Assembly: GCA_030683155.1 (NCBI GenBank)
Contig: JAUXMV010000062.1
Span: 1 to 64,000, forward strand
Length of the DNA: 64,000 nt
Origin: Bacteroidales bacterium
Lineage (GTDB): Bacteria > Bacteroidota > Bacteroidia > Bacteroidales > F082
Reading direction: 5' to 3'
Under the pieces are notes generated by a model, which saw nothing but the letters and a program-made list of their open reading frames with translations, did not search any database and was not told the DNA's origin. Positions 1 to 64,000 of the stretch are shown one piece after another. Both the position numbers and the translations under genes were made by a program. Every line of letters begins with the position of its first letter. Within the stretch, counting starts at the first letter, position 1.

Positions 1-80
1 TCCTTTAACTCAAAATCTTGTGTGATTTCTATTGGAACTACAAGGCTTAACAACTCTTTAAAAAGATCATCTTTTGTCAT
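1..80 (-). CDS. N-terminus of a truncated protein, possibly a transposition regulator
   Basis: An open frame starts with ATG at 80 on the minus strand and runs off the left edge after 26 codons without a stop. The visible residues begin MTKDDLFKELLSLVVP. This resembles, from memory only, the start of small Bacteroidota proteins annotated as ISAon1-family transposition regulators. No terminal inverted repeat or target duplication is visible, because the rest of the gene lies outside the window. It is divergent from the permease gene at 249. With so few residues the identity is a guess; the open frame itself is more secure. Confidence 0.4.
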   Translation of the reverse strand, partial: MTKDDLFKELLSLVVPIEITQDFELK

Positions 81-248
81 TTTGCTTTTTTTATGCTAAG
101 GTAATTATTATCCCCAGCACATCAAAATAATAAGTAGCCCAGGAATGAGTTGAAAGGTTCAACATTCAAACTTTTAATGAAAAAATCAGGCTGAAAAGCA
201 CATTGGATTTTTGTTAAATTTACCGGCTGAAAAATTCAAACACATTGA

Positions 249-1460
249 ATGAACAACAATGAATCGAAAGCTTTGTCACCCTCAGGGATTGCATGGAAAA
301 AGTTCCGGCGAAATCCGATGGGCATGGCAGCTTTGTATTTCGTTTTCCTGATAATACTGATAGCTTTTCTAGGATATCTGATTTCTCCGGACGAAACACC
401 ATTTGCCAACCGGCAGATACTAGAAATCACCACGCAAAAACCCGGCTTCAATGTTTCTATGCTAAAAGTTCGAAACAACAATGCATCGGTAAACAAAAAT
501 CTACTGCATAAAATGTTCTTTGGCGAACGCGATCAATTCAGCTATTTTCCTCTGAGTAATTATCGTTTCACAAATGACAGCATATATATTAAGGTCTTTG
601 ACCCAGAACCGGAATTTTCGATCGATGAGACGGGATTTCATATGGCCGATGTTTGTTTTGCCCTGACTGAAACGCCAGCAAAAAGCAAAAATGAAACCTT
701 CCTTTTCAAAGACTTGGATTCCCGTGAAATTGAAATAAGCAATTCAGAGATAAAAATCCTGATTGAAAAAAAGCACATCATCAAAAAGCGTTTCTGGCTA
801 GGGACAGATCAGTTTGGCCGCGACCTGCTGAGTCGCCTGCTTATTGGCGCACGCATCAGCCTTTCAGTTGGTTTCATCTCCGTTTTCATTTCCTTGCTGG
901 TCGGCATTCTTATCGGAAGCATCGGCGGCTATTTTGGTGGAAAAACGGATGATTTTGTGATGTGGCTGATCAATGTCGTTTGGTCGATCCCAACGTTGTT
1001 GCTCGTTATTGCCATCACTTTTGCTTTGGGAAAAGGGTTCTGGCAGGTTTTTATTGCGGTCGGGCTAACAATGTGGGTAGAAGTTGCAAGAGTTGTTCGG
1101 GGACAGATGATGAGTTTACGTGAAAAAGAATTTGCTGAGGCTGCTAAAGTGCTTGGCTATAATGATTTGAGAATAATTGTAAAACATCTGTTGCCCAATG
1201 TCATGAGTCCGGTAATTGTGATTTCAGCCGCGAATTTTGCATCAGCAATTTTAATTGAAGCCGGACTAAGCTTTCTTGGACTAGGCGTGCAGCCACCTGT
1301 GCCATCCTGGGGCAGCATGATCAAAGAAAACTACGCTTTCATCATCCTCGATTCGGCCTATTTAGCCATCATGCCAGGTATCGCCATTATGTTGCTGGTG
1401 CTGTCTTTTATGCTCATTGGTAATGCTTTACGTGACGCACTCGATGTAAGGGCAAATTAG
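249..1460 (+). CDS. ABC transporter permease, OppC/DppC type, with large N-terminal insertion
   Basis: Inner-membrane permease subunit of a peptide/nickel-type ABC importer. The N-terminus (about 12-47) carries the OppC_N signature and a first membrane helix at about 28-47. The permease core starts near residue 183 with LGTDQFGRD. The EAA loop that docks the ATPase is clear at about 293-316 (EFAEAAKVLGYNDLR, then HLLPN). At 403 residues it is about 100 longer than typical DppC proteins. The extra length is a polar segment between the first helix and the core (about 50-180), expected outside the membrane. No DppB-type partner, ATPase or binding protein is adjacent, so the substrate cannot be inferred. 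The ATG at 249 gives a normal OppC start. Confidence 0.88.
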   Translation: MNNNESKALSPSGIAWKKFRRNPMGMAALYFVFLIILIAFLGYLISPDETPFANRQILEITTQKPGFNVSMLKVRNNNASVNKNLLHKMFFGERDQFSYFPLSNYRFTNDSIYIKVFDPEPEFSIDETGFHMADVCFALTETPAKSKNETFLFKDLDSREIEISNSEIKILIEKKHIIKKRFWLGTDQFGRDLLSRLLIGARISLSVGFISVFISLLVGILIGSIGGYFGGKTDDFVMWLINVVWSIPTLLLVIAITFALGKGFWQVFIAVGLTMWVEVARVVRGQMMSLREKEFAEAAKVLGYNDLRIIVKHLLPNVMSPVIVISAANFASAILIEAGLSFLGLGVQPPVPSWGSMIKENYAFIILDSAYLAIMPGIAIMLLVLSFMLIGNALRDALDVRAN

Positions 1461-1550
1461 CAGGTTCTTCAAAATGCCCTGATGCCTAAAATCCATTTAC
1501 AGACTGTTATTCACTGGATTTTCAGACTTTATCAGCAGCATTATTATGTT

Positions 1551-1558
1551 TAACTTTG
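1551..1558 (+). promoter_or_regulatory. Candidate -7 promoter element for the LptF/G-type gene
   Basis: TAACTTTG matches the Bacteroidota -7 consensus TAnnTTTG and lies 25 bases before the proposed TTG start. No TTG is seen 17-23 bases upstream; TTA occurs there instead. Confidence 0.5.
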
Positions 1559-1583
1559 CCGTCGGTTTTGAAAATCGAAAGCT

Positions 1584-3326
1584 TTGAAAAAAATCTATCA
1601 ATATGTTGTGAAATCCTATCTGGGGCCTTTCGTCCTTACGTTTTTCATTGCACTGTTCATCCTTTTGATGCAGTTTCTATGGAAATATATTGACGATTTG
1701 GTTGGCAAAGGTTTGGAAGGACACATTATTGCTCAGCTTATGTTTTATGCAAGTGCCACCTTTGTGCCGTTAGCACTTCCACTTGCAATTCTATTATCAT
1801 CGCTCATGACATTTGGCAATCTTGGCGAACATTATGAGCTCGTTGCAATGAAAGCCTCAGGAATTTCCACCTGGAAAATAATGCGGCCACTGGTCTATTT
1901 ATCTTTTGGAATCAGCATCTTAGCATTCGTTTTTTCCAACAATGTGCTGCCTGTTGCCAACCTGAAATTTCAATCACTTTTATACGATGTACGGCAGCAG
2001 AAACTTGCTTTCAACATTAGCGAAGGCGTATTCTATAATGGAATTGAAAATTATATCATTCGTGTCGGAGAAAAAGACCGCGATGGACGCACAATTTATG
2101 ATGTAAAAATCTATGACCATACCGACAGGGTCGGAAACATCAAAGTGACAACAGCAAAATCAGGGTATATGGAGCTAAGTCCTGATCAGCGCAATGTTAT
2201 TTTTACACTTTTCGACGGATATTCCTATACCGATATCGTTACAACACGCAATTACCGCGACAACAGGCCTTTTGACAGAACAGTTTTCAGACAACAACGC
2301 ATCAAATTCGACCTGAGTGAGTTCGACTTAACACGTACACAAGAAGAGTTGTTTAAAAGTCATTACAGCATGCTCAATACGCGGCAGTTAACACAATTTA
2401 TCGACTCGTTAAATTTAAGATACACCGAAAGAAAAGAACGGTATACAGCTACATTTTACAAACGTTTTCAGCATTTATCAACAATTGACACTTCCTACAA
2501 ACCAGTTCCCAGAAGCCGATTTGCCAAAGCAGCTCAACTTGACAATGACAGCCTTCAATCATCAAAAACAGATAGCATCTTTGTATCAGCAGACAGAAAT
2601 TACGTCACAACAGCAGATAGCGCTGATATTTCTTTTTCGTATGCATTTTATGATTTTACAGCGGAATATGATACCAATCATATCGTTCTTTTTGACAGCA
2701 ATATTTTGGTAAAAGCCGACAGCATTGAATCGTTGTTGATGGACAGCACTAACCTTGCCGCTTTTGACAGTTCAAAAAATTTGGAAGTTAATGCAGATGC
2801 TTTGGTTGCAGCAAAAAAGGAAAATGTCAAAAGCTATAAATCCTCTTTTATGGAACCTTACCTTCAAAGTGAAAAGTTCAATATTATCGAGCTGGCAATC
2901 AATGCTGCACGCAACAACAGAGACAACATAAATTTCAACAACAAAGACTTCGATTACCAGACAGAAAACATTCGTAAGCATGAAATCGTCTGGCACAAAA
3001 AATTTACCCTTTCAATTGCATGTCTCATCCTGTTTTTTATTGGTGCGCCTATGGGAGCAATCATTAGAAAAGGCGGGCTAGGATTACCGGTTGTAATTTC
3101 AGTTTTCTTCTTTGTCATTTATCATATCACCAGCATAACAGGAGAAAAGGCTGCCAAAGTAGGCGATCTTGATATATTTTTCGGAGTTTGGCTCTCATCC
3201 ATTGTTCTGATGCCAATTGGGATTTTCCTCACAATAAAGTCGGCTACAGATGCACCATTATTGGATGCAGAAAGCTGGAAAAAATTCTTCAACAGGCTAA
3301 AGCCGACAAAAGCAAGATTGAAATGA
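1584..3326 (+). CDS. LptF/LptG family permease (YjgP/YjgQ)
   Basis: Inner-membrane permease of the lipopolysaccharide export (Lpt) machine, which moves LPS from the inner membrane to the periplasmic bridge. Three N-terminal helices (about 12-33, 52-78, 101-121) and three C-terminal helices (about 474-495, 500-520, 530-552) flank a long periplasmic part, as in YjgP/YjgQ proteins. The MKASGIS motif follows helix 2. It starts with TTG: the sequence MKKIYQYVVKSYLG is a typical family N-terminus and no nearby ATG fits. At 580 residues it is much longer than the roughly 360 of proteobacterial LptF/G; the excess is a polar Asp/Ser-rich insert around 285-440. Its stop overlaps the next gene's start (ATGA), suggesting translational coupling. 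Whether it is LptF or LptG cannot be told from sequence alone. Confidence 0.88.
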   Translation: MKKIYQYVVKSYLGPFVLTFFIALFILLMQFLWKYIDDLVGKGLEGHIIAQLMFYASATFVPLALPLAILLSSLMTFGNLGEHYELVAMKASGISTWKIMRPLVYLSFGISILAFVFSNNVLPVANLKFQSLLYDVRQQKLAFNISEGVFYNGIENYIIRVGEKDRDGRTIYDVKIYDHTDRVGNIKVTTAKSGYMELSPDQRNVIFTLFDGYSYTDIVTTRNYRDNRPFDRTVFRQQRIKFDLSEFDLTRTQEELFKSHYSMLNTRQLTQFIDSLNLRYTERKERYTATFYKRFQHLSTIDTSYKPVPRSRFAKAAQLDNDSLQSSKTDSIFVSADRNYVTTADSADISFSYAFYDFTAEYDTNHIVLFDSNILVKADSIESLLMDSTNLAAFDSSKNLEVNADALVAAKKENVKSYKSSFMEPYLQSEKFNIIELAINAARNNRDNINFNNKDFDYQTENIRKHEIVWHKKFTLSIACLILFFIGAPMGAIIRKGGLGLPVVISVFFFVIYHITSITGEKAAKVGDLDIFFGVWLSSIVLMPIGIFLTIKSATDAPLLDAESWKKFFNRLKPTKARLK

Positions 3327-4537
3327 GAGTCCTTTTTCTTTGCAATAAATCACCCTATCCAGCCCTTGAAGGTGGCCCAATCGCGATGAACAGCCTTATT
3401 GAAGGCTTACTCGAAGCTGGGCATCAGGTAAAAATTCTTGCTGTAAATTCAGATAAATACAACATCAACCCTGATGAAATCCCTGAAGAATATCGCAAAA
3501 AAACAGGAATAGAACTAATCCATCTTGATCTTGGCATTAAAGCGTATGATGCGTTTTTGAACCTGCTGACAAATAAATCCTATCATGTTGAACGTTTTAT
3601 TTCGGCTGAGTTCACCAAAAAACTGATTCAGGTGCTTGACAGCACTCAATTCGATGTAGTGCAACTTGAAACCTTGTTTATGGTGCCTTATATCACTCAT
3701 ATCCGCAAGCACAGCAAGGCAATCATCGTATTAAGGGCGCACAACATTGAGCATCTTATCTGGCAGCGTTTGGCTGAACAAACATCGTTTTTGCCAAAAC
3801 GCCTTTACCTGAAACATCTTACACATACCTTGAAGTCTTTTGAATTGAAAGCACTAAGCCAGGTTGACGGAATTGCAGCAATAACACGGAAAGACGCTGA
3901 TTTCTTCCGTGGAAATTCATCAATGCCCGTTATTGATATTCCATTTGGAATCAATCCCTTAAGTTTTGATATTTCTCCTGTGGAAACGGAATCACCCTCT
4001 CTTTTTCATATCGGTGCAATGAACTGGATACCAAATGAAGAAGGAATTCGCTGGTTTCTTGACAATGTTTGGCCTGAGGTTTATAAAAAATTACCTGAAC
4101 TTAAATTCTATCTTGCCGGCCGCTACATGCCCGGATGGCTGGTTAATGGCTACAAACCCAATATTGTTGTTGTTGGCGAAGTCGAAAATGCACAAGCCTT
4201 TGTAAAATCAAAATCCATTGCGCTGGTGCCATTGCTTTCAGGCAGTGGCATCCGAATCAAGATTATAGAAGCAATGGCACTTGGCAAAACAGTAATCACG
4301 ACTGAGATTGGCGCTGAAGGCATCTTTTATAAAGATGAAAAAAATATTTTGATAGCTAATAAAGTCATTGAATTTGTCGAGGCGATCGAAAAATGCGCAA
4401 CCAATCCGGATTTCTGCCAGTTTATCGGACAAAATGCACGTCAGCTGATTGAAGAAGTTTATGACAACAGCAAAATTGTTCATCGTCTACTATTGTTTTA
4501 CAACGAACTTAAAAAGAGAACTTCCACTCATCACTAA
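3323..4537 (+). CDS. Glycosyltransferase family 4-like protein
   Basis: Probable cytoplasmic GT-B glycosyltransferase using a nucleotide-sugar donor. The N-terminal half begins MRVLFLCNKSPYPALEGG, typical of the acceptor domain. The C-terminal donor half has the GT4-like stretch SGSGIRIKIIEAMALGK near residues 305-321, followed by the usual T-E-x-G-A-E-G turn. The open frame extends upstream to 3188 inside the permease gene, but the ATG at 3323 fits the family start and overlaps the preceding stop in an ATGA arrangement. The product is 404 residues. Coupling to the LptF/G-type permease and the second glycosyltransferase downstream suggest a role in surface glycan or LPS assembly. The sugar and acceptor are unknown. 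Confidence 0.85.
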   Translation: MRVLFLCNKSPYPALEGGPIAMNSLIEGLLEAGHQVKILAVNSDKYNINPDEIPEEYRKKTGIELIHLDLGIKAYDAFLNLLTNKSYHVERFISAEFTKKLIQVLDSTQFDVVQLETLFMVPYITHIRKHSKAIIVLRAHNIEHLIWQRLAEQTSFLPKRLYLKHLTHTLKSFELKALSQVDGIAAITRKDADFFRGNSSMPVIDIPFGINPLSFDISPVETESPSLFHIGAMNWIPNEEGIRWFLDNVWPEVYKKLPELKFYLAGRYMPGWLVNGYKPNIVVVGEVENAQAFVKSKSIALVPLLSGSGIRIKIIEAMALGKTVITTEIGAEGIFYKDEKNILIANKVIEFVEAIEKCATNPDFCQFIGQNARQLIEEVYDNSKIVHRLLLFYNELKKRTSTHH

Positions 4538-4605
4538 AGCACATCTCTTTGCTTCCTGAAAAACACCAAACGCTTCCGAGGTCATAGTTTTTGCTGCAAA
4601 CTTTT

Positions 4606-4613
4606 TATCTTTG
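4606..4613 (+). promoter_or_regulatory. Candidate -7 promoter element for the second glycosyltransferase
   Basis: TATCTTTG matches TAnnTTTG and ends 39 bases before the ATG at 4653. No convincing -33 TTG is present at the usual spacing. Confidence 0.5.
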
Positions 4614-4652
4614 TGGAGTTATTACTGTCCAGAAACGGATTAATTGACTGGC

Positions 4653-5831
4653 ATGAAGATATTTGTATTATTATCCCGTATACCATGGCCTCTGGAAAAG
4701 GGCGACAAACTAAGGGCATACAACCAGATTAAGCAACTTGCTGCAGGCAATGAAATAATACTTTGCGCCCTGAATTCTGATCCAAAAGCTGACAAACAAA
4801 CGGCTTTCAAAGCCTTGCAGCCCTATTGTCGTTCTGTAAATTTTATCGATTTATCCGGCATTGGCATCGGATTGAACCTCATATGGGCTTGGATTTCCGG
4901 CAAACCGCTTCAGACAGGATACTTTTACAATGCAAGCGCTGCCGGTAAAATTCACAAACTGATCAAGCAGCATCAGCCGGATGTTTTATACGGACAGCTT
5001 TTGCGCGTAGCTGAATATATCCGTTATGAAAAACTTCCAAAAGCGCTCGATTATCAGGACATCTTTTCAAAAGGTATGCAGCGTCGATTTGAAATTGCAC
5101 CATGGATTTTAAAGCCATTTTTTAAAATGGAATATACGCGGCTTATGCATTATGAAGCCGCAGTTTTTGACAATTTCGAACTGAAAACAATCATCAGTCT
5201 GCCCGACAAAATTCTCATCCCCCACCCCGACAGAGATAAAATTCTCGTTGTTCCGAATGGCGTGGATCACGATTTTTTTAAGCCCATTGAGACAACGAAA
5301 AAATTTGATCTGGTTTTCACTGGCAACATGGCTTATCCTCCAAATGTGAACGCTGCCGAATATCTGGCTCTTGAAATTTTACCGCTTGTCTGGGAGATAT
5401 TTCCTGACACAAAATTACTTATTGCAGGTGCAACGCCCGATAAAAAAGTGAAAGCGCTGGCATCAGATCGTATTTTTGTTAGCGGATGGATGGACGATAT
5501 CAGAATGGCCTATGCCGAATCAAAGGTTTTCATTGCACCGATGCGCATTGGCACGGGTTTGCAGAATAAATTGCTTGAAGCCATGTCAATGCTGCTTCCT
5601 TGTGTCACAACAACCCTTGCCAACGGGGCTCTTGGTGCTGTTGAAGGAGAAGAACTGATCGTAGGCAATGACTCTCGTGAACTTGCAAACGCTGTTATTT
5701 TCCTGCTTTCAGAAGAGGAAAATGCTAAGAAAATTGCAAAAAACGGCTACGACTTTGTACATCGGAATTTCGACTGGAAAAGTTCTACAAATCTCTTGGA
5801 AGCCTCCCTAAAAGATATTTCACAAAAATAA
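4653..5831 (+). CDS. Glycosyltransferase, GT4 / PEP-CTERM-associated sugar transferase type
   Basis: Probable GT-B glycosyltransferase of about 392 residues. It opens MKIFVLLSRIPWPLEKGDK, a form common in sugar transferases of exopolysaccharide loci. The donor-binding half contains VVPNGVDHDFF (a GT4 hallmark) and, nearer the C-terminus, MRIGTGLQNKLLEAMSM. The frame could begin at a TTG at 4644, but the ATG at 4653 gives the family N-terminus. It is about 115 bases after the previous glycosyltransferase and has its own promoter-like element, so it may be a separate unit. The two glycosyltransferases are related in fold but not close copies. Substrate unknown. Confidence 0.85.
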   Translation: MKIFVLLSRIPWPLEKGDKLRAYNQIKQLAAGNEIILCALNSDPKADKQTAFKALQPYCRSVNFIDLSGIGIGLNLIWAWISGKPLQTGYFYNASAAGKIHKLIKQHQPDVLYGQLLRVAEYIRYEKLPKALDYQDIFSKGMQRRFEIAPWILKPFFKMEYTRLMHYEAAVFDNFELKTIISLPDKILIPHPDRDKILVVPNGVDHDFFKPIETTKKFDLVFTGNMAYPPNVNAAEYLALEILPLVWEIFPDTKLLIAGATPDKKVKALASDRIFVSGWMDDIRMAYAESKVFIAPMRIGTGLQNKLLEAMSMLLPCVTTTLANGALGAVEGEELIVGNDSRELANAVIFLLSEEENAKKIAKNGYDFVHRNFDWKSSTNLLEASLKDISQK

Positions 5832-5869
5832 ACATCATTTCAAGTGTGCATGATTTGTCCCTTTTGCGA

Positions 5870-5908
5870 CCTTCAAGTCAGATCATTGCTTGAAGGGAGT
5901 CCTTTTTT
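5870..5908 (+). terminator. Rho-independent terminator after the glycosyltransferase
   Basis: An 8-base stem (CCTTCAAG at 5870-5877 with CTTGAAGG at 5889-5896) is followed by a T-run at 5903-5908. It lies about 40 bases after the glycosyltransferase stop. The 3' arm also contains the -33 TTG of the next promoter. Confidence 0.6.
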
Positions 5909-5919
5909 GATTAATTTTG
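5890..5919 (+). promoter_or_regulatory. Promoter of ettA
   Basis: TTG at 5890-5892, a 19-base spacer and TAATTTTG at 5912-5919 make a full Bacteroidota-type promoter about 70 bases before the GTG start. Its -33 element overlaps the 3' arm of the upstream terminator hairpin. Confidence 0.65.
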
Positions 5920-5987
5920 ACACTCAAAAGGCAAGAGATTCTGCATCAGAATCTATTCTAAGATATTGAAATCAAATACTATAAGCA

Positions 5988-7667
5988 GTGGCAGACGATA
6001 AGAAAATTATTTTTTCGATGGTAGGAGTGAGCAAGGTCATTCCTCCCTCAAGAACGATTTTGAAGGACATTTACCTTTCATTTTATTACGGTGCAAAAAT
6101 CGGCATCATCGGACTCAATGGCTCAGGAAAATCTACTTTGTTGCGCATTATTGCAGGCAAGGAAAAATCCTATAAGGGAGACGTGGTCTTTTCTCCGGGA
6201 TACTCCGTTGGCATGCTCGATCAGGAGCCGGATCTTGACAACAGCAAAACTGTGAGACAGGTTGTTGAAGAAGGTGTTCAGGAAATTGTTGACATTTTAA
6301 AAGCCTATGAAGCTGTAAACAACCGCTTTATGGAGCCAATGTCAGACGATGAAATGAATAAACTGATCGAAGAACAGGGCCGTCTGACCGATCTGATCGA
6401 ACAGAAAGACGCATGGGAACTCGACAGTAAATTGGAAAGAGCCATGGATGCATTGCGCTGTCCCGAACCCGAAGCATCGATTAAACATCTTTCAGGCGGT
6501 GAGCGTCGCAGGGTGGCATTGTGTCGTCTTTTGCTGAGCGAACCAGATATTTTATTGCTCGATGAGCCTACCAACCACCTTGATGCTGAATCTGTTGAAT
6601 GGCTTGAGCAACATCTTCAGCAATATAAAGGCACTGTGATAGCAGTAACCCATGACCGTTACTTTTTAGATCATGCAGCCGGCTGGATTTTAGAACTTGA
6701 CCGCGGCGAAGGCATCCCATGGAAAGGCAATTATTCATCATGGCTTGAGCAAAAAACCAAGCGGCTTGAAATGGAAGAAAAAACCGAAAGTCGCCGCAGA
6801 AAAACACTTGAACGAGAACTTGAATGGGTTCGTATGGCTCCCAAAGCACGTCATGCCAAATCCAAAGCAAGGCTTGGTTCCTACGAAAAGATGCTCAATG
6901 AAGATGTAAAACAAAAAGAAGATCGGCTTGAGTTGGTTATCCCCAATGGTCCAAGGTTGGGCAACAAAGTAATTGAATGTAAAAACGTTACCAAAGCATT
7001 TGGAGACAAATTACTCTTCGAGAATCTGAGTTTCAGCCTCCCGCCTGCTGGTATTGTTGGAATTATTGGTCCAAACGGAGCGGGTAAAACAACGCTTTTC
7101 AGATTGATAATGGGAATGGAGAAACCTGATGAAGGCACTTTTGAAGTGGGCGAAACGGTGAAAGTTGGTTATGTTGACCAGGCACACGAAGAAATAGATC
7201 CTGAAAAAACTGTTTTTGAAGTTATTTCAGGAGGCCAAGATGAAATCAAACTGAGCAATAAAACGATGAATTCAAGGGCTTACGTAGCAAGATTCAATTT
7301 CAGTGGAAACGATCAGAGTAAAAAAGCTGGCGTGCTCTCCGGAGGAGAAAGAAATCGCATGCATCTGGCAATGACACTCAAGCAAGAAGCCAATGTTTTG
7401 CTGCTCGATGAGCCTTCCAACGATATTGATATCAACACCTTGCGCGCCCTTGAAGAAGGTATCGAAAATTATGCAGGCTGTGCTGTCGTTATCTCCCACG
7501 ACCGCTGGTTTTTAGACCGCGTTGCAACCCATATCCTGGCTTTTGAAGGCAATTCTCAAGTGTATTTCTTTGAAGGAAGTTATACCGAATATGAAGAAAA
7601 TAAACGCAAAAGACTTGGAGATCTTGGTCCAACACGCATCAGATACAAGAAACTGAAAGCCGATTAA
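5988..7667 (+). CDS. ettA: Energy-dependent translational throttle protein EttA (ABC-F)
   Basis: Cytoplasmic ABC-F ATPase that binds the ribosomal E site and gates the first elongation cycle according to energy state. Two ABC cassettes without membrane segments are visible. Cassette 1 has Walker A GLNGSGKST at 42-50, signature LSGGERRR and Walker B LLLDEPTNHLD. Cassette 2 has Walker A GPNGAGKTT at about 361-369, signature LSGGERNR and LLLDEPSNDID. A charged linker with many Arg and Lys residues lies between them (about 240-325). The length of 559 residues matches EttA. Translation starts at GTG, since MADDKKIIFSMVGVSK is the expected N-terminus. It is a single-gene unit with a good promoter. 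Confidence 0.95.
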   Translation: MADDKKIIFSMVGVSKVIPPSRTILKDIYLSFYYGAKIGIIGLNGSGKSTLLRIIAGKEKSYKGDVVFSPGYSVGMLDQEPDLDNSKTVRQVVEEGVQEIVDILKAYEAVNNRFMEPMSDDEMNKLIEEQGRLTDLIEQKDAWELDSKLERAMDALRCPEPEASIKHLSGGERRRVALCRLLLSEPDILLLDEPTNHLDAESVEWLEQHLQQYKGTVIAVTHDRYFLDHAAGWILELDRGEGIPWKGNYSSWLEQKTKRLEMEEKTESRRRKTLERELEWVRMAPKARHAKSKARLGSYEKMLNEDVKQKEDRLELVIPNGPRLGNKVIECKNVTKAFGDKLLFENLSFSLPPAGIVGIIGPNGAGKTTLFRLIMGMEKPDEGTFEVGETVKVGYVDQAHEEIDPEKTVFEVISGGQDEIKLSNKTMNSRAYVARFNFSGNDQSKKAGVLSGGERNRMHLAMTLKQEANVLLLDEPSNDIDINTLRALEEGIENYAGCAVVISHDRWFLDRVATHILAFEGNSQVYFFEGSYTEYEENKRKRLGDLGPTRIRYKKLKAD

Positions 7668-7762
7668 AATAGGCTTTAATTAACAGCATTACGCTTTAAA
7701 TCATTTATTTAGAATTGTTTAACAGCAAATCTAATTTTTAATTTTTCTAATTTCATTCGATA

Positions 7763-8377
7763 ATGAGCAACAATATTCCAGAAAATAGTTTTCATGATTT
7801 GGTTCTTAAAAACAGAAGTTATCGTCGCTTCGATGCAAGCATTCCTGTTTCGGAGCAAATCTTGTTTGACTTACTGGAATTAGTCAGATTGACCCCTTCT
7901 TCAAAAAATCGTCAACCGCTTAAATACATACTTATAAACAATCAGGATGATTGCAATTTTGTTTTCAGTCATTTGAAGTGGGCATGGTTTTTACGCAATT
8001 GGGATGGGCCTTCTCCTGAGGAGCGTCCAACAGCTTATCTCATCATGTTATTGGACAAAAACCTTAACGACAAGGCCGATTTTGATGCTGGAATTGCGGC
8101 TCAAACGATATTGCTCGGAGCAGTTGAAAAAGATTTTGGCGGTTGTATCATTCGCACCTTTAACCGCTATGAGCTTGCCAAATATTTCTGTCTGCCCGAA
8201 AATTTTGACATCATAATGGTCATTGCTCTTGGAAAGCCTGCTGAAGAAATTATTATTGACAACAATGGCTCTTCTGGAAAAATGGAGTATTTCAGAGATG
8301 AAAATGGATTGCACCATGTGCCGAAAAGAACTGTTAACGAACTAATATATAGCCCTATACGACATGATCAAGATTAA
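7763..8377 (+). CDS. Nitroreductase family protein
   Basis: Probable FMN-dependent oxidoreductase of the nitroreductase fold (204 residues). The N-terminus has the family's arginine-rich flavin-phosphate motif (NRSYRRFD at about 17-24). It is followed by LTPSSKNRQPLKY at about 43-55, where small residues and Asn line the flavin site. The later GGCIIRTFNR and IALGKPAE segments also fit the fold. The physiological substrate is unknown; the family reduces nitro compounds, quinones or flavins with NAD(P)H. Its last 14 bases overlap the start of the WbuC-like cupin gene, so the two are almost certainly co-translated. Confidence 0.85.
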   Translation: MSNNIPENSFHDLVLKNRSYRRFDASIPVSEQILFDLLELVRLTPSSKNRQPLKYILINNQDDCNFVFSHLKWAWFLRNWDGPSPEERPTAYLIMLLDKNLNDKADFDAGIAAQTILLGAVEKDFGGCIIRTFNRYELAKYFCLPENFDIIMVIALGKPAEEIIIDNNGSSGKMEYFRDENGLHHVPKRTVNELIYSPIRHDQD

Positions 8378-8840
8378 CGGGGAGTTCATCGAAAATGTTT
8401 CTTTGAAAGCTAAAGCTGCTCCAAGACGAAGAATCAACCACAATTTTCATCCGTTTCCTGAAGATACGCTTCAAAGAATGCTGAATGCGATGGAACCCGA
8501 TACCTACATCCAGCCTCATAAACACGAGAATCCTGACAAAACGGAGGTTTTCTTTTGTTTGCGCGGAAAAATGCTTGTCGTTGAATATCATGACGATGGA
8601 AGTGTTGCCGATTTCATCATTCTGGATAGCAATTCCGGTAATTTTGGTTGTGAAATTGCACCACGAATTTATCACAACATCATTTGTCTTGAAAGTGGTT
8701 CAGTTGCGTACGAAGTTAAAGACGGTCCTTATAACCCACATGACGATAAGCATTTCGCTCCATGGGCTCCATCCGAAAACGATAAAGATGCGATTGAATT
8801 TAATGAAAAGCTTTTGAAACAACTGAAGATTTCTCTTTAG
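8364..8840 (+). CDS. WbuC family cupin-fold metalloprotein
   Basis: Small cytoplasmic cupin of 158 residues. The metal motif is clear: HKHENPDKTEVFFCLRG (two His and one Glu with usual spacing), and a later His in the PRIYHNII segment supplies the fourth ligand. The sequence around NFHPFPEDTLQRMLNA and MEPDTYIQPH is characteristic of WbuC, a family often found in O-antigen clusters but of uncertain reaction. The gene starts inside the end of the nitroreductase gene in a different frame, so translation is probably coupled. No O-antigen cluster is adjacent, although two glycosyltransferases lie 3-5 kb upstream. Confidence 0.85.
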   Translation: MIKINGEFIENVSLKAKAAPRRRINHNFHPFPEDTLQRMLNAMEPDTYIQPHKHENPDKTEVFFCLRGKMLVVEYHDDGSVADFIILDSNSGNFGCEIAPRIYHNIICLESGSVAYEVKDGPYNPHDDKHFAPWAPSENDKDAIEFNEKLLKQLKISL

Positions 8841-8902
8841 CCTGATTCAATATCTTCAACAGTCTTCGTTGCTTTTAGAAATGACAAAAGCCCCAAATTT
8901 AC

Positions 8903-8910
8903 TACATTTG
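8903..8910 (+). promoter_or_regulatory. Candidate -7 promoter element for hisS
   Basis: TACATTTG matches TAnnTTTG and ends 23 bases before the hisS ATG. ATG rather than TTG occurs at the -33 position. Confidence 0.5.
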
Positions 8911-8933
8911 CACCCTTAAAACACGCTGATTTT

Positions 8934-10313
8934 ATGGCACAAAAACCTTCAATACCTAAAGGAACACGCGACTTTGGTCCGCAAATAATGGTTAGGCGCA
9001 ACTACATATTTGATACCATCCGCAATATTTTCAAGCGTTACGGGTACCAGCCAATCGAAACACCGGCCATGGAAAACCTGAGCACGCTGCTCGGCAAATA
9101 TGGTGAAGAGGGTGACAAACTGCTTTTTCGCATTCTCAATTCAGGTGATTTTATTGCCGGAATGGATAGCAGCGAAAACTTAACTTCAGAAAAACTTGCA
9201 CCTTTTATCAGCGAAAAGGGTTTGCGGTATGATCTCACAGTTCCATTTGCCCGTTTTGTTGTTCAATACCGCAACGACATAACCTTTCCATTTAAACGCT
9301 ATCAAATTCAACCTGTCTGGAGAGCCGATCGTCCGCAAAAAGGACGTTACCGTGAGTTTTATCAGTGTGATGTGGATGTTGTCGGAAGCGATTCTTTGTT
9401 AAATGAAGCAGAATTGGTTCAGATTGTTGACGACATTTTCAATCAACTGAACATAAAAGTACTTGTTAAAATTAACAACAGAAAAATCCTTGCCGGCATT
9501 GCCGAATATATCGGAAGTCCGGAAAGCCTCACCGATATTACAGTTGCCATTGATAAACTTGATAAAATCGGCGTCGAAAAAGTTAACGCTGAGCTATCAG
9601 AAAAGGGCATTTCTGTGGAATCAATCAAGCTTCTGCAACCCATTTTATTTATGCAAGGCAGCTCCCGCGAAAAAATCAGCAGGCTTGAGACTTTGATCGG
9701 TCAGACAAGTATTGGAGCCAAAGGAATTGCAGAGGTGTCGCAGCTTTTCGACTACCTCGATAATATGGAACTTAAACTGCCCTATGAACTCGACCTTACT
9801 TTAGCCCGCGGACTCAACTATTATACAGGTGCCATATTTGAAGTAAAGGCTTTGGATGTAGCCATGGGAAGCATCTGTGGTGGAGGTCGTTATGATGATC
9901 TTACCAGCATATTCGGTCTTCCGGATGTTTCCGGTGTAGGTATCAGTTTTGGTGCCGACCGCATCTATGACGTTCTGAATGAACTCGCGCTTTTTCCTGA
10001 AACCACCACTGAAACTACCTTTGCGCTTTTTGTGAATTTTGGGAAAGCTGAAGAAAATTATTGTCTGCCTTATCTTTGGAAACTGCGTCAGGCAGGTGTT
10101 AATGCAGAAATATTTCCCGATTCTGACAAAATGAAAAAGCAGATGCGCTACGCCGACCAGAAAAATATTCCTGTAGTCATCATTGCCGGAGAAGAGGAAA
10201 TGAATAAAAAACAGTTTACCGTGAAGTGGATGCAAAGTGGCGAGCAACAAACTGTGGAATCTGATGCTTTGATAGAAATACTTACCGGATTTAACAATCT
10301 GCCAAACCGCTAA
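8934..10313 (+). CDS. hisS: Histidine--tRNA ligase
   Basis: Class II aminoacyl-tRNA synthetase that charges tRNA-His in the cytoplasm. The protein has 459 residues, usual for Bacteroidota. The N-terminus ([10 protein letters not shown]) carries the family signature. [13 protein letters not shown] precedes motif 2 ([19 protein letters not shown]). The histidine-specific loop [15 protein letters not shown] is followed by GGGRYDDL and motif 3 ([11 protein letters not shown]). The last 100 residues form the anticodon-binding domain. It stands alone with a promoter-like element just upstream. Confidence 0.97.
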
Positions 10314-10367
10314 GGAATGAATTGGATTATCTATTTTTTGATTAAGGTAAACAGGAAGTCATTGTTT

Positions 10368-10375
10368 TAGTTTTG
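10368..10375 (+). promoter_or_regulatory. Candidate -7 element upstream of the first ammonia-lyase
   Basis: TAGTTTTG matches TAnnTTTG and lies 65 bases before the ATG at 10441. No TTG is found at the usual -33 spacing, so this is weak. Confidence 0.35.
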
Positions 10376-10440
10376 GTATCAGATCTTATCTCAAGAATGA
10401 AATTCCAATGCTTAAAATCACTTTTTTACTTATTTGAAAA

Positions 10441-11958
10441 ATGAATATACATCATATCAGTTCCGAAAAACTTACGTTTAAACGCGTTTTCAACATCATA
10501 AAAGAAAACTACAAGTTAGCATTGTCCAAAGAATCTGCGGACAAAATTGAACATTGCCGTCGATATCTTGACAAAAAAATAGAATCTCAGCAAGAGCCTA
10601 TTTATGGCATCACCACTGGCTTTGGCTCGCTTTGCGACACCAGCATTTCCAAAGGTGACCTTGGAACCCTGCAAAAAAATCTGGTTATGTCGCATGCCTG
10701 CGGCACAGGAGATGAGGTGCCTTCTGAAATCGTAAAACTGATGCTTTTGTTAAAGGTTCAAAGCCTGTCATATGGTCATTCCGGCGTGCAATTAATTACA
10801 GTTCAACGACTTATTGATTTTTTCAATCATGACATTTTTCCCGTCGTATACGAAATGGGATCTTTGGGTGCTTCAGGCGACCTTTCACCATTGGCACACA
10901 TGAGCCTTCCGTTGCTTGGATTGGGTGAAGTGCGTTTTAAGGGCGAGATTCAACCTACTTCTGTGGTTTATGAAAAGTTAGGCTGGAAACCCATAGAGCT
11001 GCAATCAAAAGAAGGTTTGGCTTTGTTGAATGGCACACAATTCATGAGTGCCTATGGCGTTTTTTGCCTGCTTAAAACTTTTCGGCTTTCCATGCTGGCC
11101 GACATCATCGCATCTATTTCACTGGATGCATTTGATGGCAGAATCGAACCGTTTTTTGATCAGGTTCATCGTATCAGACATCACAAAGGACAAATTGATA
11201 CTGCTAAACGTATCAGAATGCTTTTAGACGGAAGCGAGCTGATCAACAGACCAAAACTGCATGTGCAGGATCCATACAGTTTTCGCTGTATTCCGCAGGT
11301 TCACGGAGCTTCAAAAGATTCAGTGAATTACGTAGCCTATGTGTTTAGCAACGAAATCAATGCAGTAACGGATAATCCAACCATTTTTCCGGATGAGGAC
11401 CTGATCATTTCAGCAGGCAATTTCCATGGACAACCGCTGGCACTCGCTCTTGATAATTTAGCGATTGCCACTGCAGAATGGGGAAATATTTCTGAACGCC
11501 GTACCTATCAGCTTTTGCATGGCAAACGTGGACTTCCACCTTTTTTGGTTGCCAATCCAGGTCTTAACTCAGGTTTCATGATTCCTCAATACACCTCCGC
11601 CAGTCTGGTAAGCCAGAACAAGCAACTTTGCACACCTGCTTCTGTCGATTCAATAGAGTCGTCGCAAGGACAGGAAGACCATGTGAGCATGGGTGCCAAT
11701 GCAGCCACAAAAGCTTTGCGGGTTGTGCTAAATCTGGAACGTATTCTGGCTATCGAACTCTTCAATGCCGCGCAGGCACTGGAATTCAGGCGGCCAGCCA
11801 AATCTTCCGCATTCATTGAAAATTTTATTGGAACTTACAGGGAAAAAGTTGATTTCATTACCGAGGATAAAATTATGTATCCCGAAATAGAAAAATCCGT
11901 TCAATTCCTTCGCACGGTTCCATTGAATATTCCGGATGCTTTGATAGAAGACATTTAA
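10441..11958 (+). CDS. hutH: Histidine ammonia-lyase (HutH type, MIO enzyme)
   Basis: Cytoplasmic lyase expected to convert L-histidine to trans-urocanate and ammonia. The catalytic MIO group would form from Ala144-Ser145-Gly146 within SLGASGD. The N-terminal YGITTGFG loop (55-62) carries the catalytic tyrosine. The substrate-selectivity pair is Ser84-His85 in LVMSHACGTG, as in histidine ammonia-lyases. The length of 505 residues is normal. No hutU, hutI or ftcD gene is nearby, so a complete histidine-degradation operon is not evident here. It ends 6 bases from the stop of the convergent thioredoxin-like gene. A second, divergent MIO lyase lies 0.5 kb downstream. Confidence 0.85.
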   Translation: MNIHHISSEKLTFKRVFNIIKENYKLALSKESADKIEHCRRYLDKKIESQQEPIYGITTGFGSLCDTSISKGDLGTLQKNLVMSHACGTGDEVPSEIVKLMLLLKVQSLSYGHSGVQLITVQRLIDFFNHDIFPVVYEMGSLGASGDLSPLAHMSLPLLGLGEVRFKGEIQPTSVVYEKLGWKPIELQSKEGLALLNGTQFMSAYGVFCLLKTFRLSMLADIIASISLDAFDGRIEPFFDQVHRIRHHKGQIDTAKRIRMLLDGSELINRPKLHVQDPYSFRCIPQVHGASKDSVNYVAYVFSNEINAVTDNPTIFPDEDLIISAGNFHGQPLALALDNLAIATAEWGNISERRTYQLLHGKRGLPPFLVANPGLNSGFMIPQYTSASLVSQNKQLCTPASVDSIESSQGQEDHVSMGANAATKALRVVLNLERILAIELFNAAQALEFRRPAKSSAFIENFIGTYREKVDFITEDKIMYPEIEKSVQFLRTVPLNIPDALIEDI

Positions 11959-11964
11959 ATTATT

Positions 11965-12294
11965 TCAGGCTTCAAAAAGCATCGAGTATGGTCTTTCGAT
12001 TGCCTCAGAAATCTGGGCAATGGAAACATATTTGCTCCAACGCTGAAACTCCCTGCCCTCAAAAAACAAAAGTATTGTCGGGTTGGAGAAAATTCCAAAA
12101 TGGGCTGTAATTTCGGGATAGAGATCAGAATTGATAAACAAGGTTTTAATTTCAGGGAAATCATCCGTTATAAGTGCTTGAACCTTTGGGCGAAGACTAA
12201 CGCAAGGAGCACAGCGGTCGCTGTAGTAATAAAGCAATAAAGCCTGACTACTCTTGATTTCGACCTGAATTTTACTGAGGTCAATATTTTGCAT
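11965..12294 (-). CDS. Thioredoxin family protein
   Basis: Small thioredoxin-fold protein of 109 residues without a signal peptide, so probably cytoplasmic. The active site is Cys28-Ala-Pro-Cys31 in SDRCAPCVSL, where classic thioredoxins have CGPC. The cis-proline loop is visible as FSNPTILLF. It is a likely disulfide reductant, but partners are unknown. The gene sits alone on the minus strand between two plus-strand ammonia-lyase genes and has its own promoter (12306-12337). Its stop lies 6 bases from that of the first lyase, so the two transcripts probably overlap at their 3' ends. Confidence 0.85.
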   Translation of the reverse strand: MQNIDLSKIQVEIKSSQALLLYYYSDRCAPCVSLRPKVQALITDDFPEIKTLFINSDLYPEITAHFGIFSNPTILLFFEGREFQRWSKYVSIAQISEAIERPYSMLFEA

Positions 12295-12305
12295 AGATTT
12301 TTCTG

Positions 12306-12337
12306 CAAAGATAGTTGTTGTTCTTGCTAAGTAGCAA
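12306..12337 (-). promoter_or_regulatory. Promoter of the thioredoxin-like gene
   Basis: On the minus strand TTG (12335-12337), a 21-base spacer and TATCTTTG (12306-12313) match the Bacteroidota promoter pattern. The -7 element ends 11 bases before the start codon, so the leader must be very short. Confidence 0.6.
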
Positions 12338-12473
12338 CCTAAACAAATGAGATGCTTCTTTGAATGAATTTAAAAATTTCCATAAATTAGCATCTTAAAA
12401 AGTACAAAGCAATTAAAAGAAATTGTTCTCATCTTTGCATTCAAAACCAAATGAAATTCAAAACCAAAAACCT

Positions 12474-13997
12474 ATGACATTAATCATTACCGGAGATCAT
12501 CTCACCATAGAGGATGTGGTGGATGTTGCACGACATGGAAAAAAAGTTGAACTTCACCCCAAAGCGCTTGAACGCATAAAGGCTTGCCGGGCGATGCTTG
12601 AAAGGAAAATCATCGCCGGCGAAATCATGTATGGCGTAAACACCGGAATCGGTGAATTTTCGGAAGTCGTACTTAATGATGATCAGGTGAAAGATTTTCA
12701 GAAGTACCTGATTTATAATCATGCTGCGGGCATTGGCGGCGCTATGCCCATTGAACATGTTCGCGGTGCAATGCTTGGCCGGATCAATGTGCATGCACAT
12801 GGCAACTCAGGGTGCAGACCGGAAATTACCCAGACACTTGTTGATATGCTTAATAAAGGAGTAACGCCTTATGTCTGTGAAAAAGGCAGCGTAGGTGCTT
12901 CAGGCGATCTGGCGCCTATGTCGCAAATTGCGCTGTTGATGATGGGCGAAGGAAAAGCTTTCTATCAAGGTGAATTACTTGATGGAAAAGAAGCATTGGA
13001 TAAAGCCGGCATAGCTGTTCCGGGGCTTATGGCCCGCGATGGTTTAGCCACCATCAACGGATCGAATGTACTCACGGCCATGAGTGCCATTTTTCTTTTC
13101 GATGCCAACAACTTTTTAAAACAAGCTGAAATTGCTGCTTCCATGTCACTTGAAGCACTCAAGGCAAACATGAAGCCATACAACCGGAAAATTCATGAAG
13201 TAAGAGGATTTAAAGGGGCTGTGAGAAGCGCCATGGCCATAAATAAAATGGTGGCAGGAGGTGATCTGGCAGAAAATCGTGTAAAATGTAAGGTTCAGGA
13301 TGCTTACAGTATGCGATCCTCACCACAGGTTATTGGCGCTGCACATGACGCTTTAGCCTGGGCTCGTTCGCAGGTTGAAATTGAATTGAATGGTGTGGGC
13401 GACAATCCTATTTTCTTTCCCGAAGAAAACATACAGCTTTCGGGTGCAAATTTCCAGGGAACACCGGTCTCGTTGCCGATGGATATGGCCGGAATTGCAG
13501 TAACCATGGTGTGTGTCCTCTCGGAGCGCAGAATGAACCGGTTGAATAACCCAGCATTAAGTGTTGGTTTACCGGCTTTTCTTACTAAAGGTGCCGGCAT
13601 GTTTTCCGGAATGATGCTTTCACAATATACAGCTGATATGCAGATTGTGGAGCAAAGAATTCTTTCGGCGCCTGCAAGCATACAGTCTATTCCAGCCGCC
13701 GCCGATCAGGAGGATTTTGTTTCGATGGGAATGAATACAGCCCTTAAAAACAATCAAATCCTTGACAATGCGTATGGAATTTTAGGAATTGAACTTATGG
13801 CAGCCGCACAGGCACTGGATTTCAGAGAGTATAAATTTGGCGAAGGCACTACCAAAGCGCATGAGGTGATACGCCGTCATGTTGATTTTCTTGAAATCGA
13901 CAGGCCTCTCTACAATGATCATAATGCCATGAAAGCCCTTGTGAAAAGCTGTGAGATCCTGAAAGAAGTTGAAGATGCTATCGGAAGTCTGGAGTAA
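12474..13997 (+). CDS. Aromatic amino acid ammonia-lyase / aminomutase family protein (MIO enzyme)
   Basis: Second MIO-family enzyme, 507 residues. Ala142-Ser143-Gly144 in GSVGASGDLAP would form the MIO cofactor, and YGVNTGIGEF (53-62) carries the catalytic tyrosine. The selectivity pair is Asn82-His83 in IYNHAAGIGG, unlike the Ser-His of the neighbouring HutH, so the substrate may be another aromatic amino acid (histidine, tyrosine or phenylalanine). Ammonia-lyase or 2,3-aminomutase activity cannot be told apart by eye. The frame is open back to 12423, but that start would overlap a promoter-like CATCTTTG, so the ATG at 12474 is preferred. Two small membrane-protein genes follow closely and may share its transcript. 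Confidence 0.85.
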   Translation: MTLIITGDHLTIEDVVDVARHGKKVELHPKALERIKACRAMLERKIIAGEIMYGVNTGIGEFSEVVLNDDQVKDFQKYLIYNHAAGIGGAMPIEHVRGAMLGRINVHAHGNSGCRPEITQTLVDMLNKGVTPYVCEKGSVGASGDLAPMSQIALLMMGEGKAFYQGELLDGKEALDKAGIAVPGLMARDGLATINGSNVLTAMSAIFLFDANNFLKQAEIAASMSLEALKANMKPYNRKIHEVRGFKGAVRSAMAINKMVAGGDLAENRVKCKVQDAYSMRSSPQVIGAAHDALAWARSQVEIELNGVGDNPIFFPEENIQLSGANFQGTPVSLPMDMAGIAVTMVCVLSERRMNRLNNPALSVGLPAFLTKGAGMFSGMMLSQYTADMQIVEQRILSAPASIQSIPAAADQEDFVSMGMNTALKNNQILDNAYGILGIELMAAAQALDFREYKFGEGTTKAHEVIRRHVDFLEIDRPLYNDHNAMKALVKSCEILKEVEDAIGSLE

Positions 13998-14049
13998 TAA
14001 AATAAAGCGATTTTAATGACTTATAAACTATTTTTACAGTAAATTCACA

Positions 14050-14484
14050 ATGACAGAACTAAACATCACGCCTTTAAACAAAAGACCCGTTTTACTTACC
14101 ACACTTTGCATACTTAGTTTTATCGGCAGCGGAATGGCTTCGCTTAGCAACATTTTTATCTATTTCAACCACGACGTTTTGTTGCGCACCATTGAAGAAG
14201 GCATACTAAGCGACATGGGATTTGACTTGAGTATTATGTTAAAAGTTGAACCTGCATACTTCCTGATCAGCGGATTGTTGAACATCATTTCATTTACCGG
14301 TGTAAGACATATGTGGAGACTCAGAAGGGCAGGATTTCATCTCTATGCCATTTCTCAGTTGCTAATGCTGATTGTTTCCACCTTATATATATACAAACCA
14401 TCAGGAGTGTTCCCTATGTTTGATCTTCTGCTTGCTTCAACTTTCATTCTGTTGTATCTTCGCTTTCGCGATGATATGAAATAA
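14050..14484 (+). CDS. Small integral membrane protein of unknown function
   Basis: A 144-residue hydrophobic protein with about four predicted membrane helices (about 14-36, 66-84, 95-112, 118-137) and a basic segment MWRLRRAG between helices 2 and 3. I do not recognise the family. It begins 52 bases after the second ammonia-lyase and is followed after 8 bases by another four-helix membrane protein, so all three may be one operon. No transport or catalytic motif is visible. Confidence 0.7.
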   Translation: MTELNITPLNKRPVLLTTLCILSFIGSGMASLSNIFIYFNHDVLLRTIEEGILSDMGFDLSIMLKVEPAYFLISGLLNIISFTGVRHMWRLRRAGFHLYAISQLLMLIVSTLYIYKPSGVFPMFDLLLASTFILLYLRFRDDMK

Positions 14485-14492
14485 GCCGGAAA

Positions 14493-14969
14493 ATGGAAGA
14501 AAAAGCTGAAAAGACTAAAACAAAAGTATCGCCTAACATCTTTTTGCGCGTTGCAGGTACTTTTTCGCTTGTATATTATGGGATGTCAGGTAGTTTATTC
14601 TTTTTGGCTTTAATTTTTGTTCGGTTTTTAACAGAAATGACTGAAATCTATCTTCCGGACTTCAACTTAAGTACTACTATCACGTTTATTTTTGTTTTGG
14701 CAGGGTTTTTATTGCACCTTTTGGCAGTTATCGGCTTGCTCATGTTGATGATAAATGGAAAAAAAACAGGATATTTACTATTCATTTTATCTTCAATTCC
14801 TATTTTATTGATCCAAATGATCTCATTAAACTATGATAGCTATCAAAAGATTTTTCTTGAAACAGGATTGATCTTTTTCATTTCCTTGATATACTTTTTA
14901 ACGCCAAAAGGTACGTATATAACTGATATTATGAGTGTTAATCAAATCAATAATTTGAATGAAGAATGA
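14493..14969 (+). CDS. Small integral membrane protein of unknown function
   Basis: A 158-residue protein with a charged N-terminus and about four predicted helices (about 18-45, 62-87, 92-112, 122-138). The family is not recognised. The 8-base gap to the preceding membrane-protein gene indicates co-transcription. The two proteins have similar size and helix number but little obvious sequence identity, so they may form a hetero-pair or be distant paralogues. Confidence 0.7.
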   Translation: MEEKAEKTKTKVSPNIFLRVAGTFSLVYYGMSGSLFFLALIFVRFLTEMTEIYLPDFNLSTTITFIFVLAGFLLHLLAVIGLLMLMINGKKTGYLLFILSSIPILLIQMISLNYDSYQKIFLETGLIFFISLIYFLTPKGTYITDIMSVNQINNLNEE

Positions 14970-15040
14970 AAATTTAGCTCGATGAATTTCTTCTCCGGAA
15001 AGCAGTGTTAATAAATCGTAAAATATTTTTTATCTAAATG

Positions 15041-15070
15041 TTGCTATTTTTTAATATATGTGTAAATTAG
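15041..15070 (+). promoter_or_regulatory. Promoter of the susC/susD-like operon
   Basis: TTG at 15041-15043, a 19-base spacer and TAAATTAG at 15063-15070 (one mismatch to TAnnTTTG) lie 85 bases before the susC-like ATG. The AT-rich leader leaves room for regulation, but no specific operator is recognised. Confidence 0.5.
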
Positions 15071-15155
15071 CCCTCCGAATTGCAAACGTTTTCTAAAAAT
15101 TAAAGATGCACAATTAACAGAAGTTTAATCAATTCACTAACCAAAATTCATTATT

Positions 15156-18100
15156 ATGAGAAAAATTACAGTAATGTTAGTGTTCTTGCTTGTTGCGGGT
15201 ATCAGTGGTGCCTTTGCGCAAACAAGAACCGTGACTGGTAAAGTTACCAGTTCACAGGATGGCTTAGGAATTCCCGGCGTGACGGTGATGGTCAAAGGCA
15301 CAACTATTGGTGCCATCACCGATTTCGATGGGAATTACAGTATCAATGTAAGGCCTGAGCACAGAACCCTTGTCTTCTCCTACGTTTCTATGAAAACCGT
15401 AGAAGTTGCGCTGGGAACCCAGACAAGTATTAACATGGTTTTAGATCCGGACGTGTTCCAGATCGATGAGGTAGTAGTAACTGCTATCGGTATTAAAAGA
15501 GAGGCTAAAGCCCTCGGTTATGCAGTTCAGTCTGTTGGTGGCGAAGACGTTTCAAGAAACGCCAGTACCAACATGATTAACTCAATGGCAGGTAAAGTTG
15601 CCGGTGTTTCTATCAACAGTTCCTCAGGAGCTGCCGGAGCTTCATCTTTCATGACCATCAGAGGTTTCTCTTCAATTACTTATAACAACCAGCCTCTCTT
15701 TGTTATCGATGGTGTGCCGATTGATAACTCAGAAACTAATTCAGTTACTAGAACTGCTGGTGTTGGTCTCTCAAACAGAGCTGTCGACATCAACCCTGAT
15801 GACATCGAATCGATGAGCATCCTCAAGGGTGGTGCTGCTACAGCCCTTTATGGTATCCGCGCTGCCAACGGTGCAGTTGTAATCACTACAAAAAAAGGTC
15901 AGGCTTCTGGCAAGATGAACGTTAGTTTCTCGTCTTCTGTAACGATGGAACAAGTTTCACAGCTTCCTTCGCTGCAAACTACTTTTGCACAGGGAACCAA
16001 CAAAACTTTCAATCCTGCTGTTACTACTTCATATGGTCCCAGAATTGATGAGCTGCGCTATGATGTAAATAACATAACTCCTGAGTATCCTCTTGGAGTT
16101 CCTGTTCTTTTTGATCCGGCAAACCCAGCTCACGCTAATCTTCCGGTAGCCAAAGCGTATGACAACTTAAATTCATTTTTCCAAACCGGTGTGGCCTATA
16201 ACAATGCGCTTTCATTATCCGGTGGAAATGAAAGGTCATCTGTTTATTTTTCTTTGTCAAATCTAACACATGAAGGTATCGTTCCAAACAATACTTTCCA
16301 ACGTACAACTGCATCTGTTTCAGGCGAGACCAAGCTGACTGACAAGGTTACAACCTCAGGTCGTATTGCTTATACCAATTCAGGAGGAACACGTATTCAA
16401 CAAGGTTCAAACACTTCAGGTGTTATGCTTGCCCTCACCAGAATGCCAATCAGTTTTGATATGACCGGTGGTTCTAGTGATCCTGCAAATGATCTTATTT
16501 CCTACAAGAAGCCAGATGGTTCTCAAAGAAACGCTTATGGTGGCGGTGGATATGACAATCCTTTCTGGACTGCCAATATGAACCCATTCACTGACAACGT
16601 TGACCGTATGATCGGAAACTGGGGAATTAATTATTTAGCTACAGATTGGCTGTCTTTTAGCTATAAAATAGGTACTGACTTCTACAGAGATGCCCGCAAA
16701 CAAATCATCGCCATCGGCTCAAGAACTTTCCCAACTGGTGAAGTTTGGGAAGATCATTTCTACAGACAGGATATCAACTCTGATCTTATGGCCAATATGA
16801 ATTTTGACCTTTCAGAAGATTTCAAATTGACTGCCATCCTCGGTAACAATATGTACCAATATAAATTCCAGAATTTGTATTCAAGAATCGGCGGTTTGGT
16901 AATTCCTGATTTCTATAACCTTTCAAATGCTGCTTCACAACAAACCTCAGAAAGCCATAGCAAGAAAAGAACAGCTGCTTTGTATGGTGATTTAGGTTTG
17001 GATTACAAAGGAATGATCTATTTGAATTTTACTGCCAGAAATGAATGGTCCACCACACTTCCTGAAGATGCCAATTCATTCTTCTATCCTTCATTCAGTG
17101 GATCATTTATTTTCACCGAACTTCCAGGATTAGCTGACAACAACATTCTACCTTTCGGAAAAATCAGAGCTTCATATGCCATCATTGGTAATGATGCGCC
17201 AATTTTTGCTACAAGACAGACATATGTTTCGGCTGCAGCTGGTGACGGGTGGACAAATAATGCCATTCAATTCCCTGCTTTTGGCACTCCTGCATACAAT
17301 ATGAGTACAACATTGGCAAACCGTGAGTTGGTACCAGAAAAAACTACGACTTTCGAAGTTGGTGTTGACCTAAGGTTTGTTGACAACCGAGTTGGATTAG
17401 ATCTTACATATTTTGATATGAATAGTGAAGATCTTATTCTTGCTGTTCCAATTGCCGGTTCCTCAGGATATACCTTTGCGAACTTGAATGCTGCCTCTAT
17501 GACCAATAAGGGTATTGAGGCTGTACTTAAGCTTACTCCTGTAAGAACAAAAGATTTCAACTGGAATATCGATTTTAACTTCACCAAAATTAACAATGAA
17601 GTTACAAGTCTTGCAGAAGGCGTTCCAAGTGTATTCCTTGGCGGTTTTGTTGGAAAACAAGTACGTGCCGTAGTTGGCAATCCATATGGAAGTATTTTTG
17701 GCACTGACTTCGTTCGTGATGCCAATGACAATCTGGTTATTCAGGATGACCCAACAAAAGCAGGTTATGGATATCCAATCAACAACCCTGAAGACCAGAA
17801 TATCGGTAATGTTATGCCTAACTGGACACTTGGTATCAACAATACTTTCAGCTACAAAGCATTCAACCTGAGTTTCCTTTGGGACATTAAAAATGGTGGT
17901 GTTATGTGGAATGGAACACGTGGTGCCAATATCAATTTTGGTATGACACCTGATACAGAATCAAGAGGTCAGGATTATGTATTTGAAGGCGTAAAACAAT
18001 CCGGTGGAAAAAACGATATCGTTGTTCAGCCTGATCAGGCATGGTATACAACTTTAGGTGGTGGCTTTAACGGCCCGGGAAGACCTTATGTTGATCCAAC

Positions 18101-18341
18101 CGACTGGGTACGTCTTCGTGAACTATATTTTGGTTACAGCCTTCCAATGAGTGCTGTTAGCAAAATTGGTCTGAAAAAAGCTGAAGTTTACTTCACGGGC
18201 AGAAACCTGTTACTCTTCACAGATTATGACGGAGTCGATCCTGAAACAAGCCTTTATGGTGCTGACAATGCACAGGGACTTGATTACTACAACATGCCTG
18301 GTGTAAAGAGCTTTATGTTTGGTATCAAGATTGATATTTAA
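15156..18341 (+). CDS. SusC/RagA family TonB-linked outer membrane protein
   Basis: Outer-membrane TonB-dependent importer that works with the SusD lipoprotein encoded 32 bases downstream to take up oligosaccharides or peptides. Residues 1-21 form a signal peptide (cleavage AFA-Q). A carboxypeptidase-regulatory-like beta domain follows at about 25-105 (TGKVTSSQDGLGIPGVTV, then TDFDGNYSINV). The plug spans about 112-240, including PLFVIDGVPID and the SusC-type GGAATALYGIRAANGAVVITTKK region. The rest, to residue 1061, is the 22-strand barrel. No glycosidase, sulfatase or peptidase is linked, so the cargo cannot be predicted. Confidence 0.95.
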   Translation: MRKITVMLVFLLVAGISGAFAQTRTVTGKVTSSQDGLGIPGVTVMVKGTTIGAITDFDGNYSINVRPEHRTLVFSYVSMKTVEVALGTQTSINMVLDPDVFQIDEVVVTAIGIKREAKALGYAVQSVGGEDVSRNASTNMINSMAGKVAGVSINSSSGAAGASSFMTIRGFSSITYNNQPLFVIDGVPIDNSETNSVTRTAGVGLSNRAVDINPDDIESMSILKGGAATALYGIRAANGAVVITTKKGQASGKMNVSFSSSVTMEQVSQLPSLQTTFAQGTNKTFNPAVTTSYGPRIDELRYDVNNITPEYPLGVPVLFDPANPAHANLPVAKAYDNLNSFFQTGVAYNNALSLSGGNERSSVYFSLSNLTHEGIVPNNTFQRTTASVSGETKLTDKVTTSGRIAYTNSGGTRIQQGSNTSGVMLALTRMPISFDMTGGSSDPANDLISYKKPDGSQRNAYGGGGYDNPFWTANMNPFTDNVDRMIGNWGINYLATDWLSFSYKIGTDFYRDARKQIIAIGSRTFPTGEVWEDHFYRQDINSDLMANMNFDLSEDFKLTAILGNNMYQYKFQNLYSRIGGLVIPDFYNLSNAASQQTSESHSKKRTAALYGDLGLDYKGMIYLNFTARNEWSTTLPEDANSFFYPSFSGSFIFTELPGLADNNILPFGKIRASYAIIGNDAPIFATRQTYVSAAAGDGWTNNAIQFPAFGTPAYNMSTTLANRELVPEKTTTFEVGVDLRFVDNRVGLDLTYFDMNSEDLILAVPIAGSSGYTFANLNAASMTNKGIEAVLKLTPVRTKDFNWNIDFNFTKINNEVTSLAEGVPSVFLGGFVGKQVRAVVGNPYGSIFGTDFVRDANDNLVIQDDPTKAGYGYPINNPEDQNIGNVMPNWTLGINNTFSYKAFNLSFLWDIKNGGVMWNGTRGANINFGMTPDTESRGQDYVFEGVKQSGGKNDIVVQPDQAWYTTLGGGFNGPGRPYVDPTDWVRLRELYFGYSLPMSAVSKIGLKKAEVYFTGRNLLLFTDYDGVDPETSLYGADNAQGLDYYNMPGVKSFMFGIKIDI

Positions 18342-18373
18342 TTGTTAATTACAAAAAAATAAAATTGTAAACT

Positions 18374-19771
18374 ATGAAAAGATTTAATTTTCATCAAATA
18401 ATAGGGATGTTGATAATAACAAGTTTATTTATCACCTCCTGCAAGAAGTGGATAGATACCGAGATCAACGTCAGTGAGAACAATCCTGCTGATGTTCCAC
18501 TCAATCTTTTGTTACCATCTACACAGGCATCGTTGTTCTATGTTCTTGGAGGCGACCACAGCCGCGCTCCTTCTATCTGGATGCAACAACAAGCTGGTGT
18601 TGACAGACAAGCCGCTGCTTTCGAAGTATATACCTACAACGAATCAGATGTAAATAACCTTTACAACACCATGTCTGCAACGGTTATGAAAAACCTGGAA
18701 ATCATGTCGCGCAAGTCACTTGAAACAAATTCTCCTCATTATGAAGGTGTTACCAATGTTTTGATTGCATTGACATTGGGTGAAATGACAGACGTATGGG
18801 GTGATGTTCCTTACTACGAAGCCTTCAAAGCTGAACAGACATTTAACAGGACACCAAGGTATGATGCACAACAAAATTTGTATGTATCAATGGATAGTCT
18901 TTTAGTTGTTGCTATTGAGAAATTGCAGGCTCCGACAAGTGTGTTTAGCCCGACTGCAGCCGCTGACCTTGTTTATAAAGGTACAGCTGCCGGTCTTGAC
19001 AAATACAAAAGATTGGCCTGGACTCTTCGTTTGCGTTATGCCTTACATCTTGAAAAAAGGAACGGCTTAGCGCCAGCAATTGCAATTCTTGACAACGCCA
19101 GTGCAACATTCATTGATGGCAATGCTAACGATTTTCAGTTCAAATTTGGAACTGCAGCTGCACAAAGAGGTCCTCGCTACAACTTTGAGTCAAGCCGTGG
19201 TGACATTCGTTCAGGTAAATATCTTGTTGACATGATGAATGCTACTGCTGACCCAAGAAGAGCTGCTTATTTTACAGAAGTTGGCGGTGCTTTTGTTGGT
19301 TCAGGTCCTGGACAAAACAATGCTGATGCATCAAAAATGGGCACTTTCTATGGTGCCATGGATGCAGTTGTGCCCGTTGTAACTTTTGTTGAATACAAAT
19401 TTATTGAGGCAGAACTCAGATTCAAGAATAACCAGAAAGATCTTGCAGCTGCTGCTTACAATGCTGCTGTAACTGCTTCTTTGGCTAAACATGGTGTAAG
19501 CAACGCTGACTGGCTTGCTGCAAATGCTGCTGAAACTGCTGCTTCTTTAACACTTGAGAAAATTATAAAGGGAAAATATGTTGGATTGTATCTACAAACT
19601 GAAGTTTGGACTGACTGGAGAAGAACAGGAATTCCTTCACTTCAACTTGCAGCCAATGCAACTGAATCACAAATTCCACGCAGATTCCCTTATCCTCTTA
19701 ACGAAAGATTGTATAACCCTAACACACCAGATGGTTTAGGTTTAACCAATAAAGTTTGGTGGGATAACTAG
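18374..19771 (+). CDS. SusD/RagB family nutrient-binding lipoprotein
   Basis: Surface lipoprotein that caps the SusC-type transporter and binds its cargo. The signal peptide ends in a lipobox with Cys23 (LFITSC), followed by KKW. The length is 465 residues. Helical TPR-like content, the segment VTNVLIALTLGEMTDVWGDVPYYEA (split around residues 118-142) and the C-terminal PRRFPYPLNE stretch are typical of the SusD-like family. It is paired with the susC-like gene and followed by a strong terminator, closing a two-gene operon. Confidence 0.93.
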   Translation: MKRFNFHQIIGMLIITSLFITSCKKWIDTEINVSENNPADVPLNLLLPSTQASLFYVLGGDHSRAPSIWMQQQAGVDRQAAAFEVYTYNESDVNNLYNTMSATVMKNLEIMSRKSLETNSPHYEGVTNVLIALTLGEMTDVWGDVPYYEAFKAEQTFNRTPRYDAQQNLYVSMDSLLVVAIEKLQAPTSVFSPTAAADLVYKGTAAGLDKYKRLAWTLRLRYALHLEKRNGLAPAIAILDNASATFIDGNANDFQFKFGTAAAQRGPRYNFESSRGDIRSGKYLVDMMNATADPRRAAYFTEVGGAFVGSGPGQNNADASKMGTFYGAMDAVVPVVTFVEYKFIEAELRFKNNQKDLAAAAYNAAVTASLAKHGVSNADWLAANAAETAASLTLEKIIKGKYVGLYLQTEVWTDWRRTGIPSLQLAANATESQIPRRFPYPLNERLYNPNTPDGLGLTNKVWWDN

Positions 19772-19787
19772 AAAACTTTGTTAATTC

Positions 19788-19824
19788 AAAAAAAGGCCTG
19801 CTCAATTGAGCAGGCCTTTTTTTT
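19788..19824. terminator. Bidirectional Rho-independent terminator
   Basis: Perfect inverted repeat: an A-run (19788-19794), GGCCTGCTC, AATT loop, GAGCAGGCC, then a T-run (19817-19824). The A and T tracts allow termination in both directions between the convergent susD-like and DUF454 genes. Confidence 0.92.
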
Positions 19825-19837
19825 ATAATGAAACTGC

Positions 19838-20203
19838 TCAGTCTTCATCTTTTCTGCCTGGCAAACGCGCCATAACAAAGGTTCCAACAAAACCTACACC
19901 TATCACGACCAATTGTACCCAGAGTATCTTTATGAAGAAAAAAGCAGAAATAAGTATCATTGTCCACATCATGCTGATGGCTCTAATCTTTGCTCTTACA
20001 CTCATTCCCTTTTGGAAATCTTTGATGTAACCACCTAAAAATTTGTGATTTAAAAGCGCATTATACAATCGCCGTGAGCTTCGGGCATACAAATAGGCTG
20101 CAAGCAGTAAAAAAGAAGTTGTTGGCAATCCAGGCACAACAATGCCAATCAGGCCCAAACTTAGCGATAAAGTTCCGAGAAAAATAAAGAGGGGTTTTTT
20201 CAT
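19838..20203 (-). CDS. DUF454 (YbaN) family inner membrane protein
   Basis: A 121-residue membrane protein. The N-terminus shows the YbaN/DUF454 pattern: a helix with LGLIGIVVPGLPTTSF (about 16-31) followed by LLLAAYLYARSS, then a second helical pair at about 76-110. Function of this family is unknown. It is a single gene convergent with the SusC/SusD operon across a shared terminator. Just upstream is a TACCTTTA element on the minus strand (20245-20252), a near match to the -7 consensus. Confidence 0.85.
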   Translation of the reverse strand: MKKPLFIFLGTLSLSLGLIGIVVPGLPTTSFLLLAAYLYARSSRRLYNALLNHKFLGGYIKDFQKGMSVRAKIRAISMMWTMILISAFFFIKILWVQLVVIGVGFVGTFVMARLPGRKDED

Positions 20204-20422
20204 GTTAGCGTACGCAGTATTATTTCATTCAAATGATCTGACATTAAAGGTAACAGAAAAACGACATATTTGTTCCAATCAATTTAAATTCTGATCGATA
20301 ATTTTACTCTATTTGTTCAACAATGGCACGATATATGGAAACAACAAGCCATGAAAATTAAACAATGATATTGTGCAACGAGTTGTAACTTCAAATCATC
20401 TTAAAACCTAATAACGTATAAA

Positions 20423-21265
20423 ATGAATAATCTAAAGTTGTTTTTCCTTCTGCTCTTTATTGCGATTTCAGGATTAATGTTTGGACAAGACATGATACTG
20501 AAGAAAAATAATGAAATCATTCAGTGTAAAATAAAAGAAATTGGACTGGATGAAATAAAATACACCATGCCGGAATTTTCATCTGACATTCTCTTTTCGA
20601 TTGATAAGGATAGAATTACCAAAATTATCTTTGCAGATGGTAAGGAAATGGAGTTTCAAAAGGAATTGACTAATCCTGCAAACTATGCAGAAAACAATAA
20701 AAACGCCCTCAAAATAGACTTCATGTCACCAATTACAGGCAACACAACCTTCTATTATGAGCGTAGTCTTAAACCGGGGCGCAGCTTTGAAGCCGGACTT
20801 GGAATAATTGGTATGGGAATAAATGTAGCTGACGAAAACGCAGGAGGGGCATTCTTTAAATTTGGGTATAAATTTTTGAAAGATCCTGACTTCTATTTAC
20901 GGGGCATGCGATATGCCCACATCCTTAAAGGAAGCTACGTGAAACCAGAAATTTCTTTTGGTGTTTATGGCAGAAAATATACTGAGTACTACTACGATAG
21001 TTATGACCCTTGGGGCCACTGGATTTATACAGAGCCGATAGAGAGGTCGGAAACAGTGGTTTCAGGTGCAATTCAAATTGTTTTTGGAAAGCAATGGGTT
21101 TTTGATAATGTATTTCTTATTGACATTTATAGTGGCGTTGGGTATGGGTTTTCGAACAAAACATACAATTATGATGGAGGTTATCACTATGGATACACTA
21201 TAGGGGGAAGCGGATTTCCGGTGGCAGCATCAGCTGGTATTAAAATCGGATATCTTTTCAAATAA
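20423..21265 (+). CDS. Exported protein of unknown function, possibly beta-barrel
   Basis: A 280-residue protein with a signal peptide (1-21, cleavage near MFG-Q). Residues 22-85 are a small domain with the pattern DMILKKNNEIIQCKIKEI and FADGKEMEF, seen in Bacteroidota envelope proteins. Residues 100-280 alternate polar and hydrophobic residues with many Tyr and Gly and end in an aromatic residue (GIKIGYLFK). This suggests a small outer-membrane barrel. No enzyme motif is seen. It is monocistronic, ended by the hairpin at 21282-21318. Confidence 0.7.
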   Translation: MNNLKLFFLLLFIAISGLMFGQDMILKKNNEIIQCKIKEIGLDEIKYTMPEFSSDILFSIDKDRITKIIFADGKEMEFQKELTNPANYAENNKNALKIDFMSPITGNTTFYYERSLKPGRSFEAGLGIIGMGINVADENAGGAFFKFGYKFLKDPDFYLRGMRYAHILKGSYVKPEISFGVYGRKYTEYYYDSYDPWGHWIYTEPIERSETVVSGAIQIVFGKQWVFDNVFLIDIYSGVGYGFSNKTYNYDGGYHYGYTIGGSGFPVAASAGIKIGYLFK

Positions 21266-21281
21266 AAAGCTTTCGTAAAAT

Positions 21282-21318
21282 AAAAGAGGCTGTCTTGTAT
21301 AAGGACAGCCTCTTTTTT
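21282..21318. terminator. Bidirectional Rho-independent terminator
   Basis: A 13-base stem (AAAAGAGGCTGTC at 21282-21294, with its complement starting at 21304), a 9-base loop and a T-run through 21318. It separates the convergent exported-protein gene and fbp; the A-rich 5' side lets it serve both. Confidence 0.92.
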
Positions 21319-21338
21319 ATTTTTGAATGGGTTAAAAC

Positions 21339-22373
21339 CTAACTTTTCTCTGCGCGTTGGTATTCATCAAGAAACTCCGGACTGAATTCCGACATCATTC
21401 TTTCTGCCTCTTCAACCATGCTTTTTGAGCCGATAAACAACGGTGAGCGTTGATGAATATGTTCCGGCTGAATATCAAGTATTCTGCGATAACCATCCGA
21501 AGCTTTAGCGCCAGCTTGTTCAGCGATGAAGGCAACAGGAACGCATTCGTATAAAAGACGTAGTTTTCCGGCCGGATTCTTTTTAGTACCTGGATAAATA
21601 TAGATGCCACCACGAAGTAAATTTCTGTGAAAATCGGATATCAAAGAGCCGATATAGCGCGTTGTATAAGGTCTTCTTGTTTCAGGATCGTCTTCCTGAC
21701 AATGCTTTATATAGCGTTTTACACCCTCAGGAAAATAAATATAGTTTGCTTCATTGATGGAATATATATTGCCGTCATCTTTGATTTTCATGTTTTCATG
21801 CGACAAAATAAACAAGCCGCATGTGGGGTCGTAGGTAAAGCCGTTCACGCCATCGCCTGTTGTATAGACCAACATTGTTGAAGATCCATATATTATGTAG
21901 CCACCACAAACCAGCTCAGTTCCAGCCTGAAGCACATCTTCGGTAGTGATGGTTTTGCCCAGCGATTTGCGCTTATAAACTGCAAAGATTGTCCCGATTG
22001 GTACATTCACTTCAATATTTGAGGAGCCGTCTAATGGATCGATAGCAACAATATATTTTGCGTTTTCGGTAATTTTTTCATCAAAAACAACAACTTCATC
22101 ATTTTCTTCGGAAACAATGGCTGCACATTGCTTTCCGTTGCGGAGCGCCTTAATAAACTCATTATTGGCAATAACATCGAGTTTTTTCTGGCTTTCGCCC
22201 TGCACATTTGTTGTGCCTTCATAGCCAAGCACTTCCGCCAAACCTGCCCTGTTCACATCACGGTTCACAATCTTGGCTGCAATCCCAATATCATTCAGCA
22301 AACGGGAAAACTCACCTGTTGCTTTTCCCATTTTTTCTTGTTGTTCCCAAATAAATTCGACCAGGGTTTTCAT
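21339..22373 (-). CDS. fbp: Fructose-1,6-bisphosphatase class I
   Basis: Gluconeogenic phosphatase converting fructose-1,6-bisphosphate to fructose-6-phosphate. The metal and phosphate site is clear: SEE at 88-90 and [13 protein letters not shown] at 111-123. The C-terminal CEAG-like segment appears here as [14 protein letters not shown]. The length of 344 residues is standard for class I. It is divergently arranged with the aspartate kinase gene, and the two promoters face each other and overlap. The opposing glycolytic enzyme, pfkA, is about 29 kb away in this window. Confidence 0.96.
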
Positions 22374-22422
22374 AGTTGCTTGTTTTTGATATACAATACG
22401 ATTCTTAATTTATGACTTTAGG

Positions 22423-22452
22423 CAAATGTATTACTTTTGCTGGTCAGATCAA
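22423..22452 (-). promoter_or_regulatory. Promoter of fbp
   Basis: On the minus strand TTG (22450-22452), a 19-base spacer and TACATTTG (22423-22430) form a full Bacteroidota-type promoter. It overlaps the lysC promoter on the other strand. Confidence 0.7.
22432..22439 (+). promoter_or_regulatory. -7 promoter element of lysC
   Basis: TACTTTTG matches TAnnTTTG and lies 29 bases before the lysC ATG at 22469, with TTA at the -33 position. It is one base from the fbp -7 element on the opposite strand. It also shows that the longer open frame beginning at 22412 is not the true start. Confidence 0.6.
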
Positions 22453-22468
22453 AAAAAATCACGCGACC

Positions 22469-23749
22469 ATGTTCAAAGTTTTCAAATTTGGAGGGGCTTC
22501 TGTGAAAGATGCTGCTGCCATCAAAAACCTGAAAAAGATTCTTTCGAAACCCTCAGATGAAAGATTGGTAATTGTTGTTTCTGCCATGGGTAAAACAACC
22601 AATGCCCTTGAAAAAATTTTGGAGGCCGCCCGCAATCATTCGTCTGATTTTACGCCCCTCTTTGATGCGTTGAAAGTGTTTCATTATCACATCTGCAGCG
22701 AGCTTTTCGAAACCCCTCCTTTGTCCTTATTTTCACAACTTGAAGATATCTTTCAGAAGTTATATTTTCAGTTATCCATTTCTCCTGATTCAATTCCTTA
22801 TGACGAACATTATGATCAAACTGTCAGCTTTGGCGAATTGTTAGCAACAAAAATCGTCAGTCATTATTTGATACAGGAGAATTTATCCTTAAAGTTGGTC
22901 GATGCCAGAGCCTGTTTGATAACCGACAACTGCTACAGAGCGGCATCCATCAACTGGCCACAAACATGTGATGCAATTTCAACCCTGAAAGAGCAAACAA
23001 CCGAAAAGATGATTCTCACCCAGGGTTTCATTGGCATAGCCAATAATGGAAGAACAACCACACTTGGCCGTGAAGGTTCTGATTTTTCAGCTGCAATTTT
23101 TGCCCATTGTCTGAATGCTTCTGAAGTTGTTATATGGAAAGATGTTCCTGGCTTACTCAATGGTGATCCCAAGCGTTTCTCAGTGACGCAAAAAATTGAT
23201 CACATTTCCTATAGTGAAGCGATAGAGCTTGCTTTTTATGGTGCAACAGTCATTCATCCAAAGACCATAAAACCATTGCAAAACAAAAGTATTCCTCTCA
23301 AAGTACAATCCTTCAATGATCCGGAACTATCACCCACTCTGATCGATAACAATCCAGATTATGACAATGTTGTGCCATCATTCATCATCAAGGATAATCA
23401 GATGCTCATCAGTATAAGTCCGCGCGACTTTTCATTTATGAGTGAGTCAAATTTGCAGGAGGCATTTGGCATTTTTCATAATCTTCGCATTCATGCAAAC
23501 CTGATTCAGGCTTCTGCCATCAGTCTTTCAATCTGTATTGACGAAAACCCAGACCGCCTTGAAGCGCTCCTAAAATCATTCAGAGATAAGTATGCGGTCA
23601 AATACAATTCCGGACTTGAGATGCTTACCATCAGGCATTATAACGAAAAACTGGCTGCTGAAGCCTCAAAAGGACGTGAAATACTTTTGGAACAAAGAAG
23701 CCGTATTACGCTTCAGTTTGTGATGAAAACAATTGGTGAAACAACCTAA
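22469..23749 (+). CDS. lysC: Aspartate kinase
   Basis: Cytoplasmic kinase phosphorylating L-aspartate, the first step to lysine, threonine and methionine. The N-terminus FKFGGASVKD carries the aspartokinase phosphate loop (KFGGAS instead of KFGGTS). The segment LGREGSDFSAA corresponds to the GRGGSD motif. The region after about residue 290 has the form of ACT regulatory domains, so feedback inhibition is likely. The protein has 426 residues and no fused homoserine dehydrogenase. The ATG at 22469 is chosen because the promoter element lies upstream of it and MFKVFKFGG is the family start. Confidence 0.93.
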   Translation: MFKVFKFGGASVKDAAAIKNLKKILSKPSDERLVIVVSAMGKTTNALEKILEAARNHSSDFTPLFDALKVFHYHICSELFETPPLSLFSQLEDIFQKLYFQLSISPDSIPYDEHYDQTVSFGELLATKIVSHYLIQENLSLKLVDARACLITDNCYRAASINWPQTCDAISTLKEQTTEKMILTQGFIGIANNGRTTTLGREGSDFSAAIFAHCLNASEVVIWKDVPGLLNGDPKRFSVTQKIDHISYSEAIELAFYGATVIHPKTIKPLQNKSIPLKVQSFNDPELSPTLIDNNPDYDNVVPSFIIKDNQMLISISPRDFSFMSESNLQEAFGIFHNLRIHANLIQASAISLSICIDENPDRLEALLKSFRDKYAVKYNSGLEMLTIRHYNEKLAAEASKGREILLEQRSRITLQFVMKTIGETT

Positions 23750-23796
23750 AGTCATTCTGGAAAAAAATCGAAACCTTTCTTCAGGACGGGTTCTTT

Positions 23797-24255
23797 TTAA
23801 TTGAAAACCCTTAACAAGCCACCTGTGTAAAGGGTGTTGTATTTTATCATCGGATAACGGCCTTCCCCTTCAAAAATACTGCCATCAAGCAAAGAAAATA
23901 ATGTTCCCATACAAGTGTCTTTTGCAAATGGATAGTGTCCGTCCACGATTAAACGGGTGCAGTTATTGCCATCGCAGCATTTATTTGGTTCATTGGGTGG
24001 GATTCTGTCAAACGCAACAAATTCTGTCTGGTTTATTCTGTGTACAATTATGCCGCGACTGGGCAGCTCAGAAGTCAGATACATCCAGCCACCAGCAGTA
24101 TTTAAGGGTTGATAAAAAGTGGAGTTTGGATCGATGGTAAAATTGATATAGGTATCAGGTATGTTTGGATTCACCTCTTCCTTTTGGCAGGAAAGTATCA
24201 GAGAAACTGAAACAATAATGAAAAAACTAAAAATTAAACTTCGTGACATATTCAT
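23797..24255 (-). CDS. Lipoprotein with a degenerate Rieske-like fold
   Basis: A 152-residue lipoprotein; the signal peptide ends in LILSC with Cys23. The mature part (INFTIDPNSTFYQPLNTAGGWMYL, split over 37-60) and the C-terminal half (FSLLDGSIFEGEGRYP, about 120-135) follow the pattern of Rieske-type lipoproteins common in Bacteroidota. However, the two Cys-x-His / Cys-x-x-His ligand motifs are missing. Cysteines occur instead as NKCCDGNNCTR and KDTCMG, the latter with His upstream. It may bind no cluster, or another metal. Function is unknown. It is convergent with lysC. Confidence 0.7.
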   Translation of the reverse strand: MNMSRSLIFSFFIIVSVSLILSCQKEEVNPNIPDTYINFTIDPNSTFYQPLNTAGGWMYLTSELPSRGIIVHRINQTEFVAFDRIPPNEPNKCCDGNNCTRLIVDGHYPFAKDTCMGTLFSLLDGSIFEGEGRYPMIKYNTLYTGGLLRVFN

Positions 24256-24297
24256 TAATCGATTATCTACCCCAAATCAGGGCAAAAATTAGCCTGA

Positions 24298-24328
24298 TTG
24301 AATACACACAAAATTAACGCTATTTTTG
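24298..24328 (+). promoter_or_regulatory. Promoter of the small lipoprotein and sensor kinase genes
   Basis: TTG (24298-24300), a 20-base spacer and TATTTTTG (24321-24328) lie 23 bases before the lipoprotein ATG at 24352. Confidence 0.6.
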
Positions 24329-24351
24329 CAATAAAATTGTCGCTGAGAAAG

Positions 24352-24624
24352 ATGTTCAAAAAATTACTTTCTAAACTTTTGCCTTTTATTGCAATTGCCA
24401 TTTTGTTTCTGGCAGTAACTTCATGTTTTGGCAGCAAATCATCAAAATCCATTAAAGTGCAGCAGAAACGCGAAGCCGCCGCAAAGAAAGCTGCTGAAAA
24501 AGAATATAAGGCAATGATAAAATCACATCATAAGCGACAATCAGATGCCACACAGGAGATGATGAAGAAAACGAAAAAGAAAAACAAGAAACTGATTAAA
24601 CCTTTCAAGAAAAAACGTTTCTAA
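24352..24624 (+). CDS. Small basic lipoprotein of unknown function
   Basis: A 90-residue protein with a lipoprotein signal (AVTSC, Cys25), followed by an extremely Lys/Ala-rich mature part. The end is very basic (KKTKKKNKKLIKPFKKKRF). The open frame extends to 24298, but the promoter at 24298-24328 argues for the ATG at 24352. It ends 9 bases before the sensor kinase gene, so the two are probably co-transcribed. A basic, helix-prone lipoprotein could contact LPS, peptidoglycan or the kinase sensor; this is inference. No known domain is recognised. Confidence 0.65.
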   Translation: MFKKLLSKLLPFIAIAILFLAVTSCFGSKSSKSIKVQQKREAAAKKAAEKEYKAMIKSHHKRQSDATQEMMKKTKKKNKKLIKPFKKKRF

Positions 24625-24633
24625 AAATCCGCT

Positions 24634-27600
24634 ATGCATTGTAGATCAACAATATATAATTTTTCTTCTGCTATTCGAAAAATAATTTCTTTTGCTTTTG
24701 CGCTTATACTCTTTGTTTGTTCAAGCAAGATTAATGCACAGGAATCCCTATATTTCAATCGATTTTTATCTGAAAATTCACGCATTGAACGAGGCCTGAG
24801 TCAGAACACGATTTATAGCATTTATCAGGATGACGAAGGATTTATGTGGTTTGGAACGTGGGATGGCCTTAATCGTTTCGATGGATACACATTTTTGACA
24901 TTCAACAAAGAACAGGGCTTGAGCAATGAAGCCATCAGGGCTATCTATCAAGACAAGAATATTTTATGGGTTGGAACGGAAGATGGCCTCAACGCCATCA
25001 ATCTCGACAATGGTCATATCACCAATTATTTTGCCATTGAAGGTGATAGCACAAGTCTAAGTGATAACTGGATAAATCACATCACTTCTGACCATTTGGG
25101 TAAACTGTGGATCAGTACTGCAAGCGGACTAACCGAACTTGACACTGAATCGCTAAAATTCAGACAGGTTTTCAGCCGAAACTACGGCAATCCACTTCGA
25201 AGCAATTACTTCAATATGATGGCTCAGGATGAAAACAATAATTATTGGATTGCCACAAACCATGGGTTGGTTTTCTATGAAACCGGAACACATAAAGTGA
25301 CACGCTTTTTTCATATTCCAGGAGATCCGGCATCGCTTCCCGACAACCATGTAAATGTGATCATTTTTGATGAAGCATTCAATCTTTGGGTCGGCACAAA
25401 AAATGGCACTGCCAGCTATGACAAAAACACAAAATCATTTAATGTTCCAAATGCTTTTCGAAATAATGGCAGTGAGCTTTTTCAAAAAGAAGCCTTATCA
25501 ATGTTAACTGAGCCTGATGGAAAACTTTGGATTGGAACAAATGGACAAGGCCTCTATTTATACGACAGAAAATCTGATAGCATACAATGGTTTGTCAATC
25601 TGCCAAACCGAAGTTTCAGCCTGAGCGACAACAGGGTGTTTAACCTTTACCGCGATCGCTTTGATATGTTGTGGATAGGCACTTTCAACGGCTTAAACAA
25701 GCTCAATAACATTGCACCCAAATTCAGAACCTATCGCAGCAATCCTGATGAAAAAAATAGTCTTTCGAACAACTCAGTGTGGTGTTTTGAAGAAGATATT
25801 GACGGAAATATCTGGATTGGAACAGAAGATGGAATCAGTATTTTCAATCGTAAATGTGGTGACTACAAAATACTTAAACATCAGCGAAACAATCCAAACA
25901 GCATCTCCGGCAATCAGATACGAGCCATAAAACGTGATTCACAAAACCGTTTTTGGATTGGCACACGATACAACGGATTAACGATGTACGACAGCAAAAC
26001 GCAAAAATTTAGACGCTATCTGCACGATCCACGAAATACATCCACAATTCCAGATGATTTTGTCCTTTCATTAGCAACAGATACAAATGGCATGGTTTGG
26101 GTAGGAACATACAATGGACTTGGTCTTTTAAATCCAGAAACAAATGCTTTTACCAGTTACAAACACAACCCCAACCAAAGCAACTCGCTTCCTGACAACA
26201 TAATTTACGGTTTATTTTATGACAGTAAAAACCGATTATGGATTTCTACAGCAAATGGTTTAGCCAAATATCAACCAGATAGCAATAATTTCAGGGTTTT
26301 TAAAATTTCTTTGGAAATAAATCCCGGTCAGTACCATGTCTCCAATAAATTTTTTTCAATCAATGAGGATCACAGTGGAACGCTTTGGATTGGTACACGC
26401 AGCGGAGGCCTAGTTTCTTTCGATACCAAAAGTGAATCTTTTAAAGTTTACTCTGATAAAGACGGGCTTCCAAACAATGTTACCTATCTGGCAATTGAAG
26501 ATCTGAATCACAACATTTGGATCACAACCAACTGGGGTCTCACAAGGTTTTCATCGGATCGCACTATTTTTACAAACTATGAAGTTACTGATGGGCTTCA
26601 AAGCAACGAATTCAATTTCAATGCAGGTCTTTTAACAAAAAGCGGCGAGCTCTTTTTCGGCGGGATGAATGGTTTTACTGCCTTTTTTCCAGAGGATATT
26701 TCCATCAATATGCGTCCCCCTGAAATAAAAATAACGAGCTTCAAACTTTTCAATGAACTTCAAAACCGCAGGTTTAAAAATGGAGACACCTTATTTTTAA
26801 AACACAATGATAATGTGTTTTCTTTTGAATTTACGGCCCTTGACTATACCAACCCATCAAGGATTAAATACCGGTACAAACTTGAGAATTATAACAGTAA
26901 TTGGATTGAACGATCATCTAATCAACGATTTGCAGAATATGCAAGAGTAAGTCCGGGAACGTATAACTTGAGAATTACTGCAGCCAACAGCGATGGATTC
27001 TGGAATGAAAAAGGCATTAGTTTAGTAATTATCATCCAACCGCCATGGTATGAAACCTGGCTTTTCAGAGCCTTTGTATTGCTGCTTTTCATTTTGCTTG
27101 TATACCTTATAATATATACACGCATGAAATCCATTCGCAGCAAGCATGCGGTTGAAAAAAAATACCTTGAGTTTGAAAAGAAACTCTTCGAACTTGAGCA
27201 AAAAGCACTTCAGCTTCAAATGAATCCTCATTTTCTATTCAATTCATTGAACAGCATCCAAAGTTTCATAGTAAACAGCGACATTGACAATGCAATTCAC
27301 TATCTGTCAAAGTTTTCGCAACTTATGCGACGAACTCTCAGTAACTCACGTGAAAGTTATGTGCCACTGCGGGATGAGCTTCAAGCACTCCAATTGTATA
27401 TCGAGATCGAAAAACTGAGGTTTAATGATAAGTTTGAATACATCATAACAATTGATCCGGAGATTGATGAAAGCTTCATTGAAATTCCACCCATGATTCT
27501 TCAGCCATATGTTGAAAATGCTATTATTCATGGCCTTATGCATAAACCTGACATAGGTCATTTGTTGATTGAGCTCAAGCTTGTTGACGATAACGTTCAG

Positions 27601-27828
27601 GTAATTATCCAGGATGATGGCGTAGGCCGTGAAAAAGCTGCCGAAATTAAACGAGAATCTGGAATAGAACGTAAATCAAGGGGAATGTTGATAACAAGTG
27701 AACGTTTGGAGATTCTCAATCAATACACAAAAGACACTTATACAGTCAGGGTAACCGATCACACAGACGAACATGGCAAAGCCTCGGGCACTTCTGTGGA
27801 AATTACCATACACGCAAACCTATCCTGA
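24634..27828 (+). CDS. Periplasmic-propeller sensor histidine kinase (Reg_prop, Y_Y_Y, LytS-type kinase)
   Basis: Membrane sensor of 1064 residues. A signal peptide or anchor at about 15-36 is followed by many Reg_prop repeats (motifs such as GFMWFGTWDGLNRFDG and ILWVGTEDGLN), forming two seven-bladed propellers up to about 690. A Y_Y_Y domain covers about 735-800. One membrane helix lies at about 809-829. The cytoplasmic kinase belongs to the LytS/His_kinase family: the phospho-acceptor is His866 in QMNPHFLFNSLNSI, and the ATPase part has IIQDDGVGR. Unlike hybrid two-component systems, it has no receiver or AraC domain. The LytTR regulator 190 bases downstream is the evident partner. Ligand unknown, perhaps an oligosaccharide. 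Confidence 0.92.
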   Translation: MHCRSTIYNFSSAIRKIISFAFALILFVCSSKINAQESLYFNRFLSENSRIERGLSQNTIYSIYQDDEGFMWFGTWDGLNRFDGYTFLTFNKEQGLSNEAIRAIYQDKNILWVGTEDGLNAINLDNGHITNYFAIEGDSTSLSDNWINHITSDHLGKLWISTASGLTELDTESLKFRQVFSRNYGNPLRSNYFNMMAQDENNNYWIATNHGLVFYETGTHKVTRFFHIPGDPASLPDNHVNVIIFDEAFNLWVGTKNGTASYDKNTKSFNVPNAFRNNGSELFQKEALSMLTEPDGKLWIGTNGQGLYLYDRKSDSIQWFVNLPNRSFSLSDNRVFNLYRDRFDMLWIGTFNGLNKLNNIAPKFRTYRSNPDEKNSLSNNSVWCFEEDIDGNIWIGTEDGISIFNRKCGDYKILKHQRNNPNSISGNQIRAIKRDSQNRFWIGTRYNGLTMYDSKTQKFRRYLHDPRNTSTIPDDFVLSLATDTNGMVWVGTYNGLGLLNPETNAFTSYKHNPNQSNSLPDNIIYGLFYDSKNRLWISTANGLAKYQPDSNNFRVFKISLEINPGQYHVSNKFFSINEDHSGTLWIGTRSGGLVSFDTKSESFKVYSDKDGLPNNVTYLAIEDLNHNIWITTNWGLTRFSSDRTIFTNYEVTDGLQSNEFNFNAGLLTKSGELFFGGMNGFTAFFPEDISINMRPPEIKITSFKLFNELQNRRFKNGDTLFLKHNDNVFSFEFTALDYTNPSRIKYRYKLENYNSNWIERSSNQRFAEYARVSPGTYNLRITAANSDGFWNEKGISLVIIIQPPWYETWLFRAFVLLLFILLVYLIIYTRMKSIRSKHAVEKKYLEFEKKLFELEQKALQLQMNPHFLFNSLNSIQSFIVNSDIDNAIHYLSKFSQLMRRTLSNSRESYVPLRDELQALQLYIEIEKLRFNDKFEYIITIDPEIDESFIEIPPMILQPYVENAIIHGLMHKPDIGHLLIELKLVDDNVQVIIQDDGVGREKAAEIKRESGIERKSRGMLITSERLEILNQYTKDTYTVRVTDHTDEHGKASGTSVEITIHANLS

Positions 27829-27936
27829 AAAAGCTCAAATCTGTTTGACGGATTATGTTTTAGAGAAACATTCCAAAAAATAATTTTCAAATAAAATCCT
27901 TTCCTGTCTTTAAATGAAAAGTCAGGTAAAAAAGGT

Positions 27937-27944
27937 TATTTTTG
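27937..27944 (+). promoter_or_regulatory. Candidate -7 element for the LytTR regulator gene
   Basis: TATTTTTG matches TAnnTTTG and lies 73 bases before the ATG. No TTG is seen at the usual spacing. It suggests the regulator can be expressed independently of the kinase. Confidence 0.4.
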
Positions 27945-28017
27945 TCATGTCAGAAACTTAGAAGGAAAAATAATTTCATTACTTCGAATATTTTGATGAT
28001 ACCTTAAAATCGCAAAA

Positions 28018-28767
28018 ATGATAAAATGCATCATAGTTGAAGACGAAAGCAAATCGCGCGAAACACTAAGAGGTTTACTAAGCCGCTATTGCCCTGACGT
28101 GATGGTTGTTGCAGAGGCGGTAGGTGTACAAACAGGCAGAGAAGCTATCGCAAAGTTCAACCCCGATCTTATTTTTCTTGATATTGAAATGCCGGATGGC
28201 AGTGGGTTTAGATTGCTTGAGCAGACTCAAAGGTCAGATTTTGAAGTAATTTTTACAACTGCTTTTGATCAGTTTGCAATTAAGGCCATTCGATATGCTG
28301 CACTCGATTATTTGCTTAAACCCATTGTTCCGGACGAGTTGATAGCAGCCGTTGAAAAGGTGCGGGAATTAAAAGTCAAAAAAAGTAACATCAAGAACTT
28401 TGAAGTACTTCTAAACAATATTTCACCTGGAATGATTGAACCTAAAAAAATCATCTTATCCACCGTTGAAAAGATTCATGTTGTTGAAGTAGATAATATA
28501 TTGCGTTGTGAATCTGATAATTATTATACGCACTTCTATTTTGTAGATGGCAAACATCTTCTGATCAGCAAAACTTTGAAAGATGTTGAAGCAATGCTTG
28601 AAGGAGGAAGTTTTATCAGACCACACAAATCACACCTTATAAATTCACGCTTTATTCAAAATTTCAATCGCGATGAAGGAGGGGTGATAACGTTAACCAA
28701 TGGAACAAAGATTCCTGTTTCCAGACGAAAAAAGGAAAAAATACTCGAAATCATTCACAATTTATAG
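28018..28767 (+). CDS. LytTR-family response regulator
   Basis: Cytoplasmic transcription regulator of 249 residues. The receiver domain (1-120) has the acidic pair Glu9-Asp10... in IVEDES, phospho-acceptor Asp55 in LIFLDIEMPDGSG, Thr80/81 and Lys101 in DYLLKPI. A LytTR DNA-binding domain follows (about 145-245), with the typical CESDNYYTHFY and RPHKSHLIN segments. It is encoded just after a LytS-type propeller sensor kinase, its likely partner. Targets are unknown; the acidic membrane-protein and TonB-receptor genes downstream are candidates by proximity only. Confidence 0.94.
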   Translation: MIKCIIVEDESKSRETLRGLLSRYCPDVMVVAEAVGVQTGREAIAKFNPDLIFLDIEMPDGSGFRLLEQTQRSDFEVIFTTAFDQFAIKAIRYAALDYLLKPIVPDELIAAVEKVRELKVKKSNIKNFEVLLNNISPGMIEPKKIILSTVEKIHVVEVDNILRCESDNYYTHFYFVDGKHLLISKTLKDVEAMLEGGSFIRPHKSHLINSRFIQNFNRDEGGVITLTNGTKIPVSRRKKEKILEIIHNL

Positions 28768-28911
28768 CTTAAAAATTAAAATAATTGCTTTTTTGTGACT
28801 CATTTTGAGGTTTAAATGAGTTCAATTCATAGTATTATCAGATGAAACGAGTCAATTCTAATTTTTTTTATACTTTTAACCTTTATTAAAAAATCAAATA
28901 CAGCTAAAATT

Positions 28912-29370
28912 ATGGAAGATTATATTTACATAATAATCGGGATAATATGGATTGTATTTTCTGTAATTAAAGGAAGCCAGAAAAACAAAAAAATTCATGA
29001 CACTGATTATGAAGAAGATATTCCGGAAAAGAGAAGTGCCTTAGAAGAGTTCCTTGAGGAATTACTTCCTCCAATGGAAAAAAAAGAGGTAGCCTATGAG
29101 TCTTATGATGATGAAACTATAGCAGAGTTATCTGAAGCGATTCCAGAAAAATATATGGCCTATTCGGGAATGAACTGGGAGGAATATAATCATGAAGAGG
29201 ATAACGCAGGTCACGTCAAAAAGCAATCTAGTGCCCTGATAACCAAATCTGAAGATAAAGAAAATTATGAGGCTTTTGAAGATGAATCAAGAAATTACAA
29301 AACATGGGAAGCTTTTGATTTACGTCAGGCTGTTATATACTCCACAATTTTAGAGCGACCCTACAAATAA
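28912..29370 (+). CDS. Membrane-anchored acidic protein of unknown function
   Basis: A 152-residue protein with one N-terminal helix (about 4-20) and a long, acidic, probably disordered region. The C-terminus has a compact motif, FDLRQAVIYSTILERPY (about 135-151). Similar DLR-AVIYSEIL-RPY endings occur, as far as I recall, in small Bacteroidota proteins of unknown role. The arrangement suggests an inner-membrane tether presenting a short C-terminal binding motif. It stands between the LytTR regulator and the TonB-receptor gene. Confidence 0.65.
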   Translation: MEDYIYIIIGIIWIVFSVIKGSQKNKKIHDTDYEEDIPEKRSALEEFLEELLPPMEKKEVAYESYDDETIAELSEAIPEKYMAYSGMNWEEYNHEEDNAGHVKKQSSALITKSEDKENYEAFEDESRNYKTWEAFDLRQAVIYSTILERPYK

Positions 29371-29418
29371 TTCAATCCATAACACACACATTTTTTTTGG
29401 CTTAAGATGGCCAATTTT

Positions 29419-29451
29419 TTGTTAATTAATGTGAAAATGTTTTTATCTTTA
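29419..29451 (+). promoter_or_regulatory. Candidate promoter for the receptor / secreted protein / PorV-like cluster
   Basis: TATCTTTA at 29444-29451 has one mismatch to TAnnTTTG. TTG at 29419-29421 gives a 22-base spacer. It lies about 48 bases before the receptor ATG. Confidence 0.4.
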
Positions 29452-29498
29452 CCGGCCTTTAACGCACATAAGAATCGTATAACATAAATTTACATGGT

Positions 29499-32400
29499 AT
29501 GTTAAAAAATCTACTAATTACCTTAGGTATTGTATTGAGTTCCATAACGTTGGCCTATGCACAACAAGGAAGGTTACAAGGAAAAGTTTACGAGAAGGAT
29601 ACCCGGGAGCCTGTAGCTTTTGCCAACATTGTGCTTGAAAATGGCGGAACTGTAGTTGGCGGTGCAACCTCTGATTTCGATGGAAACTACGTAATCAACC
29701 CAATTCCACCCGGCAGATACGACCTGAAAGCAACATTTGTGGGATACAATCCCGTCACGGTAAAAGGTATTACCATTCCGGCAAACCAGATTACTTTTTA
29801 TGATATAGTAATGGTGAGCACTTCAATAGAGTTGCAGACAGTGGAAATTATTGAGTACAAAATACCCTTGATTTCTAAGGACCAAACCACCAGTGGTGCC
29901 TCTGTTACTGCTGAGGAAATCAAAAAGATGCCTAACCGGTCGGCCGATGCTGTTGCTGCTACAGTCGGTGGAGTTTTCTCTGCCGATGGTGAGCGTGGAA
30001 ACGTGCGCGGTGCCCGTTCCGACGCTACAGCGGTTTACATTGATGGTGTGCGTGTAATTGGTAACAGCAATGTTCCTCAGTCAGCTATCGAGCAGGTTGA
30101 CGTTATCCTTGGTGGTACTCCTGCCCAATATGGTGATGCAACCGGTGGTATTATCAATGTTACTACCAAAGGGCCATCCAGAACTTTTGGTGCCGGAATA
30201 GAATTTGAAACTTCGGAGCTACTTGATCCATACGGACACAACCGTCTCGGCTTTAATATTCAAGGGCCTCTTATCAAAGGAAAAAGCCAAAATACGGCCC
30301 TGCTTGGATTCTTCATTGCAGGTGATTTAAATTATGAACGTGATGGAGCTATTTCCTCTACAGGATATCACAGAGCTACTGATGCCACACTGCAAAGCCT
30401 GCAACAAAGTCCTCTGCGCCCTTCAGGAACAGGGGCTGGTACACTGATCAATGGCGAGTTTATTAGATTATCCGATCTTACAACTACCCGCAGGTCAATG
30501 AATACCGAAAATTACAATGTGAACCTTTCTGGTAATATTAATATCAGAACGACTGAAACGATCAACCTTTCTATTGGCGGAACATTTAATAAATCCAGTG
30601 GAAACGCTTTCAGTTATTCAGGTTCATTCTATAACTGGGATAAAAACACTGAATACAACAACAATACCTGGCGTGTTTTCGGCCGTTTTACACAACGTTT
30701 CCCAACCGCAAGCGAAAGCACTTCAATTGTTAAAAATCTCTATTATTCAGTTCAGGCTGACTTTACACGCCAAGTCAATTCCTTTGGCGACCCTGACCAT
30801 TATGATAACTTATTTGATTATGGCTACCTTGGAAAGTTTTCGGTAGATAAGATAGCAACATTTGAGCTTGGAAGTGATACCGTGAATGGACAATTTTATA
30901 ACAATGTCTGGGTACTTAACTCATGGGATTTTGACACACTCGTCACATGGACACCTTACGACCTGAACCCTATTGTGGCTAACTATACCAACAATTATTT
31001 CAATACTTATGCAGGTTTTCCACAGGGTAACTACAGAAACTACAATCAGATTCAGTCTGGCGGTGGCTATCTTAACGGACGTACACCTGATGCTTATTAT
31101 GGATTGTACCAAGCTCCGGGAACCAATCAGTCAGGATATGGCAAAGTTGATAATGATCAATTCAGCATCAATGTTGCCGGCTCAATGGACATAGGCAATC
31201 ATGAAATTAAACTTGGTTTCCAATATGAGCAGCGTACAAATCGTTCTGTAAGTTATGCACCTACCGGATTGTGGAGTTTGATGCGTGACCGCACAGGTTT
31301 GACAAACTTTCATTTGCTTGAGCTCGATAAACAAAACCCTTTTGTAATCAGTTATGATGGCATCGTAGATACAATTATGTATCGCAGAAGGTATGATGGT
31401 AACTCACAGCGTACTTTTGACATCAATTTAAGAAAGAAACTTGGCCTTCCTGTAGATGGTCTGGATTATATTGTCATCGACTCCTATGATTACAATAACA
31501 ACTCCATTGAATATTACGATCAGGATGGTGTAAAACGCACAGTTACTGTTGATGGTAAACTTTTCGATATTGGCATGTTTAGCCCTGACGAATTGCTTAA
31601 CGACGGGAACTTCTTTGTATCATATTTTGGCTTCGACTACACAGGAAAAAAACTTAATTCACGTCCAAGTTTTGAGGAGTTCTTTACCGAACGGGATGAG
31701 AACGGAATGTACACCAGACCAGTTGGAGCTTTTCAGCCAATTTACATGGCTGGTTATCTGCAAGATAAGTTTGCATTCAGAGATTTGATCTTCAATATTG
31801 GTGTACGTGTTGACCGTTTCGACGCCAACCAGAAAGTTTTGAAAGATCCTTATCTTTTGTACAATGCATATACTGCCGCAGAAGTTAAAAAACTTGGAGA
31901 CTTTAATATTCCCTCCAGTATTGGTGATGACTTTACAGTATATATCAACAATTTAAGAGATCCTGTTATTACTGGTTACCGCTTCGAAAACACATGGTAC
32001 AACGATCAGGGTGCTGTAATCCAGGATCCAAGTATATTGGATGCAGGTTCAGGGATTTTACCTTATGTTATAAACCCAGATCAACAAAGGGTTGATATTT
32101 CTGCCTTTAAAGATTATGATCCGCAGATAAGCGTTATGCCACGTATATCTTTCTCCTTCCCCATTTCGGATGAAGCTTTGTTCTTTGCCCACTATGACGT
32201 GCTTACCCAAAGACCTACGAGTAACTTATTTTCGAATCCTGCGATATATTATTTCTTTGAAAGTATTGGTGATGTTATCAACAACCCTTCACTTAAACCT
32301 TCTCAAACAATTGACTACGAATTAGGATTTACTCAAAAAATAACAAATTCATCATCACTTACATTTACAAGTTTCTACAGAGAAATGCGTAATATGATTC

Positions 32401-33206
32401 AGATATTCCGATACAACGGTGCATATCCTAAAGATTATACATCTTTCAGTAATCTTGACTTTGGAACTGTTAAAGGTTTGACAGTGGAATATGATTTGCG
32501 ACGCACAAACAACACCCGTATACGCGCCGGCTACACACTGCAGTTTGCCAATGCTACTGGTGCCAGCACTACAACAGCAGCCGCACTCGTAGCTGCAGGA
32601 CTACCAAATTTACGTTCAACATTGGCTATGCCCTGGGACCGTCGTCACCAGTTCAACCTTTTACTGGACTACAGATATGGTGCTGGACGCGAATACAATG
32701 GACCAAGAATCAGTCGTGACAAGAAAGATAAAGCGCCTATCAATATTTTAGAAAACGCTGGTTTCTCTTTGACAGTTTTAGGAGGTTCAGGCACACCTTA
32801 TACTGCTTCACGAAACGTCAACTCGCCGCTTTCATCAGTTAGCAACCTTTTAAAGGGTACATACTTTGGATCTCGTCTACCATGGCAATTCCGTTTAGAC
32901 CTAAGAGTTGATAAAGATTTTGACATCAAACTGAATAAAAAGGACGGCGAAAGTAAACGCAAAGCATATCTTAATGCTTACCTTCAGGTATTGAATCTAC
33001 TTGACACAAGAAACGTACTTAGAGTTTATCCTGCCACCGGCAACCCTGATGATGATGGCTATTTGGCAGCACCTGAATGGCAGAGGCAGATAAATAACCA
33101 GACTGACCCTATTGCCTTTAGAGAAATCTATGAGGTTTTTGTGAACCGTCCGGGTAATTACAGTTCTCCTCGCCAAATCAGATTAGGTGTAATGTTTAAT
33201 TTTTGA
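29499..33206 (+). CDS. TonB-dependent receptor with carboxypeptidase-regulatory-like domain
   Basis: Outer-membrane receptor of 1235 residues. Signal peptide 1-21 (cleavage AYA-Q). A carboxypeptidase-regulatory-like beta domain follows (about 25-105; GKVYEKDTREPVAFANIVLE and SDFDGNYVINPIPPG). The plug spans about 125-240, with IEQVDVILGGTPAQYGDATGG. The remaining part is the barrel, ending FNF. It lacks the SusC-specific plug sequence and no SusD lipoprotein is adjacent, so it belongs to a separate receptor class. The 30-base gap to the next gene and the PorV-like gene after that indicate a three-gene operon. Cargo is unknown. Confidence 0.9.
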   Translation: MLKNLLITLGIVLSSITLAYAQQGRLQGKVYEKDTREPVAFANIVLENGGTVVGGATSDFDGNYVINPIPPGRYDLKATFVGYNPVTVKGITIPANQITFYDIVMVSTSIELQTVEIIEYKIPLISKDQTTSGASVTAEEIKKMPNRSADAVAATVGGVFSADGERGNVRGARSDATAVYIDGVRVIGNSNVPQSAIEQVDVILGGTPAQYGDATGGIINVTTKGPSRTFGAGIEFETSELLDPYGHNRLGFNIQGPLIKGKSQNTALLGFFIAGDLNYERDGAISSTGYHRATDATLQSLQQSPLRPSGTGAGTLINGEFIRLSDLTTTRRSMNTENYNVNLSGNINIRTTETINLSIGGTFNKSSGNAFSYSGSFYNWDKNTEYNNNTWRVFGRFTQRFPTASESTSIVKNLYYSVQADFTRQVNSFGDPDHYDNLFDYGYLGKFSVDKIATFELGSDTVNGQFYNNVWVLNSWDFDTLVTWTPYDLNPIVANYTNNYFNTYAGFPQGNYRNYNQIQSGGGYLNGRTPDAYYGLYQAPGTNQSGYGKVDNDQFSINVAGSMDIGNHEIKLGFQYEQRTNRSVSYAPTGLWSLMRDRTGLTNFHLLELDKQNPFVISYDGIVDTIMYRRRYDGNSQRTFDINLRKKLGLPVDGLDYIVIDSYDYNNNSIEYYDQDGVKRTVTVDGKLFDIGMFSPDELLNDGNFFVSYFGFDYTGKKLNSRPSFEEFFTERDENGMYTRPVGAFQPIYMAGYLQDKFAFRDLIFNIGVRVDRFDANQKVLKDPYLLYNAYTAAEVKKLGDFNIPSSIGDDFTVYINNLRDPVITGYRFENTWYNDQGAVIQDPSILDAGSGILPYVINPDQQRVDISAFKDYDPQISVMPRISFSFPISDEALFFAHYDVLTQRPTSNLFSNPAIYYFFESIGDVINNPSLKPSQTIDYELGFTQKITNSSSLTFTSFYREMRNMIQIFRYNGAYPKDYTSFSNLDFGTVKGLTVEYDLRRTNNTRIRAGYTLQFANATGASTTTAAALVAAGLPNLRSTLAMPWDRRHQFNLLLDYRYGAGREYNGPRISRDKKDKAPINILENAGFSLTVLGGSGTPYTASRNVNSPLSSVSNLLKGTYFGSRLPWQFRLDLRVDKDFDIKLNKKDGESKRKAYLNAYLQVLNLLDTRNVLRVYPATGNPDDDGYLAAPEWQRQINNQTDPIAFREIYEVFVNRPGNYSSPRQIRLGVMFNF

Positions 33207-33236
33207 CAGGTCGGTTAACTGAAAATCTTAACGAAA

Positions 33237-36200
33237 ATGAAAAAAATCAAAGGAAAAATGAAGAATATTATCCAAATGCTGTTTGTTGCAGCTTTCATTT
33301 TACTGTCCGTCAATCAGGCTTTTGCCAGAGAGTTCCTGTATGAAAAAGGTCAGAAATCAACATACCCTTTAAAGCAAACTACTGCTGGGTGTTCTCCATC
33401 ATCTGCTTTTGAATGGCTCGACGTGAACAATGTAAGAGCACGCGTTAATGCTGGTGGTGACATGTGGTGGGATCTACCGGGCGGAACAGGTGCCAAGTAT
33501 TATATCCCAAAAGCAGGTTCAGCAACTTCAATCTTTGCCGGCTCACTATGGATTGGTGGAACAGATATCAATAACCAGCTAAAACTCGCAGCCTTAAGGT
33601 TTCGTCAGGTTGGTAATGATTACTGGACTGGTCCACTTACAATTGATGGTACCGCTGCAATTGATGAAGCAACCTGTGCCCAATTCGACCGTCAGTGGAA
33701 AATTACCAGAGCAATTGTAGACGAATTTTTAGCAAATACCGATCCTGCCACAGGTGCATTTATTCCAAGTGAATCATACACTATTCCCAAAGAGATACTT
33801 GAATGGCCTGTTCATGGTGATGTTTCAAAACAGCAAAGCTATTATCTTGCTCCTTTTTATGATGTAGATGGCGATGGTGAATACAATCCTTTTGCAGGTG
33901 ATTATCCTTATTATGACATTGATAACAGTCTGTGTCAAACCAGAACTCCAACAATGGATGAATCAATTGAAGGCGCAATATGGGGATCTGTATTAGCCGA
34001 CCAGGTCATCAAAGGCGACCAGACAATCTGGTGGGTTTTTAATGATAAAGGTAATATTCACACGGAGACCGGTGGTTCGGCAATCGGACTGGAAATCAGG
34101 GCTCAGGCTTTTGCATTTGCAACAAACGATGAAGTAAACAACATGACTTTTTATAGTTATGAAATCATAAATCGCTCAACCTTTGAGCTTACTGATACTT
34201 ATTTCTCTCCATGGATCGACACCGACCTTGGCAAAGCAGATGATGACTTCGTTGGATGTGACGTCGGCCGTGGATTAGGATATTGCTACAATGGTAAAGC
34301 TGTTGATGGCAGCGGTGAGCCTGAATCATACGGAGAACAGCCACCAGCTGTTGGTGTTGACTTTTTTCAGGGACCTTATATGGATCCGCTTCCTTTCGAC
34401 AGACCTAAATACCGTTATGTTCTTGATCCTACAACAAGTGACACTATAGGACGTGAACAATTGTGCGATGAAAGTATTAACGGCGTTAATTTTGGTGACG
34501 GCGTTCCGGGCAATGAACGTTTCGGTATGCGTCGTTTCGTTTATCATAACAATGACAACTCACAAAGTGGTGACCCCAGAACAGCTCAGGAATATTACAA
34601 CTACCTGAAAGGTATTTGGAGAAATGGCCAAAGAATGGAATATGGCGGAACAGCTTTCCCAGGTGCACCTGGTACAGTTGGTCCAATTTGTGACTTCATG
34701 TTTCCTGGTGACAGTGACCCATGTAACTGGGGTACCGGTGGAGCACCACCAAATGGTGGTTTTGGAATTGATGGTTTCTACTGGACAGAAGAAACTGGTA
34801 ACAATGGTGGACCTAATCCTCCCGGAGACCGTCGTTTTATGCAGTCAGCCGGTCCTTTTACACTCAAACCTGGTGCTGTAAACTATATTACAGTAGGTAT
34901 TCCATGGGCTCGTGCAACTTCAGGTGGTCCTTTTGCTTCTGTTGAACTCTTGAGAGTAGTTGACGATAAGGCACAGGCGTTGTTTGACAATTGTTTTAAA
35001 GTAATCGACGGACCAAACGCTCCAGATCTTGCTTTCCAGGAACTAGACCGTGAATTTATTGTTTACATCTCTAATTCGCCTTCTTCAAACAATTACAAGG
35101 AATCCTATACAGAATTTGATCCTAATATTATTCAGCCCCATCCAACTGAACCAACAAAACGCAGCGACTCATTATACCGTTTTGAAGGCTATCAGATTTT
35201 CCAGCTTAAAAACGAAAGAGTAAGTGTTGAAAGTCTTAAAGATGCCAATCTTGTTCGTCTTGTAGCTCAGTTTGACAAGAAAAATGGCATTGGAAAATTG
35301 GTAAACTACTATTATGATGAGTCTATCGGTGCAACAGTTCCGGTAGTTGAAGTAAGAGGTGGAGATAATGGAATCCAGCATTCTTTCAAAATTACACAAG
35401 ATGCTTTTGCAACCGGAGATGTGCGTTTGGTTAACCACAAACAATATTATTTCATGGCTATCGCCTATGCGCACAACGAATATATGCCATATACCGATGA
35501 GCCCGGTGTTCTGGGTGGATTGTTTGGTCAAAAACTTCCATACCTTGCAGGTAGGAAGAATATTAAAACATACACTGCAATTCCTCATATTGTAAACAAT
35601 GGCCTTATTGCCAATGCTCAGTATGGCAGTGGTGTCGAAATCACACGTCTTGCAGGCAGGGGTAACGGAGGAGTTGAGCTTGAACTTTCTGAAAACACAA
35701 TCAAGGAAATATTAAGCAAACAACCAGCAAGTGCAACAAATCGTTTTGGCAGTCCTGATTATCCTATCGCATACAATCCTTCCTATGTAAAAGGCAAAGG
35801 GCCAGTGAACGTTAAAGTTATTGATCCATTAAATGTTGTTGCTGCTGATTACGAACTTTGGATGGATTCACTCAGACCTTTCTATGTGAAGAACGTAACA
35901 CGTGATCCAAGTATTGCAGGTGACTCAGCGCTGAAGTTTGTTTCAAGATGGTATTTGCGTGACATCAAAACTAACGATACTTTGTTTTCTGACACAACAA
36001 TTGTAGCCAATGACGAACGTGTTTGGGCTGAACGTGGCATTTCAATACAAATTGATCAACCATACAATATTGGGCCTGTAAGAGTAGGAACAGTATCTAC
36101 CGGAAGCACTAATCCATCAATAAATAAAATACTTTCAAAGAACAATGGCTTCATTACTGCTCAGGTAATATATCAGGACAGCTCAAAACGCTGGCTCGAT

Positions 36201-37589
36201 GGTATCCGTGATGAAGATATACCTGGTTTTGCAATCAACTGGATTCGTTCAGGGACTTATAAGGATCAGGAAAACTCGAATAATAGCGATAACAACATGA
36301 ATGAGTCGCCATTTAATCCATTTGACCCAACAGAAAACTATGAAAAAATAGCAAATGGAACCTGGGCTCCTTATGTATTGACATCACATTCAAAACAAAG
36401 TGCTGACAATGATCCGGGACCTGCCATTTCAGCTGGATCAAAACAAGATGCAAAGTTTTTCAATCTTGCGAGTGTTGATATCGTTATGACCTCGGATAAG
36501 TCTAAATGGACACGATGCCCGGTAATTGAAATGCAGTTAGACGAAAATCTATCACAAGGAAATGCGAAAAGATTCCAATTGCGCAAATCTCCTTCAGTAG
36601 ATAAAAATGGAAATTTTGCAGCTTCTATGGATCTTGGACCTAGCAATAACCCTGAAGATGCCAACTATATTTCAAGTTATGGCATGGGTTGGTTCCCCGG
36701 TTATGCAATCAATATTGAAACTGGAGCTAGGTTAAATATTTTCTTCGGTGAAGATTCATTCCTTCCGCAATTCAACGGCAGAGACATGAAGTTCAATCCG
36801 CCTTCAAAAGATATGAGTTTACCATCTCAGCTCCTCGATCCGGCTATTTTCTCTCGTATCGACCTTAATCCAATATTTGGTGGAAAGCATTTTGTTTATG
36901 TAATGCGAATGGATGAATCAGCACCTTCGGGAACAGTGAACTTCATGTCGCCTGCATATGATGCTGGTAAATATGCTTTCACTACAATGGATACTATTTC
37001 CAAAGCACTTCCTCAAGTTGCTTCCGTTTTTGCAAACAGATTATTCCGTCAGGTAATGTGGGTTGGAATGCCAATGGGTGTTAAAGGTGAACAATGGCTA
37101 TCGAATGATGTTAAAATACGCATTCGCGTTGCCAAACCTTACGAAAGAGGTTTTGCAGAATATGCTTTGGATACTGTATATCTTGGTAGAAATGTAAATA
37201 ATTTCTATCCAAAATATGCATTCAGCACAAATAATGTTGCTACAACTTATCGTGATCCTGCCAAAATTCAAACGGATCTCGACCTGATTACCGCTGTGCC
37301 AAATCCTTATTATGCTTACTCTTCCTATGAAAGGAATGCGCTTGACAATCGTATCAAAATAACCAATCTGCCTGAAAGATGTGTGATAACCATTTATAAT
37401 ATGAGTGGAACAAAAATCAGGCAATTTAAAAAAGATGAACCTAAAACGTCAATTGACTGGGATTTAAAAAACTTTGCTGGGGTTCCAATCGCTAGCGGCG
37501 TATACCTCATACACATTAAATCCGATGATGGTGAGAGGATCATTAAATGGTTTGGAGCACTTCGTCCGATTGACCTGAACACATTCTAA
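33237..37589 (+). CDS. Very large secreted protein with T9SS-like C-terminal domain
   Basis: A 1450-residue exported protein. The signal peptide ends near AFA-R at residue 30; a later start at Met8 is possible. I recognise no enzymatic domain. Visible features include an EF-hand-like acidic loop (YDVDGDGEYNPFAGDYP, about 208-224) and a conserved-looking cysteine-containing region near 335-375 (DDFVGCDVGRGLGYCYNG, then QPPAVGVDFFQGPY). The last about 100 residues begin AVPNPYYAYSSYE and contain ITIYNMSGTKIRQF and GVYLIHIKS, which matches a type A T9SS sorting domain or FlgD-like fold. It is probably exported across the outer membrane and retained at the surface. The genes on either side, a receptor and a PorV-like protein, suggest a dedicated complex. 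Confidence 0.85.
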   Translation: MKKIKGKMKNIIQMLFVAAFILLSVNQAFAREFLYEKGQKSTYPLKQTTAGCSPSSAFEWLDVNNVRARVNAGGDMWWDLPGGTGAKYYIPKAGSATSIFAGSLWIGGTDINNQLKLAALRFRQVGNDYWTGPLTIDGTAAIDEATCAQFDRQWKITRAIVDEFLANTDPATGAFIPSESYTIPKEILEWPVHGDVSKQQSYYLAPFYDVDGDGEYNPFAGDYPYYDIDNSLCQTRTPTMDESIEGAIWGSVLADQVIKGDQTIWWVFNDKGNIHTETGGSAIGLEIRAQAFAFATNDEVNNMTFYSYEIINRSTFELTDTYFSPWIDTDLGKADDDFVGCDVGRGLGYCYNGKAVDGSGEPESYGEQPPAVGVDFFQGPYMDPLPFDRPKYRYVLDPTTSDTIGREQLCDESINGVNFGDGVPGNERFGMRRFVYHNNDNSQSGDPRTAQEYYNYLKGIWRNGQRMEYGGTAFPGAPGTVGPICDFMFPGDSDPCNWGTGGAPPNGGFGIDGFYWTEETGNNGGPNPPGDRRFMQSAGPFTLKPGAVNYITVGIPWARATSGGPFASVELLRVVDDKAQALFDNCFKVIDGPNAPDLAFQELDREFIVYISNSPSSNNYKESYTEFDPNIIQPHPTEPTKRSDSLYRFEGYQIFQLKNERVSVESLKDANLVRLVAQFDKKNGIGKLVNYYYDESIGATVPVVEVRGGDNGIQHSFKITQDAFATGDVRLVNHKQYYFMAIAYAHNEYMPYTDEPGVLGGLFGQKLPYLAGRKNIKTYTAIPHIVNNGLIANAQYGSGVEITRLAGRGNGGVELELSENTIKEILSKQPASATNRFGSPDYPIAYNPSYVKGKGPVNVKVIDPLNVVAADYELWMDSLRPFYVKNVTRDPSIAGDSALKFVSRWYLRDIKTNDTLFSDTTIVANDERVWAERGISIQIDQPYNIGPVRVGTVSTGSTNPSINKILSKNNGFITAQVIYQDSSKRWLDGIRDEDIPGFAINWIRSGTYKDQENSNNSDNNMNESPFNPFDPTENYEKIANGTWAPYVLTSHSKQSADNDPGPAISAGSKQDAKFFNLASVDIVMTSDKSKWTRCPVIEMQLDENLSQGNAKRFQLRKSPSVDKNGNFAASMDLGPSNNPEDANYISSYGMGWFPGYAINIETGARLNIFFGEDSFLPQFNGRDMKFNPPSKDMSLPSQLLDPAIFSRIDLNPIFGGKHFVYVMRMDESAPSGTVNFMSPAYDAGKYAFTTMDTISKALPQVASVFANRLFRQVMWVGMPMGVKGEQWLSNDVKIRIRVAKPYERGFAEYALDTVYLGRNVNNFYPKYAFSTNNVATTYRDPAKIQTDLDLITAVPNPYYAYSSYERNALDNRIKITNLPERCVITIYNMSGTKIRQFKKDEPKTSIDWDLKNFAGVPIASGVYLIHIKSDDGERIIKWFGALRPIDLNTF

Positions 37590-37620
37590 AAACCACCTGA
37601 ATTGCGAACCAAAAAAATGA

Positions 37621-38688
37621 ATGAAAATGAATACTTTTTATAGATACATAATCGCATTAAGCCTCATCCTTATTGTTGGGGCAGGAAATCTGCAGGCTGG
37701 TAACAAAGACAGGTCGGGTCAGGCTGGAGCGGCAGAGCTTCTCATCAACCCCTGGGCAAGAAGCTCAGGCTGGGGTAATGCCGGAATGTCGAACATTAAA
37801 GGTCTTGAATCAACCTGGAGCAATGTAGGCGGACTTGCATTCACGAAAAAGACCGAATTGATTTTCGCACATACAACCTGGCTAAAAGGAACCGATGTTA
37901 ATATATACTCTTTTGGGTTTTCCCAAAAAGTTAGTGAATCGGGTGCCTTGGGATTGGCTATTATGTCAATGAATTTCGGCGACATCCCAATTACTACAAC
38001 CGATAGTCCGGATGGAGGTTTGGGATCATTCTCACCCAACCTGCTTAACGTTGGTATTTCGTATGCAAAATCTTTTTCAAACAGTATTCATGGTGGTTTT
38101 GTGATGAAGATCATTTCACAAAGCATTTCCGACATGAGTGCTCAAGGTATTGCTTTGGATGCAGGCATTCAATATGTAACCGGAACAATGGAAAACATCC
38201 ATTTTGGAATTACATTGAAAAACATTGGACCTACCTTGAGATTTTCAGGTGACGGACTAAAGATGAGGATTTTTATCCCAGGTCAGGAAACCCAATTTAC
38301 ATCTGAAATGCCAGTTGAAGCTTTTGAATTACCTACCCAGCTGGTAATAGGTACAGGCTATGATTTTCTTTTTGAAAACGATTATCGCTTTACTTTGGCT
38401 GGAAACTTCACATCAAACTCATTCACCAAAGACCAGATTACACTTGGAGGCGAATTTAGTTTGAAAGATTATTTATTGCTTCGTGCCGGATACACTTATG
38501 AAGAAGGTATCTGGGATAATATCGAAACTGACATGCGTACAAACGTAAGCAAGGGATTTAGTGGCGGATTTAGTGTTCAGGTTCCTTTAAACAAGGAAAG
38601 CGGTTCCGTTTTTTCCGTTGACTACTCCTATCGCACAACAGATCATTTTAACGGGAATCATACCATCGGAGCTAGGATAAGTTTCTAA
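37621..38688 (+). CDS. PorV/PorQ family outer membrane protein
   Basis: Predicted outer-membrane beta-barrel of 355 residues with a signal peptide (cleavage LQA-G, residue 26). The mature N-terminus GQAGAAELLINPWARSSGWGNAG is the hallmark of the PorV/PorQ family (long-chain fatty-acid-transporter-like fold), followed by repeated amphipathic strands and a final GARISF. PorV is the T9SS subunit that binds the C-terminal signal of cargo and shuttles it to attachment. A copy directly after a large CTD protein suggests a cargo-specific paralogue rather than the core PorV, which is usually encoded elsewhere. It starts 31 bases after the preceding stop. Confidence 0.88.
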   Translation: MKMNTFYRYIIALSLILIVGAGNLQAGNKDRSGQAGAAELLINPWARSSGWGNAGMSNIKGLESTWSNVGGLAFTKKTELIFAHTTWLKGTDVNIYSFGFSQKVSESGALGLAIMSMNFGDIPITTTDSPDGGLGSFSPNLLNVGISYAKSFSNSIHGGFVMKIISQSISDMSAQGIALDAGIQYVTGTMENIHFGITLKNIGPTLRFSGDGLKMRIFIPGQETQFTSEMPVEAFELPTQLVIGTGYDFLFENDYRFTLAGNFTSNSFTKDQITLGGEFSLKDYLLLRAGYTYEEGIWDNIETDMRTNVSKGFSGGFSVQVPLNKESGSVFSVDYSYRTTDHFNGNHTIGARISF

Positions 38689-38713
38689 ACTCTCTGGATA
38701 TTTAAAAAATAAG

Positions 38714-38721
38714 TACCTTTG
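38714..38721 (+). promoter_or_regulatory. Candidate -7 promoter element for greA
   Basis: TACCTTTG matches TAnnTTTG. It lies 65 bases before the greA ATG and upstream of a terminator-like hairpin, so a transcript from it would carry the hairpin in its leader. Confidence 0.5.
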
Positions 38722-38727
38722 CATTTG

Positions 38728-38760
38728 AAAAAGGCCCTTACTCTGCTAAGGGTCTTTTTT
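38728..38760 (+). terminator. Terminator-like hairpin in the greA leader
   Basis: AAAAAGGCCCTTA (38728-38740), a 6-base loop and TAAGGGTCTTTTTT (38747-38760) form a stem with one G-U pair and a U-run. It could simply end the PorV-like transcript. Because a promoter element lies upstream of it, it could also attenuate greA. Confidence 0.75.
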
Positions 38761-38786
38761 ACTTCATATAATAAAACCTAATTGCT

Positions 38787-39260
38787 ATGTCGGAGACCAA
38801 ATATTTTACAGAGGAAGGGCTTCAAAGACTTAAAGACGAACTGGCCGAGCTCATCAACAGAGAACGACCAAAAATTTCTCAGATGATTGCTGAGGCGCGT
38901 GACAAAGGTGATTTGTCGGAAAATGCAGAATATGACGCTGCAAAGGAGGCGCAAGGCATGCTTGAAATGAAAATTTCACAGCTGCAGGATTTGTTGATGA
39001 GTGCAAGAGTGCTTGATGAGTCAAAAATGGACACAACAAAGGTTTTACTACTCTCAAAAGTGAAAATCAAAAATCTGAAAAATGGAGCAAGCATGAGCTA
39101 TGTTCTGGTGCCTGAAAAAGAAGCCGACCTAAAAAGTGGGAAAATCTCTGTAAACTCCCCAATAGCAAAAGGCCTTTTAGGCAAAAGCGTTGGCGAAATG
39201 GCTGAAATTAATGTTCCGGCAGGAAAAATGACTTTTGAAATAATCGAAATTTCACGTTAA
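38787..39260 (+). CDS. greA: Transcription elongation factor GreA
   Basis: Cytoplasmic factor that enters the RNA polymerase secondary channel and stimulates cleavage of backtracked RNA. The N-terminal coiled coil (about 1-75) carries the acidic tip in ARDKGDLSENAEYDAAKE, with Asp42 and Glu45 as the catalytic acidic pair. The C-terminal FKBP-like domain ends GKMTFEIIEI. The length of 157 residues is standard. A HIT-family gene follows after 12 bases, so the two form a likely operon. A terminator-like hairpin in the leader may regulate it. Confidence 0.96.
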   Translation: MSETKYFTEEGLQRLKDELAELINRERPKISQMIAEARDKGDLSENAEYDAAKEAQGMLEMKISQLQDLLMSARVLDESKMDTTKVLLLSKVKIKNLKNGASMSYVLVPEKEADLKSGKISVNSPIAKGLLGKSVGEMAEINVPAGKMTFEIIEISR

Positions 39261-39272
39261 CACCTTATTGTT

Positions 39273-39665
39273 ATGGCAAGTATTTTTTCACGGATTGTTG
39301 CAGGCGAAATTCCTTGCTACCGTATTGCAGAAAATAATGACTTCCTTGCCTTTCTGGATATAAATCCATTGGCAAAAGGACATGTTTTGGTGATTCCTAA
39401 AAAAGAAACAGACTACATCTTCAGCATTGAGGATGAAGAACTGGCCGCAATGATGGTTTTTGCAAAAAAAGTTGGTCTGGCCATAGAAAAAACAATCCCA
39501 TGTAAGCGAATTGGTGTGACAGTTATTGGTTTGGAAGTGCCACATGCACACATTCATCTTATTCCAATCAACAGCATCTTTGACATGGACTTCAGTAAGC
39601 CTAAGCTTACATTGAGCCCAGCAGAACTGGAAGAAATAAGAAGCAATATATCTGCAAATCTTTAA
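39273..39665 (+). CDS. HIT family nucleotide-binding hydrolase
   Basis: A 130-residue cytoplasmic protein of the histidine-triad superfamily (Hint/Fhit branch). The triad is His91-Ala-His93-Ile-His95 in VPHAHIHLIP, and the N-terminal FSRIVAGEIPCYRI and NPLAKGHVLVIPK segments match the family. Such proteins hydrolyse AMP-linked substrates; the specific one is unknown. It follows greA with a 12-base gap, a linkage seen in other Bacteroidota. It converges on the purF-like gene with only 24 bases between stops. Confidence 0.93.
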   Translation: MASIFSRIVAGEIPCYRIAENNDFLAFLDINPLAKGHVLVIPKKETDYIFSIEDEELAAMMVFAKKVGLAIEKTIPCKRIGVTVIGLEVPHAHIHLIPINSIFDMDFSKPKLTLSPAELEEIRSNISANL

Positions 39666-39689
39666 GCAGGTTTTTGCGCATCGATGGCT

Positions 39690-41591
39690 TTAATAAGCCC
39701 TTTCGTCGCGACCTTCAATATAGTTAATAAAGGATTTGTTCACAACTTTATTTCCACCCGGGGTTGGATAATCCCCGGTGAAGTACCAGTCACCCAGATG
39801 ATTTGGTGTTGCTTTATGCAGGTTTTCAATGGATTGATAAACAACAGTTACTTGCGATTTTATTGAAGGAGGCGTAATCATCTGAGCGATTTTTCCAGAA
39901 ATTTGTTCTGCTGTAAATGGCTTATAGATTAACTTCACATAATTGACAATTTCTTCTTTTGGAAGATGAACCTGCGCTTTCGATAATTGATAAACTTTAT
40001 TGATAATATGTTCTTGTCTTGTATCTTTCAAGAGAGCAATCGCAGCCCTGAAGGCAATAAAATCACTCAATTTTGCCATGTCAATGCCATAACAATCGGG
40101 ATATCGGATTTGTGGTGCCGATGAAGCTATTACGATATGTTTTGGCTCAAGGCGATCAAGGATGCGGACAATACTGTTTCGAAGTGTCGTGCCTCGGACA
40201 ATTGAATCGTCAATTACTACCAAAGTATCAATACCTGAGCGCACAACGCCATAGGTCACATCATAAACATGCGCAACAAGATCATCACGTTGATTGTCTT
40301 GTGTGATGAATGTTCGGAGTTTCATGTCTTTTACAGCGATATCTTCTATCCGTAGGCGTGACTCAAAAATTTCATTGAGCAGTTCTTCGGTAAGTTGATT
40401 GCCGGCTGCAATTATTCTTTCTTTCTTCACCTGAAGGCTGTGGTCATTCAACTCCTGCGCCAGTCCTCTGAATGCAGCCGATGCAGTGTTGGGAATGAAT
40501 GAAAAAACGGTGTTAGTCAAGTCATAATCAATGGTTTTCAGAACCATTGGGGCAAGGAGTTTGCCAAGCATTTTACGCTCCTGATAGATATCAGCATCGG
40601 TTCCACGCGAAAAATAAATACGTTCAAATGAACAGGAGCGTCGTGCTGTTGGTTTTTTGCACATTTCTTCACTCCATGAACCGTCCTTTTTTATAATAAG
40701 AGCATGACCCGGTTTTACTTCGTTTATCAGTTCGCGTTTTATATTGAAAGCTGTTTGAATTGGCGGCCTTTCAGATGTGGCAACTACGATTTCGTCATCA
40801 GCATAATAATAGGCCGGACGGATACCTGCCGGGTCACGCATCACAAAAGCATCTCCATGGCCAATCATCCCTGTAATTACATAACCTCCATCCCAATACT
40901 GAGAACTCTCTTCCAGTATGCTACGCACATCCAATTCTGCAGCAATCTTATGTGAAATATCACGCTTACTCATTCCAGAGACACGGTGTTTCTGATAAAT
41001 ACGCTCATTTTCCTCATCCAGAAAATGTCCTATTTTTTCTAAAACAGTGACTGTATCAGATGTTTCAACAGGATATTGACCCAATTCAACGAGTTTGTTA
41101 AACAATTCATCCACATTGGTCATGTTGAAATTTCCTGCCAAAACAAGGTTGCGTGTCATCCAATTATTATTGCGTACGAAAGGATGCAGGTTCATTACGT
41201 CGTTGAGTCCAAAAGTGCCGTAGCGCAAATGACCCATAAAAAGTTCGCCTGTAAAATTGAAATTTTGCTTGAGCCACTGCACATCATTCAATCGTGCCGG
41301 ATTTCTTTCTTTAAACTCCTGAAGCTTATCATAAACCTGATTGAAAATATCTTTGATTGGCGTGTTGGAGTTAGAGCGCAGCCGACTGATATATTTTTGC
41401 CCGGGCTCCATATCGAGTTTTATGCCCGCTATGCCAGCGCCATCCTGACCACGGTTATGCTGTTTTTGCATAAGCAGATGCAACTTCTGCAACCCATAAA
41501 ATGAGGTTCCATATTTGGCTAAGTAGTATTCCAGAGGCTTCAGCAGACGGATTAGTGCAATACCGCACTCATGTTTAATTTGGTCGCTCAT
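39690..41591 (-). CDS. purF: Amidophosphoribosyltransferase (PurF-like, long form)
   Basis: Predicted enzyme of de novo purine synthesis, making phosphoribosylamine from PRPP and glutamine. The class II glutamine amidotransferase domain comes first: HECGIALIR with Cys9, then QKQHNRGQDGAGIAG. The PRTase part has the PRPP loop VVIDDSIVRGTT and the preceding YGVVRSGIDT segment. At 633 residues it is about 130 longer than canonical PurF and has extra sequence at about 60-110 and at the C-terminus. The catalytic Cys is at position 9, so either an eight-residue leader is removed or a homologue role is possible. It is convergent with the HIT gene and divergent from the GNAT gene. Confidence 0.85.
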   Translation of the reverse strand: MSDQIKHECGIALIRLLKPLEYYLAKYGTSFYGLQKLHLLMQKQHNRGQDGAGIAGIKLDMEPGQKYISRLRSNSNTPIKDIFNQVYDKLQEFKERNPARLNDVQWLKQNFNFTGELFMGHLRYGTFGLNDVMNLHPFVRNNNWMTRNLVLAGNFNMTNVDELFNKLVELGQYPVETSDTVTVLEKIGHFLDEENERIYQKHRVSGMSKRDISHKIAAELDVRSILEESSQYWDGGYVITGMIGHGDAFVMRDPAGIRPAYYYADDEIVVATSERPPIQTAFNIKRELINEVKPGHALIIKKDGSWSEEMCKKPTARRSCSFERIYFSRGTDADIYQERKMLGKLLAPMVLKTIDYDLTNTVFSFIPNTASAAFRGLAQELNDHSLQVKKERIIAAGNQLTEELLNEIFESRLRIEDIAVKDMKLRTFITQDNQRDDLVAHVYDVTYGVVRSGIDTLVVIDDSIVRGTTLRNSIVRILDRLEPKHIVIASSAPQIRYPDCYGIDMAKLSDFIAFRAAIALLKDTRQEHIINKVYQLSKAQVHLPKEEIVNYVKLIYKPFTAEQISGKIAQMITPPSIKSQVTVVYQSIENLHKATPNHLGDWYFTGDYPTPGGNKVVNKSFINYIEGRDERAY

Positions 41592-41619
41592 TAGAAAGCT
41601 TTCGTTTCAATAAAATGAA

Positions 41620-41627
41620 TAAATTTG
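41620..41627 (+). promoter_or_regulatory. Candidate -7 element of the GNAT gene
   Basis: TAAATTTG matches TAnnTTTG and lies 35 bases before the preferred ATG at 41663. No -33 TTG is visible. It argues against the upstream ATG at 41615. Confidence 0.45.
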
Positions 41628-41642
41628 TCAGCAAGCAGTTCG

Positions 41643-41650
41643 CAAAAGTA
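41643..41650 (-). promoter_or_regulatory. Candidate -7 element of the purF-like gene
   Basis: On the minus strand TACTTTTG matches TAnnTTTG, 51 bases before the purF ATG. It faces the GNAT element at 41620-41627. No -33 TTG is visible. Confidence 0.45.
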
Positions 41651-41662
41651 AACAAAATTCTT

Positions 41663-42118
41663 ATGATTATTATCCGTAAAGCTAAATCAGAAGAGTGGCC
41701 AATTATAGCAGGTTTTCAACTACTTATGGCCGAAGAAACAGAAAACCTAAGATTGAGCCCTGAAATCCTGAGCGAAGGAATAAAAGCGGTTTTTGACAAT
41801 CCATCAAAAGGCTGCTATTATGTTGCAGAATTCAATGGTAAAATTGTTGGATCACTGCTCATTACGTATGAGTGGAGCGACTGGCGCAATAAAACAATCT
41901 ATTGGATACAATCTGTTTATGTTGACAATGATTATCGCCGGAAAGGTATTTTCAGGAAACTATATGCTCATATTCAAACAATGGCTGTATCTGAAACGGA
42001 TGTTGGAGGCATAAGACTTTACGTGGATAAAAGCAATCAAAAAGCCCAAAGAACATACCAGGAAATTGGCATGAACGGAGAACATTACCAGGTGTTTGAA
42101 TGGATGAAAAATCAATAA
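41663..42118 (+). CDS. GNAT family N-acetyltransferase
   Basis: Acetyl-CoA-dependent acetyltransferase of 151 residues, whole GNAT fold. The acetyl-CoA motif A is visible as SVYVDNDYRRKGIFRKL (about 84-100), with R92-R93-K94-G95 in the pyrophosphate loop. A later Tyr in QRTYQEIGM is in the usual general-acid position. The substrate is unknown. The frame is open back to 41615, but a -7 promoter element overlaps that region, so the ATG at 41663 (MIIIRKAKSEEW, a normal GNAT start) is preferred. Confidence 0.88.
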   Translation: MIIIRKAKSEEWPIIAGFQLLMAEETENLRLSPEILSEGIKAVFDNPSKGCYYVAEFNGKIVGSLLITYEWSDWRNKTIYWIQSVYVDNDYRRKGIFRKLYAHIQTMAVSETDVGGIRLYVDKSNQKAQRTYQEIGMNGEHYQVFEWMKNQ

Positions 42119-42159
42119 TTTCCGATCCGGACTCGTATTTAAACCTCAACGAAAAGACA

Positions 42160-42167
42160 TATTTTTG
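42160..42167 (+). promoter_or_regulatory. Candidate -7 element of the YfcC-family gene
   Basis: TATTTTTG matches TAnnTTTG and ends 19 bases before the ATG. No -33 TTG at usual spacing. Confidence 0.45.
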
Positions 42168-42186
42168 CTTATTAACAATTTGACTT

Positions 42187-43812
42187 ATGTTTAAAAAAAC
42201 CAAAGTTCCTCATACCTATGTTATTGTTTTTAGCATCATTCTTATTGCTGCTCTTTTAACTTGGATTATTCCTCCGGGAAAATATCTTGAAGTCACGCGC
42301 CTTGTTGAAGGGCAGGAAAAAACAGAACTTGTTTTTCAATATAAAAGCCAAATGCCTGATGCTGTAAGCAGTGAATTTAAGAGTTCACCGCAGACATGGC
42401 AGGTTTTTGCAGCGCTTTTCAAAGGTTTCGTGAAGCAAAGTAATATCATCATTTTTATTCTCATGATTGGCGGAGCCTTCTGGATTATGAACCAAAGCAA
42501 AGCCATTGATGTGGGCATCCTGAGCTTTTTGAAATTTACCAAAAAACTTGAACACAACCGGATAATGAAGAAACTTGGTGTTGACAACATCATTATGTTG
42601 CTTATCATGACAATGTTTAGTTTTTTTGGAGCTGTCTTTGGCATGAGTGAAGAAACAATTGCCTTTACAATCATTCTAATCCCACTCGCTATCTCAATGG
42701 GATATGATTCTATCGTTGGAGTTGGATTGGTGTATGTTTCTGCTCACCTTGGATTTGCCGGAGCCATTTTGAATCCCTTTACCATTGGAATAGCTCAGGG
42801 TTTGGCTGAAATACCGCTTTTTTCAGGAATTGAATACAGGATTTTTTGCTGGGCTGTCATCAATGCCGTTGGTTTTTACTTCATTTTGCGTTATGCTTCC
42901 AAACTGAAAAAAGATCCGACAAAATCAATCATGTATGAGGAAGATGCATACTGGCGCAGCAGAGATCAGTTACACAACGAAAAAGTTGTTTATTATACAC
43001 CCGTGATGGCTTGGTTTGTTTATGCATTTATACTCTTTGCGCTTATCATTTTCTCATACCTGCATCCTGAAACAGTAATGACGATTGGAAACAGCTCATT
43101 TAGTTTTTGGGTAATGCCTGCATCGACAATACTTTTTGCCCTTTCAGGCTACCTGAGTTTGCGTAAATCGGTTCACTTTTTCATCCTGCTGCTGCTAACC
43201 TACACCATCATTTTTCTGATCGTAGGCGTAATGGGTTACGGATGGTATGTGATGGAGATTGCCACGCTGTTCATGGCACTTGGTATCGCAAGCGGCATGG
43301 CAATCAATAAATCTGCAGATGAAATTGCAAAACTTTTTCTTGAAGGCGTAAAAGATATTCTCTCTGCGGCTGTTATTGTTGGGCTTGCCGGAGGCATCAT
43401 CGTGATCCTTGAAGATGGCGGTATTATTGACTCAATACTCTTTATACTCTCAAAAGCAATGGTCAATTTCGGCGAAGTAGCTTCTATTGGTGTGATGTAT
43501 CTTATTCAGACAATCATCAATGTAGTTATTCCTTCAGGTTCGGCAAAAGCAGCCATCACCATGCCTATTATGGCTCCTTTCAGCGACCTGATCAATGTTT
43601 CACGTCAGGCTACTGTCATGGCATTTCAGTTTGGCGATGGATTCACAAATATGATTACACCAACCTCGGGCGTGCTTATTGCTGTTTTGGGAGTGGCCCG
43701 TATTCCCTACCAAAAATGGGTGAAATGGGTTTGGCCATTGGTGCTGATGATGATAATACTCGGATTTCTTCTGTTGATTCCAACAGTTACAATGAAACTT
43801 AACGGTTTCTAA
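42187..43812 (+). CDS. YfcC family (DcuC/ArcD-like) membrane transporter
   Basis: Inner-membrane secondary carrier of 541 residues with about 12 helices. The opening VPHTYVIVFSIILIAALLTWIIPPGKY is characteristic of YfcC/ArcD-like proteins. NPFTIGIAQGLAEIPLFSG and the C-terminal IPSGSAKAAITMPIMAP and QFGDGFTNMITPTSG segments are the conserved substrate loops. Members carry basic amino acids, peptides or C4-dicarboxylates; the substrate here is uncertain. It follows the GNAT gene after 68 bases with its own promoter-like element. Confidence 0.9.
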   Translation: MFKKTKVPHTYVIVFSIILIAALLTWIIPPGKYLEVTRLVEGQEKTELVFQYKSQMPDAVSSEFKSSPQTWQVFAALFKGFVKQSNIIIFILMIGGAFWIMNQSKAIDVGILSFLKFTKKLEHNRIMKKLGVDNIIMLLIMTMFSFFGAVFGMSEETIAFTIILIPLAISMGYDSIVGVGLVYVSAHLGFAGAILNPFTIGIAQGLAEIPLFSGIEYRIFCWAVINAVGFYFILRYASKLKKDPTKSIMYEEDAYWRSRDQLHNEKVVYYTPVMAWFVYAFILFALIIFSYLHPETVMTIGNSSFSFWVMPASTILFALSGYLSLRKSVHFFILLLLTYTIIFLIVGVMGYGWYVMEIATLFMALGIASGMAINKSADEIAKLFLEGVKDILSAAVIVGLAGGIIVILEDGGIIDSILFILSKAMVNFGEVASIGVMYLIQTIINVVIPSGSAKAAITMPIMAPFSDLINVSRQATVMAFQFGDGFTNMITPTSGVLIAVLGVARIPYQKWVKWVWPLVLMMIILGFLLLIPTVTMKLNGF

Positions 43813-43863
43813 TGTCTTTGATTAAATCAATGTTCTAATGATTGCAATAAAAATTCAAGCATG

Positions 43864-43896
43864 TTGTATTTTGTGCCAATGAATTCCTTAACTTTG
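43864..43896 (+). promoter_or_regulatory. Candidate promoter of the hybrid sensor kinase
   Basis: TTG (43864-43866), a 22-base spacer and TAACTTTG (43889-43896) match the Bacteroidota pattern, 81 bases before the ATG at 43978. Confidence 0.5.
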
Positions 43897-43977
43897 GAAT
43901 AGTTAAAATTTACTATTTTACAGGTATCATCTGCCTCATTAATTTTTGAGATTATTTTAAATATTATTTATTTTTTC

Positions 43978-46900
43978 ATGAAGTATTGCATTATAAAGGC
44001 TTTTATTATTGGCGCGACAGCAGCCATACTTTTTGTATGCAATCAATTGAATGCTCAACCAAACAAATCTGTTCGCTTCGAATCTTTAACCACACAGCAA
44101 GGTTTGTCGAGAGCTTTGGTAAAGGCAATGGAAATGGACGATTTTGGCATGTTGTGGGTTGCCACAGAAAATGGCCTTAATCGTTTTGACGGATACCGTT
44201 TTGAGGTTTTCCGCAATGAAATAGATAATCCCCGTTCGCTTCCCGACAACAACATCATCTCATTACTGAATGCAGGAAAAAACGGATTGATTATGGGCGC
44301 ATATAGTGGAATTCTGGCACGATATAATTTTCTTACTGATGATTTTGAGCATTTAACCTTCCCTCTTGAATTGGCTGAAGCTTTTTCAATGTCTGAGCCT
44401 GATTTTCTTGCAATAGATTCAAATGAAGTCATTTGGATAGCCACTACAAATGGTTTGTTTGCATATCGTATTCATGATAAAAAAGCATGGCATTTTCATC
44501 CCAATAACAGCGGTCTGAAATCTCAGTACATAAAACATATTTTTATTGACAGTCGCAAAATAATGTGGCTGGCAACAGATGTCGGTCTTGCCCGTGCCGG
44601 TAATCACCTCAATCCGGATGAACTCGAAATAGTTACCATCAATAGTAATTCTTTGCCAAGTCCATATGCAAAAAGAGTTACTGAAGACCTTAAAACTCAA
44701 ATATGGGTGGGTTCAGATGGTGGCCTTAGCCTTTTCGATCGCGATGAAGGCACTTTTGTTGAACACTTCAGACATGTTGAAAATGATCCGTTAAGCCTTG
44801 CCAATAATTACATAAAGGCTATGGTAACTGACAACAACGGAAACATTTGGATTGGCCATGACATGGGTGTTTCGCTGTTTAATCCCACAGAAATGGTTTT
44901 CACTAACCATGAAGCAGGATTTGATGGTGTGCATGGATTAATAAACAATTATGTAAAATGCCTTCTTGCAGATGAAAATGACATCATTTGGATTGGTACC
45001 GATTTGGGCATAAGCTACTATAATCCATTCAAAGAACCTTTCAGTTCCATCATACAGAAACCTGGAGAAATGGGAGGATTAAAAGGCAATTTGGTTTATG
45101 GCATCTGGGAAGACAGCCCTGACAGCATCTGGCTGGCGACAAATAACGGCCTGCACCTTTGGAACAGTAGCAATGGATATCTAAAGGTTTTTAAGCATTC
45201 TCCGGATATATCAGGTACAATTAACAGCAATCTTGTTCGCTCGGTAATACGCCATAGCAGCGGCACATTATGGATTGGAACGGATATGGGACTGAACAAG
45301 ATGATTATAGAAAAAGACGGAAAAGTTAGTTTTAAAAATATCGGTGCTGGTCATACCGATGGTAAATCATTGAACAATAATTTCGTTGTTACCATAAAGG
45401 AAATATCCGATGGACAACTCTGGGTTGGCACATGGGGAGGTGGTGTGAACATTCTAAATCCAGAAACCATGACCTTCAATTATCTATCTGAAACTCCAGA
45501 TGAAAATGGTCTGCGTTTGAGAAACAATAAAATAGCCACCATATTTGAAGACAGTAAACGACAAGTTTGGCTGAGAAGCGGAGACATTTTCGATCTTAAT
45601 ACCAATAAAGTAATCCCATTTCCATTTGATGACAACATTGAAAACATCAATTTCTTTTTTGAAGATCATTTAAACCGCATCTGGATCGGAACCTCAACGA
45701 ATGGCCTGCATTATTTTGATCCTGCAAATAAAAAACTGCATCAACTGACACAACATACGCTTTTAAGGGAAGGGGTAGTTGTAAGCATGTTGCAGGATGA
45801 ACAAAATCGATACTGGATTGCCGTTGATAAACAGCTTATGCGACTCAATAGCAACCTGACTGACATTCATATTTTTGACAAATTTGACGGGCTTCAGGGT
45901 GGAGATTTCAGCAATGAAGCTGCTTTTTCTGGTTCCGATGGCAAGATGTATTTTGGAGGTAGTCCGGGGGTAAGCTTTTTTAAGCCTGAGGATATTTTTC
46001 TAAACACGAATAAAATCAGGGTTTATCTCACGGGATTAAGACTTAACAATAAGCTTCAAAAGCCAGTGGCAGGCAGTATTCTTGATACTGCAATGATAAG
46101 TAAACGAAGATTGATTTTATCCCACAACCATCGAGAGCTCGTAATTGAATTTGTTGGAATTAACTATACCAATCCACAAAAAAACCGCTATGCCTTTATG
46201 ATTGAAGGACTTCAATCTGAGTGGGTTTTTGCGGACGCTGAACAACGAAATGCAAGTTATTTCCGGCTTCCTCCAGGTAAATATGTATTCCAAGTGAAAG
46301 GTGCAAACAACAGCAATATTTGGAACGAAGAATCCACAAACCTTGAAATAGTTGTTTTACCACCATGGTATCAGCTTTGGTGGGTACGAGTGCTTTCGAT
46401 GTTGTTTCTTGGTATAGCAATTTATCTTTTTGTACTATTCAGAACAAATAAACTAAAAAAACAAAAGCTACTATTGGAACAAAAAGTGATTGCACGAACT
46501 TTTCAATTACAAAACCAAAAAGCAGAAATTGAATTAAAGAATAAGCAGTTAGAAGACGCAAGTAAAGCCAAATCAGAGTTTCTGGCCAACATGAGTCATG
46601 AAATCAGGACTCCATTGAACGGTGTTATCGGCTTCACTGATCTTGTATTAAAAACAGATCTATCTTCAACCCAGAAAGAATACCTTACAATTGTTGGTCA
46701 GTCAGCTGAGGGTCTGCTTAATATAATCAATGATATTCTTGATTTTTCCAAGATTGAAGCTGGCAAGCTTGAGCTTTTTATTGAAAAGGCCGACATCCAT
46801 GAAATTGGCAGTCAATCTGTGGATATAGTAGCTTTTCAAGCACATTCAAAAGATTTGGAAATACTGTTGAATATGCCGCTTGATCTGCCACGTTTTATCT

Positions 46901-48477
46901 ATACAGATATCGTTCGGCTAAAGCAGGTTTTAATCAATTTACTCAGTAATGCAGTAAAATTTACGCATAAAGGTGAAATAGAACTAAAGATTCAGATGCT
47001 TGAGGCTGTTGAAAATAGCTCTGGTATCTTTAGATTCAGCGTTCGCGATACAGGTATTGGGATTAATCCGGATAAACTTTCGTTGGTTTTGGAGGCATTC
47101 ACACAGGAAGACAGTTCTACGACAAAAAGATTTGGGGGAACAGGTCTTGGGCTGACAATATCAAACCGTTTGCTTGGCTTGATGGGAAGTCACTTACAGA
47201 TTGAAAGTGAACCAGGCAAAGGAAGCATATTCTTTTTTGATGTAACTCTCAAGTGTGAGGAAGGTTCTAAGAATCAATCTGAAGCCCTTCAATGGATTAA
47301 AAAAGCACTTATCGTTGATGACAACCAAAACAACCGGACTATTCTCAGCAAAATGCTTGAATATTTTGGCATAACGGCTGAAGAAGCTGTGGACGGAACA
47401 GATGCACTACGACAGCTTAAAAATGATAATGATTATGATCTCATTTTTATGGATTATCACATGCCTGATGTCGATGGTCTTGAGGTAATAATAAAAATAC
47501 AGGACGCTGATAGGCCATTAAACCCAAAAACTAAAATAATCTTATGGCATAGCTCTTCAGATGATGAAGAAATTGCAAGACACTGCGAAAGCCTTGGCGT
47601 AAAAGTTAGAATGGTCAAGCCAGTAAAACTTAAAAATCTTTTTGAAACACTTGTCAAAATCCCACATCAGGATAATGAAAGCACAAAATCTGAAGCAATT
47701 GGGCAGATCATTTTTAATGGGAAATATCATATACTTCTGGTTGAGGATAATCCTGTAAACCTGTTGCTTGCAAAAACTATTTTGAAAAAAATCTTGCCTG
47801 AATCAATTATTCATGAGGCACGAAACGGCCTGGAAGCTCTTGAGTTCTGCACAAAGCAAATGCCCGATCTCATCTTCATGGATATTCAAATGCCTGAAAT
47901 GAACGGCTACGAGGCTACGATAAATATCCGCCTTCTTGAAGATGGTGCTACTGTTCCAATTCTGGCCTTAACTGCAGGCAATGTTAAGGGTGAAAAAGAA
48001 AAGTGTTTTTCCCTGGGTATGAATGACTTTCTATCAAAACCTGTTGTTGAGGCAAACTTTGCAGCTGCTGTAAAAAAATGGCTGAATCCAACCATTAAAA
48101 TTAAAGAAAAGGCTAAACCCACAGTTGCTGTTTCTCAGAAGTTTAATATTGAAACCCTTAAAGCAGATCTGGGTGACGACCCTGTTTTTTTAAGGGAGTT
48201 TTTACTTGTCCTGCAGGAAAGCCTTCAAAAATCGATCGTTGAAGTGAGGCAATATATTGAAGAAAATAATTTGGAAGCACTTCATGCAGCAGCACATAAA
48301 CTCAAGGGCACTGCCTTTTCCATACAAATGAATTCATTGGCGATGACAGCAGCAAAGCTTGAGAAAATTAAAAATACTGAAAGTCTTGAAGCACGTGACA
48401 GCCTTATTGAATTTGAATCTCAAATAAATACGATCCTTCCAATGGTAAAGGAAGAATTAAAAAATTATTTGGAATAG
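43978..48477 (+). CDS. Hybrid sensor kinase with propellers, two receivers and HPt domain
   Basis: Membrane sensor of 1499 residues. A signal peptide or anchor (about 1-26) is followed by periplasmic Reg_prop repeats (motifs such as MLWVATENGLNRFDG and NIWIGHDMGVSLF) to about 690, and a Y_Y_Y domain to about 795. One membrane helix lies at about 802-822, then a short coiled coil. The HisKA domain has His874 in NMSHEIRTPLNG, followed by HATPase (DTGIGI, GGTGLGLTIS). Receiver 1 has Asp1159 (FMDYHMPD), receiver 2 Asp1302 (FMDIQMPEMNG), and the C-terminal HPt has His1440 (AAHKLKG). Most propeller hybrids end in an AraC domain; this one has none, so phosphate must pass to an unlinked regulator. 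No such regulator is adjacent. Confidence 0.93.
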   Translation: MKYCIIKAFIIGATAAILFVCNQLNAQPNKSVRFESLTTQQGLSRALVKAMEMDDFGMLWVATENGLNRFDGYRFEVFRNEIDNPRSLPDNNIISLLNAGKNGLIMGAYSGILARYNFLTDDFEHLTFPLELAEAFSMSEPDFLAIDSNEVIWIATTNGLFAYRIHDKKAWHFHPNNSGLKSQYIKHIFIDSRKIMWLATDVGLARAGNHLNPDELEIVTINSNSLPSPYAKRVTEDLKTQIWVGSDGGLSLFDRDEGTFVEHFRHVENDPLSLANNYIKAMVTDNNGNIWIGHDMGVSLFNPTEMVFTNHEAGFDGVHGLINNYVKCLLADENDIIWIGTDLGISYYNPFKEPFSSIIQKPGEMGGLKGNLVYGIWEDSPDSIWLATNNGLHLWNSSNGYLKVFKHSPDISGTINSNLVRSVIRHSSGTLWIGTDMGLNKMIIEKDGKVSFKNIGAGHTDGKSLNNNFVVTIKEISDGQLWVGTWGGGVNILNPETMTFNYLSETPDENGLRLRNNKIATIFEDSKRQVWLRSGDIFDLNTNKVIPFPFDDNIENINFFFEDHLNRIWIGTSTNGLHYFDPANKKLHQLTQHTLLREGVVVSMLQDEQNRYWIAVDKQLMRLNSNLTDIHIFDKFDGLQGGDFSNEAAFSGSDGKMYFGGSPGVSFFKPEDIFLNTNKIRVYLTGLRLNNKLQKPVAGSILDTAMISKRRLILSHNHRELVIEFVGINYTNPQKNRYAFMIEGLQSEWVFADAEQRNASYFRLPPGKYVFQVKGANNSNIWNEESTNLEIVVLPPWYQLWWVRVLSMLFLGIAIYLFVLFRTNKLKKQKLLLEQKVIARTFQLQNQKAEIELKNKQLEDASKAKSEFLANMSHEIRTPLNGVIGFTDLVLKTDLSSTQKEYLTIVGQSAEGLLNIINDILDFSKIEAGKLELFIEKADIHEIGSQSVDIVAFQAHSKDLEILLNMPLDLPRFIYTDIVRLKQVLINLLSNAVKFTHKGEIELKIQMLEAVENSSGIFRFSVRDTGIGINPDKLSLVLEAFTQEDSSTTKRFGGTGLGLTISNRLLGLMGSHLQIESEPGKGSIFFFDVTLKCEEGSKNQSEALQWIKKALIVDDNQNNRTILSKMLEYFGITAEEAVDGTDALRQLKNDNDYDLIFMDYHMPDVDGLEVIIKIQDADRPLNPKTKIILWHSSSDDEEIARHCESLGVKVRMVKPVKLKNLFETLVKIPHQDNESTKSEAIGQIIFNGKYHILLVEDNPVNLLLAKTILKKILPESIIHEARNGLEALEFCTKQMPDLIFMDIQMPEMNGYEATINIRLLEDGATVPILALTAGNVKGEKEKCFSLGMNDFLSKPVVEANFAAAVKKWLNPTIKIKEKAKPTVAVSQKFNIETLKADLGDDPVFLREFLLVLQESLQKSIVEVRQYIEENNLEALHAAAHKLKGTAFSIQMNSLAMTAAKLEKIKNTESLEARDSLIEFESQINTILPMVKEELKNYLE

Positions 48478-48534
48478 GAAAAAGCAGTATTGCTTTAAAG
48501 TATCAATAATAAGCTTCTCAAAAAAAGAACGAAT

Positions 48535-50343
48535 CTAACGTGTTCGCCGTGTTGAACCCTCCGGCACCTTGGTTTCGTCCAAAATCCTTCCCACAGGATA
48601 ACGCATATATTGCTGATCCCACCAGGGAGTTTTGCTGTAAAACCAATTTAACTGCTGTCGTTGATTTCCTATAAAAGCAGGTTCAGAGAGCTTTTTGGCT
48701 TCATACTCCTCTCTGAGCCCCTGAACGCTGTCAAGCATTGCCCTTGACAGAGGCTCCATCACATAGGTTTCAGCATATTCTTTTTGTTCAAAAATAATAT
48801 TGAAAAAACCCCATTCAAGCAACGAACCATTTGCTTGAGGTTCAAGAAGATAGGCAACAAGAGGTGCAAGAGGCTGGTTCATCGGAATGACCATACTTCC
48901 CTTAGAGTATAACTGAACACTTGTTTCTCCATCAAATTGAATCTGAGAAACCCTGTGCCTGCCTTCATAAGGAGTGCGGCTCCATTCAACCTTCGTGAAA
49001 TGGTACGTTTCAGTTTCAATCTCAGCATCACTGTTGGTTGGAAACATTTCGATGCCATGCAACTGTAACCGATAAATTACATCCTGCCATTCGACAGGGA
49101 TAATATAAGCTTCCGGTAGACTAACACTGACAGCAGCTTTAGATTTATCGAACATGGGTAAAAGAAAATCAACCGGTTTTGTGTTGTCATACACGAACCA
49201 ATCGCCACTTGTAAGCTCACTTTTTAGAATCTCATATTCAAACCCTTTAAATGGAAGCATGGCACTATCTGTCATATCCACATTGAAACGCAACGGATAT
49301 GGCTGACTTCTGAATGCTTTACTGCCAGCAAAATCGTCTGCTTCGAGAATAAGATTCCTGAGTGAACCATGCTGCTTGTCTAAAATTTTGAGCGTTGCAA
49401 GAATGATTTCTTTTGTCGATTCAACACGCAAATGATATGGTTTCAGCATATGCGTTTCGACAAGCAGGCCCGGACGATTACGAACTCCGGTATAGCCTTG
49501 CGAAAAAATTGGTGATGCAACACCGGAAATAAGTCCACTCCTTGGGTCATGCCATCGTCTGAAACTTACATATGGAAAAATTGGAAATCCTGCATTCTCC
49601 ATTGTTTTTTCAAGCTCCGGAAGGTATATATCAGTTTGCCAGTCAGTTAGCTTTTGATTCATCAAACCACCTGTTTCCAGCGCATATGTAATCACATATT
49701 GATAGTCAGCGCCATTGGATGTATGGGTGTCAATAAAAAACTCAGGTTGCCATTGGTGATAAAAACGCAGCCAGGCCTGCATTTCAGGAGCATCAGCTTT
49801 GAGGTGATCCCGATTCAGATTAAGGTTTTGTGCTGTTGTTCGCCAGCCCATCTCTTTAGGTCCGTTTTGATTGATCCGACCATACGGACTGAAGCGCTCG
49901 TGGCCGTCAGCGTTGAAAATTGGAATAAAAAGAAGGCTCACATTTTGAAAAAAGTTTGCATGTTGCTTATGTACAACTAAATCGCGGAGCAACATCAGCA
50001 TTGCGTCTTTGCCTTCTGACTCACCCGGATGAATACAAGCCTGAACAAATAAAACAATTCGGCCGGCATCTCTGATTGCTTGTGAATCATTCAAACCATC
50101 CTTATCATAAACCAGATAAACCAAATCCCTGCCTTGTGGACTAATACCAAAAACATTTGTGTGAATTTTGTTTGAAAAATCATCCAATTGCTTAACAAAT
50201 GACATGGTTTCTGAATAGCGCGGTGTCTCTGTCTGACCTGATTGTTCATAAAAAGTGAGCCAGTTAAGTTGCTGTGCTGTTACGCTTTGTATCAATGACA
50301 AGCCCAAAATTATAAACACTAACTTCTTGAAATAAAGCATCAT
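48535..50343 (-). CDS. M14 family zinc carboxypeptidase, secreted
   Basis: Exported metallopeptidase of 602 residues with a signal peptide (cleavage VTA-Q, residue 23). The zinc ligands are His105 and Glu108 in CIHPGESEG and His207 in FIDTHTSNG. The catalytic Glu296 is in GLLVETHML, which agrees with the M14 family. Arg and Asn residues in AQNLNLNRDH (about 171-180) fit the substrate-carboxylate site. After about residue 330 comes a region of unknown fold rich in beta strands. Likely a periplasmic or surface carboxypeptidase. It follows the DUF3995 gene by 28 bases and may be the last gene of a pfkA operon. Confidence 0.9.
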   Translation of the reverse strand: MMLYFKKLVFIILGLSLIQSVTAQQLNWLTFYEQSGQTETPRYSETMSFVKQLDDFSNKIHTNVFGISPQGRDLVYLVYDKDGLNDSQAIRDAGRIVLFVQACIHPGESEGKDAMLMLLRDLVVHKQHANFFQNVSLLFIPIFNADGHERFSPYGRINQNGPKEMGWRTTAQNLNLNRDHLKADAPEMQAWLRFYHQWQPEFFIDTHTSNGADYQYVITYALETGGLMNQKLTDWQTDIYLPELEKTMENAGFPIFPYVSFRRWHDPRSGLISGVASPIFSQGYTGVRNRPGLLVETHMLKPYHLRVESTKEIILATLKILDKQHGSLRNLILEADDFAGSKAFRSQPYPLRFNVDMTDSAMLPFKGFEYEILKSELTSGDWFVYDNTKPVDFLLPMFDKSKAAVSVSLPEAYIIPVEWQDVIYRLQLHGIEMFPTNSDAEIETETYHFTKVEWSRTPYEGRHRVSQIQFDGETSVQLYSKGSMVIPMNQPLAPLVAYLLEPQANGSLLEWGFFNIIFEQKEYAETYVMEPLSRAMLDSVQGLREEYEAKKLSEPAFIGNQRQQLNWFYSKTPWWDQQYMRYPVGRILDETKVPEGSTRRTR

Positions 50344-50371
50344 AAAAACAAAAATTAAAATTTCAACGAAA

Positions 50372-50791
50372 TCAAATTACCAAAGCCAGACTCAGTAAAA
50401 ATGAGATCAGAAAATAAGGTGTAATTATTTTTCTGTCTGTTTGAGCAAAGTGCGATTCATTTTCTGACCGAAAAAGACCGAGCACTTTGAACTCTCCAAT
50501 AACACGTATGAGCAGAAGACTTGACAAGCCGTAAACAAGGTTTTCAATCACATTGTCGGTATGTCCCTGCTGCAATTGGGTAATGCGCATCAAAGCTATT
50601 CCACCTGCAAAAAGCAAAAGTAGCGACTGCATAAAAAACCAGAATGAGGCTTTTCGTTTACATTCTTCTGTTTCACAAGGCATCATATAATGCGGACGAA
50701 ATTTTCCTGATAAAAGCAGAAACCACGAAAAAAGCGCTCCAAAAGTTAAAAGTGCGCTGAGAAGGTATCCGGCAATTGATTGAATAAGCAT
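50372..50791 (-). CDS. Small membrane protein, DUF3995-like
   Basis: A 139-residue protein with about four helices (about 8-28, 48-68, 83-98, 122-138). The C-terminal segment RVIGEFKVLGLFRSEN, followed by FAQTDRKIITPYFL, resembles the R-x-IGDF / D-x-x-x-Y-SPL pattern of DUF3995 proteins. Role unknown. It lies 25 bases after pfkA and 28 before the carboxypeptidase, so co-transcription is likely. Confidence 0.7.
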   Translation of the reverse strand: MLIQSIAGYLLSALLTFGALFSWFLLLSGKFRPHYMMPCETEECKRKASFWFFMQSLLLLFAGGIALMRITQLQQGHTDNVIENLVYGLSSLLLIRVIGEFKVLGLFRSENESHFAQTDRKIITPYFLISFLLSLALVI

Positions 50792-50816
50792 AGTGCAGCT
50801 TTATTGAAAAAAAAAT

Positions 50817-51854
50817 CTAAAATTTACAATAATCGCCCATACAAATATCGAGAGCACGGGCCTTGGCAATTAATGAATGGTCGGTTGGAACAAGACTAAG
50901 CTTCCCTCCTACTTCTTTCAGAGAAATGCTGGAAGTTTTGCCATCTTTGTTAATCACCATACGTCCAAATTTTTCTTCTGCAATGAGCTGAACTGCGTGA
51001 GAACCAAAGCGTGTTGCAAGAATACGGTCCATTGGCGAAGGGCTGCCACCACGTTGAACATATCCAAGAATTGTTGTGCGGGTTTCAATTTGTGTGCCTT
51101 TTTCAATCATTTTTGCTATATATGCTCCCGCAGAAAGTTCTTCCTTAGGTTTTTCGACTCCTTCTGCAATGACAACGATGGAATAGGGTTTCTTTTTATA
51201 GGCTCTGTCGAGAAGGTAACGATTAATAACTTTGATATCATAGCCAAGTTCGGGAATCAGGATGACATCGCCTCCTCCGGCCATTCCGGCATAAAGGGTG
51301 AGCCATCCCGCTGTGTGTCCCATCAGTTCGATGACCATAATACGCTTGTGAGAATTGGCTGTTGTGTGCAGTCTGTCGATTGCTTCTGTGGCAATGGTTA
51401 CGGCTGAATCGAAACCAAAAGTGAAATCGGTACCATACACATCATTGTCTATTGTTTTTGGAATTCCGATTACATTCAGCCCCTCAGCCGAAAGCAAAGC
51501 GGCAGTTTTCTGGGTTCCGTTTCCGCCGATACACACAATACAATCCAAACCCATTTCTTTGTAGTGCTTTTTGATGAGTTTTGGCTTATCGGCACCTAAG
51601 GTTCCGTTTTTCTTGAAAGGTTTTTCACGCGAGGTGCCAAGAATTGTACCGCCAAGTGTTAAAATTCCTGAGAGTGCAGTTTCGCTGAGCTCTTCAAAAT
51701 CGTTATGAATAAGCCCCGAGAAACCTGAAGCAATTCCTATAACTTCCATGCCATGACTCACGATAGCCGTTTTTCCCACACCACGAATGGCCGCGTTAAT
51801 ACCGGGACAATCGCCACCAGCTGTAAGTATTCCTATGCGTTTTGGTTTTCCCAT
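50817..51854 (-). CDS. pfkA: 6-phosphofructokinase
   Basis: Glycolytic enzyme phosphorylating fructose-6-phosphate. The N-terminal TAGGDCPGINAAIR (11-24) and PKTIDND with catalytic Asp136 are clear, and MGHTAGWLTLYAG and QRGGSPSP complete the sugar site. The phosphoryl-donor residues are unusual: GGNGT (110-114) replaces GGDGS, and Lys133 occurs in PKTIDND where ATP-using enzymes of the E. coli type have Gly. Gly113 favours ATP, while Lys133 is seen in pyrophosphate-using or mixed-group enzymes, so the donor is uncertain. The length is 345 residues. A short inverted repeat (51882-51900) precedes the gene. Two small-gap genes follow. Confidence 0.92.
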   Translation of the reverse strand: MGKPKRIGILTAGGDCPGINAAIRGVGKTAIVSHGMEVIGIASGFSGLIHNDFEELSETALSGILTLGGTILGTSREKPFKKNGTLGADKPKLIKKHYKEMGLDCIVCIGGNGTQKTAALLSAEGLNVIGIPKTIDNDVYGTDFTFGFDSAVTIATEAIDRLHTTANSHKRIMVIELMGHTAGWLTLYAGMAGGGDVILIPELGYDIKVINRYLLDRAYKKKPYSIVVIAEGVEKPKEELSAGAYIAKMIEKGTQIETRTTILGYVQRGGSPSPMDRILATRFGSHAVQLIAEEKFGRMVINKDGKTSSISLKEVGGKLSLVPTDHSLIAKARALDICMGDYCKF

Positions 51855-51881
51855 ATTAAATTTTTATTGATACTGCAAAAT

Positions 51882-51900
51882 AACTGCTTTTTTCGCAGTT
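51882..51900. repeat. Short inverted repeat upstream of pfkA
   Basis: AACTGC, a 7-base spacer and GCAGTT form a perfect 6-base inverted repeat 28 bases before the pfkA start. It could be an operator or a leader hairpin; no other copy was noticed. Confidence 0.35.
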
Positions 51901-51944
51901 CTCAGTTGATATTTATTGGCTCAAGGCTATTTATAAAAAAGCTT

Positions 51945-51952
51945 TACTTTTG
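51945..51952 (+). promoter_or_regulatory. Candidate -7 element of the symporter gene
   Basis: TACTTTTG matches TAnnTTTG, 58 bases before the ATG at 52011. No -33 TTG at usual spacing. Confidence 0.4.
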
Positions 51953-52010
51953 AGGCATATAAGGAATTAATGTTAAAATCAGATTTGATAGCCTCATTTA
52001 ATGAATTAAG

Positions 52011-53306
52011 ATGAAAAGACGAAAACTTGCCCTGCATTGGCTTATCCTTATTGGAATGGCTGCCGGAATACTGTTTGGAGTTGTAGCTGTTATCCTTGGC
52101 TGGCATCAGTTTACAACCGATTGGATCAAACCTTGGGGTACAATTTTTATCAGCCTGCTCAAACTCATAGCCGTTCCGCTTATCATCGTGTCACTTATCA
52201 ACGGCATCTCAGGCCTGAATGATGTTTCAAGACTTTCCAGAATCGGGTTCAAAACAATTGGATTGTACCTTGTAACCACTGTCATTGCAGTAACAATGGG
52301 TTTGATTGTCGTTAACATCACTAATCCCGGAAAGTTTCTTTCGGCTGAAAAATCAGCTGAATTTCAAGCAAAATATTCAGAGAATATAACTCAGCAAACT
52401 GTTCAGCAGAGCGGACCTCTGCAGTTTGTGATTGATCTGGTGCCTGAAAATATTTTTGCAGCCCTTACCAACAACACCCGTATGTTGCAAATCATCTTTT
52501 TTTCACTTTTGTTTGGAATAGCCATTGTGATGGTGCCAGCGGAAAAAACCTTGATCGTTCGGCAATTTTTCGACTCATTGAACGAAATTGTGATGCGCAT
52601 GATCAACATGATTATGTATACGGCACCATTGGGTGTTTTTGCTTTGATTGCAAGCATAACAACAGATATGGCCGGCGACAATCCCGGCGACACTTTTGCT
52701 CTGTTTGGTTCATTGGGCATGTATGCACTTACGGTTGTGATTGGCCTTTTATTAATGGTTTTTGTGATATATCCGGGTGTAATAAGTATGCTAACGGTCA
52801 TCAACTTCAAACAGTTTTTAAAAGGAATTGCTCCGGCACAACTGCTGGCTTTTTCGACCAGTTCGAGTGCAGCCACACTGCCTTTGACAATGAAATGCTG
52901 TGAAGAAAATCTGGGTGTTAAAAATGAAGTAGCCAGTTTTGTTCTGCCGCTGGGAGCCACTATTAATATGGATGGAACAAGTCTTTATCAGGCTGTTGCG
53001 GCAGTGTTTCTTGCACAAATTTATGGCATGGATCTTACATTGGTTCAACAGCTTACGATAATTCTTACTGCAACATTGGCTTCCATTGGCTCAGCCGCAG
53101 TTCCGGGTGCAGGAATGATCATGCTTGTGATTGTGCTCACATCGGTAGGTATTCCAACTGAAGGTATTGCCCTGATTTTTGCCGTTGACAGGCCACTTGA
53201 TATGCTTCGAACCGTTGTAAATATTACAGGAGATTCAACTATCGCCTGTGCAATCGCTAATTCAGAAAATAAACTGAATGAAAAACTGATTCTTCAGCAG
53301 CAATAA
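52011..53306 (+). CDS. Dicarboxylate/amino acid:cation symporter (GltP/DAACS family)
   Basis: Inner-membrane Na+- or H+-coupled symporter for glutamate, aspartate or C4-dicarboxylates; 431 residues, eight helices and two re-entrant loops. The serine-rich re-entrant hairpin is AFSTSSSAATLPLTM, and helix 7 carries the NMDGTSLYQ cation/substrate motif. The second hairpin (SAAVPGAGMIML) and VDRPLDMLRTVVNITGD also match. It is divergent from pfkA. Its stop is 2 bases before the start of an exported Asp-box protein, so the two are coupled. Confidence 0.94.
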   Translation: MKRRKLALHWLILIGMAAGILFGVVAVILGWHQFTTDWIKPWGTIFISLLKLIAVPLIIVSLINGISGLNDVSRLSRIGFKTIGLYLVTTVIAVTMGLIVVNITNPGKFLSAEKSAEFQAKYSENITQQTVQQSGPLQFVIDLVPENIFAALTNNTRMLQIIFFSLLFGIAIVMVPAEKTLIVRQFFDSLNEIVMRMINMIMYTAPLGVFALIASITTDMAGDNPGDTFALFGSLGMYALTVVIGLLLMVFVIYPGVISMLTVINFKQFLKGIAPAQLLAFSTSSSAATLPLTMKCCEENLGVKNEVASFVLPLGATINMDGTSLYQAVAAVFLAQIYGMDLTLVQQLTIILTATLASIGSAAVPGAGMIMLVIVLTSVGIPTEGIALIFAVDRPLDMLRTVVNITGDSTIACAIANSENKLNEKLILQQQ

Positions 53307-53308
53307 AG

Positions 53309-54874
53309 ATGAGAAACATTTTACTTTTTTTGATTGTCTTTCAAAGCACTTCTTTGCTTGCACAATTCCAGAATATAAAAATTGGTAATTTCAATGCTGC
53401 CAATGAGCCTTCTGTTTGCATCAATCCGAAAAACACAATGGAAATAATGGTTGGCTCCAATCTGAATTACTGGTATTATTCGCAGGATGCCGGATACACC
53501 TGGACATCGGGCATTCTTGTCTCACCTGAATTTGGCGTTTGGGGCGACCCTGTTATCATTACTGATACCACAGGCGATTTTTACTATTTCCACCTATCGA
53601 ACCCTGTCGCCGGCAATTGGATTGACCGCATTGTTTGTCAGAAGTTTGACAAGCAAACCAATTCATGGAGTCCGGGAACTTTTATGGGATTGAATGGCAA
53701 CAAAGCACAAGATAAGCATTGGGCTGTTGTTGACAAAAACACAAATGCAATCTATGTCACATGGACACAGTTTGACACCTACGGAAGCAGCAACCCCAAC
53801 TGCAAGAGCAATATACGTTTCAGCAAATCACTCGATGGAGGTGAAACATGGAGTGAAGCAATCTCTATCAATGAAGTTTCGGGCGACTGTATCGACAGCG
53901 ACAACACCACTGAAGGAGCTGTTCCGGCCATAGGGCCAAATGGAGAAATTTATGTAGCATGGTCCGGCCCAGCAGGGATTGTTTTCGACCGCTCGTTGGA
54001 TGGAGGAGAAACATGGCGCGACAACGATATTTTTGTAACAGCACAGCCCGGTGGATGGAATTTATCAATTCCCGGTGTCAACAGAAGCAATGGCTTTCCT
54101 ATAACAGTATGCGATTTGAGTAACGGTCCTAACCACGGAACAATTTATATCAATTACGCCGACCAAAGCAATGGAAATGATGATGCTGATATCTGGCTTG
54201 TGAAATCGACAGATGGAGGCAATAATTGGTCTGAGCCAGTTCGCGTAAACAACGACCCTCCCGGAAAACAACAGTTTTTCACATGGATGGCCGTCGACCA
54301 GTCAAATGGCACACTTTATTTTGTTTTCTATGACCGTCGAAATCATGTTAACAATGCAACGGATGTATTTATGGCCGTTTCGCACGATGGCGGACTAACA
54401 TTCGACAATTTCAAAATCAGCAACGAACCTTTTACACCATCAGAAAGCGGCTACTTCTTTGGTGATTACAATAATATCGCAGCGGTAAACAATGTTGTTC
54501 GGCCAGTCTGGACAAGACGCGAAAACAATGGCAGCCTGAGTTTGTATACTGCTATCGTTGACATGACGGTTTCGCTGCCTTCACAGGCAGAAAGTTTCAT
54601 GCATCTCGAGCAAAATTCACCCAATCCTTTTATGGAATATACCATCGTTTCCTTCCGGCTGATGAAAGAAACAAAGGTCTATCTAGCCATCTATGATGCA
54701 TTAGGACGTGAAATTAAGGTGCTTCTGAACAATGAAATTATGGATGCCGGAAAACATGAATTCAACTTCAGAAATGCTGAACATAAACTTCCGCCCGGAA
54801 CCTATTTTTTAAGTTTAAGCGGCGGTAATCTTGCAATAAAACGCAAAATGATTGTTGCAGGAAGAAGCGAATGA
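53309..54874 (+). CDS. Secreted Asp-box (BNR/sialidase-fold) protein with T9SS sorting domain
   Basis: Exported protein of 521 residues, signal peptide 1-18 (cleavage LLA-Q). At least four Asp-box motifs (S-x-D-G-G-x-T-W: SLDGGETW twice, STDGGNNW, SHDGGLTF, and a variant SQDAGYTW) indicate a sialidase-like beta-propeller. The Arg triad, Asp and Glu/Tyr of true sialidases are not evident, so it may not be a sialidase. The C-terminal about 75 residues (NSPNPFMEYTIVSF, then GTYFLSLSGG) are a T9SS type A sorting domain, so it should be exported to the cell surface. It begins 2 bases after the symporter stop. Confidence 0.9.
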   Translation: MRNILLFLIVFQSTSLLAQFQNIKIGNFNAANEPSVCINPKNTMEIMVGSNLNYWYYSQDAGYTWTSGILVSPEFGVWGDPVIITDTTGDFYYFHLSNPVAGNWIDRIVCQKFDKQTNSWSPGTFMGLNGNKAQDKHWAVVDKNTNAIYVTWTQFDTYGSSNPNCKSNIRFSKSLDGGETWSEAISINEVSGDCIDSDNTTEGAVPAIGPNGEIYVAWSGPAGIVFDRSLDGGETWRDNDIFVTAQPGGWNLSIPGVNRSNGFPITVCDLSNGPNHGTIYINYADQSNGNDDADIWLVKSTDGGNNWSEPVRVNNDPPGKQQFFTWMAVDQSNGTLYFVFYDRRNHVNNATDVFMAVSHDGGLTFDNFKISNEPFTPSESGYFFGDYNNIAAVNNVVRPVWTRRENNGSLSLYTAIVDMTVSLPSQAESFMHLEQNSPNPFMEYTIVSFRLMKETKVYLAIYDALGREIKVLLNNEIMDAGKHEFNFRNAEHKLPPGTYFLSLSGGNLAIKRKMIVAGRSE

Positions 54875-54944
54875 CAAGAATTACAGAATCAAAATGCGGT
54901 TTTTCATCACATGATTCGCAGTCGGGCATCGCCCTTCAATACAT

Positions 54945-54974
54945 TTGGTACAAATCGGTTTTTTTTTACCTTTG
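54945..54974 (+). promoter_or_regulatory. Promoter of the TetR-like gene
   Basis: TTG (54945-54947), 19-base spacer and TACCTTTG (54967-54974) form a full Bacteroidota-type promoter 29 bases before the ATG. The -33 TTG sits inside the inverted repeat ATTTG-GTA-CAAAT (54943-54955), a possible operator. Confidence 0.65.
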
Positions 54975-55003
54975 CAGCGTTCTCAATAACCAAATAATCA
55001 ACT

Positions 55004-55621
55004 ATGATTCAGGAAGAGCATAAACCCATACTGGAATTAATACGTTTAAAAGTCTTAGACATGAAAACGGTGGATTTATCTTTTGAAAACCTGAGTCAAA
55101 TTCCTGAAATGCCCATTGAGCGACTGAAGCAATTTGTATCATCCCCTGAAGAGCTTGTTGAAAAATTACTTGAACATGAGCTTGGAAAGTTTTCAGATAT
55201 TCTCATCGACATTAATCAGGACAGCATGAATGCCATTGATGCTTTATTGAAAATTTCAATAAAAATTTCTGAGCGGTTCTTTGAAATTTTTCCTTCTGTC
55301 TCACCGCAGCTGAAGATGCGCTACCCTATTCCCTATCAGACACAGTTTGAAAAACGTTTATCTTTTGTTTCCGAAAAAATACGCATCAACCTCAGAGAAG
55401 GGATTGAGCAGCATCTTTACCGTAGCGACCTAAGTACTGAGCTTATCGCCCGACTCTATATCAGCCGTTTAATTGACATTCACAACGGGGAACTTTTTCC
55501 GCCGGCAACATTTTCGTTCGAAGTGCTTTTCAATCAGATGTTTGAAAGTCTTATACGAAGCATTGCCACAGCAGAAGGCACCTCCTATTTCGAACAGCGA
55601 AAAAAGTTCTACAGCCTCTAA
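55004..55621 (+). CDS. TetR/AcrR-like transcriptional regulator (divergent)
   Basis: A 205-residue, mainly helical protein. The layout resembles a TetR regulator: an N-terminal region of about 50 residues where an HTH would lie (VDLSFENLSQIPEMPIERLKQF, split across 23-44, then EELVEKLLEHEL) and an all-helical C-terminal domain. The HTH is unusual, lacking the common GVSxGxxYxHF signature, with IPEMPIERLKQFVSSPEEL in its place. It could be an atypical regulator that has lost classical recognition. The promoter overlaps a short inverted repeat, consistent with autoregulation. It is convergent with the FtsX-type permease gene. Confidence 0.65.
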   Translation: MIQEEHKPILELIRLKVLDMKTVDLSFENLSQIPEMPIERLKQFVSSPEELVEKLLEHELGKFSDILIDINQDSMNAIDALLKISIKISERFFEIFPSVSPQLKMRYPIPYQTQFEKRLSFVSEKIRINLREGIEQHLYRSDLSTELIARLYISRLIDIHNGELFPPATFSFEVLFNQMFESLIRSIATAEGTSYFEQRKKFYSL

Positions 55622-55671
55622 GCTTTTGTGCAATCAAACGTACATTTCCAAAAAATGAATTATTAATGCCA

Positions 55672-58095
55672 TCACTCATAACGGAGTGAAATAGATGGAT
55701 TTGAAGATGCGGCAAGGATCGTTCTGTAGCTGGTTGTGAGCAGCGCAATGGCCAATGCAATCACAAAACCGGCAATAAAATCTATCAATCGCAAATCAAT
55801 ACGGTAGTGATAATTCCGGAGCCAGATATCAGCCACCCAGTAAACGAGCGGCCAGGCAAGGGCTGTTGAAACAGCAAGCAGGATGATGATTTCTTTGGAA
55901 ATAAGATACCAGATATCTGCAATAGAGGCTCCGAAAGTTTTTCGAACACCAATTTCCTTAGTGCGTGTGATCACGGTGAAAGAGGTCAGGCCATAAAGTC
56001 CGAGCGATGCAATCAATATTCCAAGGATCGTGAAAAGTATTGATAGCTGTCCATTTTGTTTTTCTTCCTTGTACATGCGCTCAAAGTCCTTATCCATAAA
56101 AAAATGTTGCATCGGTTCATTTCCTGTATAGGATGCCCAAACAGATTCGATTCTGGATACAATATCAGACGAAGCCTGCGGCGACAAACGAATGCTGATA
56201 TAACCCCATCTGATGTCCTCATTCTTAAACCTGAAAACATAGGGCATGATGTCGTTGCGCAGCGATTCATAATGAAAATCCTTAACCAGACCGATTATTG
56301 GCATTTCACGCATTTCATCTGTTGAAGGGTCGCCTTCAACAAATCTGGCTTCAAGTGGTTCTGCTAAAAGGAAATCTCTGGCAGCTCGTTCGTTGACGAG
56401 ACAAGCATCTTTATCGGTGCTGAATGACTTGTCAAAAAAACGGCCATCAGCCAGTTGGAAACCATATGTTTCGAAATAGTCAAAATCAACCCAGTTTGTT
56501 TGTAGCAAAAAACCTTCTTCCTCTCTGCCCTTGATGCGATAACCGTTATTATTGTTGTTGTGCCCCGGCACAGCAGTGGAAGAAGCAATAGAAATCACAC
56601 CTGCAAGTGCTTTAATATCCTCCTTGAAAGCCTGAATTTTGGCACCTATAGCCGAAGCATTGTTTAAAACAACAACATGCTCTTTGTTAAATCCAAGATC
56701 TTTATTGAGCATATAATTGATCTGCCGGAACATAATAATTGTTGCAATGATCAATACAATAGAAATCGTAAACTGCAGTACGACAAGCACACTGCGCAGT
56801 TTGATGCTTGCTGTGCTGCTGCGCAGCTTTCCTTTCAGCACTTCATACGGATTGAATGATGACAGATAAAACGCCGGGTAGCTTCCAGCTAAAAATCCAA
56901 TGAATACGGTGGTAAACAACAATCCTGGGATGATATACCATTTCTCGAAAAATCCGACATAAAGCTTTGTATCCAGCAGTTCGTCAAAATATGGAAGAGC
57001 TATTTGTGTAATGGCAAGTGCCAAAAAAAGCGATATGAAGGCAAGCATAATGGTTTCTACAAGAAACTGACTGATCAGAAATCCTCGAGAAGAGCCAACA
57101 ACTTTTTTAATGCCGACCTCTTTGGCCCTTTTTCCGGCCTGAGCAGTTGAGAGGTTCATAAAGTTTATGGCTGCGATAAGCAATATTAAAATGCCAACAC
57201 TGCCAAAAATCCAAAGGTATTTTGGGTCGTTCGCCGGTTTAAAATCTTGCATGACCGAGGGGTCGAGATGGATATCTTTCAAAGGCTGCATGAGCAGAGT
57301 ATACTTATTGCCTTGCGCATAAAATTCATCCATCGTGACACCCATATATTGCAGCAGCTCAGGACCGACGTTTTTTACAATCATATCTTTGATTCTTACA
57401 TCAAAGGTGCTGACATCCGATTGGGGATGAAGGAGCAGATAGGTTGAAAAGCTGTTTGATAGCCAATGACTCTGGCTCGAACGTCTGTTAGTCATAAATG
57501 AACCTATCATACTGGCTTTAAAATGGGTTTTCTCCGGCACATCGTTCATCACGCCGGTCACCCTGTATTTGATTGTATCATTTCCAATCCGCAGCATTTG
57601 ATCAATGGGATCAGATTCGCCGAAAATTTTCTTCGCTGTGGTTTCAGACAGTACCACTGTATGAGGCGCATTTAAAACTTTATCCTTCTCTCCGCGCAGC
57701 AGTCCGATCGAGAAGAAATTAAAAAAAGAAGAATCTGCTTCAATAAAATCATCCTCTGTAAAAAACCGATCCTCATGTCGAACAACAATCTTTCCACGGC
57801 CATTCAATCTTAGAAAATCTGCGACCTCAGGAAATTCATTCTTCATCGTTGGGCCAATCGGCGAGGCAGTAGATGTCACTTTCAATTCCTGTCCGCCAAT
57901 TTTACCATTCAGTATCAACCTGTAAATCTGATCTTTATTCTCGTGGTAGGTATCGTAGCTCAACTCATTCAAGATGAATAAAGCAATGATAAAACTACAG
58001 GCCATCCCGATAGATAGCCCCAGAACATTGAGAACAACATAAGTGCGCTGACGGCTCAACGCACGATAGCTGTATTGTATTAGTTTTATGAGCAT
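55672..58095 (-). CDS. ABC transporter permease, MacB/FtsX family
   Basis: Inner-membrane permease of 807 residues. Domain order: helix 1 at about 22-42, MacB-type periplasmic domain (about 45-245), FtsX domain 1 (about 285-410; EVGIKKVVGSSRGFLISQFL), a second periplasmic domain (about 450-660), and FtsX domain 2 (about 685-795; EIGVRKTFGASIADIWYLISKEI). Such proteins work in efflux or mechanotransmission with an ATPase. No ATPase gene is adjacent, so a partner must be elsewhere. It is transcribed away from the OhrR-like gene and convergent with the TetR-like gene. Confidence 0.92.
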   Translation of the reverse strand: MLIKLIQYSYRALSRQRTYVVLNVLGLSIGMACSFIIALFILNELSYDTYHENKDQIYRLILNGKIGGQELKVTSTASPIGPTMKNEFPEVADFLRLNGRGKIVVRHEDRFFTEDDFIEADSSFFNFFSIGLLRGEKDKVLNAPHTVVLSETTAKKIFGESDPIDQMLRIGNDTIKYRVTGVMNDVPEKTHFKASMIGSFMTNRRSSQSHWLSNSFSTYLLLHPQSDVSTFDVRIKDMIVKNVGPELLQYMGVTMDEFYAQGNKYTLLMQPLKDIHLDPSVMQDFKPANDPKYLWIFGSVGILILLIAAINFMNLSTAQAGKRAKEVGIKKVVGSSRGFLISQFLVETIMLAFISLFLALAITQIALPYFDELLDTKLYVGFFEKWYIIPGLLFTTVFIGFLAGSYPAFYLSSFNPYEVLKGKLRSSTASIKLRSVLVVLQFTISIVLIIATIIMFRQINYMLNKDLGFNKEHVVVLNNASAIGAKIQAFKEDIKALAGVISIASSTAVPGHNNNNNGYRIKGREEEGFLLQTNWVDFDYFETYGFQLADGRFFDKSFSTDKDACLVNERAARDFLLAEPLEARFVEGDPSTDEMREMPIIGLVKDFHYESLRNDIMPYVFRFKNEDIRWGYISIRLSPQASSDIVSRIESVWASYTGNEPMQHFFMDKDFERMYKEEKQNGQLSILFTILGILIASLGLYGLTSFTVITRTKEIGVRKTFGASIADIWYLISKEIIILLAVSTALAWPLVYWVADIWLRNYHYRIDLRLIDFIAGFVIALAIALLTTSYRTILAASSNPSISLRYE

Positions 58096-58341
58096 AATTT
58101 CAGCAGTTTAAGTGTTAAGCGTAACAACAATGCATCATTGACGCAAAAAACTGCTATTAGTTACATTTCCATATAATCTTTTCTCAAACCTTCAAACCCT
58201 GCTTACGTTCAGTAAAACCTATAAAGTGTTGTTTATTAAACTATTATGTTTTATCATGAGTCGACAATCAGGCTTGCAGAACAAAGATCAAAGAAAAAAT
58301 GAATAATGAATAATGATAATAAATTTGTATGTTTCAAACTT
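58096..58341. other. Intergenic region between MarR-like and permease genes
   Basis: AT-rich stretch between two minus-strand genes. It contains a short AATGAATAATGAATAATG repeat at about 58297-58314. It should hold the permease promoter, but I see no clear TAnnTTTG element. Confidence 0.3.
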
Positions 58342-58803
58342 CTAAACGTTGTCTTCACCTTCTTTCTCCCTCAAAAAATCTATCAGCACATTAAGTCTCG
58401 ATCGTGTTTCGATCAATTCCTGCATTGATAAAGTTCCTTTGTTTAAGCCACTCACCAATTTCTCTGGAATAGAGGCAGCTTCAATACGCATTTCCCTTCC
58501 TTTCTCAGAAAGCTGAATGATAACCTTTCTTTCGTCAGGATCGGAACGCTTTCGGGTGATGATTCCCTGCGACTCCATACGTTTGAGTAAGGGCGTCAAT
58601 GTGTTGGTATTGAGTATAAGTTTTTGTGAAATTTCATTGACAGTGATGTTGTCAGTTTCCCACAATACCATCAGTACCAGGTATTGGGGGTAGGTGATCC
58701 CAAGCTTTTCAAGATGTGGCTGATACTCCCTTATGATAAGGCGTGAGGCCGCATAAACCGGAAAGCAAAACTGATTGCTGAGTTTCAATTGTTCATATGT
58801 CAT
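58342..58803 (-). CDS. MarR family regulator, OhrR-like peroxide sensor
   Basis: Winged-helix DNA-binding repressor of 153 residues. The N-terminus NQFCFPVYAASR carries Cys13, matching the reactive cysteine of OhrR. Tyr27 and Tyr38 are at the same relative positions as the Tyr residues that stabilise the oxidised form in Bacillus OhrR. The HTH and wing lie at about 53-95 (VNEISQKLILNTNTLTPLLKRME, then RKRSDPDERKVI). It is the last gene of the doxX-gpx unit; the linked glutathione peroxidase and the paired operator upstream of doxX support a peroxide-response repressor. Confidence 0.9.
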   Translation of the reverse strand: MTYEQLKLSNQFCFPVYAASRLIIREYQPHLEKLGITYPQYLVLMVLWETDNITVNEISQKLILNTNTLTPLLKRMESQGIITRKRSDPDERKVIIQLSEKGREMRIEAASIPEKLVSGLNKGTLSMQELIETRSRLNVLIDFLREKEGEDNV

Positions 58804-58861
58804 ATTATAAAATTACTGATGGTGAATAAAAATGTTTAGCAGTTCGAAAACACTGCTATTC

Positions 58862-59347
58862 TTAGAAAACGTAAGATTCAATCAAGTATTTCTCGATTTT
58901 TTCATGGCTTGTTGTTGGTGAAAACCGCTTTACTGCATTGCCGTTTTTATCAACAAGGAATTTTGTAAAATTCCATTTAATTTTGCTGCCAAATATGCCA
59001 CCAAGCTCCTTTTTCAAATATTTGAATAGTGGATGGGCATTATTCCCATTTACATCAATTTTTGCAAACATCGGAAAAGTAACACCATAGTTTATGAGAC
59101 AATCCTCTGCGATTGTTTTTTCATCGCCCGGCTCCTGATTGGCAAACTGATTGCAAGGAAAACCAAGCACCACAAGACCACTTTCTTTGTATTTCTTGTA
59201 TAACTTTTCAAGACCCTCGTATTGTGGTGTCAATCCACATTTACTGGCTGTATTCACAATCAAAATGGTTTTGCTTTTGAATGCTTCCATACTTATATCC
59301 TTGCCATGCAGGCTCTTAGCCGAAAATCCATAAAATTCATTTTCCAT
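58862..59347 (-). CDS. Glutathione peroxidase family protein
   Basis: Thiol peroxidase reducing organic or hydrogen peroxide, cytoplasmic, 161 residues from the ATG at 59347. Catalytic Cys37 is in NTASKCGLTPQYEGL, Gln71 in FPCNQFANQEPG (the second Cys, 65, may serve in thioredoxin-dependent resolution), and Trp/Asn in KWNFTKFL complete the tetrad. The frame is open to 59395, but MENEFYGFSAKSL is the family start; an ATG at 59359 is another option. It lies between a DoxX-family gene and the OhrR-like gene on one strand, suggesting a peroxide-stress operon. Confidence 0.92.
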   Translation of the reverse strand: MENEFYGFSAKSLHGKDISMEAFKSKTILIVNTASKCGLTPQYEGLEKLYKKYKESGLVVLGFPCNQFANQEPGDEKTIAEDCLINYGVTFPMFAKIDVNGNNAHPLFKYLKKELGGIFGSKIKWNFTKFLVDKNGNAVKRFSPTTSHEKIEKYLIESYVF

Positions 59348-59412
59348 GATTTGTCTCATTTTTAAGTTTCTTTTATTTCGTTTATATTCTAACAACTAGA
59401 AAGCATGTGTTT

Positions 59413-59841
59413 TTACCTGTTTCGCAGGGCTTTCAATGCACCCGTTGACCACAATGCCCAAAGAACCAAAAGTGGTTGAAAGAGCAGCCGGATGCCGCGG
59501 GCAATATCTGTATTCAGACCGAAAGCATCCACCCCGTTGATGTACTGAGAAATATTTCCCGGAAAAATTGCTACAAAAAAAGCCGCCACAGCAAGGCCAA
59601 CCCAAACGCGCCAGCGGTATAATGCCAGCAACGAAATTCCGAGCAATATTTCGGCAATGCCCGATAAAATCACAACAAGGTCCGCATCCATCGGAACCCA
59701 ATGCGGTACCTGAGCCAGAAATTCTGTCCTTGACCATGAGAGATGACTTATGCCTGCCATTAGCAATATTAAGCCCAATAAAATCCTGCTGATGTTTTGG
59801 GCTAGATTTGTTTTCACATTACTTTTTATCGAATCAATCAT
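59413..59841 (-). CDS. DoxX family membrane protein
   Basis: Four-helix inner-membrane protein of 142 residues. The first helix RILLGLILLMAGISHLSW (about 19-36) carries the DoxX signature, and later helices are at about 54-74, 79-98 and 117-135. DoxX-family members are linked to redox or thiosulfate metabolism and often lie with peroxide-response genes. It is the first gene of the doxX-gpx-ohrR-type unit; the promoter with two operator-like sites lies upstream. Confidence 0.88.
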   Translation of the reverse strand: MIDSIKSNVKTNLAQNISRILLGLILLMAGISHLSWSRTEFLAQVPHWVPMDADLVVILSGIAEILLGISLLALYRWRVWVGLAVAAFFVAIFPGNISQYINGVDAFGLNTDIARGIRLLFQPLLVLWALWSTGALKALRNR

Positions 59842-59913
59842 TGTGGGTAATTTATGTATGTACCTATAATTTATTTACTTATCTATATAAACAGTTTAAT
59901 ATCGCCTAAGATT

Positions 59914-59935
59914 ATATCTTACACGATGCAAATAT
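59914..59935 (+). promoter_or_regulatory. Operator-like site 1 upstream of doxX
   Basis: The 22 bases share the pattern ATATCnTnCACGATGnAAAT with site 2 (59943-59964, on the other strand). It covers the -7 element and start region of the presumed minus-strand doxX promoter. A MarR/OhrR-type repressor bound here would block transcription. Confidence 0.6.
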
Positions 59936-59936
59936 A
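59929..59936 (-). promoter_or_regulatory. -7 element of the doxX promoter
   Basis: On the minus strand TATATTTG matches TAnnTTTG, 87 bases before the doxX ATG. It overlaps operator-like site 1. No -33 TTG is visible; operator-like site 2 occupies that region. Confidence 0.5.
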
Positions 59937-59942
59937 TAAAAA

Positions 59943-59964
59943 CGATTTACATCGTGCACGATAT
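59943..59964 (-). promoter_or_regulatory. Operator-like site 2 upstream of doxX
   Basis: Second copy of the site-1 pattern, in opposite orientation. It includes a perfect 12-base palindrome, ATCGTGCACGAT (59951-59962). Located in the -33 region of the doxX promoter. Confidence 0.6.
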
Positions 59965-60072
59965 TTTATTTATTTAACATTTGAAAACCATTTTCCGTTT
60001 CACTAAAGCTAATCAAAAAAAAACTTTCCGTTTTAGAATGAACTTTTTAGTCTGTCGTGATGATTAGTTTCA

Positions 60073-60080
60073 TAATTTTG
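60073..60080 (+). promoter_or_regulatory. Candidate -7 element of the fucosidase gene
   Basis: TAATTTTG matches TAnnTTTG, 40 bases before the ATG. No -33 TTG at usual spacing. Confidence 0.45.
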
Positions 60081-60120
60081 AAACATCAGATTCATTGGAT
60101 CATACAAAAGCCATAAGCAC

Positions 60121-61566
60121 ATGCGACACTTACTTATTTTCCTCATTTTTTCATTTATGGTCTGCAACAGGCCGGCAGCTCAAACAGTCATTGACAATGA
60201 TGTTTATCTCTGGCCGGAAGATTCCCTTGTTGGTGAAAAACTGAATCACTGGCATGACTGGAAATTTGGAATTATCATTCATTGGGGAGCTTACAGCGAA
60301 TGGGGCATTGTCGAAAGCTGGAGTCTTTGTCCGGAAGACGAACCATGGTGCGAACGCCGCGGGCCATATGCCGAGGATTATGCTGCTTATGTGAAAGCAT
60401 ACAAGGACATTCAGAAACAATTTTATCCTGAAGCATTCAATCCGGAAGGCTGGGCAAAAGCAGCCAAAAATGCCGGAATGAAGTATGTTGTTTTTACAAC
60501 GAAGCACCACGATGGCTTCAGTATGTTCGATACGAGATATTCTGATTATAAAATCACCGGCAAAGAAAGTCTTTTTGCCCAACACCCAAAAAGCAATGTT
60601 GTGAAGGAAGTTTTTACCGCTTTCCGCAACGAAGGCCTTGCCATTGGCGCCTATTTCAGCAAGGCCGACTGGCACCATCACGATTATTGGTGGCCCTATT
60701 TTCCTCCCGTGGATCGCAATGTGAACTATAATCCGGAAAAGTATCCAGAAAAATGGCAGCGCTTTAAGGAGTTCAATTATAATCAGATAGAGGAGTTGAT
60801 GACAGAATATGGCAGCGTTGACCTTCTTTGGCTCGATGGTGGTTGGGTGCGCCCTGCCGGGTCTCTTACCGAAGAAACACTTCCATGGCTGGGTAAAAAC
60901 CAATGGATACAGGATATAGATATGCCTGCAATTGCAGAAATGGCGCGCGAACAACAACCTGGCTTGCTGATAGTTGACAGAACCGTCCATGGTGAGTTTG
61001 AAAATTACCGCACACCTGAGCAACAAATCCCTGTGAAGATGCCCGACTATCCTTGGGAAAGCTGCATAACTTTGGGCGATAGCTGGTACAGCACTGGTCC
61101 TGGGGAAAAATACAAATCAGTGCATTGGGCAGTGCATACACTTGTAAAAATTGTTGCCAAGGGCGGAAATCTGCTTCTTGGTGTTGGCCCGGATAAAACA
61201 GGAGAATTTACTTCTGCTGTTTATGAGCGCCTGCAAGGCATTGGTAAGTGGATGGATTTAAACGGTGAAGCCATTTATAACACACGTCCAATGCCACCAT
61301 ACGAGGCAGACCGGCTCCATTTCACACAGTCAAAAGATGGTCAAAAGCGTTTTGCAATAATGCTGATACAGGAAAATGAGGAAATTCCTGAAACCATTGT
61401 CTTGCCAGAAGTTTTCATTAAAGATGCAATAGAAATCAGACTGCCTGGTGTTGATAATTTACTTCCAGTTGTCACCCATAAAGATCATAAATCAGTGAGC
61501 CTGACCAATGCCATCCGGTTGAAATTTAAAGGTAGTCCGGCATTGGTTTTTGCATTGAAAATCTAG
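60121..61566 (+). CDS. Alpha-L-fucosidase, glycoside hydrolase family 29
   Basis: Exported glycosidase of 481 residues with a signal peptide (cleavage PAA-Q, residue 20). The GH29 barrel starts with WKFGIIIHWGAYSEWG and has TTKHHDGFSMFDT (about 119-131), both typical. The catalytic nucleophile is probably Asp239 in VDLLWLDGGW. A C-terminal beta domain is short. It removes terminal fucose from glycans, likely in the periplasm. No SusC/D or other CAZyme is adjacent; the nearest SusC/D pair is about 40 kb away. Confidence 0.93.
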   Translation: MRHLLIFLIFSFMVCNRPAAQTVIDNDVYLWPEDSLVGEKLNHWHDWKFGIIIHWGAYSEWGIVESWSLCPEDEPWCERRGPYAEDYAAYVKAYKDIQKQFYPEAFNPEGWAKAAKNAGMKYVVFTTKHHDGFSMFDTRYSDYKITGKESLFAQHPKSNVVKEVFTAFRNEGLAIGAYFSKADWHHHDYWWPYFPPVDRNVNYNPEKYPEKWQRFKEFNYNQIEELMTEYGSVDLLWLDGGWVRPAGSLTEETLPWLGKNQWIQDIDMPAIAEMAREQQPGLLIVDRTVHGEFENYRTPEQQIPVKMPDYPWESCITLGDSWYSTGPGEKYKSVHWAVHTLVKIVAKGGNLLLGVGPDKTGEFTSAVYERLQGIGKWMDLNGEAIYNTRPMPPYEADRLHFTQSKDGQKRFAIMLIQENEEIPETIVLPEVFIKDAIEIRLPGVDNLLPVVTHKDHKSVSLTNAIRLKFKGSPALVFALKI

Positions 61567-61598
61567 TGATATATTAGTGATAAGATAAAAAGTGAAAA

Positions 61599-62003
61599 CT
61601 AAATTGCTTTAGTAGCTGCCTTTTTCTTGTTTTTTTTCGCTGCTTTTTCGAGGTTTTCTTTTACCCTGAAAGATACAATCCTTTGAATAAGTTCAAGTGG
61701 AAGTGGTTCATTTAAGGGAAATTGCACAGAACCTTTTGCATAACTCCATTGTGCAATTTCGCTTTCGAAAGCAGCAATTCCTGACGGGGACGGATAAAAA
61801 CCGATGTGCTTTTTGTAGCCTGCGAAATGAACCAGATTTCCATGCAGCTGAAAAGTGGGCATCTGGTAATTGATGGTTTCAGTCGCATCAGGCGCTGCCT
61901 CTCTGATAGCATTTCGGATTTGCTGGAGCTTCAGCTGTGTAAACTCCGGAAAACCTACGATATAACTTTCAATGTCTGTGACCTTGGTTGCTTTTTCAGT
62001 CAT
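61599..62003 (-). CDS. DUF1801 (YdhG-like) family protein
   Basis: A small cytoplasmic protein of about 134 residues. The central region EAAPDATETINYQMPTF and HFAGYKKHIGFYPS is typical of the DUF1801/YdhG fold (structurally similar to frataxin-like iron chaperones). The C-terminus is lysine-rich. The frame continues upstream to 62072, but the family start is MTEKATKVTDIES at 62003. Function unknown. It is convergent with the fucosidase gene. Confidence 0.87.
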   Translation of the reverse strand: MTEKATKVTDIESYIVGFPEFTQLKLQQIRNAIREAAPDATETINYQMPTFQLHGNLVHFAGYKKHIGFYPSPSGIAAFESEIAQWSYAKGSVQFPLNEPLPLELIQRIVSFRVKENLEKAAKKNKKKAATKAI

Positions 62004-62097
62004 AATATTCTTTTTAACGATTGAAAATGAATAAATGCATTCTTGGCATTTTTTCAATCCATTATATATCATTTATTTAACTACCAATGAAAGATGA

Positions 62098-63609
62098 TTA
62101 CATAAAATCGCTTTCTTCCGGCAAATCTGGATCAATCACTTTCTTCTTTTGAAACTTCAGGCAATCAGCTACTTTTTCAATGTTTTCAACTCTATCTGAA
62201 AGCACAATAAGCACATCGTTTGCTTCAATGATGGTGGAGCCATTTGGTGTGATATACTTGTTGCTTCTTTTTATCATGGCAATAATTGCAGACTTTGGAA
62301 AAGCAATATCCACAATTTTTTTATTGACAACCAAACTGTCAGGTTGAATAATGAACTCCTCCAGGGCTGTTTTAGGATATTCAGTCAGAAGTGCGTCTGT
62401 CGGGCTGATTTGTTTCACTTTTTCAGGCAATGCAACATGAAGCCATTTTGCGATGGTAGATAACGTTGTGCCTTGAATCAAAATTGATGAAACCGAAACA
62501 AAAAAGACGATGTTGAAAATCATTTCTGCTTTGTCGATACCTGCCAGTAAAGGATAGGTTGCGAAAACAATTGGTACTGCGCCCCTTAAGCCTACCCATG
62601 AAATGTAAAATCGTCTCCTTGCCTTCATTTTGAATGGAATAAGACTCAAAAAAACGGCTACCGGACGGGCAACTAAAATCAGAAAAACAGATATAAGCAA
62701 CCCGATGCCCATTACCGGAACGATGTGTGAAGGAAAAACAAGCAAGCCTAAAGTGAGAAACAAAACAATCTGCATCAGCCATGCCAGTCCGTCATAGACT
62801 CTTAAGATACTTTTCTTGTGTATGAGATCCTGATTTCCGAGATAAACTGCACAAATGTAAATGGCCAAAAACCCGTTGCCACCAACAAATTCAGTTGCTG
62901 AGAATGTGATAAACATCAGCGAGATTGCTAAAACTGGGTACAGACCTTCAAAATCCAGACTGATTTTATTGATGACAAATTTGCTCAATTTGCCAAAAAC
63001 AAAACCTGCCAAACCACCTAAAACCATTTGTTGAAGAAAAAGCGGGATAATTGAAAAGGGGCTTAAATCCTGATTGACAACCAAAGCTAAAAATGCAATG
63101 GTGAGCACGTAGGCCATTGGATCGTTGCTGCCGCTTTCAAGCTCCAGCGTTGGGCGTAAGTTACTTTTGAGCGCCATGCTTTTTGACCGCATGATGGAAA
63201 ATACAGCGGCAGCATCTGTAGAAGAAACGACCGATCCAAGCAGTAAACTTTCGTAAATCGTCAAATCTGTGATCAGCCACACAAAAATCCCAACGGTGAA
63301 AGCTGTAAACAAAACTCCAACTGTTGACAAGGAAAGACCCTGCCACATCACAGGCTTCACTGTGCTCCAGTTGGTATCAAGTCCGCCTGAAAACAAAATA
63401 AAATTGAGAGAAACAATTCCAATAAACTGTGCAATCTTAGGATCATTAAAATAAATACCTAAAATGCCTTCCGAACCAGCAAGCATCCCGATGCTTAAGA
63501 AAAGAATCAAAGTGGGAACACCAAACTTATAGGATGTTTTACCTGCAACAATGCTGATAAAGAGTAACGCAGATCCTACAAGAAGTATGTTTTCGATGGT
63601 TATATTCAT
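62098..63609 (-). CDS. Potassium/proton antiporter (NhaP2/CvrA type, with TrkA-C domain)
   Basis: Inner-membrane CPA1 antiporter of 503 residues with about 12 helices. SSTDAAAVFSIMRS (about 129-142) and LELESGSNDPMAYVLT contain the conserved Asp residues of the ion site, and SWVGLRGAVPIVFATYP is the NhaP2-type loop. The C-terminal about 90 residues (IIQPDSLVVNKKIVDIAFP, then EANDVLIVLSD) form a TrkA-C/RCK_C regulatory domain that may bind nucleotides or ions. It probably exports K+ or Na+ in exchange for protons. Confidence 0.93.
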   Translation of the reverse strand: MNITIENILLVGSALLFISIVAGKTSYKFGVPTLILFLSIGMLAGSEGILGIYFNDPKIAQFIGIVSLNFILFSGGLDTNWSTVKPVMWQGLSLSTVGVLFTAFTVGIFVWLITDLTIYESLLLGSVVSSTDAAAVFSIMRSKSMALKSNLRPTLELESGSNDPMAYVLTIAFLALVVNQDLSPFSIIPLFLQQMVLGGLAGFVFGKLSKFVINKISLDFEGLYPVLAISLMFITFSATEFVGGNGFLAIYICAVYLGNQDLIHKKSILRVYDGLAWLMQIVLFLTLGLLVFPSHIVPVMGIGLLISVFLILVARPVAVFLSLIPFKMKARRRFYISWVGLRGAVPIVFATYPLLAGIDKAEMIFNIVFFVSVSSILIQGTTLSTIAKWLHVALPEKVKQISPTDALLTEYPKTALEEFIIQPDSLVVNKKIVDIAFPKSAIIAMIKRSNKYITPNGSTIIEANDVLIVLSDRVENIEKVADCLKFQKKKVIDPDLPEESDFM

Positions 63610-63639
63610 TCAGGCTTTCTGTTAAACAGTGGTTCAGGA

Positions 63640-63647
63640 CAAAGTTA
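63640..63647 (-). promoter_or_regulatory. Candidate -7 element of the antiporter gene
   Basis: On the minus strand TAACTTTG matches TAnnTTTG, 30 bases before the antiporter ATG. No -33 TTG at usual spacing. The rest of the interval up to 63828 shows nothing else. Confidence 0.45.
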
Positions 63648-63828
63648 AACTAAAAATTAAAAGGTAGGAAGGTCAAAATTAGCGGATGTCTTTTATACAT
63701 TATGCCAATCTTCAGAAGATATAGAACACAACTCAAAAGCATTGATTATTAGTCATTTCGATAAACAGGAATGACTGACGTGAAAGATGGACATAAGATA
63801 GTCATCAGGCTTCAAAGTCAGACAATAA

Positions 63829-64000
63829 CTATTTTGCCGCCTCAAAAGCTTTCCTGATCCACTCATAAACTTCCTGATTAAGGTCTTCCTCTTTAAAGAT
63901 GTTAATTTTATGCGAGCACATGGCATTGGCCGAACTGATGGCTTCGAGTACTCCAAAAGGCTCCTGACCTTTGAGATTGATACCGATTTCAAAACGCGTT
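63829..64000 (-). CDS. C-terminus of a DUF5655/DUF4287-like protein (truncated by window edge)
   Basis: The last 56 codons of a minus-strand gene ending in TAG at 63829. The visible protein reads RFEIGINLKGQEPFGVLEA, then NAMCSHKINIFKEED, then EVYEWIRKAFEAAK. The RFEIG-x-NLKG and NAMC-H patterns resemble the end of DUF5655 proteins, often preceded by DUF4287. Function is unknown. The start lies beyond the right edge. Confidence 0.65.
   Translation of the reverse strand, partial: TRFEIGINLKGQEPFGVLEAISSANAMCSHKINIFKEEDLNQEVYEWIRKAFEAAK

Follow-up and report, generated by a model that had tools for sequence, protein, structure and literature searches.

A conserved gene trio of TonB-dependent receptor, T9SS cargo and PorV-family barrel as a possible T9SS-delivered counterpart of SusCD

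Known systems and the layout of the locus

SusCD is the textbook route of glycan uptake in Bacteroidota, and the T9SS is regarded as machinery for secretion and adhesion. In the sections cited here, the type A C-terminal domains (CTDs) studied to date are handled by PorV and then cleaved (PMC12618676, PMC10202324), PorZ and PorU retain theirs uncleaved and barrel-bound (PMC10202324, PMC8545088), and type B CTD proteins pair specifically with cognate PorP/SprF-like barrels (PMC12618676, PMC9143113). Predicted complexes of such type B pairs reached iPTM values above 0.8 (PMC12618676). One of these papers suggests, in the part cited, that cognate barrels shield CTDs from cleavage (PMC10202324). 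An alginate locus of Rhodothermus marinus contains tonB, hypA (T9SS type A) and hypB (PorV/PorQ), which are named in the legend of Figure 2 and, in the cited part of that paper, not treated as one system (PMC9530828). A search of open-licence PMC papers (preprints lie outside this scope) found no description of the three genes as one system.

The window, a 64,000-nucleotide stretch of a Bacteroidales genome, carries three such genes. A first-pass annotation of this DNA had described a receptor, a giant cargo and a PorV-like protein encoded with gaps of about 30 bases, and its coordinates hold: three open reading frames (ORFs) lie head to tail, 30 bases apart between receptor and cargo and 31 between cargo and barrel.

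29499..33206, + strand: TonB-dependent receptor gene; 1235 aa, CarboxypepD_reg, plug and barrel, not SusC-type
33237..37589, + strand: cargo gene; 1450-aa exported surface protein with a T9SS C-terminal domain
33390..35006, + strand: cargo N-domain, residues about 52-590; predicted beta-supersandwich (AlphaFold pLDDT 82.6), at fold level only
33861..33917, + strand: EF-hand-like loop with GDYPYYD block, residues 209-227; invariant residues in 15 sequences, calcium binding putative
35034..37256, + strand: cargo middle region, residues 600-1340; confident predicted model
37263..37562, + strand: cargo C-terminal domain, residues about 1343-1442; PorZ-like T9SS CTD by structure matches and TIGR04183
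37563..37586, + strand: cargo C-terminal tail, residues 1443-1450; conserved R..DLNTF
37621..38688, + strand: PorV-family barrel gene; 355 aa, neither PorV nor PorQ

Promoter-like sites number 31, about equal to the shuffle mean of 30.1, and terminator-like sites 12, against 8.6 (sd 2.9) in shuffles. Because both are about as frequent as in shuffled sequence, the operon structure rests on the gaps and on conservation.

The reading proposed here, to which we give a probability of about one half, is that the module is a T9SS-delivered counterpart of SusCD acting as a single outer-membrane unit. In the mechanism that we infer, the cargo's CTD would be passed to the dedicated PorV-like barrel and would remain bound to it, uncleaved, like the PorZ domain on PorQ. 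The barrel would thereby anchor the cargo at the cell surface, in complex with the neighbouring TonB-dependent receptor. The cargo would bind a ligand, probably a glycan or other polymer fragment, and hand it to the receptor, which would import it using TonB energy. Compared with SusCD, the T9SS cargo would replace the lipoprotein SusD, and the barrel would replace the lipid anchor.

The likeness to SusCD lies in a TonB receptor that is genetically paired with a surface-exposed partner, and in the presence of related sets in glycan loci. The differences begin with the receptor, which matches CarboxypepD_reg and Plug in Pfam (PF07715 at 44 bits, cut-off 23.9), with no SusC model among its NCBIfam matches up to E 1. 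No SusD-family match occurs in the genes adjoining it, namely the cargo and a 152-aa protein encoded next to the module, which itself has no Pfam or NCBIfam family above cut-off. Moreover, the partner carries a T9SS CTD with no lipobox seen after its signal peptide, and a PorV-family barrel is added.

The cargo and the PorV-family barrel

The only match in the cargo that passes a curated cut-off is the T9SS type A sorting domain TIGR04183 (residues 1374-1437, 28.2 bits, cut-off 23), which bears out the T9SS-like C-terminus read earlier; Pfam PF18962 scores 20.0 bits, under its cut-off of 27. TIGR04183 is matched by 13 of 15 cargo homologues at E 0.01, and the PorZ model by 11 of the 15. An identification of the cargo as PorZ, a protein with two beta-propellers, is rejected, since the PorZ model NF052228 gives 28.1 of the 260 bits needed, on the CTD part only, and the genome's PorZ is encoded elsewhere. 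Searched against PDB sequences, the cargo profile returned a weak match to the PorZ CTD (E 0.068) and otherwise unrelated entries. Structurally, the CTD model lies nearest to PorZ (5m11, Z 10.9) and PorU (6za2, Z 8.3), and the match lists obtained from models of the middle region are filled by CTD matches.

In comparison with 33 ordinary CTDs, chosen through an author-made pattern on C-terminal ends, and 19 PorZ CTDs, the 75 module CTDs form nearly one group. The tail that follows is also conserved: R1443, D1446 and L1447 are invariant in 15 sequences, N1448 and F1450 nearly so, and the R..DLNTF tail is absent from the 14 listed CTDs of other cargos. As the first-pass annotation had suspected, the EF-hand-like loop and the cysteines are conserved as well. 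Across the window's cargo and 14 homologues (45-75% identical), loop residues D209, G221, D222, P224 and D227 and cysteines C52, C147, C233, C341 and C586 are all invariant.

Structure comparison of the N-domain model gives matches up to Z 18.8 (9ju0, 254 residues at 3.2 A), to the beta-supersandwich (galactose-mutarotase-like) fold, and many further matches are glycan-acting proteins. Foldseek TM-scores reach 0.22 at best, meaning partial fold similarity, and similarity of this kind in a predicted model says nothing on function. The earlier description of the giant protein as having no recognisable domain thus stands for sequence families, although the predicted model does have a recognisable fold. 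Among the structural neighbours of this model are GH174, an aldose epimerase, and PL26 and alginate lyases, which would suit a surface enzyme of the supersandwich type, such as a lyase or an epimerase, that supplies the receptor. The best matches, however, are the N-terminal parts of GH15, GH65, GH94 and GH116 enzymes, in which catalysis sits in another domain, and Pfam recognises no enzyme family in the cargo; an enzymatic cargo is accordingly rated very improbable.

The barrel passes the PorV/PorQ family model NF033709 (142.5 bits, cut-off 90) and fails both the PorV model NF033710 (74.8 bits against 250) and the PorQ model NF033711 (70.8 bits against 220). It scores 16 bits with the PorP-family model (cut-off 90.55) and lies 3 bits above the cut-off of the Pfam PorP_SprF model. 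The barrel is not the genome's own PorV or PorQ, given these sub-cut-off scores and the presence of both on other contigs (470.9 bits, cut-off 250, and 344.7 bits, cut-off 220). The first-pass annotation had named a sole PorV in this position as fatal to its proposal. In a tree with 29 core PorVs, the module barrels form their own clade of 61 (SH-aLRT 99). Of 67 loci read for the three genes, 60 hold all of them; L229 was excluded from the trees for a wrong-strand ORF, and a second barrel tree was thinned by dropping 13 Bacteroidales triads. The separate barrel and CTD clades support the earlier idea of a barrel copy tied to one cargo.

Like PorZ-PorQ and PorU-PorV, the module combines a PorV-family barrel with a surface protein whose CTD is type A-like, and by predicted fold this CTD is nearest to PorZ. 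It differs from them in that its cargo is not PorZ, its barrel is not PorQ, a TonB receptor is added and CTD retention is putative; the genome encodes PorQ and PorZ apart from the module. Like SprB-SprF, in which a type B CTD goes with PorP/SprF-like barrels, the cargo gene adjoins the gene of its own barrel, but the module's CTD is type A-like and its barrel fits the PorV family far better than the PorP family.

The barrel might instead serve only as a shuttle, handing the cargo over to the usual attachment complex, where PorU would remove the CTD and release the cargo to A-LPS or the medium, with the adjacent receptor reflecting co-regulation. The cargo's CTD does pass the type A model, and PorV handling followed by cleavage is the fate of the type A CTDs studied so far, according to the cited sections (PMC12618676, PMC10202324). 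Such a shuttle would not explain why one cargo should have its own barrel and its own CTD subtype. PorZ and PorU, both among the nearest CTD structures, retain their domains in the part cited (PMC10202324). We regard the shuttle as improbable.

Conservation, distribution and genomic context

Among 80 named loci, the best 80 of at least 578 relatives, both neighbours are kept in the same order and on the same strand in 73, and the receptor gene lies upstream of the cargo in 75. That homologues usually keep both neighbours was the point on which the first-pass annotation had staked its module beforehand. Of the seven remaining loci, five break off at the end of their contig on the side where the neighbour is missing; L132, on a 5.5-kb contig, is oddly arranged, and in L136 neither neighbour is present. 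Order and strand are kept in all 29 loci of further relatives. Copies from other orders and from other classes of the phylum keep both neighbours in 35 of the 37 testable cases; L185 and L186 lack them. The 40 regions from other lineages were author-chosen among the stronger of 138 genome matches, part of which rest on short pieces, some on the CTD only. Repetition to this extent, among the named loci (73 of 80) as well as the testable copies elsewhere (35 of 37), makes the arrangement more than chance.

One alignment covers 78 of the 80 named loci (L127 and L132 lack a suitable ORF), with one near-identical row removed, and the structure alignments use 70 of the remaining 77 named-locus rows plus the window. 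Over 73 modules, pairwise distances of receptor, CTD and barrel correlate at r 0.86-0.93; these correlations show that the modules are inherited as units and are no proof of contact. A unit confined to this locus is rejected by its recurrence in the named loci and in other orders and classes, and a viral origin or copy by a cargo-alignment scan of viral contigs, which gave no relative. The earlier proposal is thus borne out in part: the gene unit stands, a dedicated barrel is supported, and the distribution proves much wider than it had assumed; the proposed export, attachment and uptake are putative.

Cargo homologues occur in 43 of 61 genomes (the window's own and 60 relatives, with one CTD-only match excluded). 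In the genomes tested, the module occurs solely alongside the T9SS: SprA is present in all 80 cargo-positive genomes examined, which are 80 of 137 matching genomes besides the window's own and mostly the stronger matches.

Some of this context fits another role. The main rival to an uptake module is that the window's N-domain version forms a core envelope complex, for surface structure or envelope maintenance, in a design like that of BAM. Such a complex would be made of a receptor-like barrel, a T9SS protein anchored by a barrel, and the PorV-like barrel. In Bacteroidota, the BAM complex has a FadL-family subunit, BamG, and a surface subunit, BamH, as the cited part of one paper describes (PMC12611786), which offers a precedent. 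The module is single copy and conserved like core PorV in nine genomes, and greA and HIT homologues are present in 71 of 72 module loci. In relatives from other classes, it adjoins GWxTD, lipid A (acyltransferase), M23 or TPR-cytochrome genes. With these neighbourhoods, a core role fits as well as uptake does, and no carbohydrate genes adjoin the window's copy of the module. Genome G058 shows an N-domain homologue (L059, truncated at the contig end) that follows a sensor kinase, not a receptor. A core function is nevertheless judged unlikely: 18 of the 61 related genomes lack the cargo, including two from the same family, although 17 of these 18 have SprA; the receptor has a plug domain; and related sets are located in glycan loci.

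Related sets with other cargos and their wider meaning

Of 16 other PorV-family genes from outside the class Bacteroidia, 13 belong to sets that have the same order of receptor, cargo and barrel with unrelated cargos. These 16 regions (L243-L258) are high-scoring non-core PorV-family matches, author-chosen from ten genomes, and L255 was read as ORFs a second time. L243 and L249 have a receptor and a barrel with no cargo between them, and L257 has neither. Three of the 13 sets lie beside GH16, GH3, GH5 or GH30 genes (beta-glucan-type glycoside hydrolases), and two of these three also have MFS sugar transporters.

Cultured Rhodothermus marinus carries such sets, one of them within the published alginate locus, which has the identical order of gene types when compared by annotation; its hypA cargo gene, at 2,181 nt in the part cited, is about half the size of the window's cargo (PMC9530828). 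The glycan-locus context supports uptake for the related sets, not for the window's copy.

Slightly more tentative than the reading of the module itself is its extension to a class. Each member would have a T9SS-exported capture protein held at the surface by its own PorV-family barrel, to which it would be fixed by an uncleaved CTD of distinct subtype. Such a class would offer an alternative to SusCD for glycans and other polymers. It would be multiplied in genomes that have 6 to 17 PorV-family genes each, and would persist as one conserved member in many Bacteroidales. If this holds, it would explain both the multiplied PorV-family genes and why some CTDs stay uncleaved. The modules also offer a test of the suggestion, made in the cited section, that cognate barrels protect CTDs (PMC10202324), and with cultured Rhodothermus marinus carrying such sets the question is testable now. 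If the proposal is true, phylum-wide uptake modules built on the T9SS would join the SusCD and T9SS fields and would supply a role for many genes that now carry the labels 'PorV/PorQ family', 'T9SS type A sorting domain' and 'TonB-dependent receptor'.

Three adjacent genes and their host genome

The first-pass annotation proposed that three adjacent genes form a dedicated T9SS export and attachment module, with a receptor taking up what the exported protein captures or releases. The genes are present as it described them, all on the forward strand, with intergenic gaps of 30 and 31 bases in the ORF reading of the window:

29499-33206, forward strand: TonB receptor with a plug domain (Pfam, NCBIfam)
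33237-37589, forward strand: cargo, 1450 aa; sole match over cut-off a T9SS C-terminal domain (CTD; Pfam, NCBIfam)
37621-38688, forward strand: barrel of the PorV/PorQ family (NCBIfam), under the PorV and PorQ cut-offs

The cargo indeed has no recognisable sequence domain in Pfam or NCBIfam except its T9SS-type C-terminus. The components come from known families, and in kind the module is a TonB receptor with a surface partner. The available portions of open-licence papers do not describe the combination as a system; its genes do appear in published figures. A second very large ORF (43978-48477, 1499 aa) lies on the same forward strand.

The host genome (4.74 Mb, 111 contigs) carries one copy of the cargo, together with SprA and PorZ. 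A genome search finds PorV-family matches in seven places, four of them over cut-off: PorV proper (470.9 bits) and PorQ (344.7 bits), each with its own model, a third on contig C26, and the barrel of the window, which is not the genome's only PorV. The C26 barrel (L239:7853-8977, 141 bits) is distinct from PorV, PorQ and the module barrel, and a receptor-like gene and two further exported-looking genes lie downstream of it.

Conservation of the cargo and its neighbours

The cargo matches at E 0.001 in 44 of 61 genomes (its own and 60 relatives), of which 43 are counted since the match in G054 covers the CTD only. Identity to the window protein runs from 97% in one genome to 45% for the remotest full-length homologues in the alignment. 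Across nine genomes, cargo identity (34-71%) is close to that of core PorV (37-84%) and above that of PorZ (29-71%) in eight, being level in the ninth. The cargo is old and strongly conserved. A scan of named genomes found relatives in at least 578 stretches; the best 80, fetched as named loci, come from MAGs assigned to Bacteroidales or to other or unspecified Bacteroidetes, a few of them under the name Flavobacteriales or Sphingobacteriia. The cargo profile also matches 138 of 296 genomes drawn from the phylum (completeness at least 90%) at E 1e-10, some through short pieces only. SprA occurs in all 80 cargo-positive genomes tested, in 42 of 43 relatives with the cargo (all but G002, whose completeness is 84%) and in 17 of 18 without it, so the cargo is seen only alongside the T9SS, which is itself independent of the cargo.

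Flanking of homologues by a receptor and a PorV-like gene holds far beyond the window. In 73 of 80 named loci the cargo has the receptor before it and the barrel after it, all on one strand. In L083, L098, L102, L106 and L127 a contig end cuts the side where the neighbour is missing, the 5.5-kb contig L132 is oddly arranged, and in L136, which is one MAG's second copy, neither gene lies beside the cargo. All three genes occur in 29 of 29 loci of further relatives, whose genomes are partly shared with the named loci. In other orders and classes, 40 regions fetched around stronger hits yielded 41 homologues, mostly 1000-1400 aa long. Both neighbours flank 35 of the 37 testable on both sides, including L195 with its barrel 83 bases off; L185 and the first L186 copy do not have both, and the second L186 copy, visible on one side, shows no receptor there. 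A counterexample is G058, where an N-domain homologue cut by a contig end (L059) lies behind a sensor kinase instead of a receptor. A GWxTD-domain protein gene adjoins or lies near the barrel of N-domain modules in L199, L172, L196 and L206.

Upstream of the module lie two signalling genes:

24634-27828: hybrid-type sensor (beta-propeller repeats, Y_Y_Y, His_kinase)
28018-28767: LytTR response regulator

Among the 80 named loci, 24 have a homologue of the sensor and 25 one of the regulator, leaving a fixed regulatory link to the module unsupported. Upstream genes are variable, and the window's greA and HIT homologues recur in 71 of the 72 loci whose downstream sequence exceeds 2.2 kb. Given this stable place near greA and HIT genes, and given that relatives in other classes have GWxTD, lipid A, M23 and TPR-cytochrome genes as neighbours, a core envelope function stays the main rival to a capture role for the window's own copy. 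The gene context of several related sets points to uptake.

That context is carbohydrate-related for modules of three families (L244, L250, L256), which adjoin genes for GH16 with malectin (two), GH3 (two), GH5 with CBM6, GH30 and a sub-threshold GH17, with MFS sugar transporters (two) and a ROK kinase nearby. Other sets lie near a CBM20 protein (L245), a GHL10 protein (L248), an Amidase_2 protein (L253), or an M14 peptidase and a muconate-lactonising-type enzyme (L251). On plasmid pRMAR01 of R. marinus DSM 4252, genes annotated as a TonB-dependent receptor, a hypothetical protein, a PorV/PorQ family protein and a peptidoglycan recognition family protein follow in order, the cargo there matching the window protein in the CTD only. 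In the available text, the alginate locus of R. marinus combines alginate lyase and uronate genes with tonB, with hypA, whose product has a T9SS type A sorting domain, with hypB of the PorV/PorQ family, and with hypC (PMC9530828). A xylan locus of this species, in the text available, has the TonB receptor Rmar_1070 ahead of the hypothetical proteins Rmar_1071, with a sorting domain, and Rmar_1072 (PMC6987092). Neighbouring genes on a map of Porphyromonas heme-uptake loci, in the part available, include one of the PorV/PorQ family and one with a T9SS type A sorting domain (PMC12106395).

Predicted structure and lineages

Two AlphaFold models built from 71-row alignments cover residues 33-870 (pLDDT 82.6) and 600-1450 (pLDDT 90.8). 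In structure searches the modelled N-domain (residues about 52-590), which has no Pfam family, matches beta-supersandwich domains, led by 9ju0 (Z 18.8, 3.2 A, 254 residues, 12% identity) and followed by 8h6h (Z 17.6), 1ug9 (17.3), many GH94/GH65/GH116 proteins, PL26 and the aldose epimerase 3nre (12.6). Foldseek gives E 1.9e-4 against 9ju0 with TM-scores of only 0.22, so the likeness is partial and at fold level, with large insertions. The modelled CTD is nearest to PorZ (Z 10.9, 2.4 A, 88 residues, 22% identity), also first in Foldseek (E 5.2e-5), ahead of a Bacillus-type protease fibril (8jmw, Z 8.7), PorU (8.3), the mirolase CTD (8.1), an S-layer protein (8.1), and the NucA (7.2) and RemA (7.1) CTDs. 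Matches near Z 8 may reflect only a common Ig-like arrangement, from which PorZ stands clear. PorZ and PorU are described, in the accessible text of PMC10202324, as T9SS proteins that retain the CTD, on PorQ and PorV respectively.

In a tree of 93 PorV-family proteins, 61 module barrels group together (SH-aLRT 99), and 29 core PorVs fall outside that group. The module barrels remain close to a single group (63 rows, 2 changes) when 13 barrels of sets with other cargos and two variants are added; PorQ and two other family members from the host genome have long branches whose placement is not firm. The CTD tree, short and poorly resolved, still sets 75 module CTDs apart, with 2 changes, from 33 type A CTDs of the ordinary kind and 19 of PorZ. 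By these trees, module barrels and module CTDs form lineages of their own. The N-domain also occurs in shorter proteins of relatives.

Shorter N-domain proteins (n = 7), by locus and coordinates
L046:2065-4116
L046:4359-6398 (in tandem with the preceding one, within one genome)
L051:5311-7368
L052:4695-8012
L053:4215-7448
L054:1575-4142
L055:5814-7397

In several, Ig- or cadherin-like domains precede the N-domain and the sorting domain is an ordinary T9SS one; a PF18962 CTD over cut-off ends five of six scanned. None of the seven has a module receptor or barrel beside it within the extent of the contigs. Because these partnerless proteins mostly carry an ordinary CTD, the barrel partner seems to go with the CTD subtype, not with the N-domain.

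Other cargos and a proposed mechanism

The receptor-cargo-barrel architecture is general. Among 16 regions at non-core PorV-family genes (L243-L258), from ten genomes outside class Bacteroidia, 13 hold such sets, L248 having a second, cut one; two have receptor and barrel with no cargo between, and one has neither. These cargos, of about 700-1240 aa, lack the N-domain apart from a weak L251 hit, and three give weak hits to the window cargo's middle region (residues 600-1340); what they have in common with it is the CTD subtype. PorV-family matches number 6-17 per genome in 18 genomes outside Bacteroidia and 2-5 in 12 inside. Receptor, CTD and barrel distances show correlations of r 0.86-0.93 across 73 modules, and of 0.87-0.91 within 13 other-cargo modules, values reached by none of 999 permutations, so the modules evolve as units.

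In the cargo-less variant (L243 and L249, two genomes), the receptor lies directly next to the barrel, with exported-looking genes of about 500 aa upstream and 359 aa downstream; the two barrels group at support 100. Residues 786-863 of the L252 cargo (L252:4127-7567) hit a phage tail-tube model at 30.3 bits, below the cut-off of 60, and L246 shows a weaker hit of this kind.

The CTD and the co-occurrence with SprA support export of the cargo via Sec and the T9SS. It would then be transferred to, and retained on, its private barrel, as we infer from the PorZ-like CTD, the conserved tail (residues 1443-1450), the distinct lineages of CTD and barrel, and the pairing of the genes. CTD protection by a cognate barrel is suggested for PorZ/PorQ and type B pairs in the part of the review available (PMC10202324). 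Gene order and co-inheritance are consistent with a complex with the receptor, and receptor type and the glycan loci of related sets with ligand capture and import. The unit first annotated is real and far more widespread than was suggested. The role proposed for it is plausible, and the interpretation as a whole has partial support, since inference underlies its claims of export, attachment and uptake.

We place somewhat below even, at roughly 0.45, the probability that these sets represent a phylum-wide class of modules in which T9SS-exported capture proteins sit on private PorV-family barrels via uncleaved CTDs, an alternative to SusCD; the G058 counterexample and the low TM-scores reduce the odds. 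Since PorV is stated, in the accessible text of PMC12618676, to recognise all type A CTDs, a second class of cargo-barrel pairs with type A-like CTDs would be new.
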